A DNA stretch of 64,000 nucleotides. Origin: Dyadobacter sp. Its GTDB lineage: Bacteria; Bacteroidota; Bacteroidia; Cytophagales; Spirosomataceae. The notes below the pieces were generated by a model. That model was not told where the DNA came from. It made no database searches and saw nothing but the letters and a program-made list of their open reading frames with translations. The stretch lies in the NCBI RefSeq assembly GCF_017744695.1, contig NZ_JAGIAS010000002.1, positions 372,001 to 436,000 on the forward strand. Reading direction: 5' to 3'. The position numbers and the translations under genes are program-made. Positions 1 through 64,000 of the stretch are shown in pieces (within the stretch, counting starts at the first letter, position 1; every line of letters begins with the position of its first letter).

Positions 1-1441
1 ACGTAAGGCGTCCTGCAATGGCCATGGCGGTTACGATCTCGGGCGAGGCAACAAACGAGTGCGTATTAGGGTTACCATCGGCACGTTTCGAGAAGTTGCG
101 GTTGAATGAGGTGATAATCGAGTTTTTCTCTCCTTTTTCCGCACCATGGCGCGCCCATTGGCCGATACAAGGTCCGCAGGCATTCGCCAGCACTACCCCA
201 CCGATTTTTTCGAATGTATCCAGGAACCCGTCGCGTTCTACCGTGTACCGCACCTGCTCCGAGCCGGGCGTAATGGTATATTCCGAGGTTACCTGCAATT
301 TCTTCTCAACCGCCTGCCGGGCCAGTGAAGCTGCGCGGCTTACGTCTTCATAGGAAGAGTTGGTACAAGAGCCGATCAGACCTACCGAAAGCACTTCCGG
401 CCATCCGTTTTCCTTTACTGCCGTAGCGAATTTGGAAAGCGGCCAGGCCAGGTCCGGTGTGAATGGGCCATTGATATGTGGTTCCAAAGTGGAAAGGTCC
501 AGTTCCAGGAGCTGGTCGTAGTAAGCTGCGGGATCTGCATACACCTCATCGTCGGAACGAAGGTATTCTTTGATCTTATCCGCCGCATCGGCTACATCCG
601 CGCGTTCCGTGGCTCTCAGGTAAGCGGCGCTTTTCTCGTCGTATGCAAAGATCGAAGTGGTTGCACCGATTTCCGCACCCATGTTACAGATCGTGCCCTT
701 ACCGGTAGCAGAAAGGCTTTCAGCACCTTCGCCGAAATATTCTACCACGTAGCCGGTCCCTCCTTTTACGGTCAGCTGGCCAGCCACCCAAAGGATCACG
801 TCTTTCGCCGCTGTCCATCCGCTCAGTCTGCCGGTCAGTTTTACGCCGATCAGCTTGGGCATTTTCAATTCCCAGGCCAGACCGGACATTACGTCGCTCG
901 CATCCGCGCCACCCACACCGATCGCGATCATACCCAAACCACCCGCATTAGGCGTGTGGGAATCGGTACCGATCATCATACCGCCTGGGAAAGCGTAGTT
1001 TTCAAGTACCACCTGGTGAATGATACCCGCACCTGCGCGCCAGAAACCGATTCCGTATTTGTTGGAAACGGACGAAAGGAAATCGTATACCTCTTTGTTC
1101 TTATCTACGGCATTCTTCAAATCCTGTGCGGCACCTACTTCGGCCTGAATCAGGTGATCGCAGTGTACCGTAGAGGGAACCGCCACTTTCGGACGACCTG
1201 CCTGCATGAATTGCAGCAGCGCCATTTGCGCGGTAGCATCCTGCATTGCCACACGGTCGGGAGCAAAGTCCACATACGATTTGCCACGTTCGTGGCTTTG
1301 AGTGGCCGTTCCTGCCCACAAGTGGGAGTATAAAATTTTCTCTGACAAGGTCAAAGGCCGCCCCACTACTTTGCGGGCAGCATTAACTCTCTCTTCCATC
1401 CGGGCGTAAACGCCCTTAATCATATCTAAGTCAAATGCCAT
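1..1441 (-). CDS. acnA: Aconitate hydratase, mitochondrial type (partial, C-terminus outside window)
   Basis: TCA-cycle enzyme isomerising citrate to isocitrate through cis-aconitate in the cytoplasm. The 480 visible codons begin [19 protein letters not shown], as in the roughly 750-residue mitochondrial-type aconitases. The three [4Fe-4S] cysteines are visible: Cys359 in [10 protein letters not shown] and Cys422/Cys425 in ACGPCIGQW. The early motifs DHLIQAE and [14 protein letters not shown] are also present. The swivel domain lies beyond position 1. The gene follows acnB on the same strand with a 55 bp gap, so the two may be co-transcribed. The symbol acnA is used loosely: this is the mitochondrial branch and not the longer IRP-like AcnA. 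Confidence 0.95.
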
Positions 1442-1496
1442 AGCTCTTAAATTAATGATTACACTTTCACGGTTTCAACAATTGAAACACTAATTA

Positions 1497-4268
1497 CTAT
1501 CTGCTTAGTGCCTTGACAGGAGGTGCGAACTTGGTCAGGTCGATGCCCACCACAGCTGCTTTGTATTCGTCCATATTGGGAATGCGGCCCAAAATGGCTG
1601 ACAATACCACAACCGGTGTGGATGCCAGCAGGGACTCACCCTTTTTACGTTCCGAATCCTCAACAACCCTTCCCTGGAACAAACGCGTCGAGGTTGCCAT
1701 GACGGTATCCCCTTTCGCTGCTTTTTCCTGGTTACCCATGCAAAGGTTACAGCCCGGACGTTCCAGATACATCATGTTTTCGTATTCGGTACGCGCAGCC
1801 ACTTTCGGCGCATTATCGTCGAATTCGAAACCGGAGTATTTCTGCAATACATCCCAGTCACCTTCGGTTTTCAGCTCTTCGATGATATTATAGGTAGGCG
1901 CAGCTACCACCAACGGTGCATGGAACTCCACCTTGCCTTGTTGCTCTTCCAGGTTTTTCAGCATTTGAGATACGATCTTCAAATCGCCTTTGTGAACCAT
2001 GCAGGAACCTACAAAGCCAAGATCTACCTTTTTATCGTCGCCGTAGAAAGAGATCGGACGGATCGTGTCGTGGGTATATCTTTTAGAAACGTCTTTGTTA
2101 TTGACATCCGGGTCCGCAATCATTGGTTCTACGATCGCGTCAAGGTCAATCACCACTTCTGCATAATATTTTGCATTCGCATCCGGCGTAAGTGCTGGTT
2201 TTTCACCTGACTTAATCTCCGCAATACGTTTGTCTGCCTTATTGATCAAGCCCTGAAGAACCTGCTTGTGGTTATCCATGCCTTTATCGATCATGATCTG
2301 GATTCTGTTTTTCGCAATTTCCAGTGATTCGATCAGCGTATCGTCTTCTGAAATACAGATAGATGCTTTTGCCTTCATTTCGGCAGTCCAGTCGGTGAAC
2401 GTAAATGCCTGGTCAGCCGGCAATGTTCCGATATGGACTTCGATGATTCGTCCCTGGAACACGTTCTCTCCGCCAAACTGTTGGAGCATCTGCGCCTGGG
2501 TAGCGTGAACCACATCACGGAAATCCATGTGATCCTTCATGTCACCCTTAAAAGTTACTTTCACGGATTCAGGGATCGGCATGGATGCCTCGCCTGTCGC
2601 GAGTGCGAGCGCAACGGTTCCTGAGTCGGCACCGAAAGCAACCCCTTTAGACATCCTGGTGTGAGAGTCGCCACCGATGATAATCGCCCACTCGTCCACG
2701 GTAATATCGTTCAATACCTTGTGGATTACGTCGGTCATGGAGTGGTACTCTCCTTTCGGGTCACGGGCAGTGATCAAACCGAAGTCGTTCATGAACTTCA
2801 TCAGTTTCGGGATGTTAGCCTGTGCCTTTTTATCCCAAACTGACGCCGTGTGGCAGCCCGACTGGTATGCCCCGTCGACGATCGGAGAAATCACCGTGGC
2901 AGCCATCGATTCGAGTTCCTGCGCGGTCATCAAACCGGTAGTATCCTGTGAACCGACGATATTTACCTCCACGCGAACGTCCGAACCTGCGTGCAAAACC
3001 TTGCCCGGCGTCGTACCTACCGCATTTCTGTTGAAGATTTTTTCAACCGCGGTGAGGCCTTGTCCTTCATTGGAAATCTCTTTGGAAGGAGCAAACACAG
3101 GCGTTGGTTCAATGCCCAGGATTTTCGCCGCGACAGTCTGGATTTTTTTACCAAATACGATGGCGTATGATCCGCCGGCTCTGATAAATTCTTTTTTCTG
3201 AGGCGTAAGGGCTTTCGAAATGTCGATCAGCTCCTTTTCTCCATTATAAAGCTTCTTTGTCTGCGTATTAATGGTCAAAACAGTACCTGTCGCTACGGAG
3301 TAAACTTCCTCCAAAACAGGGTCACCATTTTCATTACGGACCACATTGCCGTCCGCGTCTACCTTTTTCACCCAGTTTTTCAGGTCGATACCGATACCAC
3401 CGGTAACGTCTACTGTGGTAAGGAAAATCGGTGAGATACCATTTGTACCACCCACGATTGGCGCAATATTCACAAACGGAACGTAGGGGCTGGCTTGTCT
3501 GCCAGTCCAGAGTGCCACGTTGTTCACACCCGACATCCTCGATGACCCTACACCCATCGTACCCTTCTCGGCGATCAGCATCACGCTCTTTCCGGGGTGT
3601 TCCGCCTGCAAAGCCCTGATTTCCTGCTGTGCCTTCGGAGTGATCATGCATTGGCCATGAAGTTCGCGGTCGGAACGCGAGTGGGCCTGGTTACCGGGAG
3701 AAAGCAAGTCGGTAGAAATATCGCCTTCGCCGGCGATAAACGTTACTATCTGAATTTCTTCGGGAACTTCGGGCAGCTTCGTAAAGAACTCGGCCTTGGC
3801 GTAGCTTTCCAGAATATCTTTGGCGATTTCGCTGCCGTTTTTGAATGCCTCTTTCAGGCGGTCGGTGTCGGCATCGTAAAGGAACACTTGCGTTTTGAGT
3901 ACCTCGGCAGCTGATTTCGCAATAGCAGCGTCATCGCCCAGGGCGAGGTCAAGCAATACTTCAATGGAAGGACCGCCTTTCATGTGAGACAACAGCTCAA
4001 ATGCGAAGGCCGGTGATATTTCTGCTACTACGGATTCCCCCAGGATGATTTCTTTCAAAAACCTGGCTTTCACACCAGCTGCACTAGTAGTTCCTGGTAA
4101 GGTGTTGTAAATGAAAAATTTAAGAGAGTCTTCCCGATGCGCGTTTGCTGTATCTTTGATTTGTGCGATGATTTCTCCCAGCAATTCGGCACCATCAATC
4201 GGCTTCGGGTGAAGCCCCTGGGTCTTTCTTTCTTCAATCTCGTTAATGTAGTCCTGATAGATATTCAT
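1497..4268 (-). CDS. acnB: Bifunctional aconitate hydratase 2 / 2-methylisocitrate dehydratase
   Basis: AcnB-type aconitase of 923 residues, the usual length is about 865-930. It catalyses citrate/isocitrate interconversion and in many bacteria also dehydrates 2-methylisocitrate. The N-terminal HEAT-like domain and swivel domain come first, the reverse of AcnA. The iron-sulfur ligands are Cys756 in GSCMVHKGD and Cys840/Cys843 in PGCNLCMGN. The substrate-loop region TSTRLFQGRV follows. It lies upstream of the mitochondrial-type aconitase on the same strand. A -7-like box (TACTTTCG read on the minus strand, 4319-4326) sits about 50 bp upstream of the start. Confidence 0.97.
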   Translation of the reverse strand: MNIYQDYINEIEERKTQGLHPKPIDGAELLGEIIAQIKDTANAHREDSLKFFIYNTLPGTTSAAGVKARFLKEIILGESVVAEISPAFAFELLSHMKGGPSIEVLLDLALGDDAAIAKSAAEVLKTQVFLYDADTDRLKEAFKNGSEIAKDILESYAKAEFFTKLPEVPEEIQIVTFIAGEGDISTDLLSPGNQAHSRSDRELHGQCMITPKAQQEIRALQAEHPGKSVMLIAEKGTMGVGSSRMSGVNNVALWTGRQASPYVPFVNIAPIVGGTNGISPIFLTTVDVTGGIGIDLKNWVKKVDADGNVVRNENGDPVLEEVYSVATGTVLTINTQTKKLYNGEKELIDISKALTPQKKEFIRAGGSYAIVFGKKIQTVAAKILGIEPTPVFAPSKEISNEGQGLTAVEKIFNRNAVGTTPGKVLHAGSDVRVEVNIVGSQDTTGLMTAQELESMAATVISPIVDGAYQSGCHTASVWDKKAQANIPKLMKFMNDFGLITARDPKGEYHSMTDVIHKVLNDITVDEWAIIIGGDSHTRMSKGVAFGADSGTVALALATGEASMPIPESVKVTFKGDMKDHMDFRDVVHATQAQMLQQFGGENVFQGRIIEVHIGTLPADQAFTFTDWTAEMKAKASICISEDDTLIESLEIAKNRIQIMIDKGMDNHKQVLQGLINKADKRIAEIKSGEKPALTPDANAKYYAEVVIDLDAIVEPMIADPDVNNKDVSKRYTHDTIRPISFYGDDKKVDLGFVGSCMVHKGDLKIVSQMLKNLEEQQGKVEFHAPLVVAAPTYNIIEELKTEGDWDVLQKYSGFEFDDNAPKVAARTEYENMMYLERPGCNLCMGNQEKAAKGDTVMATSTRLFQGRVVEDSERKKGESLLASTPVVVLSAILGRIPNMDEYKAAVVGIDLTKFAPPVKALSR

Positions 4269-4596
4269 GATGAAATCTTTTCAATGTTAAAGGCAATATC
4301 TGTTGTCAATAAAACGGGCGAAAGTACGAAATTACAGAATATACGGAGGCATCCCACCCGATTTTCACTACTATTTAAAACCAGTATATTCTAGCCGTAC
4401 ACTCAAATAACCGCCGTCCAATTTTTTTTGTTCTGACAACCTGTATATTGAAGGAATAATTTAAAATCCCCCCTTCGGGAGGTGCTGTAACGCGTTCTGT
4501 TTTTCAATCAGCTTTTATTTGCGCTTTGATTTTTTCTCGGATTGTGCCCTATATTTGGACATTCAAAGTGCTACCAGGTCCCTTAAATCGAAAGTT
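4269..4596. other. Divergent acnB/topA intergenic region (328 bp)
   Basis: No gene is seen here. The region holds the divergent promoters: a minus-strand -7-like box at 4319-4326 for acnB and a good plus-strand -33/-7 pair at 4525-4557 for topA. A small GC hairpin around 4465-4482 (CCCC-TTCG-GG type) lies between them. The longer topA reading frame starting at 4519 would begin upstream of the topA promoter and is not accepted. Confidence 0.6.
4525..4557 (+). promoter_or_regulatory. topA promoter (Bacteroidota -33/-7 type)
   Basis: TTTG at 4525-4528, a 21 bp spacer, then TATATTTG at 4550-4557. This fits the Bacteroidota primary sigma consensus TTTG / TAnnTTTG. A transcript starting about 7 bp downstream would have a leader of about 30 nt before the ATG at 4597. 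Confidence 0.65.
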
Positions 4597-6990
4597 ATGT
4601 CAAAAAATCTGGTGATCGTAGAGTCACCGGCGAAGGCCAAAACCATTGAAAGTTACCTTGGGCAGGATTTCACTGTCAAGTCCAGTTTCGGACATGTCCG
4701 TGACCTCCCGGAACACGATATGGGTGTTGATGTTGAGCATGGTTTCCAACCCTCTTACGAAATCTCCTCCGATAAAGTCAAAGTCATTTCAGAGCTCAAA
4801 AAACTGGCGAAAGATGCAGAGGTATGGCTCGCGACCGATGATGACCGCGAGGGAGAAGCTATTTCCTGGCATTTGAAAGAGGCCCTGGGGCTTCCCGACA
4901 ATACCAAGCGGATCGTATTTCGTGAGATTACCAAAACCGCTCTGCGGAATGCCATCGAAAAGCCGCGGACCATCGACACAGCCCTGGTAGACGCCCAACA
5001 GGCACGCCGTATCCTCGACCGCCTCGTGGGTTATGAACTTTCACCGGTACTTTGGAAAAAGATCCGCATCGGAAAATCGAACCTCTCGGCCGGCCGCGTA
5101 CAATCGGTAGCTGTACGTATAATAGTAGAACGAGAAAGGGAAATCGACGCTTTTAAAAGCAAAAGCAGCTTCAAGGTAACGGCGCATTTCGACCTCGGCA
5201 ACGGAAAGGTACTGAATGCGGAGCTGGCCAAAAATTTCCCGACCGAACAGGAAGCCTATCAATTTTTGGAAAAATGCATTGGGGCTGAGTTCTCGATCCG
5301 TAATCTTGAAGTAAAACCTGCTAAAAAAACACCTGCACCGCCATTTACAACTTCTACACTACAACAGGAAGCTTCCCGCAAGCTGAGCTTTTCGGTAGCG
5401 CAGACAATGACCGTCGCACAGCGCCTGTACGAAGCCGGTAAGATTTCCTACATGCGTACCGACTCTACCAACCTGTCGGAAGAAGCGCTTGATAAGTCAA
5501 AGCAGCAGATCACGAAAGAATATGGGGACGAGTATTATAACCGCCGTATATTCAAAACCAAGTCGGAATCGGCGCAGGAGGCGCACGAAGCGATCCGTCC
5601 TACCGATTTCTCTACGCTGGTAGGCAGCAGCGACCGCAACGAGCAGCGTTTGTACGAGCTGATCTGGAAACGTGCCATCGCATCACAGATGTCGGACGCC
5701 CAATTGGAGCGTACCACAGCCACGATCGGCATTTCTACCACCTCGGAAGAGCTGGTAGCGCAAGGTGAAGTGATCAAATTCGAAGGGTTCCTGAAAGTAT
5801 ACCTGGAATCCAGCGATGATGAAGGGGACGAAGAACAAAAAGGAATGCTTCCGCCGCTGAATATCGGTCAGATCCTGAAACTGGCGGACATGAAGGCGAC
5901 AGAAAGATTTACCCGTAACCCACCGCGCTACACCGAGGCGAGTCTGGTAAAAAAACTCGAAGAAATGGGGATCGGACGCCCGTCAACCTACGCGCCGACG
6001 ATCTCGACGATCCTGAAACGGGAGTATATTGTCAAAGAGGACCGTCAGGGTTTTGAAAGGGAATTCAAGGAAATGACCCTTGCCAACGATCAGATCAAAA
6101 GCAAGGTGAATAAAGAAGTTTATGGTTCGGAAAAGGCCAAACTCTTCCCTACCAGCACCGGAATGGTCGTGAACGACTTCCTGGTGAGCCATTTCCAGGA
6201 TATTGTCGATTATTCGTTCACGGCGAGCGTAGAAAAGGATTTTGACCACATTGCCGAAGGCCAACTCGGCTGGCAGCAGATGATCAAGGACTTTTACACG
6301 CCATTCCAGAAGAAAGTCGCCGAAGCACGCGAGGAGGCGATTGACAAGAGCCTTACTTCCCGCGACTTGGGTGAAGATCCGGCAACCGGTAAAAAAGTGT
6401 CGGTACGGATCGGAAAATACGGCCCTTATGTACAGATCGGCGATGTGGAAGATGAAGAGAAGCCGCGTTTTGCGAGCTTGCAGAAAGGCCAACTCATGGA
6501 GACCATTACGCTGGAAGAGGCGTTTGAGCTGTTCAAACTGCCCCGCCAGGTTGGGTTCTTCGAGGACAAAGACATGGTCGTGAACGTCGGCAAATTCGGT
6601 CCGTACGTGAAACACGACGGCAAGTATTACTCGCTGGCTAAAACGGACGATCCGATGGCGGTGACGGAAGAACGCCTGATCGAGATTATCGAGGAAAAGC
6701 GTTTGCAGGACTCCAACCGCACGATCAAGGAATTTGCGGAAGATCCGGAGGCTAAGGTTCTGAATGGACGATACGGGCCTTACATTGCTTTTGGAAAGAA
6801 GAATGTAAAAATCCCGAAAGGCACGGAGCCGGCATCGCTCACATACGACCAGGTATTGAAACTGGCGGCCGAAACGCCGGACAAACCTGCGGGACGCGGG
6901 GCCAAAAAACCTGCCGCAGCGAAAGCCACAACCGCGAAAGCACCCGCAGCCAAGAAGCCTGCTGCTAAGAAAGCGACAAAAAAAGGTTAA
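4597..6990 (+). CDS. topA: DNA topoisomerase I
   Basis: Type IA topoisomerase that relaxes negative supercoils. The start is set at the ATG giving MSKNLVIVESPAKAKTIE (797 residues); the frame is open from 4519 but that part precedes the promoter. The N-terminal TOPRIM domain has ESPAKA and the acidic DDDREGE motif. The catalytic tyrosine is Tyr285 in ISYMRTDSTN. The C-terminus has repeated KFGPYV/RYGPYI modules without zinc-finger cysteines. It ends in a roughly 30-residue Lys/Ala/Pro-rich tail (AAKKPAAKKATKKG), histone H1-like, probably for DNA binding. cobB follows 22 bp later. Confidence 0.97.
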   Translation: MSKNLVIVESPAKAKTIESYLGQDFTVKSSFGHVRDLPEHDMGVDVEHGFQPSYEISSDKVKVISELKKLAKDAEVWLATDDDREGEAISWHLKEALGLPDNTKRIVFREITKTALRNAIEKPRTIDTALVDAQQARRILDRLVGYELSPVLWKKIRIGKSNLSAGRVQSVAVRIIVEREREIDAFKSKSSFKVTAHFDLGNGKVLNAELAKNFPTEQEAYQFLEKCIGAEFSIRNLEVKPAKKTPAPPFTTSTLQQEASRKLSFSVAQTMTVAQRLYEAGKISYMRTDSTNLSEEALDKSKQQITKEYGDEYYNRRIFKTKSESAQEAHEAIRPTDFSTLVGSSDRNEQRLYELIWKRAIASQMSDAQLERTTATIGISTTSEELVAQGEVIKFEGFLKVYLESSDDEGDEEQKGMLPPLNIGQILKLADMKATERFTRNPPRYTEASLVKKLEEMGIGRPSTYAPTISTILKREYIVKEDRQGFEREFKEMTLANDQIKSKVNKEVYGSEKAKLFPTSTGMVVNDFLVSHFQDIVDYSFTASVEKDFDHIAEGQLGWQQMIKDFYTPFQKKVAEAREEAIDKSLTSRDLGEDPATGKKVSVRIGKYGPYVQIGDVEDEEKPRFASLQKGQLMETITLEEAFELFKLPRQVGFFEDKDMVVNVGKFGPYVKHDGKYYSLAKTDDPMAVTEERLIEIIEEKRLQDSNRTIKEFAEDPEAKVLNGRYGPYIAFGKKNVKIPKGTEPASLTYDQVLKLAAETPDKPAGRGAKKPAAAKATTAKAPAAKKPAAKKATKKG

Positions 6991-7012
6991 CACACATAAA
7001 ACGAAGAAGCCC

Positions 7013-7702
7013 ATGAAAAAACTGGTTGTACTTTCCGGAGCGGGGATCAGCGCTGAGAGCGGGATCAGTACTTTTAGAGATAATAATGGGCTTTGGGATA
7101 ATTACCGCATCGAGGATGTCGCTACGCCCGAAGCCTGGGTCCGCAACCAGGAGCTGGTGCTGGATTTTTACAACCAGCGCCGGAAACAGGCTGCGGATGT
7201 AAAGCCTAATGCGGCACATTACGCGTTGGCGGAGCTGGAAAAGCATTTCGATGTGACGATCGTGACCCAGAATGTAGATAACCTGCATGAAATCGCCGGC
7301 TCTACGAAAGTGATTCACTTACATGGAGAGCTTTTTAAATCGCGGAGCACAAAAGATCCGAAGCTCGTTTATGACATGACGGGCTGGGAGCTGAAAACGG
7401 GCGATCTGTGCGAATTGGGCAGCCAGCTGCGGCCGCATATCGTTTGGTTTGGCGAAGAGGTGCCGATGATGGAAGTGGCTGTGGATGTGACCGAACAGGC
7501 GGATATGTTCCTGGTGATCGGCACGTCCCTCGCAGTGTACCCTGCCGCCGGATTGGTGCATTATGTACCCATCGGCAAGCGTATTTACATTGTAGATCCG
7601 AACAAACCGGACATTACCTTGAAATCCAACATGGTGTTCATCCAGGAAAAAGCCACGACCGGAATGCAAACATTGATCAAGAAATATTTACTACCTGAAT
7701 AA
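7013..7702 (+). CDS. cobB: NAD-dependent protein deacylase, Sir2/CobB family
   Basis: Sirtuin of 229 residues that removes acyl groups from lysines using NAD. Visible are the NAD-binding [10 protein letters not shown], the TFRDNNGLW loop, TQNVDNLH at about residues 85-92, and the catalytic His104 in HLHGEL. The pair Tyr/Arg in FYNQRR marks the class III (CobB/SIRT5-like) subgroup, which prefers acidic acyl groups such as succinyl. The usual zinc-binding cysteine pairs between HGEL and RPHIVWFGE are missing (SRSTKDP and only one Cys in DLCELG), so the small domain is probably zinc-free. folD starts 2 bp after the stop, so the two are likely co-transcribed. Confidence 0.9.
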
Positions 7703-7704
7703 TA

Positions 7705-8586
7705 ATGCAACTACTCGACGGGAAAGCTATTTCTTCCCAAATAAAATCTGAAATCAAGGCCGAGGTGGAACAATGGGTCGCCGGTGGTGGTAAAAAGCCG
7801 CATTTGGCCGCGATACTCGTAGGCCAGGACGGCGCCAGCGAAACATACGTAGCTTCCAAAATCCGGAGCTGTGAAGAAATCGGGTTCACCTCCACCCTGC
7901 TGCGATTCGAAGCAGACATTACCGAAGCGCAACTCCTCGAAGCAGTAGAATCGCTGAACAACGATCCTGACGTGGATGGCTTTATCGTACAGCTGCCATT
8001 GCCAAAACATATTTCTGAAAACACGGTGATGGAAGCAGTAAACCCCGCGAAAGACGTGGACGGTTTCCACCCGATCAACGTGGGCAGAATGTGCAAAGGA
8101 CTGCCTGCTTACATTTCTGCCACACCGTTCGGTATCCTCGAAATGCTGATTCGTGCCGGCATCGAAACAAGCGGAAAGCATTGCGTGGTAATCGGCCGCA
8201 GCCAGATCGTGGGCCTGCCGATGAGCATTCTGATGCAGCGCAATACCTACCCCGGTAACTGTACTGTAACGATCACGCACAGCAAAACACAAAACCTGAA
8301 AGAGATCTGCCAGTCGGCCGACATCCTGATCGTTGCATTGGGCCGTCCCGAGTTCGTGAAGGCCGATTACGTGAAAGAAGGGGCGGTTGTGGTGGACGTG
8401 GGTATTACCCGCGTGGCGGATGCTACCAAAAAGAGCGGCTTCTCGATCAAAGGCGATGTCGATTTCAACGATGTGGCACCCAAATCAAGCTACATTACAC
8501 CGGTTCCGGGAGGTGTGGGTTTGATGACCATCTGCGGGTTGCTGACCAACACTTTCAAAGCTGCTAAGAAGGAAATTTATAAATAA
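7705..8586 (+). CDS. folD: Methylenetetrahydrofolate dehydrogenase / methenyltetrahydrofolate cyclohydrolase
   Basis: Bifunctional FolD of 293 residues, normal length, interconverting 5,10-methylene-THF, methenyl-THF and 10-formyl-THF. Visible are the catalytic lysine in [33 protein letters not shown], the nucleotide-binding [11 protein letters not shown], and the C-terminal [11 protein letters not shown]. It starts 2 bp after cobB ends. A heptamer palindrome and a strong terminator follow it. Confidence 0.97.
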
Positions 8587-8587
8587 T

Positions 8588-8705
8588 ACTTCGGCTGTCG
8601 GCAATCGGCTGTCGGCTTTTGATTAGGAGGTTTTAATGACCAGACACTAGCTTTCGGCGTTGACGAAATGCAGATTTACAAAAGCCGACAGCCGACGGCC
8701 GAAGT
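8588..8705. repeat. Palindrome with heptamer-repeat arms
   Basis: The left arm (8588-8620) reads as 7-bp words CGGCTGT, CGGCAAT, CGGCTGT, CGGCTTT after ACTT. The right arm (8680-8705) is the complement in 7-bp steps (AAAGCCG, ACAGCCG, ACGGCCG, AAG). The left arm has one extra word. The arms are separated by about 60 bp. Similar words recur at 14803-14836 and 15082-15110. Confidence 0.8.
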
Positions 8706-8757
8706 AAAAAAACCGGAACACCAGGAATTAAGTAAAACCTGGTGTTCCGGTTTTTTT
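8706..8757. terminator. Bidirectional intrinsic terminator after folD
   Basis: A perfect 20-bp inverted repeat (8706-8725 with 8738-8757) with a 12-nt loop. The stem begins with A7 and ends with T7, so it can act in both directions. The GC core is CCGGAACACCAGG. Confidence 0.9.
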
Positions 8758-8827
8758 GTGTTAAAAATTTCTTTTTTTACTAAAAGATTTGTCAATTAGT
8801 AGGCAGTTTGAACGGATCGGTTGTACT

Positions 8828-9922
8828 ATGAGCATCGTCAGCAACAACATCAAGTATCTCAGAAGGCTCAACGGCCTCACGCAGGAACAGTTTGCCCGTA
8901 AGATCGCGATCAAGAGATCGTTACTGGGAGCTTACGAAGAAGCAAGGGCCAATCCCAACCTTACTAATCTCAAAAATATGGCCACCGCATTCGGGGTTAG
9001 CGTTGACAATTTGCTAAAAACCGATCTGCGAAAGCTAAGGGAAACGCCTGAAATGTCGCTCCCGCTGACAACCTCGCGGCAAATGACCGTTTCGCATTCG
9101 GGCACGATGCCCCAGCCCACGCCTACGCGCACGCCCGGGTACACGGAGCCTCAGCCATTGTCTAAAATCATTGAAACGTACCAGCAGCCCGAACAGCCGT
9201 TAAGGCAAGTTTCGCGGCAGATCAATTTGAAACCGGTTAGTGGCGAAGCTCCTCCGGCGACAGCAACTCGGCCGGCAGCGCCTCAACAAGACGTATTTCA
9301 GCAACCTGCCTATCAGCAGCCTGCTATCCATAAAGCTGCCGCAATGCAACAGCAACCGCTAACGCAGCCTGACGCAGGTTTGCCTACATTCAATAACCAA
9401 TATCAAACACCGCAATTCAATGCAGCGGTGGAGCAGCCGGTGCAGCAATTCCCTACTATTCAATGGGTAGCACGCAACAAGCAGGCCGAATACATAGCCA
9501 ACTTTCAGAATCCGGGCTATTTAAACTCGCTGCCGCTTTTCCAATTGCCCAATCTGCCGTCGGGCTATTATCGTGCATTTGAAAGCGGTGAGGACTTTAC
9601 CTACCCCGGCTCAATTCTCGTGGGCACATTCATTCGCAATTGGTACGATATCAAGGATGGCATGCAATACGTGTTCCTCCTGAGAAAACACGGTCTGATT
9701 TACAGAAATGTATTTAATCAGGTAAAAACAGCGGGAGTTTTACTGCTTACCTCTGACAATGCAGAAATTGCTGAACTGGAAATTCCTTTGCAGGATGTGC
9801 TGGAAGTATGGGAAGTGAAGGCCTTCGTAAGCGCGCAAATGCCTGCGCCACAACCTTCACTCGAAAGAGTGGCCCAGCTCGTCGACGAATTGCAGATGGA
9901 GCTGAGCCAGTACCGTCAGTAG
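8828..9922 (+). CDS. XRE-family regulator with degenerate S24/LexA-like C-terminal domain
   Basis: 364 residues from the ATG; a TTG 13 codons upstream is possible but adds no conserved sequence. Residues 1-65 form a Cro/C1 helix-turn-helix (LRRLNGLTQEQFARKIAIKR). A Gln/Pro-rich linker of about 150 residues follows. The C-terminal part (about 225-345) resembles the S24/LexA peptidase fold (LPLFQLPNLPSGYYRAF, GSILVGTFIRNWYDIKDG). The usual Ser in GDSM is Asp256 in GEDF and the usual Lys is Arg293 in GLIYRNV, so self-cleavage looks lost and the domain may only bind a ligand or dimerise. It converges on the next gene with a 1-bp gap. Confidence 0.8.
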   Translation: MSIVSNNIKYLRRLNGLTQEQFARKIAIKRSLLGAYEEARANPNLTNLKNMATAFGVSVDNLLKTDLRKLRETPEMSLPLTTSRQMTVSHSGTMPQPTPTRTPGYTEPQPLSKIIETYQQPEQPLRQVSRQINLKPVSGEAPPATATRPAAPQQDVFQQPAYQQPAIHKAAAMQQQPLTQPDAGLPTFNNQYQTPQFNAAVEQPVQQFPTIQWVARNKQAEYIANFQNPGYLNSLPLFQLPNLPSGYYRAFESGEDFTYPGSILVGTFIRNWYDIKDGMQYVFLLRKHGLIYRNVFNQVKTAGVLLLTSDNAEIAELEIPLQDVLEVWEVKAFVSAQMPAPQPSLERVAQLVDELQMELSQYRQ

Positions 9923-9923
9923 A

Positions 9924-10697
9924 TTACTTTGAAAGCGTATTGAACAATGCCTCGATTTTGGCGAGATCCTTGCTTTTGGAAGTAGTTTCGAGCACCGCCA
10001 CTCCTATCTGATACCATAGACCATCACCGGCGGTAATGTACTTGCCCTTTTTTGAAGGTTTGCTTTCCAATGCATTGTCGGGTACGAATTCAGCTTTGTA
10101 AATCGTATCCATTATTTTTTGCAATTGGCCCCAATCCAGTTTACGGGCCGCTCCTGCGTTCTTGCTTAATGTAAATTCCTTTTTACCAAAAGATGCTTTC
10201 AGGTCGATGGTCGTTTTACTGTCGTTATCGATGTCGATGTAGGTCAGTTCGAACGGCTTTTCACGACCGCCGGTTTCGAAAATAGCCTGCATCATCTCCT
10301 GCAAAAAGTACGACCAACGCTCCTTGTCGACCGGGTAAATCGTCACGCGTTTGTCATTCTCATCGAGTTCTATTTCAATGAAATCTTCAAACTCGCTCTC
10401 TTCGCGCTTGCGAATGATTTTAGAAGATGCCAGAATATCCTGAAACTCATTGATCCAAACCGCAGGCAAACTACCCTTCCATTTGTAATCATCATCCGTA
10501 GAAAAACCTTCGTCAAAGATTTCATCCTCCGTCAGCTCTTCGCGGTCGTTGTAAACAATATCAAAATCCACCCGCAAATCCTGAGCCGATTGAATGTCCA
10601 TTTTCAAAGTATAAAAATGGGCAAACGGCGCCGGCACAACCGGAGCGGTCTGAAAGCGAATAATGTACTGACCTGGTATTTGAAGATTCTTATCCAT
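9924..10697 (-). CDS. Conserved protein of unknown function, coupled to menE
   Basis: 257 residues, acidic, without signal peptide or membrane segment. I do not recognise the family. Acidic patches such as REELTEDEIFDEGFSTDDD and paired Lys/Glu segments suggest a soluble cytoplasmic protein, with a beta-rich N-terminus (GQYIIRFQTAPVVPAPFAHF). Its start lies inside the 3' end of menE (8-bp overlap), so it is probably translated from the same mRNA. Any link to menaquinone synthesis is only inferred from this overlap. Confidence 0.75.
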   Translation of the reverse strand: MDKNLQIPGQYIIRFQTAPVVPAPFAHFYTLKMDIQSAQDLRVDFDIVYNDREELTEDEIFDEGFSTDDDYKWKGSLPAVWINEFQDILASSKIIRKREESEFEDFIEIELDENDKRVTIYPVDKERWSYFLQEMMQAIFETGGREKPFELTYIDIDNDSKTTIDLKASFGKKEFTLSKNAGAARKLDWGQLQKIMDTIYKAEFVPDNALESKPSKKGKYITAGDGLWYQIGVAVLETTSKSKDLAKIEALFNTLSK

Positions 10698-11757
10698 TCG
10701 AAGATTTTAAAAACTGTTGAAATGTGGCGCGTTTGTCGATCTTGTCGGTAGCAGTTTTGGCAAACGCTTTTGCAAAGTAAATATGTTTCGGGTTTTCATA
10801 GGTCGAAACGCGGCTTCTAATTTCAGCGGGAAGCTGCACAGCCTGCTCTGGGCGCAGCGAACTTTCGACTATCAGCACGAGCTTTTGCCCCAGCTTTTCA
10901 TCCGGCTCCCACCAGCAAAAAAATGCATTTGAAATACCCAGATCATGAAAAACCTGTGCAATCCGCTGGTCGGTTTGATCCAGCACAATTTTCACCCCGC
11001 CGGAATTGATCACATTATCCGCCCGCCCGATCCATTGAAATGTGTTCCCTGTTATCTGCACCAGATCATTGGTCTGCACCTTTTGCCCATTGGTAACAGC
11101 CCCGGAAACAAACAGGCATCCGCGCTCGTCCGTACCGAACGAAATACCGGGCAGAAACACATAGGAATCACTCGCCTCCGCTCCATTCAACGCCTTCAAT
11201 GCGACATGAGAAACGGTTTCCGTCATGCCATAGCTTTGGAAAACCGGAACGTTCAGCCCCTTGATCGCCTCTGCCAATGCCAGGTTCACCGGCGCACCGC
11301 CAAGCAGTATTTTGCCCAACCTGCTGACCTGATCAACCGTGGCTGTATTTTCCAGGATCGCCTGCAATTGCATCGGTACCATGGCCACAAAATCGAAATC
11401 TACACTGTCCAGGCCATTCAGCGGGTTGGATGTCGGCTCCGTGACGGTCAGCTCCCACCCTAGTTCCAGCCCGCGAACGAGCATCATCAGCCCGGCAATG
11501 TAGCCCACATTCAGGCATACGAGCGCGCGGGTGCCGCTTCCAAGCGCCAGCGCCTCGCCCGTCATAGCCGCGCTCGCTTCAAGCTGCCTGCGCGTGACGG
11601 TAATGGGCTTGGGCATGCCCGTCGAGCCGGAGGTATGGAGCACAAATTCCCGGTCGCCTTCGAGCCACTTTCCCATAAAGTCGTAAGCCTGTGCGAAATA
11701 GGGATTTCGCGGCCTTTTCTGCGTTTGCCAATGCGTTTTGCCGGTTGTCCAGATCAT
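10690..11757 (-). CDS. menE: o-Succinylbenzoate-CoA ligase (AMP-forming), MenE-like
   Basis: Member of the ANL adenylating superfamily, 355 residues and thus short, as MenE of Bacteroidota is. The P-loop HTSGSTGMPKPITV, the QSYGMTET motif and the WIGRADNVINSGG hinge are present; the C-terminal lysine is in KTATDKIDKR. It is divergent from menB, the next enzyme of menaquinone synthesis (MenE makes OSB-CoA, MenB cyclises it). That neighbourhood makes MenE more likely than another acyl-CoA ligase. The start is ATG giving MIWTTGKTHWQ. Confidence 0.88.
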   Translation of the reverse strand: MIWTTGKTHWQTQKRPRNPYFAQAYDFMGKWLEGDREFVLHTSGSTGMPKPITVTRRQLEASAAMTGEALALGSGTRALVCLNVGYIAGLMMLVRGLELGWELTVTEPTSNPLNGLDSVDFDFVAMVPMQLQAILENTATVDQVSRLGKILLGGAPVNLALAEAIKGLNVPVFQSYGMTETVSHVALKALNGAEASDSYVFLPGISFGTDERGCLFVSGAVTNGQKVQTNDLVQITGNTFQWIGRADNVINSGGVKIVLDQTDQRIAQVFHDLGISNAFFCWWEPDEKLGQKLVLIVESSLRPEQAVQLPAEIRSRVSTYENPKHIYFAKAFAKTATDKIDKRATFQQFLKSSNG

Positions 11758-11835
11758 ACCTGTAATTTCTGCGGATTCATTGTTCCGGGTTACGAATAGC
11801 CCGTTTTTAATGCGGTGGAAAGTTATTCATTTGTT

Positions 11836-11867
11836 TTTGAACCTAACCCAAACAATGAGTAATTTCG
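11836..11867 (+). promoter_or_regulatory. menB promoter (-33/-7)
   Basis: TTTG at 11836-11839, a 20 bp spacer, then TAATTTCG at 11860-11867, one mismatch from TAnnTTTG. It lies in the menE/menB divergent region and predicts a leader of about 70 nt before menB. Confidence 0.55.
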
Positions 11868-11942
11868 CGCATTCGGGCAATACTTAACGGTGACATTTCC
11901 CGCCGGACATTGCCATTTATTCCAATCTTACCAATCTGATTT

Positions 11943-12767
11943 ATGTCCAGTACAGTTCAATGGGAAACCATTAAAGAATACGAAGAAATTCTCTTTACAC
12001 TTCACGAAGGAATTGCCAAAATCAGCATCAACCGCCCGCACAAGCACAACGCATTTACCCCGCTCACGGTAACCGAAATGATCGACGCGATGCACATTTG
12101 CCGCGAGGATCCCCGGATCGACGTCATTATCCTCACCGGCGAAGGCGGTAAGGCATTCTGTTCCGGCGGCGACCAGTCGGTGCGCGGCCATGGCGGCTAC
12201 ATCGGCGACGACCATGTACCGCGTCTGAACGTGCTCGACCTCCAAAAAATGATCCGCTCTATTCCAAAGGCGGTTATCGCCATGGTGGCAGGTTGGGCAA
12301 TCGGTGGCGGGCATGTGCTGCACGTGATCTGCGACCTCTCTATCGCTGCCGATAATGCACGTTTCGGACAAACCGGCCCGAAAGTCGGCAGCTTCGATGG
12401 CGGTTTCGGCGCCTCTTACCTTGCCCGCGTGGTAGGCCAGAAAAAAGCACGCGAAATATGGTTCCTCTGCGACCAGTATGATGCCGACGAAGCATTGCAA
12501 ATGGGCCTTGTGAACAAGGTAGTTCCTTTGGAACAATTGGAAACGGTAACCCTGGAATGGGCTAAGAAAATCCAGGAAAAAAGTCCGCTGTCGATCCGTA
12601 TGCTCAAAAGCGCATTCAATGCGGAGCTTGACGGACAAGCCGGTATCCAGGAACTCGCGGGTAATGCGACATTGCTTTATTATCTCAGCGAGGAAGCCAA
12701 AGAAGGCCAGCGTTCGTTTTTGGAAAAAAGAAAGCCGGATTTCAGCAAATTCCCGAAATTCCCTTGA
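11943..12767 (+). CDS. menB: 1,4-Dihydroxy-2-naphthoyl-CoA synthase
   Basis: Crotonase-fold enzyme of 274 residues that converts OSB-CoA to DHNA-CoA in menaquinone synthesis. It shows the MenB-specific [14 protein letters not shown], the oxyanion-hole segment [17 protein letters not shown], and the active-site region [20 protein letters not shown]. Length and motifs are typical. Its start follows a divergent promoter shared with the menE side. Confidence 0.97.
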
Positions 12768-12820
12768 TTTAGTCGGGAAAGATTAACATTTTAACTCATA
12801 TCATTACAAATACTCACTGA

Positions 12821-13234
12821 ATGAACCATTGGCTTGTAAAATCAGAACCATTTAAATACTCCTGGGACCACCTTGTTGCCGAAGGTGAAGGCATGTGGGA
12901 CGGCGTCCGCAACTACGCCGCACGCAACAACCTGATGGCGATGAAAGTGGGCGATCTCGTGCTGTTCTACCACAGCAATGAGGGCAAGGAGGTCGTTGGG
13001 CTTGCCAAGGTTTCAAAGGAACATTACCCCGACCCTACTACCGAAGAGGCGGGATGGGTGGTGGTAAACCTCGTTCCCGTTGAGAAGTTCCCGAACACCG
13101 TTACGCTTGCGCAGATCAAGAAGGACGAGCTCCTGAAACAAATGGACCTCGTGCGTTTGTCTCGACTGTCGGTCGTACCGGTCAAACGCGAAGAATTCGA
13201 CCATATCGTTGCCCTGGCACATGACAAAAAATAA
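12821..13234 (+). CDS. EVE-domain protein
   Basis: 137 residues, a single EVE domain (PUA-like fold, related to YTH and to human THYN1). Such proteins are thought to bind modified bases in DNA or RNA. Visible signatures are NHWLVKSEP at the N-terminus, WDGVRNYAARNN, and VGDLVLFYHSN; all are typical of the family. Its 3' end overlaps the next gene by 14 bp. The target is not predictable from sequence. Confidence 0.93.
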   Translation: MNHWLVKSEPFKYSWDHLVAEGEGMWDGVRNYAARNNLMAMKVGDLVLFYHSNEGKEVVGLAKVSKEHYPDPTTEEAGWVVVNLVPVEKFPNTVTLAQIKKDELLKQMDLVRLSRLSVVPVKREEFDHIVALAHDKK

Positions 13235-14801
13235 GCGATCCGTTTTTCGGCTGGTCTTACCGTTACTCTTCCTGGGCGTCCTCGGCACGCCGGCTTTCGC
13301 CCAGGGAGTGAAGCGGATTGAACTTCCTTTACCCGGCAATACGGCCTATCAGGCTGTTCCGCTAGGTAAACAGGGTGTACTGCTCATTTCCAAGCCCGAC
13401 AAAGGCACGTTCAATGTCCAGAAATTCGATACAAACCTCGAACGGGTGTGGTCCATCGACGGCCCGATCGAATCGAACCTCGATTACATCGCTTCCTCCT
13501 ACGACGGACAGGCCGTGTTCCTGCTTTTCAGCAAATACCGGAGCTCTTTGTATCAAATTGTGAAGGTAAATGTCGGCCCAGGTTTCGTAGAGACTTTTAC
13601 AATTAATACGGTCGACCGCTTCGAGATCACCGATTTCAAGACGCTCGGCTACTCTGTTTTTATGGCCGGTATGGTGCGTAATGAGCCGGTTTTGATCTAC
13701 ACCCAGCTTACTACACAGCAAACCAGGGTGTTACCTTCGGCCATTAAAGGTTCTAACGCCATTCAGACCGTCGAAGTGGACACCGCTCAGCATTTGGTGA
13801 ATGTTTGTTTTGCAGTGAAAAAAGGCCGCCAGACCAAAATCGTGGCACGTTCTTATGAAGAAACCGGCGAGCTTTACACACAAGTTAGCGTCGAACCTGA
13901 GGACGATTTCTCGCTGCTTAGCGGCCGTTTACAGGTCTTGAACGACTCTGTCCGCATTGTAATCGGTACTTATGGTTACCGCAATATGCAGAGCAGCACC
14001 GTAGCAGCATCGCAGGGATTGTATATCAGCAAGATTGTCGGCGATGAAACCGTTTTCACCAAATACCACAGTTTTACCGATTTTAAGAACTTCTTCAACT
14101 TCCTGAGCGAACGACAGCAGGAAAAGATGGAAAAACGTATCCGTAAGAAGAAGGAAAGCGGCGACGACCTGAAACTGAACTACCGGCTTCTCGTGCATGA
14201 TATTGTGCCGAAAACCAACAACTTCCTGCTGGTGGCCGAGGTATTCTATCCTGAATACCGCTACCAGAACCCCAGCATGATGGGCGGTTTCAATTATGGC
14301 TATGGCGGCTATGGCTATCCTTTCGGAATGGGGCTTTACAACCCTTACCTCTGGAACCCGATGTATGGCGGCCGGGGGTATAACCAGCAGGTATTCGACG
14401 GCTTCACCTATACGCATGCGGTCGTAGCGGATGTGGACCAGAACGGTAACCTGCTTTGGGACAACAGCATTAGTTTCGACAATGTAAAAAGCATGGAGTT
14501 GAAGGAAAAGATCAAAGTCCAGTCCTTTACTAACGGCAACTCGAAACTGATTTACAGTCATAACGGTGCCATTCGCAGCAAGATCATCAAAGGCAACCAG
14601 GTAATTGACAGCGACCGCGTAATCCCCAACGAAACCTACGTGGAAGGCGACAAAGTGCGGAAAACCAGCACCGACGATATCGATTACTGGTACGACAACT
14701 TTTACCTCGCCTGGGGCGAGCAGCGCATTGTGAATGCAGCCGGAGATCCGCAGACGCGGGGGAGACGGAATGTGTTTTATTTGAACAAGATTGCTTATTA
14801 G
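13221..14801 (+). CDS. Secreted protein of unknown function with Gly/Tyr-rich loop
   Basis: 526 residues from the ATG that overlaps the end of the EVE gene; a TTG 4 codons earlier is less likely because the ATG begins a clean signal peptide (MTKNKRSVFRLVLPLLFLG, cleavage after AFA). The mature part looks beta-rich, possibly a propeller, with repeated short strands. Around residues 350-390 there is a segment rich in Gly, Tyr, Met and Pro (GGFNYGYGGYGYPFGMG), which suggests a flexible surface loop. I do not recognise a family. It is probably exported to the periplasm or outer membrane. Confidence 0.75.
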   Translation: MTKNKRSVFRLVLPLLFLGVLGTPAFAQGVKRIELPLPGNTAYQAVPLGKQGVLLISKPDKGTFNVQKFDTNLERVWSIDGPIESNLDYIASSYDGQAVFLLFSKYRSSLYQIVKVNVGPGFVETFTINTVDRFEITDFKTLGYSVFMAGMVRNEPVLIYTQLTTQQTRVLPSAIKGSNAIQTVEVDTAQHLVNVCFAVKKGRQTKIVARSYEETGELYTQVSVEPEDDFSLLSGRLQVLNDSVRIVIGTYGYRNMQSSTVAASQGLYISKIVGDETVFTKYHSFTDFKNFFNFLSERQQEKMEKRIRKKKESGDDLKLNYRLLVHDIVPKTNNFLLVAEVFYPEYRYQNPSMMGGFNYGYGGYGYPFGMGLYNPYLWNPMYGGRGYNQQVFDGFTYTHAVVADVDQNGNLLWDNSISFDNVKSMELKEKIKVQSFTNGNSKLIYSHNGAIRSKIIKGNQVIDSDRVIPNETYVEGDKVRKTSTDDIDYWYDNFYLAWGEQRIVNAAGDPQTRGRRNVFYLNKIAY

Positions 14802-15116
14802 GACTTCGGCTGTCGGCCATCAGCTGCCGGCTTTGTTCGTAGCTCAAAAGAATAGTTACATCGATCGACCCGGCGGCGCGAACTGTTAATAACGCGACAA
14901 GCCTATCCGCCCCGGAGGGGCACCCTGTTTATAGCAACCGGGATGTCGAGGTTTGAATGAAAACTCCGTAGGAGTTACCTTTGCCGCAGCAGGAGGCTCC
15001 TACCGGAGCCCGGAATCATAATGAAATCATTTAATCTATAAACTGGTTGCTCCTGCCGGAGCTATTTTCAACCCTAAAAAGTGCCGACGGCCGCAAGCCG
15101 AAAGCCGAAGTACACC
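14802..15116. repeat. Composite intergenic repeat region (315 bp)
   Basis: No gene is seen. The ends are heptamer-repeat arms (14803-14836: CGGCTGT, CGGCCAT, CAGCTGC, CGGCTTT; 15082-15110: GCCGACG, GCCGCAA, GCCGAAA, GCCGAAG) that are partly complementary. Between them lie four short palindromes of related form: GCCCCGGAGGGGC near 14908-14920, ACTCCGTAGGAGT at 14963-14975, GGCTCCTACCGGAGCC at 14995-15010 and GCTCCTGCCGGAGC at 15049-15062. These resemble dispersed REP-like elements of Bacteroidota as I remember them. Confidence 0.7.
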
Positions 15117-16004
15117 TTGATACTACTTTCACCAGACCAACATACCGACTACCAATTAATCGACAGCGGCGGATTCGAAAAGCTCGAAAAATTCGGGCCG
15201 TACATTCTTTCGCGCCCTGAGCCACAGGCAATATGGGACAAGTCACTTTCAGAAGCCGAATGGGACAAGCGTTCGAATGCCGTTTTCAAAAAGGATAAGA
15301 ATTCCCAGGAAAAAGGGCAATGGATCACCAAAGGCGATATGCCCGATAAATGGGTGTTTCAATACCGCACGAAAGAACTGCATTTGCGCACGAAACTCGC
15401 ATTGTCGTCTTTCAAACACGTAGGTGTATTTCCCGAACAGGCTACCAACTGGGATTTTATTGCGCGGACTCTGAAACAGATGCCGGAGGAAAAACCATCG
15501 GTGCTGAACCTGTTTGCTTACACCGGTATTGCCTCGCTGGCCGCAAAGGCCTCCGGCGCGGATGTGACGCACGTCGATTCGGTGAAGCAGGTGATCAGCT
15601 GGTCGCGCGAGAATATGGAGCTCTCCGGCCTGAACAATATCCGCTGGATAGTGGAGGATGCATTGAAATTCGTGCAGCGTGAAGTGCGCCGCGGTAACCA
15701 ATACAATGGCCTGATCCTCGACCCTCCTGCATACGGACGCGGGCCAGATGGCGAGAAATGGCTTTTGGAAGAAAGTTTGAATGAACTACTGAGGCTCTGT
15801 GCACAGTTATTAAAGGAAAAGAACTTCTTTTTTATCATTAACCTGTACTCGCTGGGTTTCTCTGCATTGATCGTGGAAAACCTGATCAAAACGCATTTCG
15901 GAACGGAGATCAAACACGAGTTCGGTGAATTGTTCATTCCCGATTCGTTTGGCAAGAAGCTGCCGTTGGGTGTGTTTTCACGTTTTTCAGACCAGAATGT
16001 TTAG
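15117..16004 (+). CDS. Class I SAM-dependent rRNA methyltransferase, RlmI/RlmK-like
   Basis: 295 residues if started at the TTG (MILLSPDQHTDYQLIDSGGF), which aligns with the family N-terminus (DYELLDSG). The frame is open to a GTG at 15081, but those 12 codons are the heptamer repeat. The Rossmann motif is VLNLFAYTGIASLAAKASGADVTHVD, and NPPY-like catalytic DPPAYGRG matches the 23S rRNA cytosine methyltransferases. The PUA domain of E. coli RlmI is absent, so the exact target is uncertain. The TPR gene follows after 6 bp. Confidence 0.85.
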   Translation: MILLSPDQHTDYQLIDSGGFEKLEKFGPYILSRPEPQAIWDKSLSEAEWDKRSNAVFKKDKNSQEKGQWITKGDMPDKWVFQYRTKELHLRTKLALSSFKHVGVFPEQATNWDFIARTLKQMPEEKPSVLNLFAYTGIASLAAKASGADVTHVDSVKQVISWSRENMELSGLNNIRWIVEDALKFVQREVRRGNQYNGLILDPPAYGRGPDGEKWLLEESLNELLRLCAQLLKEKNFFFIINLYSLGFSALIVENLIKTHFGTEIKHEFGELFIPDSFGKKLPLGVFSRFSDQNV

Positions 16005-16010
16005 TGGCGA

Positions 16011-17210
16011 ATGAAGTCTGACAAGCTGAAATATTTACCATTTGCAGTACTCATCGCACTGGGTGGGCTCGAACAGTCGTGCCAGAGCGACGCGCGCACA
16101 TCCACGCGCATCCCGCCGGTGATCAAAAACGGCAAAGCACAGTGGCAGAACGACGCGCTGCTGTCGCTGACCGACCTGATCAACCGCGGGATCGATTCCG
16201 ACGTGAATTATTTCAAAAGGGCGCGCATTTACTTTGAACGGGAGCAGTATTCGGAGGCGCTCGACGATATCAACGAATCGATTTACGAGCAGGATAATGT
16301 AAGCGAATACTTTCTCCTGCGCGGGAAAATCAACCGCGAGCTCGGCAAGATCGACAATGCGTTGGAAGACGCGCAACGCGCGGAGGCATTGCAGCAAAGC
16401 AGTCCTGAGCTGTATGTGTTGCTGGCCGACATTCTGCAAGCCAAAAACCGCTTCGGCGAGGCTGCCGGATATCTGAACCAGGCATTGAAAATGGCCCCTT
16501 ACGATGGTTCTGCCTATTATGTCAAAGGTATGTTGCAGGCAAGACAGGGCGATTCGCTGGCAAGCCTCGCAAGCCTTAACTACGCGATGAATGTCAATCC
16601 GCGGTTGCTGCGCGCATACGAGCAGGGCACGATGATCAACCTCAAATTGAAAAATACGGCCGAAGCACTCGCTATCAATGAAAAAGCGCTGAAACGTTTT
16701 CCCGAGCGCGCAAGCCTGTTTTTCGGAAGGGGCGAAATCCTGAATGCGCTGGCGCAACCGGATACCGCCCTGATCTACTATCAAAAGGCGGTGGCGATCC
16801 AGCCCGACTACGACGAGGCACTCAACCAGCTGGCGACGGTGGCCATGCAGCTGCGCGCCTATCCGCAGGCGATCCCCGCATTGAAGACGCTTTTGAGAAA
16901 AAAGCCGCAGTCGAAAGAAATCAACAATATGCTGGGTTACGCTTACGAAAAAAGCGGCGAGCTCGATATTGCCAAAACCTATTATGAAACGGCCCTGACC
17001 ATCGCCCCCGGTGACCAGGACGCGCGTTACGGGATGTACCGCATCCGGAAAATCGAGTCGGAAGGGTTGTACCCCTCCTACTATCCTGAGGAAAATACCA
17101 ACCCGGGCTACAAATTACTGGATACAGCGCGGGTTAAAATTAATATTATCCAACCGCGTGGTACTACAAATATCCGCGTGGACTCTTCGCGCAAAGCTAA
17201 AATTGAATAG
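16011..17210 (+). CDS. Tetratricopeptide-repeat protein, probable lipoprotein
   Basis: 399 residues. The N-terminus has a hydrophobic stretch followed by LEQSCQSD, so Cys24 may be lipidated, though the lipobox is weak. From about residue 60 to 350 there are about eight TPR units (for example AEALAINEKALKRFPERASLFFGRG and YYQKAVAIQPDYDEALNQLA in part). The C-terminal 50 residues are not repeat-like. It probably acts as a scaffold at the cell envelope. It starts 6 bp after the methyltransferase, so co-transcription is likely; a possible thrS promoter overlaps its stop codon. Confidence 0.85.
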   Translation: MKSDKLKYLPFAVLIALGGLEQSCQSDARTSTRIPPVIKNGKAQWQNDALLSLTDLINRGIDSDVNYFKRARIYFEREQYSEALDDINESIYEQDNVSEYFLLRGKINRELGKIDNALEDAQRAEALQQSSPELYVLLADILQAKNRFGEAAGYLNQALKMAPYDGSAYYVKGMLQARQGDSLASLASLNYAMNVNPRLLRAYEQGTMINLKLKNTAEALAINEKALKRFPERASLFFGRGEILNALAQPDTALIYYQKAVAIQPDYDEALNQLATVAMQLRAYPQAIPALKTLLRKKPQSKEINNMLGYAYEKSGELDIAKTYYETALTIAPGDQDARYGMYRIRKIESEGLYPSYYPEENTNPGYKLLDTARVKINIIQPRGTTNIRVDSSRKAKIE

Positions 17211-17215
17211 CTTTG
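17186..17215 (+). promoter_or_regulatory. Possible thrS promoter
   Basis: TTCG at 17186-17189, an 18 bp spacer and TAGCTTTG at 17208-17215. The -7 box fits TAnnTTTG; the -33 box has one mismatch. It overlaps the end of the TPR gene. Confidence 0.4.
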
Positions 17216-17270
17216 TGTTTTGCGGCCTGCCGCATTGCCATTGAACCATACCACAGAATTATTTTTTTGA

Positions 17271-19214
17271 ATGAAAGACGAGTCTCAAGTAAAAATTACC
17301 CTGCCCGATGGTAGCGAACGTTTTTACCCAAAAGGGGTAACCGCTCTCGAAATCGCGCTCAGTATCAGTGAAGGGCTTGCACGGAACGTGATAGCCGCCA
17401 AAGTCAACAATGAAGTCTGGGACCCTACGCGCCAGATCACGGAGGACTCCCTGGTAAAACTGCTGACGTGGAACGACGAGGATGGTAAAGCTACATTCTG
17501 GCACTCTTCGGCCCACTTGCTGGCCGAGGCATTGGAAGCGCTGTACCCGGGAATCAAGTTCGGTACGGGGCCTTCGATCGAAAAGGGCTTTTACTATGAT
17601 GTAGACTTGGGCGGACAGAGCATCTCTCAGGAAGATTTCCCCAAAATCGAAGCGAAAATGCTGGAACTGGCGCGCCAGAAGAACGAATATATCCGCAAGC
17701 CGATCAGCAAGGCGGAAGCCATCGACTATTTTACCAAAAAGGGTGATGAATACAAGCTGGAACTGATCGACGGGCTGGAAGACGGCTCTATTACATTGTA
17801 CGAGCAAGGCGGGTTCACCGATCTATGCCGCGGGCCGCATATCCCGAATACAGGTTTCATCAAAGCCGCCAAACTGACCAACATCGCGGGCGCATACTGG
17901 CGTAACAAGCAGGAAAACAAAATGTTGACCCGCATTTACGGCATTACTTTTCCAAAACAAAAAGAATTGGAAGAGTACGTAACCTTGATGGAAGAGGCCA
18001 AAAAACGTGACCACCGCCGCCTCGGTAAGGAGTTGGAGCTTTTCGCATTCTCGGAAAAGGTAGGACAAGGTTTGCCATTGTGGTTGCCGAAAGGTGCCAT
18101 GCTGCGCGAGCGCTTGCAGGCGTTCCTGAGCAAGGCGCAGTCGCGCGCGGGTTACACGCCTGTGATCACCCCGCATATCGGTAGTAAGGACTTGTACGTG
18201 ACTTCGGGCCACTGGGATAAATATGGTAAGGATTCGTTCCAGCCCATTAAAACCCCTAACCCCGGAGAAGAGTATATGCTCAAACCGATGAACTGTCCGC
18301 ACCACTGCGAGATCTACAAAACCTCTCCCCGCTCCTACAAAGACCTGCCTTTGCGGTTCTCGGAGTTCGGAACAGTTTACCGTTACGAGCAAAGCGGCGA
18401 GTTGCACGGGCTTACACGCGTACGCGGGTTCACGCAGGATGATGCGCACATTTTTTGCCGCCCCGACCAGGTGAAGGAAGAATTCATCCGTGTGATCGAC
18501 CTCGTATTGTATGTGTTCAAATCACTTGGATTTAACGATTACAGCGCGCAGATCTCCCTTCGCGATCCTAATAACAAAGAGAAATACATTGGTAAGGACG
18601 AGGATTGGGAAAAAGCGGAAAGCGCGATCATCGAAGCGGCGGCTGAACGCGGCCTGAGCACTGTAACCGAGTTGGGCGAGGCTGCATTCTACGGTCCGAA
18701 GCTCGACTTCATGGTGCGCGACGCATTGGGACGTAAATGGCAGTTGGGTACCATCCAGGTGGATTACCAGCTTCCGCAGCGTTTCCAACTGGAATATACC
18801 GGTTCGGATAACCAAAAACACCGCCCCGTTATGATCCACCGCGCGCCATTTGGTTCCATGGAACGCTTCACCGCGATCCTGATCGAAAACACCGCGGGCC
18901 AATTCCCGCTGTGGCTGTCCCCGGATCAGATTGCCATTCTGCCAATCTCGGAGAAGTTCGCTGACTACGCGGAAGATGTTTTCTTCCAGTTGCAGGATCA
19001 CGATATCCGGGGCTTTGTGGATCACCGCGATGAAAAAATCGGCCGCAAGATCCGTGATGCGGAAGTTACCAAAGTACCTTTCATGCTCATCGTCGGTGAA
19101 AAGGAAGCAGCGGAAGGAAAGCTTTCGGTACGCCGCAAAGGTGAGGGCGACCTGGGAAGTATGACGGTCGAAGAGTTTACCGCGTTTTTCAAAAAGGAAG
19201 CCGCTATTGCTTGA
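17271..19214 (+). CDS. thrS: Threonyl-tRNA synthetase
   Basis: Class II synthetase of 647 residues with the full domain set: N-terminal TGS domain ([21 protein letters not shown]), editing domain with the [11 protein letters not shown] motif, catalytic core with [11 protein letters not shown] (zinc Cys), [25 protein letters not shown] in part, and a C-terminal anticodon-binding domain. It charges tRNA-Thr and clears mischarged serine. It heads the thrS-infC-rpmI-rplT block, a common order in bacteria. Confidence 0.98.
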
Positions 19215-19255
19215 TGTTTTTGTAAGATTTTAGTATTATTCCAGCAATAAGGCAC

Positions 19256-19263
19256 TATTTTTG
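19256..19263 (+). promoter_or_regulatory. -7 box upstream of infC
   Basis: TATTTTTG fits TAnnTTTG exactly; no good TTTG is found 19-21 bp upstream. Transcription would begin near 19270, which excludes the in-frame GTG at 19263 as infC start and supports the ATG at 19326. Confidence 0.45.
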
Positions 19264-19325
19264 TGGAGCTAGTGTTAATTTTTTCGATTTCCACCAAAAA
19301 CAAAAAAAACACCAATACAAATTAT

Positions 19326-19880
19326 ATGGCATTACGACCCCCTAGTGGACGGATGAGGATTCCCGAAGAACCTTACAAAATTAACGAACGAATTACAGCA
19401 AAAGAAGTACGATTGGTCGGCGAAAACATTGAGCCGGGCATCGTGGATATCAATACAGCCCGAGCAATGGCGAAGGCACAAGGGCTTGATCTCGTTGAGA
19501 TTGCGCCAACGGCAGTTCCTCCGGTCTGCAAAGTAGTTGACTATTCGAAGTTCAAGTACGAGCAGAAAAAGAAACAAAAGGAGATTAAGGCGAAAGCGCA
19601 GAAAGTGGTTATCAAGGAAATCCGTTTCGGCCCGAACACGGATGACCACGACTTCGATTTCAAATTGAAACATGCGACCAACTTCCTTAAAGAGGGTTCA
19701 AAAGTAAAAGCATACGTGCATTTCGTAGGACGTACGATCGTTTTCAAAGAGCGCGGTGTGAACCTTTTGAAGAAATTTTCCGAAGCATTGGCCGACTACG
19801 GCAAGCTTGAAATGGAACCTAAGCTGGAAGGAAAACGGATGACGATCATCCTCGCTCCTGCGCCCGCGAAAGGCAAGTGA
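19326..19880 (+). CDS. infC: Translation initiation factor IF-3
   Basis: 184 residues starting [20 protein letters not shown]. The IF-3 N domain ([16 protein letters not shown]), a Lys-rich linker ([17 protein letters not shown]) and the C domain ([20 protein letters not shown]) are all present. IF-3 binds the 30S subunit and polices start-codon choice. The upstream in-frame GTG at 19263 would add 21 residues that are not IF-3-like. Unlike E. coli, the start is a plain ATG, so the AUU-based autoregulation is absent. Confidence 0.96.
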
Positions 19881-19909
19881 TAAGCTGATTCGTAAAGCAT
19901 ATTATATAG

Positions 19910-19954
19910 AAAATCGTGTTTTCGGCTCCATGTCGGGAACACGATTTTATTTTT
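19910..19954 (+). terminator. Terminator between infC and rpmI
   Basis: Stem AAAATCGTGTT (19910-19920) pairs perfectly with 19938-19948, followed by TATTTTT. It separates infC from rpmI-rplT. Confidence 0.75.
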
Positions 19955-19968
19955 GTGTAAAATTTCGC

Positions 19969-19976
19969 TAATTTTG
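19969..19976 (+). promoter_or_regulatory. -7 box upstream of rpmI
   Basis: TAATTTTG fits TAnnTTTG. It lies just after the infC terminator, with TTTT of the terminator tract at about the -33 spacing. It would give rpmI-rplT their own transcript with a leader of about 35 nt. Confidence 0.45.
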
Positions 19977-20017
19977 CGCGCTGTTTTATATTTTATCAAC
20001 TATTAGTTTTTTGAATC

Positions 20018-20212
20018 ATGCCTAAAATGAAAACCAACTCTGGGGCTAAAAAGCGTTTCGCGCTGACTGGCACCGGAAAAATCAAACGTAAGCACGCTTT
20101 CCACAGCCACATCCTGACCAAAAAATCAAACAAGCGCAAGCGTGGTTTGGTGAAGACTGGTCTGATCGATGAGTCTAACGAGAAGCAAGTATTGGCAATG
20201 CTTCGGAAATAA
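20018..20212 (+). CDS. rpmI: 50S ribosomal protein L35
   Basis: 64 residues, [20 protein letters not shown], very basic, the complete L35 family pattern. It binds 23S rRNA in the large subunit. It lies between infC and rplT as in most bacteria. Confidence 0.98.
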
Positions 20213-20314
20213 TCCGTAAAAGCCAATTCAGAAATTAAATTCTGGTTTTTTGTTCAACCCGATAAAAGGCATTAAAGTCCCAGCAGGGCGCCGATTATCA
20301 AAAACAGTTAAATT

Positions 20315-20659
20315 ATGCCACGTTCAGTAAATCACGTAGCGTCACGTGCAAGACGTAAAAAAGTTTTAAAACTTGCGAAAGGCTATTTTGGCCGTCGTAA
20401 AAATGTATGGACCGTTGCCAAGAACGCCGTTGAGCGCGGTTTGGCTTACGCATACGAAGGCCGTAAGCAGAAGAAACGTAATTTCCGCGCATTGTGGATC
20501 CAGCGTATCAACGCAGGAACCCGTCAACACGGATTGTCTTATTCTGCTTTCATCGGCAAACTTAATGCAAAAGGCATCGAGCTGAACAGGAAAGTTCTGG
20601 CGGATCTCGCGATGAACCACCCTGACGCATTCAAAGCGATCGTTGATCAAGTAAAATAA
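20315..20659 (+). CDS. rplT: 50S ribosomal protein L20
   Basis: 114 residues, [26 protein letters not shown] in part, matching L20 over its full length. It is an early assembly protein that binds 23S rRNA and in other bacteria represses its own operon. It follows rpmI after 102 bp and ends at a clear terminator. Confidence 0.98.
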
Positions 20660-20665
20660 AACAGC

Positions 20666-20693
20666 ATCCCGCCTCTCCGGCGGGATTTTTTTT
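20666..20693 (+). terminator. rplT terminator
   Basis: Stem ATCCCGCC (20666-20673) with GGCGGGAT (20679-20686), a 5-nt loop, followed by a run of eight T. Confidence 0.92.
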
Positions 20694-20752
20694 GCATAAA
20701 ATTTGGATATTGCAGGTGATAATTTACTATCGTACCTCAAAACCAAATAAAA

Positions 20753-21283
20753 ATGCTGGAACAACTCTTCGACCTCGTACAACAAAATTCGCAACAATCG
20801 GTTGTTGACAATCCTGATGTTCCCAACGAACACAATCAGGAGGTAATTAATACGCTGACCAGCTCTATCACAGGCGGCTTACAAGAACAAGTCCAGAGCG
20901 GCAACATCAGCGGGCTGCTGGGACTTTTCGGGGGCGAAAGCGGTACTTCCGCAGCCTCACTTCTCAATAATCCAATCGTGGCATCCATCGCAACCAACGC
21001 TGTCGGCGCGATCGTTCAGAAGTTCGGCTTGAACAGTCAGGTGGCGGGCAACATCGTAAACTCGGTGCTGCCAGGCGTACTAGGCGCAGTAATCGGCCAA
21101 TTTAGTGGACAAGGTGGCGGCGTTCAAGGAGGTGGGGGCGCTCAGGGAGGCGGTTTCGACCTCGGATCGCTCATTCAAATGGGCGGCAGTCTTTTCGGCG
21201 GCGCCAACGACCAGCAGGGCAAACCGGCTTCCGGCGGTATCGACCTGGGCGGAATGCTGGGTGGCCTCTTCGGCGGAAAGTAA
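20753..21283 (+). CDS. DUF937-like glycine-rich protein
   Basis: 176 residues. The N-terminal two thirds (MLEQLFDLVQQNSQQSVVDN, NIVNSVLPGVLGAVIGQF) have the helical pattern of DUF937/YidB-like proteins. The C-terminal third is Gly/Gln-rich (GGGVQGGGGAQGGGFDLGSL) and ends with GGMLGGLFGGK. No signal peptide or membrane helix is clear. Function unknown. Strong terminators bound it on both sides, so it is monocistronic. Confidence 0.8.
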   Translation: MLEQLFDLVQQNSQQSVVDNPDVPNEHNQEVINTLTSSITGGLQEQVQSGNISGLLGLFGGESGTSAASLLNNPIVASIATNAVGAIVQKFGLNSQVAGNIVNSVLPGVLGAVIGQFSGQGGGVQGGGGAQGGGFDLGSLIQMGGSLFGGANDQQGKPASGGIDLGGMLGGLFGGK

Positions 21284-21310
21284 TTGCAAAGATTAATTGC
21301 CTGATAAAAC

Positions 21311-21371
21311 AAGGGCTTTAAAACGATAGTACATTTGCACAAAATGATGTACTATCGTAAAAGCCCTTTTT
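21311..21371. terminator. Long terminator hairpin after the DUF937-like gene
   Basis: AAGGGCTTT...ACGATAGTACAT pairs with ATGTACTATCGT...AAGCCCTT across a 12-nt loop, then TTTTTCTTTTTT. The stem is over 20 bp with one or two bulged bases. Confidence 0.85.
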
Positions 21372-21394
21372 CTTTTTTATAACTCACCTTAACC

Positions 21395-23941
21395 ATGGAC
21401 TCAAGAAGAGAATTTATCCGGAAAGCCACCATGCTCACAGGAGCAGCCGGATTGTTCAGCACCCTACCCGCTTCGATTCAGAAAGCACTGGCCATTAACC
21501 CGCCCAAGGGTACAACCTGGAAGGACGCGGAGCACGTGGTCATATTGATGCAGGAAAACCGCTCGTTCGACCATTCCTATGGAACACTCCGCGGTGTTCG
21601 GGGTTTTAATGACCCGCGGGCCATTACGCTGCCGAACAATAATCTCGTTTGGCTGCAAACCAACGCGTTCGGCGAAACATACGTACCTTTCCGCCTGAAT
21701 ATCAAAGAGTCCAAAGCAACCTGGATGGGCTCGCTCCCGCACTCGTGGCCCAACCAGATAGATGCGCGCAATGGTGGAAAATATGATCAATGGCTGATCG
21801 CCAAGCAACCCGGCAATAAGGATTATGCCAAAATGCCCCTGACGCAAGGTTACTATAATCGGGAGGATATTCCTTTCTATTATGCCATGGCGGATGCATT
21901 TACCGTCTGCGATCAGAATTATTGCTCGTCGCTGACCGGTACCACACCCAACCGGCTTTACCTATGGACAGGTACCGTACGCGAGAACACCGATCCCGAC
22001 AAACATTACGCGAACATTCGCAACGAGAATGTGACCGACGACCGCGAAGCTACCTGGACTACATTCCCTGAGCGTCTCGAAGACAACGGTATCTCGTGGA
22101 GAATATATCAAAACGAACTGAGTATCAATACAGGTTTCACCGGTGAAGAAGATGCGTGGCTCGCCAATTTCACCGATAATCCGATTGAATGGTTTACGCA
22201 ATACAATATCCGTTACCATACCGGATACCAGCGGTACCTGAAAGAGCGCCAGCAAATGCTGCCCGGCGAGATCGAAGAGACGCAGACCAAGCTCAAATCG
22301 GTCTCCGGCAAAGAGGCTGCCGATCTTGAAAAAGTATTAAAAGAAAAACGCGCATTACTGAAACTGGCTAATGAGGAACTGATCCGTTGGAGCCCTGAAA
22401 AGTTCGAGAAACTATCGCAGCGCCAGAAAAACATTCACAACAAGGCGTTCACCATCAATAAAAATGATCCTGACTACCGGAAGGTTACCACGGTAAAATA
22501 CCAGGACGGCGATATTGAGCATGAAGCCAAAGCGCCTATGGGCGACGTTTTGCATCAATTCCGCTCCGATGTAAAAACTGGTTCATTACCGACCGTTTCC
22601 TGGCTTGTCGCACCTGAAAACTTTTCGGATCACCCGGGCGCGCCCTGGTATGGTGCCTGGTACGTTTCGGAAGTCATCGATATCCTGACGGCTGATCCCG
22701 AGGTTTGGAAAAAGACGATTTTCATTCTCTGCTACGACGAGAACGACGGTTATTTCGACCACGTGCCGCCGTATGTCGTGCCTAATCCATATAAAGAAGA
22801 CACCGGCGCCGTCTCGGCAGGCATCGATTGCAAGACGGAGTTTGTGACCATGGAGCAGGACATGCAGAAAAAAAAGAAAGAAGAATGCCGGGAAAGCCCG
22901 ATCGGCCTGGGTTACCGGGTACCGCTCATCGTCGCTTCGCCCTGGAACAGGGGAGGCAATGTATGTTCAGAGGTGTTCGACCATACCTCTATTTTGCAAT
23001 TCCTCGAAAAATTTGTGAGCCTGAAATCTGGCAAACAGGTGAAGGAAACGAATATCACGGAATGGCGACGTACCATTTGCGGCGACCTCACTTCGACTTT
23101 CACGCCTTATGACGGCCAGGAAATAAAGCTTCCCACCTTCGTGGAAAGGGCCGAGTTTATGGAAAGCATTTTCAACGCCAAGTTCAAAAAACTGCCGAAT
23201 GGTTATAAGGCCTTGTCCAAAAACGAGATCGACGAGGTGAATAGCAACCCGCTCACCTCTCCTATTTTGCCAAATCAGGAAAAAGGAACGCGCCCTGCCT
23301 GTGCCATCCCGTATGAATTATATGCCGACGGCACATACAACTCTGCCAAAAATACATTTGAAATTAAGCTGGAAGCCAGAAATGGCATATTTCACGACAA
23401 ATCTGCCGGCTCGCCATTTATCGTGTATGCCCCGGGAAAATACAAAAATGAAAATGTCAAAGTCTGGAATTACGCGGTGAAAGCCGGCGACGCCCTGACC
23501 GGCTCCTGGAATCCCGCCGATTTCGAAAATCAGCATTACCATTTAAAGGTGTACGGCCCGAACGGCTTCTTCCGCGAATACCGCGGCAACAAAGAAAACA
23601 GCTTTTTAAAGATAGAATGCACTTACCAGCTCGACCGCAGCAAAAAACCGACCGGCCATATCGAACTGAAAATCAGCAACCTGCATCCGGGCCAGAAGGC
23701 TGTATTGAAGGTTACCGATAATGCTTATGGTTCTGCTGCTCAAACCATTGCGCTTGAAAAAGCTCCGGCGGGCGCAAAATCACACAAAAGTATCGTACTG
23801 AACCTTGCGAAAAGCTTCAACTGGTATGATTTCACCGTCGCTGTGGAAGGCGTGGAAAATGCATTCTCACGGTTCGCAGGGCATGTCGAAACCGGTGCTG
23901 CCAGCCAGAGCGACCCTTATATGGGTCAAATGATCAGCTGA
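21395..23941 (+). CDS. Phospholipase C, phosphocholine-specific (PlcH/PlcN family), Tat-exported
   Basis: 848 residues. A twin-arginine signal (SRREFIRKATMLTGAAGLF) opens the protein. The phosphoesterase domain spans about 45-620 with the metal-site motifs MQENRSFDHSYGTL, FTVCDQNYCSSLTGTTPNR, and CYDENDGYFDHVPP. The C-terminal 200 residues are two bacterial PLC C-terminal (DUF756) beta domains. It hydrolyses phosphatidylcholine or sphingomyelin outside the cytoplasm and may scavenge phosphate. No Pho box was recognised. It stands alone between two terminators. Confidence 0.93.
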   Translation: MDSRREFIRKATMLTGAAGLFSTLPASIQKALAINPPKGTTWKDAEHVVILMQENRSFDHSYGTLRGVRGFNDPRAITLPNNNLVWLQTNAFGETYVPFRLNIKESKATWMGSLPHSWPNQIDARNGGKYDQWLIAKQPGNKDYAKMPLTQGYYNREDIPFYYAMADAFTVCDQNYCSSLTGTTPNRLYLWTGTVRENTDPDKHYANIRNENVTDDREATWTTFPERLEDNGISWRIYQNELSINTGFTGEEDAWLANFTDNPIEWFTQYNIRYHTGYQRYLKERQQMLPGEIEETQTKLKSVSGKEAADLEKVLKEKRALLKLANEELIRWSPEKFEKLSQRQKNIHNKAFTINKNDPDYRKVTTVKYQDGDIEHEAKAPMGDVLHQFRSDVKTGSLPTVSWLVAPENFSDHPGAPWYGAWYVSEVIDILTADPEVWKKTIFILCYDENDGYFDHVPPYVVPNPYKEDTGAVSAGIDCKTEFVTMEQDMQKKKKEECRESPIGLGYRVPLIVASPWNRGGNVCSEVFDHTSILQFLEKFVSLKSGKQVKETNITEWRRTICGDLTSTFTPYDGQEIKLPTFVERAEFMESIFNAKFKKLPNGYKALSKNEIDEVNSNPLTSPILPNQEKGTRPACAIPYELYADGTYNSAKNTFEIKLEARNGIFHDKSAGSPFIVYAPGKYKNENVKVWNYAVKAGDALTGSWNPADFENQHYHLKVYGPNGFFREYRGNKENSFLKIECTYQLDRSKKPTGHIELKISNLHPGQKAVLKVTDNAYGSAAQTIALEKAPAGAKSHKSIVLNLAKSFNWYDFTVAVEGVENAFSRFAGHVETGAASQSDPYMGQMIS

Positions 23942-23953
23942 AACTATCCCATC

Positions 23954-23976
23954 GTCAGGCCATTTTTTGGCCTGAC
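23954..23976 (+). terminator. Hairpin after the phospholipase gene
   Basis: GTCAGGCCA (23954-23962) pairs perfectly with TGGCCTGAC (23968-23976) around five T. The T-tract downstream is poor, so termination strength is uncertain. Confidence 0.6.
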
Positions 23977-24037
23977 ACTTTGTCATTCCGGTTTTATAGG
24001 AAAGTTGCTGGTACGGGGTTTTTAATAAAACTCCCAG

Positions 24038-24090
24038 TGACCGTCAAAAAAGGCACCCCGGTGCCCCGACGCTCCGGCGCCCGGCGGTCA
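24038..24090. repeat. GC-rich hairpin upstream of dnaK
   Basis: An outer TGACCG/CGGTCA pair (24038-24043, 24085-24090) encloses the perfect palindrome GGCACCCCGGTGCC (24052-24065) and a second GC stem. It may shape the dnaK leader or be a dispersed repeat. No CIRCE element (TTAGCACTC-N9-GAGTGCTAA) is present. Confidence 0.45.
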
Positions 24091-24132
24091 TAAGTCCAGA
24101 ATCAAATCATACTTAACTTATAAAATAGAACA

Positions 24133-26043
24133 ATGGGAAAAATTATTGGCATAGACTTAGGAACAACGAACTCCTGCGTGGCTGTCATGGAGGGTAACGA
24201 GCCGGTTGTAATAGCCAACAGCGAAGGTGCCCGCACTACCCCTTCCGTAGTTGCATTCATGGATAATGGTGAACGCAAAATCGGAGCACCGGCCAAACGT
24301 CAGGCGATTACCAATCCCAAGCATACTATTAGCTCCATCAAAAGATTTATGGGTAAAAAATACGATGACACAACCTCTGAAATGAAGACGGTTGCGTACA
24401 GCGTAGAAAAAGGCCCTAACAATACCCCACGCATTCCTATCGGTGACCGCCTTTATACACCGCAGGAAGTTTCTGCATTCATTCTTCAAAAAATGAGACA
24501 AACTGCGGAAGACTATCTGGGTCAGGAAGTTACCGAAGCGGTGATCACCGTTCCTGCATACTTTAACGATGCGGAACGTCAGGCTACGAAAGAAGCGGGT
24601 CAGATCGCTGGTCTGGATGTAAAACGTATCATTAACGAACCTACTGCTGCTGCCCTGGCTTACGGCCTTGACAAACAGCACAAGGATATGAAAATTGCCG
24701 TGTTCGACTTGGGTGGTGGTACTTTCGACGTATCCATCCTTGAACTGGGCGATGGCGTATTCGAAGTAAAATCTACCGACGGTGATACCCACCTGGGTGG
24801 TGACGACTTCGACCAGGTGATTATCAACTGGTTGGCTGACGAATTCCAGAAAGACGAAGGCGTTGACCTGAGAAAAGATCCAATGGCGCTGCAGCGTTTG
24901 AAAGAAGCTGCTGAAAAAGCAAAAGTTGAATTGTCGAGCTCTACTCAGACTGAAATCAACTTGCCATACATCTTCCCGGTTGATGGTATTCCAAAACACT
25001 TGGTTCGTACTTTGACCCGCGCGAAATTCGAGCAACTCGCTGATTCTCTGTTCCAACGCATGATGGAACCTTGCAAGAGAGCGATGAAAAATGCCGGATA
25101 TTCAAACAACGACATCGACGAAGTAATCCTCGTAGGTGGTTCGACCCGTATCCCTCGCGTACAGGAAGAAGTGGAGAAATTCTTTGGTAAAAAACCTTCG
25201 AAAAATGTTAACCCTGACGAAGCGGTGGCCGTAGGTGCTGCAATCCAGGGTGGTGTATTGACTGGTGAAGTGAAAGACGTACTCCTTTTGGACGTTATTC
25301 CTTTGTCACTCGGTATCGAAACATTGGGAGGCGTGTTCACCAAGCTGATCGAAGCGAACACAACTATTCCTTCGAAGAAAACAGAAACTTTCTCGACTGC
25401 CGCTGATAATCAGCCATCTGTGGAAATCCACGTATTGCAAGGTGAGCGTCCGCAAGCTTCAAACAACCGTACACTCGGTCGTTTCCATTTGTCCGACATT
25501 CCACCAGCACAACGCGGTGTACCTCAGATCGAAGTAACATTCGACGTGGATGCGAACGGTATCCTGCACGTTTCAGCGAAAGATAAAGGAACCGGCAAAG
25601 AGCAAAAGATCCGTATCGAAGCTTCCAGCGGTTTGACCGACGCCGAAATCAACAGAATGCGTGAAGAGGCAAAAGCCAACGAAGTTGCTGACAAAGCGGA
25701 ACGTGAGAAAATCGAAAAAATCAACGGAGCTGACAGCCTGATCTTCTCAACTGAAAAACAGTTAAAAGAATATGGTGACAAACTTTCTGACAGCAACAAA
25801 TCGAGCATCGAAGCTGCGCTGGCAGAATTGAAAACCGCTCACCAGTCTCAGGACCTCGCGGCTATCGACGCTGCATCCGAAAAACTGAATGCGGCATGGC
25901 AAGCTTCCGCTCAGGAAATGTACGCACAAGGTGGTGAAGGCCAACCAGGCGCAGGCGGCCCGACCGGAAACCCTGGCGCAGGTGCCAGCAACAACGGTTC
26001 GACTGACGATGTGACGGACGTCAATTTCGAAGAAGTAAAATAA
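24133..26043 (+). CDS. dnaK: Hsp70 chaperone DnaK
   Basis: 636 residues with the complete Hsp70 layout: ATPase domain ([48 protein letters not shown]), interdomain linker [19 protein letters not shown] in part, substrate-binding domain and a helical lid ending in a Gly-rich tail and TDVNFEEVK. It refolds proteins with DnaJ and GrpE, neither of which is in this window. The gene stands alone and ends at a clear terminator. No CIRCE site is seen upstream. Confidence 0.98.
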
Positions 26044-26055
26044 GAATGAGATTAG

Positions 26056-26094
26056 AAAAAATCCCCGTCCGTTAAACAGATGGGGATTTTTTTT
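26056..26094 (+). terminator. dnaK terminator
   Basis: A5-ATCCCC (26056-26066) pairs with GGGGAT-T7 (26082-26094), and the loop is 15 nt. A-tract and T-tract allow use in both directions. Confidence 0.85.
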
Positions 26095-26232
26095 ACACGC
26101 AGTGTTACATTTTGGGGTGACAAAGCGTATATAATAACAGAAAATCAGCTCCAAAGTCAGTGGCACTGATTTTTTCAATCCAAAGCAAATCTTCATCAAT
26201 CTAATCAAACCACTAAAAAAATTCAGACTCCT

Positions 26233-26448
26233 ATGGACGCAAGAATCGCATTGCCAGAATTGATGTACCTTTCTCCTACTACCCGCGAAAAAGCGGTGGC
26301 CGTCGCCCAGGAACTTTTACGATCTACCAACATCTCCCCTCGCGAGGCCGTTTCCAAAGCAATTCTGATTGCGAAAAATTGGGCGGTAAAAAATGTGAAC
26401 CGCCGCGTTTGGAAAAAATTGAAAGCTGTCGAAAAAGAAATGATATGA
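26233..26448 (+). CDS. Small helical protein of unknown function, coupled to an SDR gene
   Basis: 71 residues, basic, predicted all-helical (LSPTTREKAVAVAQELLRST, ISPREAVSKAILIAKNWAVK). I do not recognise the family with certainty. Its stop overlaps the start of the dehydrogenase gene in an ATGA, so the two are translationally coupled. Codon usage is like the neighbours, which supports it as a real gene. Confidence 0.7.
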   Translation: MDARIALPELMYLSPTTREKAVAVAQELLRSTNISPREAVSKAILIAKNWAVKNVNRRVWKKLKAVEKEMI

Positions 26449-27263
26449 TCGAACTGAAATTCAAAGATCAGGTCGTCATCGTCACGGGATCCAGTTCCGG
26501 AATCGGTCGGGCTTGTGCATTGCATTTCGGCAACAACGGGGCGCACGTGGTTGTGAATTACAGTTCCAATGCAGCTGCCGGCCAGGAAGTTGTCGATGAA
26601 ATCAAAGCCAATGGCGGAAGTGCAGTTCTGGTGAAAGCCGATGTGAGTAAGGAGGAAGATGTAAAAGCACTATTTGCCGAAACAGTCAACCAGTTTGGCC
26701 GCGTCGATGTGCTCGTCAGCAATGCCGGTTTGCAGAAAGATGCCTCATTCCTGGAAATGACTTTGGAACAATGGCAAAAAGTAATCGACGTCAACCTGAC
26801 GGGCCAATTCCTTACCTGCCGCGAAGCTGCCAGGCAGTTTATCGCTCAGCAACAGGCAGTTACTGAAACCAATCACAGCGAATTGGCGATCGGAAAAATT
26901 GTATTGATGAGCTCCGTACATGACGTGATCCCCTGGGCGGGGCATGTCAACTACGCTGCTTCGAAGGGTGGCGTGATGATGTTCATGAAATCCATATCGC
27001 AGGAGCTTGCGCCATACAAAATTCGTGTGAACTCGGTAAGCCCTGGCGCAATCAAAACGCCCATCAACCAGGAGGTATGGTCAGATCCCGAAAAGTATCA
27101 AAGTTTGCTTCACCTGATTCCCTACAAAAGGATCGGTACCGCACAAGATGTTGCCAAAGCAGTTGCCTGGCTGGCATCGGATGACTCGGATTATGTCAAT
27201 GGCGAAACATTGTACATTGATGGTGGGATGACATTATATCCCGAATTCGCCGATAATGGTTAG
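26445..27263 (+). CDS. SDR-family oxidoreductase (glucose 1-dehydrogenase-like)
   Basis: 272 residues from the coupled ATG (MIELKFKDQVVIVTGSSSGI); a longer frame from 26379 reads through the upstream gene. Rossmann TGSSSGIGRA, NAG in SNAGLQ, catalytic Ser in SSVHD, and Tyr/Lys in NYAASKGG are intact, and the C-terminal GETLYIDGGMTLYPEF matches glucose 1-dehydrogenase-like SDRs. The substrate, perhaps a sugar or polyol, cannot be fixed from sequence. Confidence 0.9.
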   Translation: MIELKFKDQVVIVTGSSSGIGRACALHFGNNGAHVVVNYSSNAAAGQEVVDEIKANGGSAVLVKADVSKEEDVKALFAETVNQFGRVDVLVSNAGLQKDASFLEMTLEQWQKVIDVNLTGQFLTCREAARQFIAQQQAVTETNHSELAIGKIVLMSSVHDVIPWAGHVNYAASKGGVMMFMKSISQELAPYKIRVNSVSPGAIKTPINQEVWSDPEKYQSLLHLIPYKRIGTAQDVAKAVAWLASDDSDYVNGETLYIDGGMTLYPEFADNG

Positions 27264-27264
27264 G

Positions 27265-27388
27265 AGCTATAAGCGATAGGCTGTAAGCTATAAGCAAAAT
27301 AGTTAAAGGCTATATGTGAAGTCGGGCATCATAACCGATTCACATATAGCCTTTTAGCTTAAAACCTACCGCTTAAAGCTTACAGCCC
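27265..27388. repeat. AT-rich palindrome with heptamer-repeat arms between convergent genes
   Basis: The left arm runs in 7-bp words AGCTATA, AGCGATA, GGCTGTA, AGCTATA, AGCAAAA (27265-27299). The right arm runs TTTTAGC, TTAAAAC, CTACCGC, TTAAAGC, TTACAGC (to 27386). An inner perfect stem (27305-27320 with 27339-27354) closes an 18-nt loop. It separates the SDR gene from the convergent hydrolase gene and may end transcription of both. Confidence 0.8.
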
Positions 27389-27391
27389 TAT

Positions 27392-29842
27392 CTATTGCTC
27401 CACAAACTCCCCACGCTCCACCGACCAGTCGTTTCCGAAAAATCCGGACATTTTCACGCCCTTGATTCCGTTCTTCAACATATCAGCCGAGAATATCATC
27501 AGATCCGGGAACCCGCTACCGCCGCTGAAATACTGGTTGGCATTCGCTGCCTGAAAGCCTGCCTTGCCAGTTCCGGAAATGACCGTTACCGAAGCGCTCT
27601 TACTATCCGACCTCGGATAAATGAAGTAGGCAGCCAGATCGTTACCTGTAAATTGTTTCCCACCGACATCGATCTTGCCGCTTGTTACGGTTACCGGACA
27701 ATTTTTCAGGACCTTATCCCATGCGAGGTTGGTACTTTTGTTGCCATAAAGTATCACACCTCTATCCTTAAACTGCTGTGGATCAAAGTCTTTGTCCGAA
27801 ATGATATCCACCGCACCGTTGCCACGGTAGTACCATGACTCCGCATCGAATGTCGCCTTCTCGAATGCCCAGGCCTTCTCCTCAGCATTTCCACCCGTCG
27901 CGTACACGTATACCATGCGGTTTCTGAATGCATCTTTCAATGTGCCACTACGCTCCGGGTTTTTCTCCATTGACGCAGGCGCAACCGCCTCCTTCCAGTC
28001 GCCGTCGTTTTTCAGGTAAATGGTTTCATTTCCCTTCACCATATATTCGACCGGCGCTTTTCCGTCCAGCACAATATTTAATTTTGAACCGGGTGCGAAT
28101 GCGCCAAGGTCCAATGAAAGCAAAGATACGTTCTCGGTAGTCCCTTCAATTCTCGAATCTTTTTTACTGCTAGTCAACTTTATCTGACTGTATTTCAATG
28201 CATTGATTTGCTGATGTATCCCTGCCCAGCGCATACGCGAAGAGACACCGGGGTTAGCCGTTTTGAAATCGATCGAGGTTACTGTTGTATCCTTGGGGAT
28301 TGAATGCCAGCTGAAAAAGTTGAAGATTGGTGGCCAGTCCACACTAATGTCTCCATACCAATGCTCGCCACCAATGTGCTCATAGTAGCTAAAATCGCGG
28401 TGGAATTTTCCGAGAATGTCGCGCATCTGGCGCGCGTACGTAACGGGTACGGTCCTGTCCGCGTCCCCGTGCGCGATGTACACGCCCAGACTTTTGTAGT
28501 TGGAAGTCAATGCCAAAACATTGCTTGGATTACTCGCTCTCAGCAACATAGCTTCAATCGGCGACCCGGCGCTATCGGGGATCACACCATCGTGCGAACC
28601 ATAAGCGGCCAACGTAGGATAGCCTGCGGATGGAGCAATCGCTGCCCATTTTTCCGGATAGGTTGCGCCCAGGAACCAGGTGCCATGCCCACCCATAGAA
28701 TGACCGGTCAGGTATATACGAGATGGGTCCGGGTTGAATTGCTTCTTCGCAATACCCAGTACTTCCAATGCATCCATCCGTCCCCAGTCTTCCCAGTTGA
28801 ATCCGCGCGGACGTCGGTTTGTGGGCGCCACGAGTACTCCCCAATCTTTGGGTTTGTATGCACGGGCCTGGCTAATCGCCTGCACCTCAGCGCCATGCAC
28901 TGAGAAAAACAATGCCGGTTGCCCATTCGAATCATTTTTGATCTGCGGGGAAACAGCATAGTATTGCACGCTGCCATCCAGCTCGCTCACAAATGTGCGG
29001 CTGAATTGCTTCCCCGTCTCTACCGACTGGATTGCAATTTTCGACTGATCGATAACTTTATCACTTTGCAGCAAGTTGAGCGAAACCTCATTCTTGCCGA
29101 TACCTGTAACCTTGCTGCCGTCTATAAGCACTCCCACTTTCCGCAATGTCATAGCCGGTACCGATGGAAGTTTTGTTACAATGTCCTTTCCAGCTACGGC
29201 CGTTTTCATTTCCAGACCGGCCAATGGCTTTCTGGTCATGTTCGAGATCACTACGCCTGTCCATAGTGAATCATTTTTGAAACCGGGAACCACATCGGAA
29301 ATCGTAAGATCCTCTGTATTAATGGAAACTGCCTTTTCAGGAAAAGTGAGATTGGCCGTTATGCCGCCAAAACGTCCGAAGCGCGCCACCCGTGCGTAGA
29401 TTTCATTCTTCCCTTTTTTAAGGACAATTGGTAAATGCATCCAACCGTAACGGTACATGTCACCTCCACGCGGAACGCCATTCAGGAAAATCATATCCTG
29501 ACCGGTAATCGTCAGAATTGCCGTTTGTTCTTTTTTAGATTCGTAAGTCAGATAAACATATCCGTTGGAAAATGAATCACCACGGAAACGGTGTGTCGAG
29601 TCGGTCTGCACTTTTTTCCACTTAATCTCTCCTCCTTTGGGATCTGTCAATAAAATACTTCCTTCTTGTGGTTTGAGTGTACCTTTGTAAAGTTGATAAG
29701 CCAGTTGGTCGGTATACAATGCTTCCCGCCCGTATTGATGGCATGGGCCAACAGCCAGTCCTTCCTCAAAATGGTAAACCGATTGTGCCTGGTTTTGGGA
29801 AAAAATAAATAGTAGTGAGAGTGTCGCAAAAATCCTTTTCAT
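27392..29842 (-). CDS. Secreted alpha/beta hydrolase, prolyl-oligopeptidase/esterase family
   Basis: 816 residues with a signal peptide (MKRIFATLSLLFIFSQNQAQ). The first 290 residues are beta-rich, without a clear family. Residues about 300-540 form the alpha/beta hydrolase domain with the nucleophile Ser382 in TGHSMGGHG, the acid in HGDADRTVP, and the His in GGEHWYGD. The last 270 residues are again beta-rich (FIYPRSDS, GTGKAGFQAANANQY). It is likely a periplasmic or outer-membrane esterase or peptidase acting on plant-derived material; the substrate is unknown. It is convergent with the SDR gene. Confidence 0.87.
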   Translation of the reverse strand: MKRIFATLSLLFIFSQNQAQSVYHFEEGLAVGPCHQYGREALYTDQLAYQLYKGTLKPQEGSILLTDPKGGEIKWKKVQTDSTHRFRGDSFSNGYVYLTYESKKEQTAILTITGQDMIFLNGVPRGGDMYRYGWMHLPIVLKKGKNEIYARVARFGRFGGITANLTFPEKAVSINTEDLTISDVVPGFKNDSLWTGVVISNMTRKPLAGLEMKTAVAGKDIVTKLPSVPAMTLRKVGVLIDGSKVTGIGKNEVSLNLLQSDKVIDQSKIAIQSVETGKQFSRTFVSELDGSVQYYAVSPQIKNDSNGQPALFFSVHGAEVQAISQARAYKPKDWGVLVAPTNRRPRGFNWEDWGRMDALEVLGIAKKQFNPDPSRIYLTGHSMGGHGTWFLGATYPEKWAAIAPSAGYPTLAAYGSHDGVIPDSAGSPIEAMLLRASNPSNVLALTSNYKSLGVYIAHGDADRTVPVTYARQMRDILGKFHRDFSYYEHIGGEHWYGDISVDWPPIFNFFSWHSIPKDTTVTSIDFKTANPGVSSRMRWAGIHQQINALKYSQIKLTSSKKDSRIEGTTENVSLLSLDLGAFAPGSKLNIVLDGKAPVEYMVKGNETIYLKNDGDWKEAVAPASMEKNPERSGTLKDAFRNRMVYVYATGGNAEEKAWAFEKATFDAESWYYRGNGAVDIISDKDFDPQQFKDRGVILYGNKSTNLAWDKVLKNCPVTVTSGKIDVGGKQFTGNDLAAYFIYPRSDSKSASVTVISGTGKAGFQAANANQYFSGGSGFPDLMIFSADMLKNGIKGVKMSGFFGNDWSVERGEFVEQ

Positions 29843-30030
29843 GGAAAGAGGTTTAGTGATCAGAGAGAATTAAACTTAATAAAAAATATTAAGAATAGTA
29901 CTCCCAATTTTTAATTAACTCATAATTCAGTAAAATGCCCTCAAAACTGGCTCAAATGACCCTTTTTTAGTTGTCGCGTTGCCATAATTCAAAAAATGAG
30001 ACGTAACTTTCGGTGTACAATTTCACAACT

Positions 30031-32069
<2,039 letters not shown>

Positions 32070-32085
32070 TCAAACCTTGGTCATG

Positions 32086-32093
32086 CAAAAATA
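32086..32093 (-). promoter_or_regulatory. -7 box upstream of pgi
   Basis: TATTTTTG on the minus strand, an exact match to TAnnTTTG. No matching -33 TTTG is seen, so this is a partial promoter call. Confidence 0.4.
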
Positions 32094-32126
32094 GGGTTTT
32101 ACGGCACTTAATGCGCGTTTTCCTCA

Positions 32127-32960
32127 TTAACTCGCCTGGCAAACTCCCCGGAAATAGCCGACCGACTCGGCGATACCGGCCAGCGGTTCTTTCATATCTT
32201 TCTCATATTCAAGGCTGCACGACCCTGTATATTTCACTTTGCGCAGCATTTTTACAAATGCAGGAATATCAATAATTCCTCTTCCCAATTCGCAGGTTTT
32301 ACCATCCTTGGTAGCAGCCGTGACATTTTTGAGGTGAATGTCGAAAATGCGTTTGCTGTATTTGCCCAGATCAGCGACCGAGTCCTGGTTGTCGCGGCGG
32401 TTGTGCCCCATATCAAAACAAAGCCCTACCCGTGGATCGAGATCCTTCACATGGTTGTACACCGAAGTCGCATTTGGATACAGCTTGTCTTCCGGCCCAT
32501 GGTTGTGGATGGCGTAGCGGATATTGTACTCCTTCACTTTCTGCTCTACATATTTCAGATCGTCGTGATTAGGAATACCGACGATCAAATCCACACCCAC
32601 CCTTTTGGCATAATCGAATGCATCGTCGATTTCCTGATGGGTCTTGGTATAAATCGGCCCCACCGCGTAACCGGTCACATCGGCGTCTTTCAACTTCTGG
32701 TGAAACGCCGTAATCTGCTCGGCCGTGCTATTGTAAGGCAAATGGAAATCCTTGATACACAAATAATGAACATCTGTCTTCTTCATCATTTCGAGCGCCT
32801 CGTCGAGTTTGAAATGAACAAAGCTGTAACCGGCCATACCGAGCTTGAAAGTATCCTCTTTTTTAGCCGGAGCAGCATTGCTTTTCTCCGGAAGTGAAAT
32901 GATACTGCCGGCGATTAGCCCCGCGATACCTTTTTTGACAAATGTTCTTCTCGAATTCAT
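32127..32960 (-). CDS. Sugar phosphate isomerase/epimerase-like TIM-barrel protein, Tat-exported
   Basis: 277 residues. A twin-arginine signal (NSRRTFVKKGIAGLIAGS) precedes a xylose-isomerase-like TIM barrel. Metal-site candidates are YAIHNHGPEDK, GLCFDMGHN, and the final SCSLEYE. Such exported members are common in Bacteroidota near sugar-oxidising enzymes (the Gfo/Idh/MocA gene at 45117 is a similar exported partner type but lies apart). The exact substrate is unknown. Confidence 0.88.
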   Translation of the reverse strand: MNSRRTFVKKGIAGLIAGSIISLPEKSNAAPAKKEDTFKLGMAGYSFVHFKLDEALEMMKKTDVHYLCIKDFHLPYNSTAEQITAFHQKLKDADVTGYAVGPIYTKTHQEIDDAFDYAKRVGVDLIVGIPNHDDLKYVEQKVKEYNIRYAIHNHGPEDKLYPNATSVYNHVKDLDPRVGLCFDMGHNRRDNQDSVADLGKYSKRIFDIHLKNVTAATKDGKTCELGRGIIDIPAFVKMLRKVKYTGSCSLEYEKDMKEPLAGIAESVGYFRGVCQAS

Positions 32961-33029
32961 TCTATTTAAATTAAAAGTAATTGCTGTATAGATAAAAGAC
33001 GAAGACTCGCCGATTTACCACCTATCGAC

Positions 33030-34235
33030 TCAAATCTTAAGTTTTACACCAACCCTGTTGATCGCCCCGGTAAGCAAAATGACCAGCAATGAAAAACAGG
33101 CGGATTTCACAAGGCCGATCAATCCGGTGCGCAGAAACATGGGGAGGCTGATGCCGGCCAGGGTGATAACGGCGTACCATATATAAGGAATCAGGTAGCA
33201 GGTGAGTGTAGCCGTTCCGGCAGGGCTGATGATGTTCGCCCATTTTTTAATCTTTTTCAGATCAACCAGCCAGAACAGGAATGCAAACGCCAAAAAGCTG
33301 ATACCCGAACAAATGCCCACCCAAGCCGGCGTAGCCCTGATTTTTGAAATACCCCAAAATGGCCGGGTGCCGACGCCATATGCCAAACATATCAATCCCA
33401 AAACAACGAGCATCACGAGATACGTGCTACCCACTGCATTTCGGCTGACACTATTCCGGTAAATCACCGAAGCAACAACACCCCCCATCACAAAAGCCGG
33501 CATCGACCCGCTGCCTACAATCCAGACAAACTTTCTGACCGGATCGAGAAAGTCCAGTGCACCCGCATAGTCGGCCAGATTGAACAGGACAAAAAACAAC
33601 CATCCACCGATCGCCCACGAGAGTCGGTCACGCGTAGGCAGATACGCGAGCGAACCGAGCAGGTACGACCAGCCGATGAGGCCCAATATCCCGTACCAGT
33701 GCGTTCCCATCCAGGATGGATTCCCGGCGTCGCCACCTTTGTAAATTACTGCCAACGCCACCAATAGCAGGTAGCCCGCTATCTTCAATGCATTATAAAA
33801 TCCTTTCTTCTCCGGGGACTGAGGGTAAACATTCCATATGAGAAAAAAAGCAATCACCATGCCGATTTCCCAGATGTACTTATTGACCACCATCGCGTCG
33901 CCCGCAATATTTTCGTAGTTCACGATGAATACGCCCATGAGCAGCAACGCAAATGTACGCTCCGTAATATGCCTGATAATCAATGCATCAGAATCCCCCT
34001 TCTTCTTGCGATTAGCGATAGCGAAGGGAATCGAAAGGCCGACAATAAACAAGAATCCGGGGAATACGACGTCCGAAAGACCCATTGCATCTTCGGCCGC
34101 TTTACTGTGTTTCAACCAATCGGGAACGTCTTCCAGCGTCCAAAGGTCATTGACGAAAATCATTAAAAACATGGTGACCGCCCTGAATACGTCGATCGAA
34201 TCCAGGCGGAGCGAGGGGGAGGAAATTTTGTTCAT
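33030..34235 (-). CDS. DUF5009 / heparan-alpha-glucosaminide N-acetyltransferase-like membrane protein
   Basis: 401 residues from the ATG (MNKISSPSLRLDSIDVFRAV). An in-frame start 25 codons upstream adds a basic stretch not typical of the family. About ten hydrophobic segments are seen. The N-terminal RLDSIDVFRAVTMFLMIFVN and the following SDVVFPGFLFIVGLSIPFA are typical of the DUF5009/YeiB-like acyltransferases, which move acyl groups across the membrane. It is divergent from the SWIM operon. Confidence 0.87.
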   Translation of the reverse strand: MNKISSPSLRLDSIDVFRAVTMFLMIFVNDLWTLEDVPDWLKHSKAAEDAMGLSDVVFPGFLFIVGLSIPFAIANRKKKGDSDALIIRHITERTFALLLMGVFIVNYENIAGDAMVVNKYIWEIGMVIAFFLIWNVYPQSPEKKGFYNALKIAGYLLLVALAVIYKGGDAGNPSWMGTHWYGILGLIGWSYLLGSLAYLPTRDRLSWAIGGWLFFVLFNLADYAGALDFLDPVRKFVWIVGSGSMPAFVMGGVVASVIYRNSVSRNAVGSTYLVMLVVLGLICLAYGVGTRPFWGISKIRATPAWVGICSGISFLAFAFLFWLVDLKKIKKWANIISPAGTATLTCYLIPYIWYAVITLAGISLPMFLRTGLIGLVKSACFSLLVILLTGAINRVGVKLKI

Positions 34236-34338
34236 CAGAAGGTTTGGTTTAGGAAGACCTAATATAATCGATTTTCGCCTCCGGATAGCATATGAGGAGC
34301 ATTTGCTCATTTACCTGAATTTTATTCCCCGCAATTTC

Positions 34339-34346
34339 TATTTTTG
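34339..34346 (+). promoter_or_regulatory. -7 box of the SWIM-MoxR-VWA operon
   Basis: TATTTTTG matches TAnnTTTG exactly and lies 26 bp upstream of the first ATG. A good -33 TTTG at the right spacing is not seen. It suggests a short leader of about 20 nt for the five-gene operon. Confidence 0.45.
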
Positions 34347-34372
34347 ACTTTCCGATTAAAGAGATCATTTTA

Positions 34373-35686
34373 ATGCAATATACCCGCGAACAGATTCTTC
34401 AACTCGCACCCGACAGTGCTTCTGCGAAGGCAGGCCTGCAATTAGCCACTCATCACAAATGGGTTACCAGGGCTTGTAACGACGTGGCAATCTGGGGCGA
34501 ATGCCACGGCAGTGGTAAAAATCCCTATCAGACCGCCATCGACCTGACTAACATTGCGTTCAAATGCAACTGTCCCAGCCGGAAGTTTCCCTGTAAACAC
34601 GGTTTGGGATTGTTTTTACTTTTTTCCGAAGATCGTACCGCATTTACCACTGGTGAAGAATTACCGGCTTATGTTACGGAATGGCTTTCGAAACGACAGG
34701 CACGGGAGACAGCCCGCGAAACGACACAAGAAAAACCTGTGGACGAAACCGCCCGTATCAAACGCGCGGAGTCGCGGGAAAAGAAGGTGAATGGTGGTAT
34801 TGAAGAAATACGTGCCTGGCTGGGTGATGTTATACGCGCGGGCATTGCGCACATACCTCAGCAGGCCTACCAATTTCACAGCAACATTACCGCCCGGATG
34901 GTAGATGCACAAGCGGGTGGGCTCGCTAGCCAGCTGCGTCAAATCAACGAAATCAACTTTTTCAACGATGGCTGGCAAAAACAGCTGTTGAAAAAACTAT
35001 CAGGTATTTATATGATATCGGAGGGATATCTTAATCGTGATACGCTGCCAGCCGGGACTGCCCGGGACATATCCACGCTGATCGGCTGGACGATTTCCAA
35101 GGAAGAAGTTTCACAAACAGAGCCCGTTACCGATAACTGGATTGTCTTGTCGGTAACCATGACCGAGGAAAGCAATGTAACTACGGAGCGAATATGGCTG
35201 TACGGCCTGAGAACTAAACAGTTTGCCCTGTTATTGAATTTTTACGCCGGAAACCAGCCGTATCAGACAATACTCGTTCCGGGTTTGCAAATAGATGCCG
35301 ATATCGTGTATTACCCCGCCTCCGTCCCCATGCGTGCGCTCATTCGCGAGCAACGTCCTGTGACCGATCGCTCGATGCATGCAAATATACCCAACTCATT
35401 TTCAATCATATACAATAACATCTCGGATACATTAAGCCGTAACCCGTTTATAGAGCAGATACCATTTATGATCGAAGATGTGAAAGCCACGCTCACGAGC
35501 GACCGTTGGTTCGTGACCGACCTGGAAGGGTTAAGCGTTCCGATATCGAATCCCGAAGACGAATGCTGGAATATGCTTGCATTTTCCGGTGGGCGCCGGT
35601 TTTCAACCTTCGGTGTTTGTGATCAGGGCCAATTCGATTTACATTTCATCTCCGCGGCCCGGCAGGGCATTTTCCTTAAATCATGA
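34373..35686 (+). CDS. SWIM zinc-finger protein, first gene of the MoxR/VWA operon
   Basis: 437 residues. The SWIM motif CxC-x6-CxH is complete: Cys65, Cys67, Cys74 and His76 in FKCNCPSRKFPCKHGLGL. SWIM modules bind zinc and serve in DNA or protein contacts. A basic/acidic helical linker (residues 100-150) follows, then a mixed region of about 280 residues with no recognised domain. The stop overlaps the DUF5691 start in ATGA, indicating translational coupling. The wider role is inferred from the operon: it may recruit a target for the AAA/VWA pair. Confidence 0.9.
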   Translation: MQYTREQILQLAPDSASAKAGLQLATHHKWVTRACNDVAIWGECHGSGKNPYQTAIDLTNIAFKCNCPSRKFPCKHGLGLFLLFSEDRTAFTTGEELPAYVTEWLSKRQARETARETTQEKPVDETARIKRAESREKKVNGGIEEIRAWLGDVIRAGIAHIPQQAYQFHSNITARMVDAQAGGLASQLRQINEINFFNDGWQKQLLKKLSGIYMISEGYLNRDTLPAGTARDISTLIGWTISKEEVSQTEPVTDNWIVLSVTMTEESNVTTERIWLYGLRTKQFALLLNFYAGNQPYQTILVPGLQIDADIVYYPASVPMRALIREQRPVTDRSMHANIPNSFSIIYNNISDTLSRNPFIEQIPFMIEDVKATLTSDRWFVTDLEGLSVPISNPEDECWNMLAFSGGRRFSTFGVCDQGQFDLHFISAARQGIFLKS

Positions 35687-37146
35687 ATACAGAAATATTG
35701 AAGGCGGCATTGCTGGGCACCGACAGGTACATCCCCGAAATACCGAAAGGAGCGCCGGAGATTTATACCAAGATAGATGCATTGCCGACAAGCAAGGAAG
35801 ACCGCTTTCTGAAGATGGCATTTGTGTCGTTACTTTACGAAGAGGCTGGTGCCAAACCACTTGTCATAGATTCGCAATTACCGGAATGCCCGCCCGAACC
35901 GCAGGCGATCGTCACCAGTCAGCTCGCTGCCTTGGTGCAATCAGCCATCGCAGATCAGAATGAGGTCTTATTCGCATTTCTGGTGTTCAGGATTGCGCAA
36001 CGGAACGAAGTGATTCAGGCACAACTTGTTCCCGGCATTCTCGACAAGGCACTTGAAAAAAAGTATGACAAACAAAAGCTAATCCGTATTTGTGGGAAGA
36101 CCGGCGAATGGCTTTGCGGCCTGAATCCGCGTTGGAAAGTTTTGCGGGACGGTACGACCGAAGATGAGAATGTTTGGGACATCGGGTCGATAGAAAGCAG
36201 AAAAGGGTTCCTTTCCGCGTTGCGCAAAAAAGACCCCGGTGCAGCCATTATACTGCTGGAAAGTACATTCACCCAGGAAAATGCCAACAACCGGCTGGCA
36301 TTTTTGCAATTACTGCACGACGGGCTGTCGCTCTCGGACGAACCTTTTCTTCAAAAACTGATCACTGACAAAAGTCAGAAAGTACGGGAAGTCGCTATTG
36401 GATTGCTTCGGCAGATTCAGGGCTCGGCCATCAATCGCTATCATCTCGAATGTCTGCGCCGGATGATAGAGGTTCGTGAAGAAAGGCATTTGCTGGTTAC
36501 AAAGAAAAAGAAGCTTGTTATTGCTGAGGACGTGACGTTCGAAGAAAACATCTTTAAAACAGGTATTGAAAAGGTAAGTGCTGAAAAAGGCGTTCAGGAC
36601 CATGTATTCATCGCAGGGCAGCTGCTTTCGTTGGCGGATCCGGTAGAACTATCTAATATGCTGAATATAAGCGAACAAAGCTTAATTACATTATTCCTAG
36701 ACCACCCCGCGGCTAAGGTGCTGCTACCGTTCCTCACCTCTTCGGCCATTCGGTTCAAATGTAAATCCTGGGCGCTGGCGCTGCTGCACCGCGGGGATGC
36801 ACGCGACATCGGGTTACTGGATGCGCTGGAAGAGTCAGAGCGATTGCCGTTTTACCTGCAATTTTTAAACGGTAATGCCGCTAACCTGTTTGCATATCTG
36901 CTGAACGACGCCTATTCGCTCCTACCCGCGCGGCTGGCCGAACAATTGCTCGACCACCTCTCAAAGTTCCCTTACCACATCAACCAGGGAACCTACCAAC
37001 GCCTTGGATTGCAGCTACCTGACAGCACAATGCCCATTCTGAAAAAATATGCCGACGATCCCCGGCAGGACTACCCATTTAGATATTTTAAAAACCAGGT
37101 ATTAGAAATGATGCGCTTGGTCGAACTAAGAAAAAAAATTGCTTAA
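35683..37146 (+). CDS. DUF5691-family protein
   Basis: 487 residues, no signal peptide, mostly helical with HEAT/ARM-like stretches (KVREVAIGLLRQIQGSAINRY in part). The N-terminal KAALLGTDRYIPEIP and the internal RICGKTGEWLCGLNPRWKVL are the pattern I associate with DUF5691, a family seen with SWIM and MoxR genes. Function unknown; a solenoid scaffold is plausible. It overlaps the SWIM gene by 4 bp and is followed by the ATPase after 4 bp. Confidence 0.85.
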   Translation: MNTEILKAALLGTDRYIPEIPKGAPEIYTKIDALPTSKEDRFLKMAFVSLLYEEAGAKPLVIDSQLPECPPEPQAIVTSQLAALVQSAIADQNEVLFAFLVFRIAQRNEVIQAQLVPGILDKALEKKYDKQKLIRICGKTGEWLCGLNPRWKVLRDGTTEDENVWDIGSIESRKGFLSALRKKDPGAAIILLESTFTQENANNRLAFLQLLHDGLSLSDEPFLQKLITDKSQKVREVAIGLLRQIQGSAINRYHLECLRRMIEVREERHLLVTKKKKLVIAEDVTFEENIFKTGIEKVSAEKGVQDHVFIAGQLLSLADPVELSNMLNISEQSLITLFLDHPAAKVLLPFLTSSAIRFKCKSWALALLHRGDARDIGLLDALEESERLPFYLQFLNGNAANLFAYLLNDAYSLLPARLAEQLLDHLSKFPYHINQGTYQRLGLQLPDSTMPILKKYADDPRQDYPFRYFKNQVLEMMRLVELRKKIA

Positions 37147-37150
37147 AAAC

Positions 37151-38233
37151 ATGTCACAAAATATTTTACGACAGACCGCCGAAGCGCAGTTCGCGCAGGA
37201 AATCGAGGAGATAAAAAAACAAGACAAACACGCACGGCCCGAAAACTGGTTACTATCGCCACATGCGGTGGTAACATACCTCATGGGCGGAAAGCTAGCT
37301 AATGGATTTCATGTATCGCCCAAATACATCGGCAACCGCAGGCTCATGGAAATCGCCGTGGCAACCCTCACTACGGATCGTGCGCTGTTGCTGTACGGTT
37401 TGCCGGGAACAGCCAAATCCTGGGTTTCCGAGCACATAAGTGCAGCCATTTCGGAAGACTCCGGTCTTGTGATCCAGGGAACTGCCGGTACCAGTGAAGA
37501 ATCCGTGCGGTATGGCTGGAACTATGCACAACTGCTTTCCGCCGGGCCCGTACCCGAGGCCATTGTCGAAACGCCTGTGATGCGGGGAATGAAAGAAGGC
37601 AAAATTGTGCGTGTGGAAGAGCTTACGCGCATCGGCTCGGATGTGCAGGATAGCCTCATCACCATTCTTTCCGAAAAGATGCTCCCGATTCCGGAGCTGA
37701 ATACCAAGGTGATGGCAGTTCGCGGTTTCAATATCATTGCTACCGCCAACAACCGCGACAAGGGTGTCAATGACTTGTCGAGTGCATTGAAGCGCAGGTT
37801 CAATACAGTAATTTTACCAGTACCGGAGACAGTCGAAGAAGAAGTGGAAATCGTGCAGCAGCGAGTTGCGAGTTTCAGCAAATCGATCGATCTGGCTATT
37901 GAAAAACCAATTTTGGAAGAGATCAGCCGCGTCGTCACAGTCTTCCGCGAGTTGCGCAGCGGAGTTTCCGCTGACGGCAAGACAAAGCTCAAATCCCCTT
38001 CCGGCACATTGAGCACAGCGGAGGCTATATCGGTGATGAACAGCGGGTTATCGCTGGCTTACCATTTCGGCGACGCAAGCCTGAAAGCCGATGATCTGGC
38101 AAGCGGACTTATCGGCGCGATCATCAAAGATCCGATACAGGACAAGATCGTATTCCAGGAATATATGGAAACCGTGCTCAAACAACGCGATGGTTGGAAA
38201 GATATTTACAGGGCTTGCAGGGAAATAATCTGA
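37151..38233 (+). CDS. MoxR-family AAA+ ATPase
   Basis: 360 residues from the ATG (a TTG 4 codons earlier overlaps DUF5691). The Walker A is GLPGTAKS (residues 83-90), the Walker B region KIVRVEELTRI, sensor 1 IIATANNRDKG, and the arginine finger in SSALKRRFN. MoxR ATPases form hexamers that, with a VWA partner, insert cofactors or remodel protein complexes. The VWA partner is the last gene of this operon. The second acidic residue of Walker B is Glu as needed for hydrolysis. Confidence 0.95.
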   Translation: MSQNILRQTAEAQFAQEIEEIKKQDKHARPENWLLSPHAVVTYLMGGKLANGFHVSPKYIGNRRLMEIAVATLTTDRALLLYGLPGTAKSWVSEHISAAISEDSGLVIQGTAGTSEESVRYGWNYAQLLSAGPVPEAIVETPVMRGMKEGKIVRVEELTRIGSDVQDSLITILSEKMLPIPELNTKVMAVRGFNIIATANNRDKGVNDLSSALKRRFNTVILPVPETVEEEVEIVQQRVASFSKSIDLAIEKPILEEISRVVTVFRELRSGVSADGKTKLKSPSGTLSTAEAISVMNSGLSLAYHFGDASLKADDLASGLIGAIIKDPIQDKIVFQEYMETVLKQRDGWKDIYRACREII

Positions 38234-38243
38234 CCAGAATTCT

Positions 38244-40442
38244 ATGTCCGTTCATCTTTTAGGGGTCAGGCACCACGGCCCCGGCTCGTCACGGCATGTG
38301 CTGAATGCATTGGCGGAAATTCAGCCGGATATCGTCCTGATCGAAGGCCCGCCCGAAGGCGAAGCCATGCTGTCGTGGGCGACGCACGCGGATATGCAGC
38401 CGCCGGTAGCGCTGTTGGCCTACGTCCCCGACAATCCCCAACAGGCCGTATTCTATCCTTTTACCGTTCACAGCCCGGAATGGAATTCCATCCTGTACGC
38501 GCTACGGAACCAAATTCCCGTGCGTTTCATCGACATGCCGCTGGCACACGGTTTTGCGATGGAATGGCAGGAAACCTCGCTAAACAGCAAAAAGTCCGAA
38601 CTCACGGAGCATGTACGGAAAAACCCTATCTCTTACCTGGCCGAAATAGCGGGTTTCGATGATCCGGAAGAATGGTGGGAACATCGTTTCGAGATCGTAC
38701 AGCAGCCCTACGAAGTTTTCGAGGCGATCGCGGAAAGTATGACAGCCCTCCGGCAAACCTTACCAGCCGACGACCGCCGGGAGGAAATTCGGGAAGCATT
38801 TATGCGAAAATCGATTCGCATTGCGCAGAAAGAAGGTTTTGAAAGAATAGCAGTGATCTGTGGCGCCTGGCATGTACCGGCGCTGGCACATTTGCCAAAA
38901 CAACGGGAAGATGACGCGCTGTTGAAAAATCTTCCTAAAACCAAAGTAGAAAGCACCTGGATTCCCTGGACAAACGACCGGATGGCGTTTGAAAGCGGTT
39001 ATGGAGCCGGCGTGGAATCGCCGGGTTGGTATATGCACCATTGGAAGCATCCCGACGACCACGGTACTTTGTGGCTTTCACATACCGCGCATGTATTTCG
39101 CGAGAACCATGTCGATATCTCCTCAGCGCACATCATTGAGGCGGTAAGATTGGCCGGTGCATTGGCGGGCTTGCGAAATCTGTCGCGCCCCGGCCTGAAA
39201 GAGCTCAACGAGGCCACAGTAGCAGTGATGTGCATGGGTGAGCCCGTACTGATGAAAGTCATTTACCGGGAACTGATTGTCGGTAAGGCCTTCGGGCAAA
39301 TACCCGAAGGAACCCCGCAGGTACCGCTCCAACGCGACCTGGAAATGCTTGCCAAGCGATTCAGGATCAAGGTAGTGCCGGAACAAAAAACATTGAAGCT
39401 GGATTTGCGGGAAGAAAATGATCTGCAAAAGAGCATTTTGCTGCACCGTTTGCAACTCCTCGATATTAACTGGGGTACCATGGAAACCGTCAGCGGAAAA
39501 GGCACATTCAAAGAAGAATGGACGCTCCGCTGGTACCCCGAACTGACGATCAAACTCCTGGAAAAAGCTCCATGGGGCAATACCATTGAAGAAGCCGCCA
39601 CAAAATACCTCAAAAGTACCGCTGGGAAATGTGCGCGACTGGATGAGATCACGCCGCTGGTGCAAAATGCGATTCCAGCCGACTTACCGGTGGCGCTCGG
39701 CGCCGTCATGCAAAAAATGGATGAGCTGGCAGCAACGACCTCTGATATTTCCATGCTGATGGACGCATTCGCGCCGCTCGCGCAGGTGAGTCGGTACGGT
39801 AATGTGCGCAAGACCGATCGTGAAAGCATCGACCTGATCGTGACAACCATCTTCTATCGGATTATTGCAGGCTTGCCGGCTGGTTGCACCGGCATCGACG
39901 ATGAACAGGCTGCAGTGATGACCGACAAGATCAAGGATGTTAACCAGGCAATTTTAATGCTTGAAAAACAGGATCTGACGGAAGGCTGGACAACAACACT
40001 CGAAACGATATTTCATTCCGACCGCTCGGCGCCATTTATCCAGGGGTATTGTTGCAAGGCATTGTATGACAACCGCCTGCTCGACATGGACAGCACTTTC
40101 AATGCATTTTCAAAAGCATTATCACTTAACAATGAGCCATCGGCTTCTGCCAACTGGCTGGAAGGCTTTTTGAACGACGCCGCCACCGTGTTGATCCTGG
40201 ACGACGTGATCTGGGGCGTAGTAAATGACTGGCTGCTGTCGCTGAACGACGAGACATTTCTACAAGTGGTACCATTACTACGGCGCACCTTCGCCAATTT
40301 CAGCAATGTGGAAAAACGAAAAATCGCTGGGCGCGCAAAGCAGGGCCAATCCGGAAAATTAATCCCCCAAATAATCGACATCGATCCTCAAAGAGCTGCG
40401 CAGGTGTTTCCGATACTTGAGTTGCTTATGGCTATTAAATAG
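38244..40442 (+). CDS. DUF5682-family protein, possible EreA/TraB-like hydrolase
   Basis: 732 residues, no signal peptide. The N-terminus has LLGVRHHGPGS (His10, His11), then DIVLIEGPPEGE (Glu34), and VICGAWHVPAL (Gly207, His210). This order of His-Glu-GxxH recalls the EreA/ChaN/TraB hydrolase group, so the first 300 residues may be a metal- or His-based hydrolase; this is inference. The remainder is largely helical. It follows the ATPase after 10 bp and precedes the VWA gene by 7 bp. Confidence 0.85.
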   Translation: MSVHLLGVRHHGPGSSRHVLNALAEIQPDIVLIEGPPEGEAMLSWATHADMQPPVALLAYVPDNPQQAVFYPFTVHSPEWNSILYALRNQIPVRFIDMPLAHGFAMEWQETSLNSKKSELTEHVRKNPISYLAEIAGFDDPEEWWEHRFEIVQQPYEVFEAIAESMTALRQTLPADDRREEIREAFMRKSIRIAQKEGFERIAVICGAWHVPALAHLPKQREDDALLKNLPKTKVESTWIPWTNDRMAFESGYGAGVESPGWYMHHWKHPDDHGTLWLSHTAHVFRENHVDISSAHIIEAVRLAGALAGLRNLSRPGLKELNEATVAVMCMGEPVLMKVIYRELIVGKAFGQIPEGTPQVPLQRDLEMLAKRFRIKVVPEQKTLKLDLREENDLQKSILLHRLQLLDINWGTMETVSGKGTFKEEWTLRWYPELTIKLLEKAPWGNTIEEAATKYLKSTAGKCARLDEITPLVQNAIPADLPVALGAVMQKMDELAATTSDISMLMDAFAPLAQVSRYGNVRKTDRESIDLIVTTIFYRIIAGLPAGCTGIDDEQAAVMTDKIKDVNQAILMLEKQDLTEGWTTTLETIFHSDRSAPFIQGYCCKALYDNRLLDMDSTFNAFSKALSLNNEPSASANWLEGFLNDAATVLILDDVIWGVVNDWLLSLNDETFLQVVPLLRRTFANFSNVEKRKIAGRAKQGQSGKLIPQIIDIDPQRAAQVFPILELLMAIK

Positions 40443-40449
40443 AAATGAG

Positions 40450-41580
40450 ATGAATGAAAATGCTGTAAAAAGGTGGCGGCTTGTACTAGGCAAAGAAACT
40501 CAGGACGAATTGGAATACACGTTCACCAGAGAAGAGTCCGGGATTGACCGGACGTTGGAAGCGCTTTACAATTCGGACAGGAAGGGAGGGTTGGGTGCTT
40601 CGTCACCCAATGTGTCCCGGTGGCTCGGCGATATCCGCGAGTACTTCCCGACATCGATTGTGAAGATCATGCAGCAGGACGCATTGAAACGGCTGAAATT
40701 AACTTCCATGCTCACCGAGCCCGAAATGCTCGAAACCATTGTGCCGGATATCCAGCTCGTTGCCAATCTTATGACATTGGGCAAACTCATTCCTGAAAAA
40801 ACCAAAGCGACGGCTCGCGAGGTGATCCGGAAGGTTGTCGACCAGCTGATGCAGAAACTCGCCGGTCCCACACAGCAGGCCATAACCGGAAGCCTCAACC
40901 GCGCGGTGCGAAACATCCGGCCACGTCATAACGAGATCAACTGGAATGAAACGATACGCAAAAACCTGAAACACTATCAACCAGATTATCAGACAATTAT
41001 ACCCGAAGTAAAAATAGGTTATGGTAGGAAGAGAAAGGCATTGAAGGACGTAGTTTTATGCATCGACCAGAGCGGCTCGATGGGAACATCGGTGATCTAC
41101 TCAGGTATTTTTGGCTCCGTCATGGCGTCTATGCCGGCAGTAAACACCAAAATGGTTGTATTTGATACGTCCGTAGCCGACCTGACAGAAGAGCTTAACG
41201 ATCCGGTCGATCTGCTGTTTGGCGTGCAACTGGGAGGCGGTACAGATATTCACAAGGCGCTTAGCTACTGTCAGCAACTGGTTACCCGTCCGCTCGATAC
41301 GGTGCTGGTGCTCATTAGTGACTTGTACGAAGGTGGCAATGAAATTGAAATGCGTAAAAAAGTGGCGCAGTTGGTTGATACGGGTGTCCAGATAGTCACT
41401 TTGTTGGCGCTCAACGACGAAGGAGCGCCTTTTTACGATCACAAAAATGCCGAATTCTTTGCCGGTCTCGGAATACCAGTCTTCGCCTGCACGCCCGACC
41501 AGTTCCCCGACCTGATGGCTGCCGCATTGAGTAAGCAGGATATTGCCGCATGGGCAGGTAAAAATGATATCAAACTCTGA
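40450..41580 (+). CDS. VWA-domain protein, partner of the MoxR ATPase
   Basis: 376 residues from the ATG (MNENAVKRWRLVLGKETQDE); the open frame starts earlier inside DUF5682. The N-terminal 190 residues are helical. The C-terminal VWA domain has the complete MIDAS site DQSGSMG (Asp206, Ser208, Ser210), a Thr in GGGTDIHKAL, and Asp in LISDLYEGG. MIDAS metal binding mediates ligand contact, as in ViaA, CbbO and NorD, which work with MoxR ATPases. It ends the operon, convergent to a serine hydrolase gene with an 18-bp gap. Confidence 0.94.
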   Translation: MNENAVKRWRLVLGKETQDELEYTFTREESGIDRTLEALYNSDRKGGLGASSPNVSRWLGDIREYFPTSIVKIMQQDALKRLKLTSMLTEPEMLETIVPDIQLVANLMTLGKLIPEKTKATAREVIRKVVDQLMQKLAGPTQQAITGSLNRAVRNIRPRHNEINWNETIRKNLKHYQPDYQTIIPEVKIGYGRKRKALKDVVLCIDQSGSMGTSVIYSGIFGSVMASMPAVNTKMVVFDTSVADLTEELNDPVDLLFGVQLGGGTDIHKALSYCQQLVTRPLDTVLVLISDLYEGGNEIEMRKKVAQLVDTGVQIVTLLALNDEGAPFYDHKNAEFFAGLGIPVFACTPDQFPDLMAAALSKQDIAAWAGKNDIKL

Positions 41581-41598
41581 TCGCCGTTTGTGGGTCGT

Positions 41599-42852
41599 TC
41601 AAGGCTGATAATTCATCTGAAATTTAGACAGGTCCGCCTTGTATTTCTTCTGCCTGCCCATTTCATATTCATAAATTAAATGCCCCAGGTTTTTCATGAA
41701 CGGATAGCAAACCTCCTTGTATTCGTACCGATCATCGTTGTAAACACCATCCTCGTTGGATTGCACGACGGCGCTCAGCATAAACTCAATATGGTTCTCA
41801 AAATCAACGATATAGGCATTGTCGATAATAAATCCATATGAGTCGCCATATTTGTTGAAGATCCTCATTCCTCTTTGCGGAACGGTCTCTTTGTCTGCGC
41901 CGTAGAACAGGAACTTTGCATAAAGCGACCAATATTCTGCCGGGTTGTAACGTGGAAAATCGCTTTCGTTCGGCAGCTTGCTCATGTAGGTGTAAATCAG
42001 CTTGTAATCGTCCTGTGCAAGGTGAAAGCGCTCATTTTCAGGAAAAGCTTCCGGAAAGAGCAGCTTCTTCATGACCTTCTGCTGGTCGGTCAAACTGAAA
42101 GCATTTTTGTTGGCCATATTGAACGGCCTTTCCACGAGCCGGTCCGAGCTGTCCATATAAGCCCTGCCCATGGAAGTATTCGTTAAGTTCAATGGGTAAT
42201 CCTTTGGATCAAACTGTCCGGGCTGGCTGTAAAGCAGCTTCGCGCCGTCATAAAAACTTACCGGATTGGTATGCCTTGAAGTTTCCTCCGTGTCTTTCAC
42301 CGCATACCGGTTGAGAATGCGGCTGGTAGTGAGTCCGTTTCTCCGAAGCCGCTCGTTAATTTCCGCCCGCCCGATCCATTCATAGAGCCGGTTGTAAGCA
42401 TCGTTGTCGCTTACGAGCAATATCTTTTTAATATAATGCCCAATGGAAGGAAGTCCGGTTGCCGCAGAACTATCGCGCTCGACGCTGGTTTGTTTATGAA
42501 AATCAGCGCCGGTGATCATCGTGCTGGCGCGGCTCAGGCCGGGTATTTTCAGCTCATTCAATTTCTCCAATGCAAAAATCACCGTCGGTAGCTTCACCGT
42601 GCTTGCAGGAAAAAAATAGTGCAGATCGTCAAGATTATAGCTGTAACTTTTAAAGTGCGGGACATTGTTCACGTCCCGGTCAATCTGGGTGTATAGTATC
42701 TGGACCTGATTCTTTTGCGGATGATTCAGAATTTTGCCAAACAGCTCCGGCCGGCTTCTAAGCAGTTTTTCAACCAAAACCGTGTCAGGGCGCTGGCCAA
42801 AAGCAGCCTGACTTACCAAAATCATCAAAAGCAAAAGTCTAGGCATACACAA
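41599..42852 (-). CDS. Serine hydrolase with class A beta-lactamase-like fold, exported
   Basis: 417 residues with a signal peptide (MCMPRLLLLMILVSQAAFG; the second ATG two codons later is also possible). The active-site set is SxxK (Ser84-Thr-Val-Lys87 in FPASTVKLP), SDN (Ser148-Asp-Asn150), and NKYGDSYG in place of KTG. The core therefore resembles class A beta-lactamase, but Tyr replaces the Ser/Thr of the third box and there are long insertions. Probably a periplasmic hydrolase of unknown substrate; a role in antibiotic resistance is not shown. The signal is bacterial type I. Confidence 0.85.
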   Translation of the reverse strand: MCMPRLLLLMILVSQAAFGQRPDTVLVEKLLRSRPELFGKILNHPQKNQVQILYTQIDRDVNNVPHFKSYSYNLDDLHYFFPASTVKLPTVIFALEKLNELKIPGLSRASTMITGADFHKQTSVERDSSAATGLPSIGHYIKKILLVSDNDAYNRLYEWIGRAEINERLRRNGLTTSRILNRYAVKDTEETSRHTNPVSFYDGAKLLYSQPGQFDPKDYPLNLTNTSMGRAYMDSSDRLVERPFNMANKNAFSLTDQQKVMKKLLFPEAFPENERFHLAQDDYKLIYTYMSKLPNESDFPRYNPAEYWSLYAKFLFYGADKETVPQRGMRIFNKYGDSYGFIIDNAYIVDFENHIEFMLSAVVQSNEDGVYNDDRYEYKEVCYPFMKNLGHLIYEYEMGRQKKYKADLSKFQMNYQP

Positions 42853-42883
42853 CGTATTTATAAACTACTTAAATATCCCTTCC

Positions 42884-43630
42884 TCATTCATCCCAATCAT
42901 CCACATAAGATCCCTCCTCCGTTTTAGTCGAATGCTCCACGGCTTCATTGATTTCCTTCATCTCCTCGGCGGTGAGGTTCCGCCATTTGCCAACCGGTAA
43001 ATCGTTCAATGCCACATTCATGATCCGGACGCGTTTCAGTTTCGTTACATTATAGCCCAGGTACTCGCACATGCGGCGTATCTGGCGATTGAGCCCCTGC
43101 GTCAGAATAATGGTGAACACAAAACTACTTTCCTTCCGGACAAAGCACTTTTTGGTAACAATCCCCAAAATAGGTACGCCCGATGACATTTTCTGGATAA
43201 AATCGGGGGTAATGGGTTTGTTCACGGTTACCACATATTCCTTTTCGTGGTTATTCCCGGCGCGAAGGATTTTGTTTACAATATCCCCATCGCTGGTGAG
43301 GAATATCAGCCCTTCCGAAGGCTTGTCGAGCCGCCCGATGGGAAAAATACGCTCCTTATGGCGAATATAATCGATGATATTGCCCTTAATGTGGCGCTCG
43401 GTGGTGCAGGTAATGCCCACCGGTTTGTTGAATGCGATGTATACACCTGCTTTTTTCGCTTTGAGCGGTTTCCCGTCAACGCGCACGTCATCGCCTTCCG
43501 TTGCTTTATCACCCAAAACCGCCTTCCGGCCGTTGAGTGTCACGCGGCCCTGCTCCACGAGTTTGTCGGCCTCACGCCGCGAACAAAACCCGGTTTCACT
43601 GATAAACTTATTGATCCTGACTGGCTCCAA
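42884..43630 (-). CDS. rluF: 23S rRNA pseudouridine synthase, RluF-like
   Basis: 248 residues: N-terminal S4 domain ([20 protein letters not shown]) and the RsuA/RluB/E/F catalytic domain with Asp102 in [10 protein letters not shown]. The segment [18 protein letters not shown] and [12 protein letters not shown] match RluF closely, which makes U2604 and U2605 of 23S rRNA in E. coli. The C-terminal 30 residues are acidic and not conserved. It converges with no close partner; the serine hydrolase gene follows after 31 bp. Confidence 0.9.
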
Positions 43631-43791
43631 TGCTTTCGATGCTTTTCCAATGCCGTTACCGGCGTATCAAACGGCAAATTAATTCAAATCACAAAAAAAA
43701 TGTGGTTACATATAAAGATTCGGGCGTTTTTGCCCTTTACCTCTTCAATGCTCATTATATCCGATCACAAAATAGAACAAATTGCCGGTCT

Positions 43792-45090
43792 ATGAAAAAT
43801 CGTCTTTTATTAACTCAAATCTTCTTTTGGATAACCATTCTTGCCCTCCACGCGCAGCCCGCGCGCAGGCCGGTGGAGGTAATCGTCACCGCCGACCGCG
43901 ATGACTGGACCTACAAACCGGGGGATAAAGTACAATTTATGATCAGCGTGCTGCGCAACGGAAATCCGGTCAAAAATGCGCAGGTACGGTACGAGATCGG
44001 TCTCGAAAAACTCGATCCGACGGTTAAGGAAACTAAAACCGCTGCCAATGGCACACTGACAGTAGACGGCGGTACACTCAAAACACCCGGCTTCCTCCGC
44101 TGCATCGCCTGGGCGACCATGGATGGTGTAGAGTTCCGCGGCCTGGCAACCGCCGGTTTCGATCCCTTGAAAATTCAACCCACCGTTGCGAACCCGGAGG
44201 ATTTTGACACATTCTGGGACAATGCCAAGAAAGAGCTGGCTACCGTTCCTATGGATGCCAAAATGACTTTGCTACCCGATCGCTGCACCGAAAAAACGAA
44301 TGTCTATCACCTGAGTTTACAAAATAACCGTCAGGGCGTGCGCGTGTACGGTATTCTAAGCGTACCTAAAAAGGAAGGCAAATATCCTGCGCTGTTACGC
44401 GTGCCAGGTGCCGGTGTTCGTGCCTATTATGGCGACGTTGTCACCGCCGACAAGGATATTATCACCCTGGAAATTGGTATCCATGGCATTCCGGTGATCA
44501 TGGACCCGTCGGTTTACCTCGATATGGGCCAGGGGGTACTCAATGGCTATCCCGCTTATAATCTGGATGATAAAGATAAATTCTATTACAAACGCGTATA
44601 CCTCGGATGCGTACGCGCAAATGATTTTCTGACCAGTCTGCCGCAATACGATGGTCAAAACCTGGCCGTCACCGGCGGTAGCCAGGGCGGTGCATTGTCG
44701 ATCATCACCGCAGGCCTCGATCCTCGCGTGAAATGGCTCGGGGCATTCTATCCCGCATTGAGCGACGTAACAGGCTACCTGCACGGTCGCGCAGGCGGAT
44801 GGCCACATTATTTTGATAAAAACGGGGTCAAAACCAATAACACGAAGGAAAAACTGAACACAGTTTCCTACTATGATGTGGTGAACTTCGCGCGACGCGT
44901 AAAAGCGCCAGGACTTTATATGTGGGGTTTCAATGACGAAACGTGCCCGCCTACTTCCATGTATGCAGCCTACAATGTGACCACGGCTCCGAAAGAGCTG
45001 AAATTATACCTGGATACTGGTCACTGGACGTATTCTGACGAACGCGACGCGATGAACAACTGGCTGGTCGACAAACTCAAAGGCAAGTAA
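43792..45090 (+). CDS. Acetyl xylan esterase / cephalosporin-C deacetylase-like enzyme, exported
   Basis: 432 residues from the ATG with signal peptide (MKNRLLLTQIFFWITILALH, cleaved after AQ). An N-terminal beta domain (residues 25-130) precedes the AXE1 alpha/beta hydrolase with nucleophile Ser297 in GGSQGGALS and catalytic acid/His in WGFNDETCPPT and DTGHWTY. Members deacetylate xylan oligosaccharides. The Gfo/Idh/MocA gene follows after 26 bp, so they may form a small sugar-utilisation operon. The frame upstream of the ATG (from 43630) lies in the divergent rluF region and is not accepted. Confidence 0.92.
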   Translation: MKNRLLLTQIFFWITILALHAQPARRPVEVIVTADRDDWTYKPGDKVQFMISVLRNGNPVKNAQVRYEIGLEKLDPTVKETKTAANGTLTVDGGTLKTPGFLRCIAWATMDGVEFRGLATAGFDPLKIQPTVANPEDFDTFWDNAKKELATVPMDAKMTLLPDRCTEKTNVYHLSLQNNRQGVRVYGILSVPKKEGKYPALLRVPGAGVRAYYGDVVTADKDIITLEIGIHGIPVIMDPSVYLDMGQGVLNGYPAYNLDDKDKFYYKRVYLGCVRANDFLTSLPQYDGQNLAVTGGSQGGALSIITAGLDPRVKWLGAFYPALSDVTGYLHGRAGGWPHYFDKNGVKTNNTKEKLNTVSYYDVVNFARRVKAPGLYMWGFNDETCPPTSMYAAYNVTTAPKELKLYLDTGHWTYSDERDAMNNWLVDKLKGK

Positions 45091-45116
45091 TTTCAACAAA
45101 ACCGGAACATACATTT

Positions 45117-46421
45117 ATGGATCGCAGAACATTTATTGAAAAGTCGGCGCTGGCGGGTGCGGCGTTTTCTTCTCTCCCGCTACTGTCGGCATTGAGGCGC
45201 GCGTCGCCTTACCGTACGGCGCTTATCGGCGCAGGCTGGTGGGGTACCAACATCCTCCGCTGTGCCATCCAGGCAGGCGAATCGAAGCTGGTTGCCCTGT
45301 GCGACGTAGATCAGAACCAGTTGAAAATCTGCTCCGATGTTTTCTCCAAACTCACCCCGGATAAGCCGAAGCTCTACAAAGACTACCGCGAAATGCTCGC
45401 CAAAGAAAAGCCTGAGATCGTGATCGTGGCGACGCCCGATCACTGGCACGCATTGTGCTGCATTGCGGCGATCGAATCCGGCGCGCATGTGTATGTGGAA
45501 AAGCCGATTTCACACACCATTAAAGAAGGGCGCGCGATGGTGAACGCTACGCGCAAACATGGGCGTATTGTGCAGGTAGGCACGCACAGGCGCGTGTCCC
45601 CGCATAATGTATCGGGTATGGAGTTTCTGAAATCGGGTAAGGCCGGTAAGATTGGAATGGCACGGGCATTCGTGCATTACGGAGGCGGCGCTGGCCAGAA
45701 AACACCTGATGCAGAGCCGCCACAAGGGCTCGACTGGGACTTCTACTGTGGTCCCGCCCCGCTCCTTCCTTATAATAAGACCATCCATCCGAAAGGTTTC
45801 CGGAACTACCTCAACTTCGCCAACGGCACGCTCGGCGATTGGGGCATCCATTGGCTCGATCAGGTATTGTGGTGGTCGGAGCAAAAGTACCCGAAGAAGG
45901 TTTACTCCACCGGTGGCCGGGCGATCCGCCAGGACAATACCGACGCGCCGGATCATCAGGTAGCCGTCTATGATTTCGACGGGTTCACGCTGGAGTGGGA
46001 GCACCGCAATTTCGCGGCCAACAATGCCGAGAAAACGCACCCTAACCAGGCCGTAGGCGTGTATTTCTATGGAACCGAGGGGACATTTCACATGGGATGG
46101 CTAGATGGCTGGACGTTCTACCCGACCAACCCGAACAAACCGGTGATCCACCAGGATGCTCAGCTCAACAAGCCCGACGATCAGAATATCCAGCAGCTTT
46201 GGGCCAACTTCCTGGAATCTATTAAAAGCAACAAACCGCCTGTTTGCGAGATCGAAGTGGGACAGCGCTCTACGAATGTGGCATTGTTGGGGATGCTTTC
46301 CTACAAACTGGGAAGGAGCATTGTCTGGGACGGAGAGAAAGAAATCATTCCCGGAGACGAAGAAGCGAACAAATTATTGAGCCGGAACTACCGGGGAGAG
46401 TGGAAATATCCGCAGGCGTAA
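45117..46421 (+). CDS. Gfo/Idh/MocA-family oxidoreductase, Tat-exported
   Basis: 434 residues. The N-terminus MDRRTFIEKSALAGAAFSS is a twin-arginine signal, followed by the Rossmann YRTALIGAGWWGTN, VATPDHWHALCCIAAI, and EKPISH. The substrate domain (residues 170-430) has LGDWGIHWLDQVLWW. Exported Gfo/Idh/MocA proteins are abundant in Bacteroidota and act on glycosides with a tightly bound NAD(P). The adjacent esterase suggests a role in polysaccharide breakdown. A long decamer palindrome follows the stop. Confidence 0.92.
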   Translation: MDRRTFIEKSALAGAAFSSLPLLSALRRASPYRTALIGAGWWGTNILRCAIQAGESKLVALCDVDQNQLKICSDVFSKLTPDKPKLYKDYREMLAKEKPEIVIVATPDHWHALCCIAAIESGAHVYVEKPISHTIKEGRAMVNATRKHGRIVQVGTHRRVSPHNVSGMEFLKSGKAGKIGMARAFVHYGGGAGQKTPDAEPPQGLDWDFYCGPAPLLPYNKTIHPKGFRNYLNFANGTLGDWGIHWLDQVLWWSEQKYPKKVYSTGGRAIRQDNTDAPDHQVAVYDFDGFTLEWEHRNFAANNAEKTHPNQAVGVYFYGTEGTFHMGWLDGWTFYPTNPNKPVIHQDAQLNKPDDQNIQQLWANFLESIKSNKPPVCEIEVGQRSTNVALLGMLSYKLGRSIVWDGEKEIIPGDEEANKLLSRNYRGEWKYPQA

Positions 46422-46640
46422 AATGGTGTCAGGTCTGGTTATTTGCTGTCAAGTGTAGTCAGGTATTGTCATTTGTTGTCAGGTGTGGTCATTTGCCGTC
46501 AAGTGTAGTCAGGTATTGTCATTTGTTGTCAGGGAGATTCAAAGAATGACAACACCTGACCATTCCTGACAATACTTGACAACACCTGACCATTCGTGAC
46601 AATACTTGACTACACCTGACCGTTCCCGACAACACCTGAC
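46421..46640. repeat. 220-bp palindrome made of 10-bp units
   Basis: The left arm (46421-46530) is 11 units of 10 bp, each ending in GTC (one GTT), for example AAGTGTAGTC, AGGTATTGTC and ATTTGTTGTC; a 50-bp higher-order unit is repeated. The right arm holds ten GAC at exact 10-bp spacing (46548-46640). A loop of about 17 bp separates them. It lies between convergent genes. The fixed 10-bp phase is striking. Confidence 0.9.
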
Positions 46641-46648
46641 TACGTTCA

Positions 46649-47014
46649 TCAATCAATCTTGACGACTTCCGCAGGGATATTATACTGATCCACCGCTTCA
46701 CGCGCAAAGCGCACATGCCCGCGCGGGGCCATCAGGTACAATTTCGCTCCTTTCATACCTGCTAATTCACTCAGCAGCTTCCATTTGGAAATATGGCCGC
46801 GCATCTGGTCGGTTTTAATGCACACTTCCAGATAATGCCTGTTGAACATGTTCACGCCCGTTACGTCGGGCGTAAAGCGGGTATTATCGGCCGCCCTTTC
46901 GTAGGATTTGGGCGTTTCATACCCCTCCATATTAGCCTGGATTTCCTTGAACCCGTGCGATTTTGCCCACTTTACCACAAGCGGGATGAATGCTTCTTTT
47001 TCCATAATGACCAT
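46649..47014 (-). CDS. Conserved protein of unknown function, possibly nuclease-fold
   Basis: 121 residues; a second ATG three codons later gives MEKEAFIPLVVKWAKSHGF. The order FTPDVTG, HYLEVCIKTD, KWKLLSELAGMKGAKLYLMAP recalls PD-(D/E)xK-type small restriction-like folds, but the lysine spacing is not standard, so this is weak. No partner gene is evident. Its end abuts the decamer palindrome. Confidence 0.7.
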   Translation of the reverse strand: MVIMEKEAFIPLVVKWAKSHGFKEIQANMEGYETPKSYERAADNTRFTPDVTGVNMFNRHYLEVCIKTDQMRGHISKWKLLSELAGMKGAKLYLMAPRGHVRFAREAVDQYNIPAEVVKID

Positions 47015-47166
47015 GAAAGTTTTTCTGCTCTAAAACCAGCAGTTTCTATAATAACAAATCTTGACTGAGCAGAGGGGATATGACAGGCGTGATATTCCCG
47101 GTGGAGCAGGATCTTTATGAAAGATAGCCAAATTTCCGCGAAACCGCAAGTATCCTGCCGGCTGGG

Positions 47167-47493
47167 TCACTCATCCATTTCATCCTTGAAATTATTGTAG
47201 GCCGAAAGCAACTCACGGTGTGCTTTGGTATTCTTCTGAATTAGTGCCAGTTCCACGCCCTTCTGGTAAATTTCCTCAGCCTTTTCCAATTTTTCCAATG
47301 CAGCAAAAAATGCGCCAGCGTGATAATAGGTCGGTAGATAATCCGGATGTTTTTCAAGAAGAAGGTCAAAAAAGCGTTCCGCTTCTCGCGGATCGGACTT
47401 GGAATATTCGATCGCAAGCGCGTAGGCATTAAACGGATCGGCCGGATCTTCCTCGTAAAAAGCGAGTAAATTGGCGAGTAAGGAGTTATTCAT
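47167..47493 (-). CDS. Short tetratricopeptide-repeat protein
   Basis: 108 residues, helical. Two to three TPR-like units are visible (NAYALAIEYSKSDPREAERF, YLPTYYHAGAFFAALEKLEK, AEEIYQKGVELALIQKN). No signal peptide. A small cytoplasmic interaction protein; the partner is unknown. It is divergent from etfB. Confidence 0.85.
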   Translation of the reverse strand: MNNSLLANLLAFYEEDPADPFNAYALAIEYSKSDPREAERFFDLLLEKHPDYLPTYYHAGAFFAALEKLEKAEEIYQKGVELALIQKNTKAHRELLSAYNNFKDEMDE

Positions 47494-47506
47494 CGATATT
47501 ATTATG

Positions 47507-47537
47507 CTTGCATACTATTTACTTTTCCCTTAATTTG
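47507..47537 (+). promoter_or_regulatory. Possible etfBA promoter
   Basis: CTTG at 47507-47510, a 19 bp spacer and TTAATTTG at 47530-47537. Each box has one mismatch from TTTG / TAnnTTTG. Confidence 0.35.
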
Positions 47538-47587
47538 CCCGGGTAAAGTTATTCTCATCAAACGTAAAGATAAGTAACCATACCATC

Positions 47588-48325
47588 ATGAAAATACTCG
47601 TTTGTATAACTAATGTCCCCGATACAACAGCCAAGATAAGCTTCACCGACAACGACACCAAACTGAATAAAAACGGTGTCCAGTTCATCATCGGCCCATA
47701 CGACGACTATGCCCTCGCCCGCGGCGTGGAGCTGAAAGAACAAAACGGCGGCAGCCTCACCGTCCTGCACGTAGGCGAAGCCGATGCCGAGCCTCAGATC
47801 CGCAAAGCGCTCGCCATTGGCGCCGACGATGCCATCCGCGTGAATGCCGATCCGCAGGACTCCTATTTCGTCGCGGCGCAGATCGCCCATATCGCCAGTC
47901 AGAATAATTATGACCTCATTCTGATGGGCCGCGAATCGATCGACTACAACAGCGGAGTGGTGCATGGACTGGTAGGTGAAATGCTTGGCATCCCCTCCTA
48001 CTCACCGGTAATGAAGCTCGATCTGGATGGTAGCAATGCGACTATCACCCGCGAAATCGACGGTGGCAAGGAAATACTGAAAGCGCCCCTGCCCCTGGTT
48101 TTAGGCTGCCAGGAGCCCATTGCCGAATGGAAAATCCCGAATATGCGGGGCATTATGACAGCCCGTACCAAACCATTGAATGTGGTGGAACCTGTGTCCG
48201 TGGACGATATGACGGTACCGCAAACTTATCAGCTGCCCGCTCCGAAAGGCGCCTGCAAGATGATTCCCGCCAGCGAAGCGGAAACGCTTATCAAACTGCT
48301 GCAAACCGAAGCAAAAGTGCTGTAA
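47588..48325 (+). CDS. etfB: Electron transfer flavoprotein beta subunit
   Basis: 245 residues, MKILVCITNVPDTTAKISF, typical EtfB/FixA length. The AMP/FAD-contact region LMGRESIDYNSGVVHGLVGE and the SREIDGG-like TREIDGGKEILKAPLPLVL are present. With EtfA it carries electrons from acyl-CoA and other dehydrogenases to the quinone pool. etfA follows after 37 bp. Confidence 0.97.
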   Translation: MKILVCITNVPDTTAKISFTDNDTKLNKNGVQFIIGPYDDYALARGVELKEQNGGSLTVLHVGEADAEPQIRKALAIGADDAIRVNADPQDSYFVAAQIAHIASQNNYDLILMGRESIDYNSGVVHGLVGEMLGIPSYSPVMKLDLDGSNATITREIDGGKEILKAPLPLVLGCQEPIAEWKIPNMRGIMTARTKPLNVVEPVSVDDMTVPQTYQLPAPKGACKMIPASEAETLIKLLQTEAKVL

Positions 48326-48362
48326 TACGCGGCTTATTATTCACATTCAAACGAAAACGATC

Positions 48363-49337
48363 ATGTCAGTCCTTATATATGTAGAACTCGATAACGGTTC
48401 CATCAAAAAAACTTCACTGGAAGCCGTGGCTTACGGCGCCAAAGTGGCCGAAAAGACCAGTGGCCAGGCCGTAGCGCTGGCGCTGGGAAAAGCCGAAAAT
48501 ACAGAGTTGGAAAAAGCCGGCCGGTATGGTGCCGCCAAAGTGCTCCATGCTGCCGACGCCAAACTGGAACACGAAAACAGCCTCGCATACGCAGATGCGC
48601 TCGTACAAGCGGCTGCGCAGGAAGGCAGCAAAATCATAATACTCCCCAAATCGGGCCTCGGCGACGCCATGGCAGCGCGCGCCGCCGCGAAATTGAAAGC
48701 AGGCATCGTTTCCGGGGTGACAGCATTGCCTGAGACCGACGGTGGTTTCAAAGTAACAAGGAGTATTTTTACCGGTAAGGCATTCGCTACGACGGAGATC
48801 AAATCCGATGTCAAAGTGCTGGTCGTTCGCAAGAATGCAGTGGAGATCGACGAAGCGGGCCTGACAGGCGGCAATGCGGCCGTGGAAGCGTTCCAGCCTG
48901 CCTTGCGCGACAGCGATTTCACCGCCAGCGTGGTCAGCGTGGAGAAAGCGGATTCGGAACTCTCGCTTACGGAAGCGGAGATCATCGTTTCGGGTGGGCG
49001 CGGGATGAAAGGTCCCGAGCACTGGCAACCGCTGATCGACCTGGCCAAGGCTTTGGGCGCAGCCACCGGCTGTTCCAAGCCTGTTTCCGACCTCGACTGG
49101 CGCCCGCACCACGAGCATATCGGACAGACCGGTATCAAAGTGGCCCCGAACCTCTACATTGCCTGCGGCATATCGGGTGCGATCCAGCACCTGGCCGGTG
49201 TAAACGGCTCCAAATGCATTGTGGTAATCAACAAAGATCCGGAAGCGCCCTTCTTCAAAGCGGCCGACTATGGCATCGTAGGCGACGTTTTTGACGTACT
49301 GCCTAAATTGACGGAAGCGGCAAAAAGCCTCAAATAG
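48363..49337 (+). CDS. etfA: Electron transfer flavoprotein alpha subunit
   Basis: 324 residues. The N-terminal domain starts [20 protein letters not shown]. The C-terminal FAD-binding domain has the [28 protein letters not shown], and [14 protein letters not shown] motifs. Together with etfB it forms a complete ETF pair. A terminator with a -7 box follows. Confidence 0.97.
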
Positions 49338-49451
49338 TGGTTCCAAGGCTCTTTTTTTCAAATTCCTCAAAATAGCAGGATGCAAAAAAGAAGCTTAAAA
49401 TCAGTTGATTAACCCGTTTTGGTTTTTACCCCGCCAACAGGCGTCGAATCT

Positions 49452-49497
49452 TAACCCTTACAGCATTTTTTTATGCAGTAAGGGTTATTTATTTTTG
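49452..49497 (+). terminator. etfA terminator overlapping a -7 box
   Basis: TAACCCTTACAGCA (49452-49465) pairs with 49474-49487 with one mismatch, followed by a T-rich run. TATTTTTG at 49490-49497 matches the -7 box and may start the transcript of the nuclease gene. Confidence 0.6.
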
Positions 49498-49631
49498 CAC
49501 CTTTGATCCCGCCAATGGCGCTTTTCAAACAGGAACACTTTAAAGGGTTTACTTGTTAATTCGTTGAAAATCAAGAACCGCCCAAAGACCATTCACCACG
49601 ACTGTTAACCATTTGCGCATTTAATTTAAAC

Positions 49632-50225
49632 GTGAAAAAAATCAAGTTAGAAATTCTGGGGCTTTCACCAAGCCAATCCCAAGCCGGTTCGTTTGCATTG
49701 GTACTTGGAGAAGAACTCGGCAACCGCAGGCTGCCCATTATCATTGGCGTATTCGAAGCACAAGCCATTGCCGTCCAGATTGAAAACATAGTACCCAACC
49801 GCCCTATGACGCACGATCTCTTCAAATCGTTCGCCGACGGCATGAATTATACATTGAAGGAAATCGTCATTTCCGACCTCAAAGAGGGCATTTTCTACGC
49901 CAAAATCGTGTGTACCGATAATCTTCGTGAAGTGGAAATCGACGCACGCCCGTCGGACGCGATCGCCATCGGCCTTCGTTTTGACATTCCTATTTATACC
50001 TACGAAACCATTCTGTCGGAAGCAGGTATCGTTTCCAGCTCCGCAACCGAAGAAGAAGATGAGGATGAGGACGCCGTTCGTGAAACCATTCGCCCTTCCG
50101 GCTCAAAGGACTCGCTACGCGACCTTACCTACGACGAGTTGCAGCGCATGCTCGACGATGCCCTTTCGAAAGAAGACTACGAGAAAGCCGCGAAGATCCG
50201 CGACGAAATGGGCAGAAGGAACTAA
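49632..50225 (+). CDS. Bifunctional nuclease-family protein with UvrB/UvrC motif
   Basis: 197 residues starting at a GTG. The BFN (DUF151) domain spans about 1-125 with GLSPSQSQAGSFALVLGEE, and VEIDARPSDAIAIGLRFDIP, the latter typical. An acidic linker (EEEDEDED) leads to a C-terminal UvrB/UvrC motif (LDDALSKEDYEKAAKIRDEM). BFN proteins have been linked to DNase/RNase activity in plants; the role in bacteria is less clear. The combination with a UVR motif is common in Bacteroidota. Confidence 0.93.
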   Translation: MKKIKLEILGLSPSQSQAGSFALVLGEELGNRRLPIIIGVFEAQAIAVQIENIVPNRPMTHDLFKSFADGMNYTLKEIVISDLKEGIFYAKIVCTDNLREVEIDARPSDAIAIGLRFDIPIYTYETILSEAGIVSSSATEEEDEDEDAVRETIRPSGSKDSLRDLTYDELQRMLDDALSKEDYEKAAKIRDEMGRRN

Positions 50226-50292
50226 AACCGTCATTATAGTTAAAAATAGTTAAGGATTGTCCCCAAAAGGGCTGTTTTGAAATTTTAATCCT

Positions 50293-50300
50293 TATTTTTG
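50293..50300 (+). promoter_or_regulatory. -7 box upstream of ftsX
   Basis: TATTTTTG, an exact TAnnTTTG. The predicted start of transcription near 50307 lies after the TTG at 50298, so the ATG at 50355 is the true start. Confidence 0.45.
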
Positions 50301-50354
50301 CCCGGGTCGTATTCCAGAAAACAGAACCAACGACGAGCGAAATCCTACGCTGTT

Positions 50355-51233
50355 ATGCCTAAAAAAAAGAAGATCGGGAGCTACCCCAACGCAATGATCG
50401 TCATGAGCCTTACGGCTGCATTGTTTCTGATCGGTTTTTGCGGACTCCTGGTGATCCAATCCAAAAAGCTGGTTTCCATTATCCGCCAGAACATCGAAGT
50501 GCGGGTATTCATTGATAAACAAGTTTCCAAAGCCGGACAGGACTCGATCCTCCATATTATCCAGGCAAAACCCTTTGTCCTGAAATCTACCGAAACAAAG
50601 GCTATTACGTTCGTTTCAAAAGAAGAAGCCGCCAAGGAATTCATCGAAGGCACCAAGGAAGATTTCGGGTCTTTTCTCGGTGAAAACCCATTGCGCGACA
50701 GCTACCGGGTGAAAATCCAGGAGGACTATTTCGAAGAAGCGAAGCTGCAACAAATTAAGAAGGAGTTGGATCAGGTAAAAGGCGTTTATGAGGTCGTATA
50801 CCAGGAAGATCTCGCCGACAATATCAACCGCAACGTCACCAAAATCTACATCGTACTCGCCAGTTTCGCGCTGATTATGCTAATAATCATCGTATTGCTG
50901 GTAAATAACACCATCAAACTTGCGATTTATTCGCAGCGTTTCCTCATTCGCAGTATGCAACTTGTGGGGGCCACCAATGGCTTTATCCAGAGGCCTTATG
51001 TGATGCGCGGAGCCATTCAGGGACTGATTGGTGGCCTTATTGCAGCCATTTTGCTGATCGGCCTGCAACAACTGGCGATCCGCAATGTAGAAGGGCTTGC
51101 ACTATTGCAGGAGTATGACAAAATCGTGATCCTTATTGCTTCCGTGCTGGGCCTGGGTGTAGCCATCGGCATAGCCAGTACCTACCAGTCGCTGGCCCGT
51201 TACCTGCGCATGGCGCTCGACGATCTTTATTGA
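50355..51233 (+). CDS. ftsX: Cell division protein FtsX
   Basis: 292 residues from the ATG (MPKKKKIGSYPNAMIVMSL). One N-terminal transmembrane helix, a periplasmic domain (residues 50-170), and three C-terminal helices match FtsX, the membrane part of the FtsEX complex that activates peptidoglycan hydrolases at the septum. ftsE is not adjacent. A DUF3098 gene and uppP follow, so this region groups envelope genes. Confidence 0.93.
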   Translation: MPKKKKIGSYPNAMIVMSLTAALFLIGFCGLLVIQSKKLVSIIRQNIEVRVFIDKQVSKAGQDSILHIIQAKPFVLKSTETKAITFVSKEEAAKEFIEGTKEDFGSFLGENPLRDSYRVKIQEDYFEEAKLQQIKKELDQVKGVYEVVYQEDLADNINRNVTKIYIVLASFALIMLIIIVLLVNNTIKLAIYSQRFLIRSMQLVGATNGFIQRPYVMRGAIQGLIGGLIAAILLIGLQQLAIRNVEGLALLQEYDKIVILIASVLGLGVAIGIASTYQSLARYLRMALDDLY

Positions 51234-51304
51234 TCAGCCCTACCCCGGTCCCCTACGCATTCCTCTTTCAGACATTCAAGAACAGTAACCGATAAATAAA
51301 CGTT

Positions 51305-51520
51305 ATGAGTACTTCAAAAAATGAGCTTCCATTTTCATCATCCAACTATGTGATGATGCTGGTCGGCATCGCGGTGATCCTCGCGGGCTTTCTGATTATG
51401 ACTTTCGATAGCGAAGAGTTTGGTTTCGGCTTTCTTGGCCTGACCCTCGGCCCCCTCATTACCGTGGCGGGCTTCATCATCGAGTTCTGGGCGATCCTCC
51501 GTAAACCTGCTAATTCATGA
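51305..51520 (+). CDS. DUF3098 membrane protein
   Basis: 71 residues with two transmembrane helices ([17 protein letters not shown] and [20 protein letters not shown]). The family occurs downstream of ftsX in Bacteroidota as I remember. Its stop overlaps the uppP start in ATGA, so it is translationally coupled to uppP. Function unknown; an envelope role is likely. Confidence 0.9.
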
Positions 51521-52293
51521 GTATCTGGCAGGCGATCATTCTAGCAATTGTTGAAGGAATTACCGAGTTTTTGCCCATCTCTTCCACCGGGCATATGATC
51601 ATAGCCTCCTCTTTCATGGGGATCAGCCATCTGGAATTTACCAAAATGTTCACGGTCAACATCCAGTTCGGGGCTATACTTTCCGTACTCGTGCTTTACT
51701 GGAAGCGTTTCTTCCAGACTACCGATTTCTATTTCAAACTGTTCGTGGCATTTCTGCCGGCAGCCGTAATTGGCTTCCTGCTGAACGATTTTATCGACGC
51801 ATTGCTGGAAAATGTGTGGGTAGTATCCATCTCGCTGCTTTTGGGAGGTTTTGTACTGATTTTCATCGACCGCATTGCGAACGATACGCGCGAGAAGGTA
51901 ATCACTTTCCCGACCGCATTGAAAATCGGCTTTTTCCAGTGCATCGCGATGATCCCGGGCGTTTCGCGTTCAGCTTCCACCATCATAGGCGGTATGCTTA
52001 ATGGTCTATCCAGAAAGCAGGCGGCAGAGTTTTCGTTCTTCCTGGCCGTGCCTACCATGGCCGCTGCCGGAGGTTACAAGTTGCTGAAAACTTACGATAC
52101 CATTCAGAAAGAAGACATTCAGACGTTGCTGATCGGAAATGCGGTTGCATTCGTAGTAGCGATGCTCGCTATCAAATTTTTCATCAGCTTCCTGACGAAA
52201 TACGGCTTCAAAGTTTTCGGCTATTACCGTATTATCCTCGGCCTGATCCTGCTGGGTTTGCTGGCATCAGGTTACCAGCTGGATGTTGTTTAG
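51517..52293 (+). CDS. uppP: Undecaprenyl-diphosphate phosphatase
   Basis: 258 residues, polytopic. The signature [18 protein letters not shown] (BacA motif I) and [14 protein letters not shown] (motif II) are intact. It recycles the lipid carrier for peptidoglycan and other wall polymers and gives bacitracin resistance when overproduced. It is the last gene of the ftsX-DUF3098-uppP group; a heptamer palindrome follows. Confidence 0.98.
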
Positions 52294-52457
52294 AAGCCTT
52301 CGGCTGACAATGGGCCTTCGGCCTGACTATTGGCCTTTGGCCGACCATAGACGATAGACCATAGACGATGGACCATAGATCTTGGGATATAGATCATAGA
52401 TCAATAACAGCTTCATGGTCGATGGTCCATCGTCCATGGTCGGCCGAAGGCCATTAA
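52294..52457. repeat. Palindrome with heptamer arrays between uppP and truB
   Basis: Nine 7-bp words run from 52343 to 52405 (GACCATA, GACGATA, GACCATA, GACGATG, GACCATA, GATCTTG, GGATATA, GATCATA, GATCAAT). The right arm (52414-52448) runs CATGGTC, GATGGTC, CATCGTC, CATGGTC, GGCCGAA. The flanks (GGCCTTCGGCC type) pair as well. The right arm ends 12 bp before the likely truB start, and its ATGs are in frame with truB. Confidence 0.85.
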
Positions 52458-52468
52458 TTTCCCCTATT

Positions 52469-53170
52469 TTGAAACAAGAAGAAAACATACCCGATGAAGG
52501 CGAGGTCATTCTGATCGACAAACCTTTGACGTGGACTTCATTTGACGTGGCCAACAAGCTTAAAAGAGCTTGCAAATTCAAGAAGATAGGCCATGCCGGC
52601 ACACTGGATCCGCTTGCTACCGGCTTGCTGATCCTTTGTACCGGTAAAAAAACCAAGCAGATCGATAACTTCCAGGCGCAGGAAAAAGAATATACCGGTA
52701 CATTGGTACTGGGTAAGACGACTCCTTCCATTGACCTGGAAAGCGATTTTGATGCCGAGTACCCTGTCGACCACATCACGCCGGAAGTACTTGAAAATGC
52801 CAGGCAGCAGCTTACCGGTCATATAGAACAGGTTCCCCCGCTTTTTTCGGCCATTAAAATCGATGGCGTGCGTGCTTACAAGCTCGCGCGACGCGGCGAG
52901 GAGGCCGAAATCAAGAAGCGCCCGGTGGAGATCAAACTGTTCGAAATAGACGCTACCCACTTTCCTTCCATTGATTTTAGGATCATTTGTTCAAAAGGTA
53001 CTTATATTCGCAGTATGGTTCGCGATTTCGGTGAGCTGGCTGGCAGCGGCGCTTATATGAGCAAGCTGTGCAGGACCCGGATCGGTGATTTCGAACTGAA
53101 AGATGCGTGGGAGCTGACGGCTTTCATTCATCAGAAACGAGTAGCGTTGAATTTGGAAGTTGACGAATGA
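52469..53170 (+). CDS. truB: tRNA pseudouridine(55) synthase
   Basis: 233 residues if started at the TTG (MKQEENIPDEGEVILIDKPL), which fits the family N-terminus. ATGs at 52415 and 52436 are in frame but lie in the repeat and would add repeat-derived residues. The catalytic Asp is in KIGHAGTLDPLATGLL; IRSMVRDFG follows. It makes pseudouridine 55 of tRNA. The stop overlaps the start of ribF in ATGA. Confidence 0.93.
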   Translation: MKQEENIPDEGEVILIDKPLTWTSFDVANKLKRACKFKKIGHAGTLDPLATGLLILCTGKKTKQIDNFQAQEKEYTGTLVLGKTTPSIDLESDFDAEYPVDHITPEVLENARQQLTGHIEQVPPLFSAIKIDGVRAYKLARRGEEAEIKKRPVEIKLFEIDATHFPSIDFRIICSKGTYIRSMVRDFGELAGSGAYMSKLCRTRIGDFELKDAWELTAFIHQKRVALNLEVDE

Positions 53171-54093
53171 ACATTTATCATAGCCTGGATTCCTTTCAAA
53201 AACTGGAATATGGCGTCGTAACCAGTGGCACTTTTGACGGGGTGCATCTGGGACATCAAAAAATACTGGCCCGTCTGAAAGAAATTTCAGGGCAATCGGG
53301 TGGCGAATCGGTGGTATTAACCTTCTGGCCGCATCCCCGCACGGTGGTGTCGGAAGACAGCCAGGATCTGCAGTTGCTTTCCACGATCGAGGAAAAAATA
53401 GAGCTGTTTTCAAAACTCGGCATCCAGCATCTTGCGATCATCCCTTTCACGCGTTCTTTTTCCGAACTCACTTCCGATGCGTTTATCAAACAGATATTGG
53501 TTGAGAAAATCGGGACGAAAAAGCTGGTAATCGGCTACGACCACCGTTTTGGCCGTAACCGGGAAGGCAGTTTCGAATTCCTGCAAAAAAACTGCTCGGA
53601 ATACGGTTTCGAAGTGGAGGAAATTCCCAGGGAAGATATCGAACACACGGCGATCAGCTCATCACGCATTCGTAAAGCACTGATTACCGGGCATGTCCAC
53701 GAAGCCAACGAGTTACTGGGTCGCGCGTATTCGCTTTCGGGAACTGTGGTAAAAGGGAAACAACTCGGCCGCACGATCGGCTTCCCGACTGCAAACCTGT
53801 ACGTGCACGAGCCATACAAGCTGATCCCGATGAACGGCGTGTACGTGATCCATGCGATTTACCAGGATCAGGTATACAAAGGAATGCTTAATATCGGCGT
53901 AAGGCCCACCGTCGACGGCACGATCCGGACGATTGAAGCGAACCTATTTGACTTTGACAAAGAAATTTACGGCGAAGACCTTAAATTGGAATTGCTTCAT
54001 TATCTTCGCCCGGAACAGAAATTCAACGGGCTCGATATGCTCGTCAAACAGATCGAAATAGACAAGGAGAATACCCTCGCCTATTTCGCCTGA
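53167..54093 (+). CDS. ribF: Bifunctional riboflavin kinase / FAD synthetase
   Basis: 308 residues. The N-terminal nucleotidyltransferase half has GTFDGVHLGHQKILARL, and the HRFGRNREG loop; the C-terminal flavokinase half has GRTIGFPTANLYV and the closing LDMLVKQIEIDKENT. It converts riboflavin to FMN and FAD. It is coupled to truB by a 4-bp overlap, a common arrangement. Confidence 0.97.
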   Translation: MNIYHSLDSFQKLEYGVVTSGTFDGVHLGHQKILARLKEISGQSGGESVVLTFWPHPRTVVSEDSQDLQLLSTIEEKIELFSKLGIQHLAIIPFTRSFSELTSDAFIKQILVEKIGTKKLVIGYDHRFGRNREGSFEFLQKNCSEYGFEVEEIPREDIEHTAISSSRIRKALITGHVHEANELLGRAYSLSGTVVKGKQLGRTIGFPTANLYVHEPYKLIPMNGVYVIHAIYQDQVYKGMLNIGVRPTVDGTIRTIEANLFDFDKEIYGEDLKLELLHYLRPEQKFNGLDMLVKQIEIDKENTLAYFA

Positions 54094-54137
54094 TCTCCCC
54101 GAACTCTTTTTTCCTACTCATACAGTTTGCTTTTGCG

Positions 54138-54165
54138 AAAAGCGTGCCCTATCCGGCACGCTTTT
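54138..54165 (+). terminator. ribF terminator
   Basis: AAAAGCGTGCC (54138-54148) pairs perfectly with GGCACGCTTTT (54155-54165) around a 6-nt loop, ending in T4. Confidence 0.85.
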
Positions 54166-54237
54166 ATTATGCCTATACGTAAAATCCGGGGCGAAACGGC
54201 TTTCTATGATGGTTGCCGACAGCCAATCTTTTCTTTT

Positions 54238-55620
54238 ATGAAACACTACGACGCGATTGTGATCGGTGCAGGCCAGGCAGGCACACCGCTTTGCCGCAAA
54301 CTGGCCGAATCAGGCCTGAAAACAGCTTTGATTGAAAAAAGATGGGTCGGCGGGACCTGTGTCAATGACGGTTGCTCCCCTACCAAAGCCATGATGGCAT
54401 CGGCAAAAGCCGTCTGGTCGGTACGGCACAACGAAAGCCTCGGCGTGCATGTTGGTGGCATTACCGTGGATTTTGACGAAATCCTCGACCGCAAGAATAG
54501 CATTGTCCACACCATGCGCGGCAACTCCGAAAAGCGTATCCTCAACACCGCCGGCCTCGATCTGATTTATGGTACGGCCCGATTCAGTGGTCGAAAGGAG
54601 ATTACGGTTTCGTTGGAGGAGGGCGGTACGGAAACTTTCACGGCTGACAAGTTCTTCCTTAATACCGGCCTGCAACCCGTTATTCCCGATATCGAAGGCA
54701 TTCACGACATCCCCTACCTCACTTCCACCACCATCATGGAGCTATCCGAAATCCCCGAGCATCTGCTTATTCTCGGTAGCGGATATATTGCCTTGGAGTT
54801 CGGGCAAATGTTCGCACGGTTTGGCAGCAAAGTGACACTCGTTGAGCCATCGGAGCGGATTTTGAAGAAAGAAGATGCGGATATTGCCGAAGAAGTCGTG
54901 AAAATCCTTGCGCAGGAAAACATTGAAATACTCACGAACACCAGGGCCATACAATTCTCGCAAAGCCGGAATGTTATCGCCGCAACGCTCCAGACCGGCG
55001 GGATCAGGAGCCGGCGCTCGTGTACGCACGTACTCGTAGCAGCCGGGCGCAAGCCGCAGCTCGGTGAATCTGGCCTTGAAGTGGCCGGTATTGAAGTTGA
55101 TGAGAAGGGATATATAAAGGTGAATGCACAACTGGAAACCTCGGCGGAAGGCATTTACGCTTTGGGTGACGTCAAGGGCGGGCCTGCTTTTACACACGTC
55201 TCCTATGACGATTACCGGCTGATCATTCAGCAAGTTGTTAAGAAAAAACAAATCAGTATCGCCGACCGGCTCATTCCATATTGCATGTTCATCGACCCGC
55301 AGCTCGGCCGGGTGGGCATTACCGAACGGGAAGCGCGGGAGAAAGGGCTCGACGTCAGAGTAGCAGTTCTGAAAAACGATAGCGTGGCACGTTCCATCGA
55401 GACGGGCGATGAACGGGGAATGATGAAAGCAGTTGTAGACGCTAAAACAGGCAGGATTCTCGGGGCGGCGATACTGGCGGAGCAAGGCGGGGAGATCGTC
55501 ACGATCCTGCAAATGGCCATGATCGGCGGCGTCACCTACGACCAGATCCTGAACGGCGTATTTGCGCATCCGACCTATGCCGAGTCGCTGAACAACCTGT
55601 TCATGACACTCGAATCATAG
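54238..55620 (+). CDS. FAD-dependent pyridine nucleotide-disulfide oxidoreductase (class I, mercuric-reductase-like)
   Basis: 460 residues from the ATG giving MKHYDAIVIGAGQAGTPLCR; the frame is open from 54127 but the extra part crosses the terminator region. FAD-binding GAGQAG, the redox-active CxxxxC in GGTCVNDGCSPTKAM, NAD-binding GSGYIALEFGQMFARFG, and the C-terminal HPTYAESL are intact. It belongs to the family of dihydrolipoamide, glutathione and mercuric reductases, but lacks the N-terminal MerA domain. Its position next to the Egt genes suggests a small thiol disulfide as substrate; this is only inference. Confidence 0.92.
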   Translation: MKHYDAIVIGAGQAGTPLCRKLAESGLKTALIEKRWVGGTCVNDGCSPTKAMMASAKAVWSVRHNESLGVHVGGITVDFDEILDRKNSIVHTMRGNSEKRILNTAGLDLIYGTARFSGRKEITVSLEEGGTETFTADKFFLNTGLQPVIPDIEGIHDIPYLTSTTIMELSEIPEHLLILGSGYIALEFGQMFARFGSKVTLVEPSERILKKEDADIAEEVVKILAQENIEILTNTRAIQFSQSRNVIAATLQTGGIRSRRSCTHVLVAAGRKPQLGESGLEVAGIEVDEKGYIKVNAQLETSAEGIYALGDVKGGPAFTHVSYDDYRLIIQQVVKKKQISIADRLIPYCMFIDPQLGRVGITEREAREKGLDVRVAVLKNDSVARSIETGDERGMMKAVVDAKTGRILGAAILAEQGGEIVTILQMAMIGGVTYDQILNGVFAHPTYAESLNNLFMTLES

Positions 55621-55729
55621 CATGCATTGCTTTTTTCCATGAAAATGGATCGTTTTCCTTCTTAATTATGTACAAAAGGAATATGCAAATTCTTTGCAAA
55701 CCTGAACCACGTACCCATTAGCAAACATC

Positions 55730-56491
55730 ATGATCATTGCCGACCACATCTGCAAACATTTCAACGGTATTGAGGCTGTCAAAGATGTTTCCTTTCGGGT
55801 CGGGGAAGGCGAAACAATGGTGTTGCTGGGCACAAGCGGTTGCGGAAAGACCACCACGCTGAAAATGCTCAACCGGCTGATAGAACCCACTTCCGGCCGG
55901 ATCGAAATCCGCGGTAAAAACATCTCCGAAGAAAACCCGGAAGTGCTCCGGCGATCAATCGGTTATGTTTCCCAAAGCAATGGGCTCTTCCCGCATTACA
56001 CCGTTGCCGAGAACATTGCGGTGGTTCCGAAGTTGCTCAACTGGCCGGCAAACGACATTGGCACTCACACCGACCGCCTGCTCGAACAGCTCAAACTCCC
56101 GTCGCATTTCAAAAATCAGTACCCTGGCGAGCTCAGCGGCGGGCAGCAACAGCGCGTCGCCATTGCCCGAGCATTAATCGCCGACCCGCCGGTACTGTTG
56201 CTCGACGAGCCTTTCGGCGCGCTCGATCCCATTACACGCGCGAGCGTGCGCAAGGACTTCCGGGAACTACCCGCATTGCGCAAAAAAACGATCGTCCTCG
56301 TCACGCACGACGTGCAGGAAGCCCTCGAAATGGGCAACCATATTTGTCTGATGGATAACGGTAGCATTGTTCAGCAAGGCAAACCCGGCGATTTGCTTTA
56401 CAGGCCGGTAAATGAGTTCGTCCATGCCTTCATTGGCCGGCAACTCGACGATATTTCACGCATTTACGAACGCCTCAGCGCACAGGAATAA
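55730..56491 (+). CDS. ABC transporter ATPase, OpuC/EgtV-like
   Basis: 253 residues. Walker A GTSGCGKTTTLKMLN, signature LSGGQQQRVAIARAL, Walker B VLLLDEPFGALDP and the H-loop VTHDVQEALEMG are complete. The Q-loop motif YVSQSNGLFPH and overall pattern match the quaternary-amine (glycine betaine/choline) group. No C-terminal CBS domains are present (unlike OpuCA). It overlaps the permease gene by one base (TAATG), so they are coupled. Direct partner is the fused permease/binding protein. Confidence 0.95.
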   Translation: MIIADHICKHFNGIEAVKDVSFRVGEGETMVLLGTSGCGKTTTLKMLNRLIEPTSGRIEIRGKNISEENPEVLRRSIGYVSQSNGLFPHYTVAENIAVVPKLLNWPANDIGTHTDRLLEQLKLPSHFKNQYPGELSGGQQQRVAIARALIADPPVLLLDEPFGALDPITRASVRKDFRELPALRKKTIVLVTHDVQEALEMGNHICLMDNGSIVQQGKPGDLLYRPVNEFVHAFIGRQLDDISRIYERLSAQE

Positions 56492-58068
56492 TGGAGGACC
56501 AGCAAAGCTTATGGGTATTTATGGTGCAGCAGTCCGGCAAGCTGTGGAGCCAGACCGTGGCGCATATCGGCCTCACCTGCATTTCGCTGCTCATCGCGAT
56601 TGCCGTCGGATTGCCCCTGGGTATCTGGATCGCACGACGGAAAAAAGCTGCCTGGCTCGTGCTTGGCATCGCGGGCGTGCTGCAAACGATTCCGAGCATC
56701 GCATTGCTTGGTTTTATGATCCCGTTGCTGGGCATTGGCGCCCTACCTGCCATTACCGCGTTGTTTCTCTATGCGTTACTACCCATTATCCGCAATACTT
56801 ACACTGGCATTACGGGCGTAGATCCGGCCATTACCGAATCCGCGAGGGGCATGGGTATGAACTCGTGGCAGATCTTGACGAGCGTCGAGCTTCCGCTGGC
56901 GATGCCGGTCATTCTCGCGGGAATCCGTACGGCCACGGTGATTAATGTGGGCGTTGCGACGCTGGCCGCTTACATTGCGGCAGGCGGTTTAGGCGAATTT
57001 ATTTTCGGGGGCATTGCACTGAACAACACGCAAATGATCCTGGCAGGGGCCATTCCGGCTGCATTGCTCGCCATTTTGTTCGACTTCCTGCTGTCATTAC
57101 TTCAAAAGACAGGTTTGAAAAGAATGCGCAAAATCTCGGTCATGCTGCCGGTTCTGCTGCTTTTTCTTTCCTCATTTTACCTTATACCTTATACCAAAGG
57201 CGCCTTGCTCGCCGGTTTCACGCCCGAATTTATGGGCCGCGAAGATGGCTATCTGGGACTGAAATCGAAATACGGGCTGGATATCCCGACGGTCGTGATC
57301 AGCGATGCGGTGATGTACAAAGCCGCATATGAGCAAAAGCTGGACGTCATCAGCGGGTACAGTACCGACGGCCGGCTGAAAGCATTCGACCTCGTGACGC
57401 TGGATGACGACCAGCATATTTTCCCGCCTTATTACGCGGCACCGGTTGTCCGAACGGAAGTTTTGCAGAAAAATCCTGAATTACAGCCTGTTTTGGAAAA
57501 ACTATCGGGTTTTATCAACGACTCGGTCATGACGGAGCTGAACTATCGCGTCGATTACCTCAAACAGTCGCCCGATCGCGTCGCGCATGATTTTCTGGTT
57601 TCCAAAAACCTCTACCGACCGGCGGGTAACGGCAACAAAGGCACCATACGCCTGGGTTCGAAGATCTTTGCCGAGCAGTACATTCTTATCCAGATGTACA
57701 AGGAGCTGATCGAGGGCAATACCGATCTCAAAGCGGTTACCAAAACGGGCCTGGGCGGTACAAAAATCTGCTTCGATGCATTGAATAACGCCGAGATCGA
57801 CATGTATCCCGAATACACGGGCACGGGCCTGCTGGCCATTCTCAAACCCGGCCGTCGGTTGCTGAGCGGCCTCGGCGGCGACCGCGAAAAGGTTTATGAT
57901 TATGTTAAAAGTGAATTTCTAAAACAGTATAAGCTGCAATGGCTCCGGCCAATCGGCTTCAATAATGCCTACGCGCTGATGATGCGTCGCGCGCAGGCAC
58001 AATCCTTGAATATCCATTCCATCACCGATCTGAAAAACTATGCAACTAATGGAAACCACCGGCATTAG
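56491..58068 (+). CDS. ABC permease fused to a circularly permuted substrate-binding domain (OpuC/EgtU-type)
   Basis: 525 residues. Residues 1-205 are the permease with the EAA-type loop ARGMGMNSWQILTSVELPLA. After one more hydrophobic helix the OpuAC-type domain begins with its usual second half (REDGYLGL at 250, YSTDGRLKAFD at 290, FPPYYAAPVV at 311, then ELNYRVDYLKQSP). The usual first half follows: GTIRLGSKIFAEQ at 384, TGLGGTKICFDAL, YPEYTGTGLLAI at 439, GFNNAYAL, TDLKNYA. In OpuCC and relatives the order is the reverse. It ends inside egtB (29-bp overlap). Likely ligand: a betaine such as ergothioneine. Confidence 0.9.
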   Translation: MEDQQSLWVFMVQQSGKLWSQTVAHIGLTCISLLIAIAVGLPLGIWIARRKKAAWLVLGIAGVLQTIPSIALLGFMIPLLGIGALPAITALFLYALLPIIRNTYTGITGVDPAITESARGMGMNSWQILTSVELPLAMPVILAGIRTATVINVGVATLAAYIAAGGLGEFIFGGIALNNTQMILAGAIPAALLAILFDFLLSLLQKTGLKRMRKISVMLPVLLLFLSSFYLIPYTKGALLAGFTPEFMGREDGYLGLKSKYGLDIPTVVISDAVMYKAAYEQKLDVISGYSTDGRLKAFDLVTLDDDQHIFPPYYAAPVVRTEVLQKNPELQPVLEKLSGFINDSVMTELNYRVDYLKQSPDRVAHDFLVSKNLYRPAGNGNKGTIRLGSKIFAEQYILIQMYKELIEGNTDLKAVTKTGLGGTKICFDALNNAEIDMYPEYTGTGLLAILKPGRRLLSGLGGDREKVYDYVKSEFLKQYKLQWLRPIGFNNAYALMMRRAQAQSLNIHSITDLKNYATNGNHRH

Positions 58069-59206
58069 GGAAGCATTTCACCATGTCAGAAAGCATACCG
58101 AACACATTTGTGCGCCGCTCGAAACAGAAGATTATGTACCGCAGCCCGTCGCGTTCGTAAGCCCGCCCAAATGGCACCTGGCGCATTCGACCTGGTTTTT
58201 TGAAACATTCATCCTCAAACCCCACGTGCCGGATTACCGCGTTTACGATCCCGATTTCAACTATCTGTTCAACAGCTATTACAATAATGTGGGCGAACGC
58301 ACCCTCCGCACCGATCGCGGAAATGTGACACGTCCGACGACCAAAGCGGTGTACGCCTACCGCCGGTATGTGGACGAGCAAATGGACGTTTTCCTCGAAG
58401 ACCTCACCGATCCGGATATCCTGGCGCTGACAGAACTCGGTCTTCATCACGAGCAGCAGCATCAGGAACTTCTGATCACCGATATCAAATACATTCTGGG
58501 CCATAACCCGCTCTTTCCCGTTTACCGCGCAGGACAGAACATGGTAAACGGTCGCAATGCCAGAACAGGTTTCCTGACCATTCCCGAGGGCATTTACGAC
58601 ATCGGCCACTACGGTGAAGGGTTTTGTTTCGACAATGAGCTGGGCAGGCATAAGGTTTACCTGCACGAGTTTGAAATCGCCAAAGGACTCGTTACCAATG
58701 GTGAGTACATCGAATTCATGGGAGCAGGCGGTTACCAGGATTTCAACCTCTGGCTGGATGAAGGCTGGTCGTGGGTAAATCAAAATCAGATTTCTTCACC
58801 AATGTACTGGCACCGCATCGACGGCGAATGGCATTACTTTACCATGGACGGCCTGCAAAAAGTGGACACCGCTGCTATTCTGAGCCACGTCAGCTTTTTC
58901 GAAGCCGCTGCATTTGCCCAGTGGAAAGGTATGCGGTTACCTACTGAATTTGAATGGGAAATCGCTTCCGCCAACCTCGACTGGGGTCAGCGCTGGGAAT
59001 GGACCAACAGCGCGTATCTGCCCTACCCGGGCTTTTCCAAAGCACCAGGGGCAGTAGGCGAGTACAATGGCAAATTCATGGTGAATCAAATGGTGCTTCG
59101 CGGCTCGTCGGTAGCGACCTCGCCTGGACATGCCCGCAAAACTTATCGTAATTTCTTTCACACACACGAGCGCTGGCAATACACGGGTATCCGGCTCGCG
59201 CGATAA
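58040..59206 (+). CDS. egtB: Ergothioneine biosynthesis sulfoxide synthase EgtB
   Basis: 388 residues. The N-terminal DinB-like domain has the iron ligands: His49 in KWHLAHSTWFFE and HX3HXE (His137, His141, Glu143 in HHEQQHQE). The C-terminal half is a formylglycine-generating-enzyme-like domain (MRLPTEFEWEIAS, VLRGSS near the end). It joins hercynine with cysteine or gamma-glutamylcysteine using O2. Which thiol it uses cannot be told here. Its start lies within the end of the permease gene; the ATG at 58049 is an alternative. egtD follows after 10 bp. Confidence 0.95.
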   Translation: MQLMETTGIREAFHHVRKHTEHICAPLETEDYVPQPVAFVSPPKWHLAHSTWFFETFILKPHVPDYRVYDPDFNYLFNSYYNNVGERTLRTDRGNVTRPTTKAVYAYRRYVDEQMDVFLEDLTDPDILALTELGLHHEQQHQELLITDIKYILGHNPLFPVYRAGQNMVNGRNARTGFLTIPEGIYDIGHYGEGFCFDNELGRHKVYLHEFEIAKGLVTNGEYIEFMGAGGYQDFNLWLDEGWSWVNQNQISSPMYWHRIDGEWHYFTMDGLQKVDTAAILSHVSFFEAAAFAQWKGMRLPTEFEWEIASANLDWGQRWEWTNSAYLPYPGFSKAPGAVGEYNGKFMVNQMVLRGSSVATSPGHARKTYRNFFHTHERWQYTGIRLAR

Positions 59207-59216
59207 ATCAATCGTT

Positions 59217-60161
59217 ATGACAGACATTCAAACTTTTGCCAGAGACATCCATAAGGGGCTGTCCGCACCACAGAAGCACATTTCGAGTAAATACTTTTAC
59301 GACGATATTGGCAGCGGCATTTTCCAGGACATCATGAAAATGCCGGAATATTACCCTACAGCGTGCGAGTTCGAAATCTTATCGTTGCAAGGGGAAAATA
59401 TCATCCGCAAGCTGGACTTCAACGGCCCGTTCCAGATCGTGGAATTCGGGGCGGGCGATGGCATTAAAACGCGGCAATTGCTCAAAAAACTCGTCGAGCG
59501 GCAGGTCGATTTTACCTATGTGCCTATTGATATTTCCGCCAAAGCCATTGAAGAGCTGACGGCCAATATGCACGCGCATTTGCCCGGTTTGAAGATCAGT
59601 CCGATGATCGGCAACTACTTTTCCATGATGGAGGAACTGGCCGCATCGGGCGTCCCGAGTCTTCTGCTTTTCCTGGGCGGCAACATCGGGAATTACGAAG
59701 CCCACGAGGTCAACAGCCTGCTCGCAGATTTCCGCAAATGCATGAACCCCGGCGACTACCTGCTCACCGGCTTCGATTTGCAAAAGAACCCGGCGACTGT
59801 CCGCTGTGCTTACGACGATCCAAAAGGCATTACCAAGGCATTTAATATCAATTTACTACATCGGATCAACCGCGAGCTGGGCGGGAGTTTCAAAACAAAC
59901 CAGTTTGATTTTTACTCGCATTACAATCCGGTCAATGGCGAAGTAAGGAGTTACCTGGTGAGCCTGGTACCCCAAAAAGTACACGTGCGGCACACCGATA
60001 AATGCTACGATTTCGACCGCAACGAGCTGATATGGACCGAGCTTTCAAAGAAATACACCCTGACCGAGATCGAGGAAGTGGCCGCAACCAACGGTTTCCG
60101 CGTGGTGGAGCATTTCCAGGATTGTAAGGGCTATTTTACGGATAGCCTCTGGACGTTATAA
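59217..60161 (+). CDS. egtD: L-histidine N(alpha)-methyltransferase EgtD
   Basis: 314 residues from the ATG (MTDIQTFARDIHKGLSAPQK). The SAM-binding VEFGAGDGIKTRQLL, the FLGGNIGNYE motif, and GSGIFQDIMKMPEYYPTACE near the N-terminus identify EgtD. It trimethylates histidine to hercynine, the substrate of EgtB. An open frame from 59130 reads through the end of egtB and is not accepted. No egtA, egtC or egtE is in the window. Confidence 0.96.
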   Translation: MTDIQTFARDIHKGLSAPQKHISSKYFYDDIGSGIFQDIMKMPEYYPTACEFEILSLQGENIIRKLDFNGPFQIVEFGAGDGIKTRQLLKKLVERQVDFTYVPIDISAKAIEELTANMHAHLPGLKISPMIGNYFSMMEELAASGVPSLLLFLGGNIGNYEAHEVNSLLADFRKCMNPGDYLLTGFDLQKNPATVRCAYDDPKGITKAFNINLLHRINRELGGSFKTNQFDFYSHYNPVNGEVRSYLVSLVPQKVHVRHTDKCYDFDRNELIWTELSKKYTLTEIEEVAATNGFRVVEHFQDCKGYFTDSLWTL

Positions 60162-60235
60162 TTGTCAGCCTGAGCGGACGGGGCCGCCCGGCGGTCGAAG
60201 GCCTTCATAGCGACGGCCTTCGACTGCGCTGACAA
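60162..60235. repeat. Imperfect palindrome after egtD (GTCAGCCTGAGCGG...GTCGAAGGC type)
   Basis: The left part TTGTCAGCCTGAGCGG plus GGTCGAAGGCC pairs with GGCCTTCGACTGCGCTGACAA at 60215-60235, with a GC insertion. This TGAGCG...GTCGAAG pattern is a dispersed repeat in many bacterial genomes, from memory. It lies between convergent genes and may act as a terminator. Confidence 0.65.
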
Positions 60236-60255
60236 ATGCATTAGCTGACCTCGCA

Positions 60256-60759
60256 TCAATTACTCGAAACGAATTTATTGAACCGGCTTTCTTTGCCGTC
60301 CGCTGTTTTTTCCTGGTAGAGGAATTCGAGTTGGCTTTCATCAAATTTCCGGAAAAACTCCTCCCAGCTGATTTCCTGCAATGAATCTTCACCGCTATAA
60401 CCGGGAAAATCGATGCGCAGGATGCCGTCTCCATCTTTTTTCTTCGCGGTGCCCTTCACGACCGAAGGCACACCGCCACGCTTCTCCACCCAGGCGCGGA
60501 TCGTATCGTGGTCGCGTGTGGCAGTATTTGAACCCGTCGACGCCTTTTTACCTGCGGTACGCGCCGCGGCAGTCGTGTCGGCAGCAGTTTTACGGATTCC
60601 GGTCGCTTTGCTCGTGGTCGTTTTCGAAGTAGTAGCTTTCCGCGGAGCTGCTTTTGAAGCTGTCGTTTTAGTAGCGCTTTGGGCAGACGTACCTTTTTCA
60701 GTATGCGGCTTCATTTTAGAAGAGGCTTCTTTGGTATTGCCCTTTGTTGTAGTAGCCAT
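60256..60759 (-). CDS. Small protein with histone-H1-like N-terminus and a conserved C-terminal domain
   Basis: 167 residues. Residues 1-85 are Lys/Thr/Ala/Ser-rich (KATTSKTTTSKATGIRKTAA), resembling bacterial histone H1-like tails. Residues 85-160 have TIRAWVEKRGGVPSVVKGT, ILRIDFPGYSGEDSLQEISW, and FFRKFDESQLEFLYQ, a conserved small domain whose function I do not know; it is annotated variously in databases. A nucleic-acid-binding role is plausible from composition only. Confidence 0.85.
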   Translation of the reverse strand: MATTTKGNTKEASSKMKPHTEKGTSAQSATKTTASKAAPRKATTSKTTTSKATGIRKTAADTTAAARTAGKKASTGSNTATRDHDTIRAWVEKRGGVPSVVKGTAKKKDGDGILRIDFPGYSGEDSLQEISWEEFFRKFDESQLEFLYQEKTADGKESRFNKFVSSN

Positions 60760-60854
60760 GGTTTCAGTTGTTTGATTTGAACCCCAATAGCTTCAAAAAG
60801 CGTGCCCGGCATGGAATGCCGCAGTGGAACTGCGCGGCATGCAACGCCCGAGCG

Positions 60855-61601
60855 CTATTCTTCCAAAACGCGGATCAACCCCTTTAACCTGAAACCACAA
60901 ACCCTGAAACCGGCTTTCTCCAAGGTTGCTTGCGAAACACGATTGCCGATATTGCACCGGGCCGCGGGCACGCGTCCCATTTTGTACGCCATTCGTTTCA
61001 GCTCCTGCACAATATAGGTCGCGTAACCTTTCTCTCGATACGACTCCCGGGTCTGCATATAAATATCGGCATAGGGAATATTGTAGTTGAGCATCACCCC
61101 CCCGCTGGCCACGATCTCTCCGTTCACGTCAATCACGTAGTCGCTTTCGTCGCCATCCATGGGGTCGTACTCGGAGCGCTTGCGGAAAATCGCGCCCGGG
61201 ACTTCAAAGGATGTTTGAAAATTGTCTTCGAAAAGGATCGCCTCCGCGAAGGAAGTTTCGCAGAAACGGTACAGCATGGTGGTCAGGAAAATGTCATTAC
61301 TCTGGCTTTCGATCCAGATTGCCTTGCAATGCGCTTGAAATTCCTCGAAAACAATGCTGGCATGCTTGCGGTATTGGGGCAGCAGGTAAAACTCGAAGAT
61401 CGTATCACGGTCCTGCCGGCGGTCGGTCCCCCAGACGGAACCATAGCCGACACGGACGTTATCGATCCTGAACAGCCAGGTATCCGCCCAGCCATAGTCG
61501 TGGCACTTATTGCAGACGAACTGAAAATGGTTTTCATGCAGGAACATCGTGCGCAAATCCCTGATGCCATCCAGCCCGATTTTAGAAACACAAACTCGCA
61601 T
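60855..61601 (-). CDS. GNAT-family N-acetyltransferase
   Basis: 248 residues. The C-terminal half carries the GNAT fold: SYREKGYATYIVQELKRMAY (acetyl-CoA-binding RxxGxA-like loop) and ARCNIGNRVSQATLEKAGF. The N-terminal half contains NKCHDYGWADTWLFRIDN and looks like a second, degenerate GNAT-type half. The substrate is unknown. It is divergent from the fucosidase gene and monocistronic by spacing. Confidence 0.85.
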   Translation of the reverse strand: MRVCVSKIGLDGIRDLRTMFLHENHFQFVCNKCHDYGWADTWLFRIDNVRVGYGSVWGTDRRQDRDTIFEFYLLPQYRKHASIVFEEFQAHCKAIWIESQSNDIFLTTMLYRFCETSFAEAILFEDNFQTSFEVPGAIFRKRSEYDPMDGDESDYVIDVNGEIVASGGVMLNYNIPYADIYMQTRESYREKGYATYIVQELKRMAYKMGRVPAARCNIGNRVSQATLEKAGFRVCGFRLKGLIRVLEE

Positions 61602-61796
61602 AGTGTGGCACGCACAGTGTAAGGTAAACGGCTAATAAGGTAGTATAATGGTATGAAAAAAACTAGTTGCGTTGCATGAAATACCATGCATTACCGGGCT
61701 TTTTTGTACGGGCGTTGCGGCCAAAAACACGTCAGCAAGGCAACAGCAGTCTATTTTGTAAAAACTGCGTCTTTGTTCACTCAATCCATCACCGGC

Positions 61797-64000
61797 ATGA
61801 AGCCTCTAATTCAGACCGTTACCTTTCTTACGCTCATTATCTTTCAATGCCGCGCCCAAAACAGCGTCCAGTCAAAACTTTGGTATAAACAACCTGCAAA
61901 ACAGTGGGAAGAAGCATTACCCATTGGAAACGGCGCGCTGGCCGCCATGATTTTCGGGGGTGTCGAAACCGACCAGATCCAGTTTAATGAAGAGACCCTA
62001 TGGACTGGCGAGCCAAGAAGTTACGCACACAAGGGTGCATCCGCATACCTGGGCGAGATTCGCCGCATGCTCCATGAGGGCAAACAAAAAGAAGCAGAGC
62101 AACTGGCCAATGAGCAATTTATGAGCCAGCCCATGCGACAAATGGCATATCAGGCATTTGGAGATGTGTATGTCGACTTTCCGGGCCACGCGCAACATAG
62201 CACATACGCACGCGAACTTGACCTCCACTCAGCCATTGTCAAAAGCAGTTACCAGTCCGGCGGCGTCCGCTATACCCGCGAGGCGTTTGCAAGCTATCCG
62301 GCAAAAGCCATTTACTATCGGGTGACCAGCTCACAGAAAGGCAAACTGAATTTCACCGTGCGTATGGATGCCATTCACGCGAAAAAGGAAGTCAATGTTT
62401 CTGAAAAAGAGATTGAATTGGAGGTTTACGTCGATAAAGGCACGCTACATGGCATTGCCCGATTGAAAGTTATTACCGATGGAGAGGTAAAACAAGCCGA
62501 CGGAAAGTTGTCGATTGCAAAGGCCAGCCACGCGACGCTGGTACTTGCCGCTGCCACCAACTACATTGACTACAAAAATATAAGTGGCGACCCCGCTGCA
62601 AAAACAGCCGAAATCCTCCGAAATGCACCCGTTTTCGAAAAGGCATTCGCCGTCCATTCCGCCGATTACCAAAAACTTTTCAACCGATTCGCATTGGATC
62701 TTCCAGCCAGCGACGCCTCCCCACTCCCTACCGACGAGCGCCTGAGCCAGTTCAAAAGTAAACCCGACGACCCGGCGTTACTGGCATTGTATGTCCAGTT
62801 CGCACGGTACCTGCTTATTTCCAGCAGCCGTCCGGGAACACATCCGGCCAATTTGCAAGGAAAATGGAACCACAAGCTCAATCCATCATGGGATAGCAAG
62901 TACACGGTAAATATCAACACCGAGATGAACTATTGGCCTGCGGAAATGACCAACCTCAGTGAATGCCATGCGCCTTTGTTTCAAATGGTAAAAGATGTTT
63001 CTCAAACAGGGGCGGAAGTAGCGAAAGAGCATTACAATGCAAAGGGCTGGGTTTTGCACCATAATACGGATGTCTGGCGTGGGGCGGCGCCTATCAATGC
63101 GTCCAACCACGGCATTTGGGTGACGGGCGGTGCGTGGCTCAGTCTGCACTTGTGGGAACACTATCGCTTCACGCAGGATAAGGCATTCCTGCAAAACACA
63201 GCCTATCCGTTAATGAAGGGAGCGGCCGAATTTTTCCTCGATTTTCTGGTCAAAGATCCTGGAACAGGCTTCCTGATCAGTTCACCCTCCAACTCGCCCG
63301 AGAATGGCGGGCTCGTCGCTGGCCCTACCATGGACCATCAGATTATCCGTGCGCTATTCAAGGCTTGTATTGAAACAGCTGATATTTTAAAAACGGATGC
63401 CGCATTTGCCCAGAAACTGGCTGAAACGAGCAAGCAAATCGCGCCGAACCAGATTGGCCGTTACGGGCAGTTGCAGGAATGGATGACCGACATCGACGAC
63501 ACGACCAGCCACCACCGCCATGTTTCGCATTTATGGGGCGTGTACCCGGGCCAGGAAATCACCCCGGCCGGTACGCCCGAGCTCCTTAAAGCGGCGATGA
63601 AATCGCTCCATTACCGTGGCGACGACGGCACCGGATGGAGCCTGGCATGGAAAATCAACTATTGGGCGCGGTTCCTGGACGGCGAACATGCCTATACCAT
63701 GATCCGCAAGCTTTTTAACCCGGTGTACGACGCGGGTCAGAAAATGAGCGGCGGGGGCTCCTACCCCAACCTGTTTGACGCCCACCCGCCATTCCAGATC
63801 GACGGTAACTTCGGTGGCGCGGCCGGTATCCTCGAAACGCTGGTGCAAAGCCATCTCGACGAAATCAACCTGTTGCCTGCATTACCGAAAGCATTGCCCA
63901 CCGGACGCATTACCGGGCTTTGCACACGCGGCGGCTTTGAAATGGATATGGATTGGAAAAATGGAAGGCTCGAAGCCCTGACCGTCCGCTCGAAAGCCGG
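61797..64000 (+). CDS. Glycoside hydrolase family 95 (alpha-L-fucosidase-like), partial at window end
   Basis: 734 visible codons from the ATG with a signal peptide (MKPLIQTVTFLTLIIFQCRAQ). The N-terminal beta domain has the family pattern ALPIGNGALAAMIFGG and FNEETLWTGEP. The GH95 (alpha/alpha)6 barrel has VNINTEMNYWPAE, in which two Asn assist the catalytic water, LQEWMTDIDD with the general acid Glu, and FDAHPPFQIDGNFGG. It would remove alpha-1,2-fucose or galactose from plant or mucin glycans. The last part of the C-terminal domain lies beyond 64000. Confidence 0.95.
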   Translation, partial: MKPLIQTVTFLTLIIFQCRAQNSVQSKLWYKQPAKQWEEALPIGNGALAAMIFGGVETDQIQFNEETLWTGEPRSYAHKGASAYLGEIRRMLHEGKQKEAEQLANEQFMSQPMRQMAYQAFGDVYVDFPGHAQHSTYARELDLHSAIVKSSYQSGGVRYTREAFASYPAKAIYYRVTSSQKGKLNFTVRMDAIHAKKEVNVSEKEIELEVYVDKGTLHGIARLKVITDGEVKQADGKLSIAKASHATLVLAAATNYIDYKNISGDPAAKTAEILRNAPVFEKAFAVHSADYQKLFNRFALDLPASDASPLPTDERLSQFKSKPDDPALLALYVQFARYLLISSSRPGTHPANLQGKWNHKLNPSWDSKYTVNINTEMNYWPAEMTNLSECHAPLFQMVKDVSQTGAEVAKEHYNAKGWVLHHNTDVWRGAAPINASNHGIWVTGGAWLSLHLWEHYRFTQDKAFLQNTAYPLMKGAAEFFLDFLVKDPGTGFLISSPSNSPENGGLVAGPTMDHQIIRALFKACIETADILKTDAAFAQKLAETSKQIAPNQIGRYGQLQEWMTDIDDTTSHHRHVSHLWGVYPGQEITPAGTPELLKAAMKSLHYRGDDGTGWSLAWKINYWARFLDGEHAYTMIRKLFNPVYDAGQKMSGGGSYPNLFDAHPPFQIDGNFGGAAGILETLVQSHLDEINLLPALPKALPTGRITGLCTRGGFEMDMDWKNGRLEALTVRSKA

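Follow-up and report, generated by a model that had tools for sequence, protein, structure and literature searches.

A conserved five-gene MoxR–VWA cassette in Dyadobacter encodes a DUF5682 protein homologous at profile level to the TraB/PrgY/GumN family

What might a MoxR ATPase and a VWA protein do when their genes are packed together with those of three further partners? The window analysed here, a 64,000-nucleotide stretch of a Dyadobacter sp. contig (NZ_JAGIAS010000002.1, positions 372,001 to 436,000), raises this question. The first-pass annotation, made from the letters of the DNA, described five same-strand genes encoding SWIM, DUF5691, MoxR, DUF5682 and VWA proteins and regarded them as the window's best candidate for an undescribed system, a chaperone-type machine that could gate an enzyme or sense damage or invasion. 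We examined the gene content, conservation, distribution and relatives of this cassette.

Gene content and arrangement of the cassette

The five genes were confirmed at 34373–41580, all on the plus strand, and the spacings given in the first-pass annotation agree with the start and stop positions: the SWIM stop at 35686 and the DUF5691 ATG at 35683 (−4 bp), the DUF5691 stop at 37146 and the MoxR ATG at 37151 (+4), the MoxR stop at 38233 and the DUF5682 ATG at 38244 (+10), and the DUF5682 stop at 40442 and the VWA ATG at 40450 (+7). The longer MoxR and VWA frames in the list of open reading frames begin at upstream TTG codons. The features are as follows.

34311..34372, no strand: divergent intergenic region, 62 bp; left edge of the presence/absence unit and presumed promoter
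34373..35686, plus: SWIM zinc-finger protein, 437 aa, with a predicted tandem OB-like C-terminal half
34565-34600, plus: SWIM finger CxCx6CxH
35683..37146, plus: DUF5691 protein, 487 aa, with a weak HEAT-repeat match
37151..38233, plus: MoxR AAA+ ATPase of the YehL type, 360 aa
about 37397-37420, plus: MoxR Walker A; about 37616-37621, plus: Walker B (Glu-Glu)
38244..40442, plus: DUF5682 protein, 732 aa; an alpha/beta domain at the N-terminus (about residues 1-250), probably of TraB/PrgY/GumN type, is followed by a mostly helical region
38271..38873, plus: putative active-site residues of DUF5682, His10 (38271), Glu34 (38343), Arg183 (38790) and His210 (38871), proposed from invariance and TraB register
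40450..41580, plus: CoxE-type VWA protein, 376 aa
about 41065-41079, plus: MIDAS DxSxS of the VWA protein, with its Thr at about 41242 and Asp at about 41320
41599..42852, minus: Beta-lactamase2-family gene adjoining the cassette

Pfam identified DUF5691 (E 1.5e-72), DUF5682 (5.9e-252), AAA_5 (5.4e-33) and VWA_CoxE (2.5e-47), and the SWIM match (E 0.0012, 18.8 bits) fell slightly below the 19.6-bit cut-off. The Beta-lactamase2-family gene was left out of the unit because it was not found beside the cassette in a relative (G010) that carries the five genes at the same site.

Conservation and distribution

The expectation that these families co-occur widely was borne out. Order and strand of all five genes are kept in 60 of the 66 DUF5682 loci with enough flanking sequence (63 of 80 among all loci), so the arrangement is not due to chance, and each of the 60 complete loci has the DUF5682 gene flanked by those for MoxR and VWA. 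This one gene order spans Bacteroidota, Cyanobacteria, Chloroflexota, Actinomycetota and Deinococcota, and a second architecture, with WGR and DUF4132 partners, has the form found in E. coli. A survey of 198 genomes of the window's phylum at E ≤ 0.001 detected DUF5691 in 8, including all 7 that have DUF5682; at the curated cut-off, DUF5691 was detected in 6, all among those 7. Within the genus the cassette is patchy: DUF5682 occurs in 4 of 12 other genomes searched, and one genome shows the site without the cassette, which is a presence/absence unit between relatives. Plasmid copies were also seen, and in L047, L067 and L076 the stretch examined has DUF5682 without any other cassette gene. Mean pairwise identity is 72% for MoxR, 39% for SWIM and 25% for DUF5691, the least conserved member. 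The dN/dS values of 0.02–0.12 across the five genes indicate apparent purifying selection; no positive selection was seen on the fast-evolving SWIM and DUF5691 genes, for which dS is near saturation.

Such a distribution raises the possibility of a counter-invader system in which the SWIM and DUF5691 proteins would sense foreign nucleic acid or proteins, the MoxR–VWA pair would set the threshold and DUF5682 would be a toxic effector. The available part of one study describes this theme for MoxR-vWA ternary conflict systems (PMC7159879), and patchiness, plasmid copies and the faster evolution of SWIM and DUF5691 would fit it. When 110 neighbour genes were compared with 110 control genes, the controls all coming from one genome, Hhe and PDC-S37 matches were found in 3 of the neighbours (best E 1e-227 and 0), along with single strong Orf5 and HEC-06 matches. 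However, PADLOC gave a convincing match for none of the five proteins, with weak IetA matches to the ATPase alone (E 1.5e-4 and 1.1e-3), and the apparent purifying selection on all five genes also argues against this reading. In E. coli the cassette lies on the chromosome and nearly every genome has it: yehM was matched in 5284 of 5426 genomes, and 5289 of 5291 places are chromosomal. A search of viral contigs with one pattern confirmed no relative. One unannotated 14-kb phage-labelled record was also seen. The proposed invasion or phage role thus gained no positive support from PADLOC or from the E. coli distribution, and we consider it unlikely.

DUF5682 and the TraB/PrgY/GumN family

The hydrolase-like signatures attributed to DUF5682 in the first-pass annotation can now be assigned to a family. 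The TraB/PrgY/GumN family (PF01963), which we take to be TIKI-type, was compared with the N-terminal domain of DUF5682 by hhalign, and the two profiles aligned end to end (probability 75.5, P 2.4e-5, score 41.8, columns 3-222). The best of 60 column-shuffled decoys scored 16.0, the reversed profile 21.7 and four unrelated families 20.1 or less. A shallower comparison using 14 TraB sequences was weak (P 0.0038), the signal being clear only with deeper alignments, and the Pfam scan of the DUF5682 protein did not report TraB. All 89 DUF5682 rows have His10, Glu34, Arg183 and His210. The profile-level homology is new in the present analysis, and together with the invariant residues it suggests that DUF5682 is probably a metal-dependent hydrolase of TraB/TIKI type, possibly a peptidase. 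A Foldseek search with the full-length model gave helical-repeat and designed helical proteins among the 50 matches listed, none at E ≤ 0.001, and so did not confirm the TraB fold. Membership in the erythromycin-esterase family (EreA) was also considered and rejected; hhalign gave no signal (P 0.18), although the first motif is in register.

The MoxR–VWA pair

The proposal of five coupled genes around a MoxR–VWA pair is supported by the conserved motifs. The claim of intact Walker motifs holds for Walker A, which is present in 79 of 80 MoxR rows with letters, whereas all 80 rows with letters (81 in total) have Glu-Glu rather than Asp-Glu as the Walker B pair, as does E. coli YehL. Of the 80 VWA rows, 79 have letters at the MIDAS, described earlier as intact; 76 of these carry the full set of residues, and the remaining three have Asn instead of Thr. 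The MoxR protein aligns with YehL at 36.5% identity over 362 aa (E 5.6e-74) and with RavA, the sole other MoxR compared, at 24.8% over 109 aa (E 0.002), which places it by similarity with the YehL subfamily. A sequence search of solved structures matched MoxR to midasin and gave nothing useful for DUF5682, SWIM, DUF5691 or VWA.

These properties bear on two further explanations. The cassette could encode a maturation chaperone in which the MoxR–VWA pair, with SWIM and DUF5691 as adaptors, metallates or assembles a DUF5682 client, a metabolic enzyme, in the manner of NorQ-NorD and CoxD-CoxE. According to the available parts of two studies, characterised MoxR–VWA pairs mature metalloenzymes (PMC9976466; PMC7159879); the VWA protein here is of CoxE type, and the constant place of DUF5682 between the pair would suit a client. 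Under this explanation the presence of a SWIM protein, the exchange for WGR/DUF4132 partners and the radiation induction described for Deinococcus in the available part of the source are not readily accounted for, and the solitary DUF5682 genes also speak against it; we regard it as improbable on balance. Alternatively, the cassette could form a general stress- or respiration-linked complex resembling RavA-ViaA, E. coli's other MoxR–VWA pair (PMC3893208, as far as available), with a non-enzymatic DUF5682. The invariance of the TraB-register residues and the greater distance of MoxR from RavA than from YehL make this very improbable.

The SWIM and DUF5691 proteins

WGR and SWIM are nucleic-acid-related domains. 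All 70 rows with letters (72 in total) have the SWIM ligands CxCx6CxH. The model of the SWIM protein (mean pLDDT 91.6) gave the baculovirus ssDNA-binding protein LEF-3 and the HIN-200 DNA sensors as top Foldseek matches; all are weak, with E 1.7e-3 at best, none reaching E ≤ 0.001, and a TM of about 0.2. The model thus bears a faint resemblance to tandem-OB nucleic-acid binders, and the protein may bind nucleic acid. The SWIM proteins of the two architectures have the finger alone in common (22 columns, P 0.0042, with 3 sequences on the YehQ side). DUF5691 was also considered as a DUF4132 relative, and no signal was obtained (P 0.14).

Relatives in E. coli and Deinococcus and the link to DNA damage

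The cassette is not undescribed as a gene set: the YehL subfamily, E. coli yehLMPQ and, in the available part of its source, Deinococcus ddrTUVWX are already on record, each without a function. The window has the MoxR–DUF5682–VWA order on one strand together with a SWIM protein, the arrangement of a YehL-type cassette, and besides YehL its proteins match YehP (33.4%, 365 aa) and YehM (27.2%, 508 aa). In the open-licence literature, no paper was found under the names DUF5682 or DUF5691, and the yeh gene names gave no study of cassette function among the matches listed, as far as their text was available. In the portions available, yehQ and yehM appear as mutated genes in butanol and copper studies. 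One microgravity paper, as far as its text was available, names yehP.

The available part of a D. deserti study describes ddrTUVWX (Deide_18730 to Deide_18690) as a five-gene operon that is induced by radiation, depends on IrrE and has an RDRM ahead of it (PMC5552922). In outline, the cassette appears to be of the ddrTUVWX type, going by the number of genes, the first and last products, the genus and a site in D. taeanensis. D. taeanensis L022 carries the same five families as the window cassette, in identical order, and about 20 bp upstream lies an RDRM-like site, the single match in 20,229 bases (0 of 100 shuffles), to a pattern picked after inspecting this sequence. The same search across the window gave no match. 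In D. radiodurans, the DUF4132 and WGR proteins, partners in the other architecture, rise upon DdrO depletion, according to the available part of PMC8533742. SOS/LexA-type boxes were not clearly enriched upstream of the cassettes: each motif was found at 0 or 1 of the 66 loci, where 0.2 to 0.7 would be expected from background. In E. coli, the yeh region of 27 kb contains no exact CTGTN8ACAG. Two such sites lie 1.6 kb before a Massilia DUF4132 array, and one is found in L138.

Because a Deinococcus operon of matching outline is radiation-induced (PMC5552922, as far as available), the damage-sensing link put forward earlier is supported, and a damage role may extend beyond Deinococcus.

Proposed mechanism

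We tentatively favour, at somewhat under even chances, the reading that the five genes encode a stress- or DNA-damage-linked, ATP-driven MoxR–VWA machine controlling a TIKI-like hydrolase. By analogy with characterised MoxR–VWA pairs, a YehL-type MoxR ring and the VWA protein would form the engine, the MIDAS gripping a partner that ATP hydrolysis remodels. The enzyme would be DUF5682, a hydrolase domain fused to a helical region, and the engine may assemble with it and switch or feed it. What the SWIM protein and the helical DUF5691 protein would detect, as trigger or target, is most likely nucleic acid or a protein bound to it. The cell would use the machine in stress response, with DNA damage as the best-supported trigger. 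Should the damage link prove correct, the bacterial DNA-damage response would gain a step of ATP-driven remodelling and hydrolysis.

A more specific version would be a bacterial counterpart of the p97-SPRTN pathway, in which SWIM/OB (or WGR/DUF4132) finds a DNA-stuck protein, MoxR–VWA pulls it and the DUF5682 TIKI-type peptidase cuts it. We regard this as quite improbable; if true, it would represent a new kind of DNA-guided, ATP-fed protease.

In summary, for a cassette of many phyla, whose second form is present in almost all E. coli genomes examined, we found no function in the literature. Joining yehLMPQ, ddrTUVWX and the window cassette, and proposing a TraB/TIKI-type active site for DUF5682, makes a single question of three gene sets that had been uncharacterised, one open to enzymatic testing in a laboratory strain.

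Comparison with known systems

NorQ-NorD, CoxD-CoxE and RavA-ViaA likewise combine a MoxR ATPase with a MIDAS-bearing VWA partner, and Walker A and MIDAS are intact in the window; the cassette differs by adding three conserved partners, and RavA has Asp-Glu at Walker B in contrast to the Glu-Glu of the cassette MoxR. The MoxR-vWA ternary conflict systems (PMC7159879, in the part available) also join such a pair to extra components, whereas Pfam (E ≤ 0.1) detects neither a VMAP, iSTAND or beta-propeller component among the window's five proteins nor an effector domain fused to the VWA, and their bpMoxR Pfam score lies below the cut-off. TraB/PrgY/GumN proteins share with DUF5682 a colinear profile alignment in which the GxxH, Glu, Arg and GxxH motifs keep their register, but DUF5682 has an added, extended helical part and is linked to a MoxR–VWA pair. 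In E. coli, yehLMPQ with yehF/yehI shares the MoxR–DUF5682–VWA core, its order unchanged, and also has a SWIM protein; it differs in that DUF5691 was not found, the SWIM gene comes last and is similar at the finger only, and the set adjoins WGR and DUF4132 genes. The ddrTUVWX operon, as far as the source is available, resembles the cassette in having five genes with a SWIM protein first and a CoxE-like VWA protein last, and differs in its IrrE/DdrO control, the window being without an RDRM match. The D. taeanensis L022 cassette differs from that of the window by an extra 78-aa open reading frame between MoxR and DUF5682.

The five-gene cassette and its conservation

In the window, five genes lie on one strand with spacings of -4, +4, +10 and +7 bp, as the first-pass annotation had described:

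34373-41580, plus strand, SWIM-DUF5691-MoxR-DUF5682-VWA cassette

In gene order, the Pfam names are SWIM (slightly below the cut-off), DUF5691, AAA_5 (MoxR), DUF5682 and VWA_CoxE. The genome containing the window is 7.8 Mb.

Bacterial and archaeal genomes were scanned with a profile, which gave at least 593 pattern stretches, of which at least 569 were relatives. The best 80 were retained, a set biased to relatives near the window, and five purpose-built family models were run on them. The closest named relative in these best 80 of at least 569 loci was Dyadobacter jiangsuensis (DUF5682 identity 83%), which suggests a Dyadobacter-like host in Bacteroidota; some phylum labels used below rest on relatedness of this kind. 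The complete order on a single strand was found in 63 of the 80. The co-occurrence survey proposed in the first-pass annotation bore it out: the five families stand together, in order and on one strand, in 60 of the 66 loci (from the best 80 of at least 569) where DUF5682 has 4.3 kb or more of sequence upstream and 1.2 kb or more downstream. Three of the six exceptions are lone DUF5682 genes (L047, L067, L076); the others are DUF5682-VWA (L056), a locus lacking SWIM (L086) and one lacking both SWIM and DUF5691 (L088).

Going by record titles, complete loci are found in Bacteroidota, Cyanobacteria, Planctomycetota, Chloroflexota, Acidobacteria, Verrucomicrobia, Actinomycetota and Pseudomonadota. 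The identical order also occurs in Deinococcus taeanensis, Nonomuraea, Methylobacterium, Methylosinus and Rhizobium, with fragmented frames for the Methylosinus VWA and the Rhizobium SWIM genes, and a Fusobacterium locus has SWIM, MoxR, DUF5682 and VWA with no DUF5691 match. In Hymenobacter sp. HDW8, SWIM and DUF5691 form one fused 1009-aa protein (L008:3189-6218), and an additional 203-aa ORF with no Pfam match lies between MoxR and DUF5682 (L008:7368-7979). In Hymenobacter radiodurans, the annotation splits the DUF5682 gene into three overlapping pieces (L024:8986-11278), and the gene therefore looks broken or mis-sequenced.

Of 198 genomes in the window's phylum, 7 have DUF5682 and 8 have DUF5691 (E<=0.001), all 7 within the 8 (hypergeometric 3.8e-12, shared ancestry ignored); at the curated cut-off, DUF5691 was found in 6 of the 198, all among the 7 with DUF5682. 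In two genomes (G055, G196) the two genes lie on separate contigs with few or no partners near, and a same-order relative (G013) has DUF5682 without any other cassette gene in 19.5 kb. The five-gene cassette is a real, widespread machine, known piecewise under other names; literature searches returned no function for it.

A second architecture with DUF4132

In E. coli K-12, yehL encodes the MoxR protein, yehM DUF5682, yehP VWA and yehQ SWIM, and the set is adjoined by yehF (WGR), the pseudogene yehH and yehI (DUF4132). Of 5426 E. coli genomes, 5284 gave a yehM match, and in 5166 a single place covered at least 80% of the gene. In the phylum of Massilia frigida, 12 of 299 genomes have DUF5682; by score, 6 carry the window's form, 8 the YehM-like form and 2 both. 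Each of the eight YehM-like genes has MoxR directly upstream. Seven also have DUF4132 and VWA in their neighbourhood; that of the eighth is truncated by a contig end.

DUF4132 was the only extra family present in at least four loci at a median distance below 100 bp from the cassette, among the 80 survey loci (the best 80 of at least 569) and 8 others; 8 of the 80 loci have it, as does E. coli. The DUF4132-bearing Bacteroidota loci bridge both architectures. In eight such loci (L029, L030, L032, L033, L038, L039, L046, L083), mostly from Chitinophaga and relatives, DUF4132 adjoins or interleaves the cassette. The window's genome gave no DUF4132 match.

Several individual loci were also recorded. 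In Massilia frigida (L132, L133; G216:C99:64001-104000), about eight tandem WGR/DUF4132 genes or fragments lead into a YehM-type MoxR-DUF5682-VWA-SWIM set, and the genome additionally carries a cassette of the window's architecture. In the phylum of Amycolatopsis, 17 of 198 genomes have DUF5682, and some of them carry two or three copies; the second and third copies in large actinomycete genomes (L227-L232, L234, L235) lie in open frames of 1189-1645 aa. The conjugative IncF plasmid NZ_CP103756.1 (E. coli, L007) carries a chromosome-type stretch with yehI, the MoxR-DUF5682-VWA-SWIM set, btsSR and mlrA, near an IS26-family transposase gene.

Gain and loss at the site

Searches of 12 other genomes of the genus found DUF5682 in 4. 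G002, from the same genus and with no DUF5682 match, has both flanking genes adjacent, with about 40 bp between tblastn matches. The relative G010 has the five genes at the window's site without the following neighbour, which therefore represents a separate gain or loss:

41599-42852, minus strand, Beta-lactamase2-family gene next to the cassette, with no counterpart found at this site in G010 or G002

The cassette is located elsewhere in G001, G006 and G012. In G008 and G012 (L173, L179), the homologues of 33030-34310 and 42884-43630 are separated by about 3 and 5 kb of unrelated sequence, which suggests that the site itself varies.

Conserved motifs and structure models

Among MoxR rows with letters, Walker A was kept in 79/80, the sensor-1 Asn in 80/80 and a Glu-Glu Walker B in 80/80. 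VWA rows with letters had DxSxS in 79/79 and a complete MIDAS in 76/79, and the SWIM zinc ligands were kept in 70/70. The SWIM protein model (mean pLDDT 91.6) gave as best Foldseek matches baculovirus LEF-3, HIN-200 DNA-sensor domains and then eIF5A (E >=1.7e-3, TM ~0.2), with some unrelated proteins lower down; these model matches weakly suggest a recurrent theme of OB-fold nucleic-acid binders.

In DUF5682, His10, Glu34, Asp97, Arg183, Glu184, Met187 and His210 are invariant in 89/89 rows, E. coli included, and His11 is kept in 87/89. Its model (mean pLDDT 88.4) has an alpha/beta domain at about residues 1-250, followed mostly by helices; Foldseek against the PDB gave no match at E<=0.001, with helical-repeat and designed helical proteins among the matches listed. 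An N-domain profile, built from 135 sequences of which 102 remained after filtering, was compared with a TraB/PrgY/GumN profile of 52 sequences, giving a probability of 75.5, P 2.4e-5 and a score of 41.8. The alignment ran colinearly from column 3 to column 222 and kept GxxH, Glu, Arg and GxxH in register. Control scores were at most 16.0 for 60 column-shuffled decoys, 21.7 for the reversed family and at most 20.1 for four unrelated families. An earlier, shallower comparison was weak (P 0.0038). TraB/TIKI relatives include metal-dependent peptidases. A relationship of the N-domain to EreA was also considered, and profile comparison gave nothing.

Evolutionary rates

Rates were compared over 66 rows, including the window, with all five proteins full-length. 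Mean pairwise identity was 0.72 for MoxR, 0.63 for VWA, 0.46 for DUF5682, 0.39 for SWIM and 0.25 for DUF5691. Between the window and G010, dN/dS was 0.02, 0.02, 0.07, 0.10 and 0.12, respectively, and 0.01-0.09 for eight flanking genes, with dS near saturation. From these values, the MoxR-VWA engine evolves slowly and the parts presumed to give recognition evolve faster; purifying selection seems to act on all five genes. Inter-protein distance correlations over the 66 rows were 0.70-0.92, highest for SWIM-DUF5682 (0.92), and largely reflect shared ancestry.

Defence and DNA damage as possible settings

PADLOC gave only weak IetA matches among the five proteins, to the ATPase. At 1e-10, the 110 nearest-neighbour genes (62 loci) gave matches to 36 PADLOC families, the commonest in 3 genes each; 110 control genes from the window's genome alone gave 19 families with 1 gene each. 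These counts are of families, not distinct genes, and the control is one genome. A few neighbour matches were strong (Hhe, PDC-S37, Orf5, HEC-06). With one pattern searched, no relative was confirmed in viral contigs. A DUF5682 relative lies at 10647-12758 of MT835988.1, an unannotated 14-kb faecal 'Bacteriophage sp.' record that may be a bacterial contig. MoxR-vWA ternary conflict systems have been described (PMC7159879), and the terms SWIM, YehL, TraB, WGR and DUF4132 are absent from the main text of that paper.

A link to damage comes from Deinococcus. According to PMC5552922, the SWIM gene of the D. deserti operon belongs to the IrrE-dependent genes that radiation induces more than 10-fold. 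The CoxE-like VWA gene, together with two conserved genes, is placed in the more than 5-fold class. The main text of that paper does not mention Deide_18700, and Table 4, as read here, shows the operon with its motif for 4 of 7 species. In D. radiodurans, DRA0165-DRA0166 (DUF4132) and DR2173 (WGR) are listed as up on DdrO depletion, with RDRM-like sites (PMC8533742). At the D. taeanensis locus (L022), an RDRM-like 17-mer with one mismatch lies at 4744-4760, about 20 bp before the SWIM start. It was the sole match in 20,229 bases, with 0 in 100 shuffles; the pattern was composed once the stretch had been read, so this was no blind test. Three LexA-type patterns, each applied to 350 bp upstream at all 66 loci, matched 0, 1 and 1 loci against a background of 0.2, 0.5 and 0.7. 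No CTGTN8ACAG-kind site was found in the E. coli yeh region, and no RDRM match within the window. These scans count against a damage role outside Deinococcus.

Proposed mechanism and comparison with known systems

Most likely, the MoxR-VWA engine would act on or through a putative TraB/TIKI-type hydrolase, with recognition presumably by the SWIM and DUF5691 proteins (or WGR/DUF4132 proteins). The setting would be a stress response, for which DNA damage is the best-documented case. In the model of PMC9976466, a VWA finger inserts into the MoxR pore and the MIDAS holds the client. A YehL subfamily of MoxR is listed in PMC3893208 and PMC11432383. YehL has the same Glu-Glu Walker B pair as the cassette MoxR, whereas RavA has Asp-Glu.
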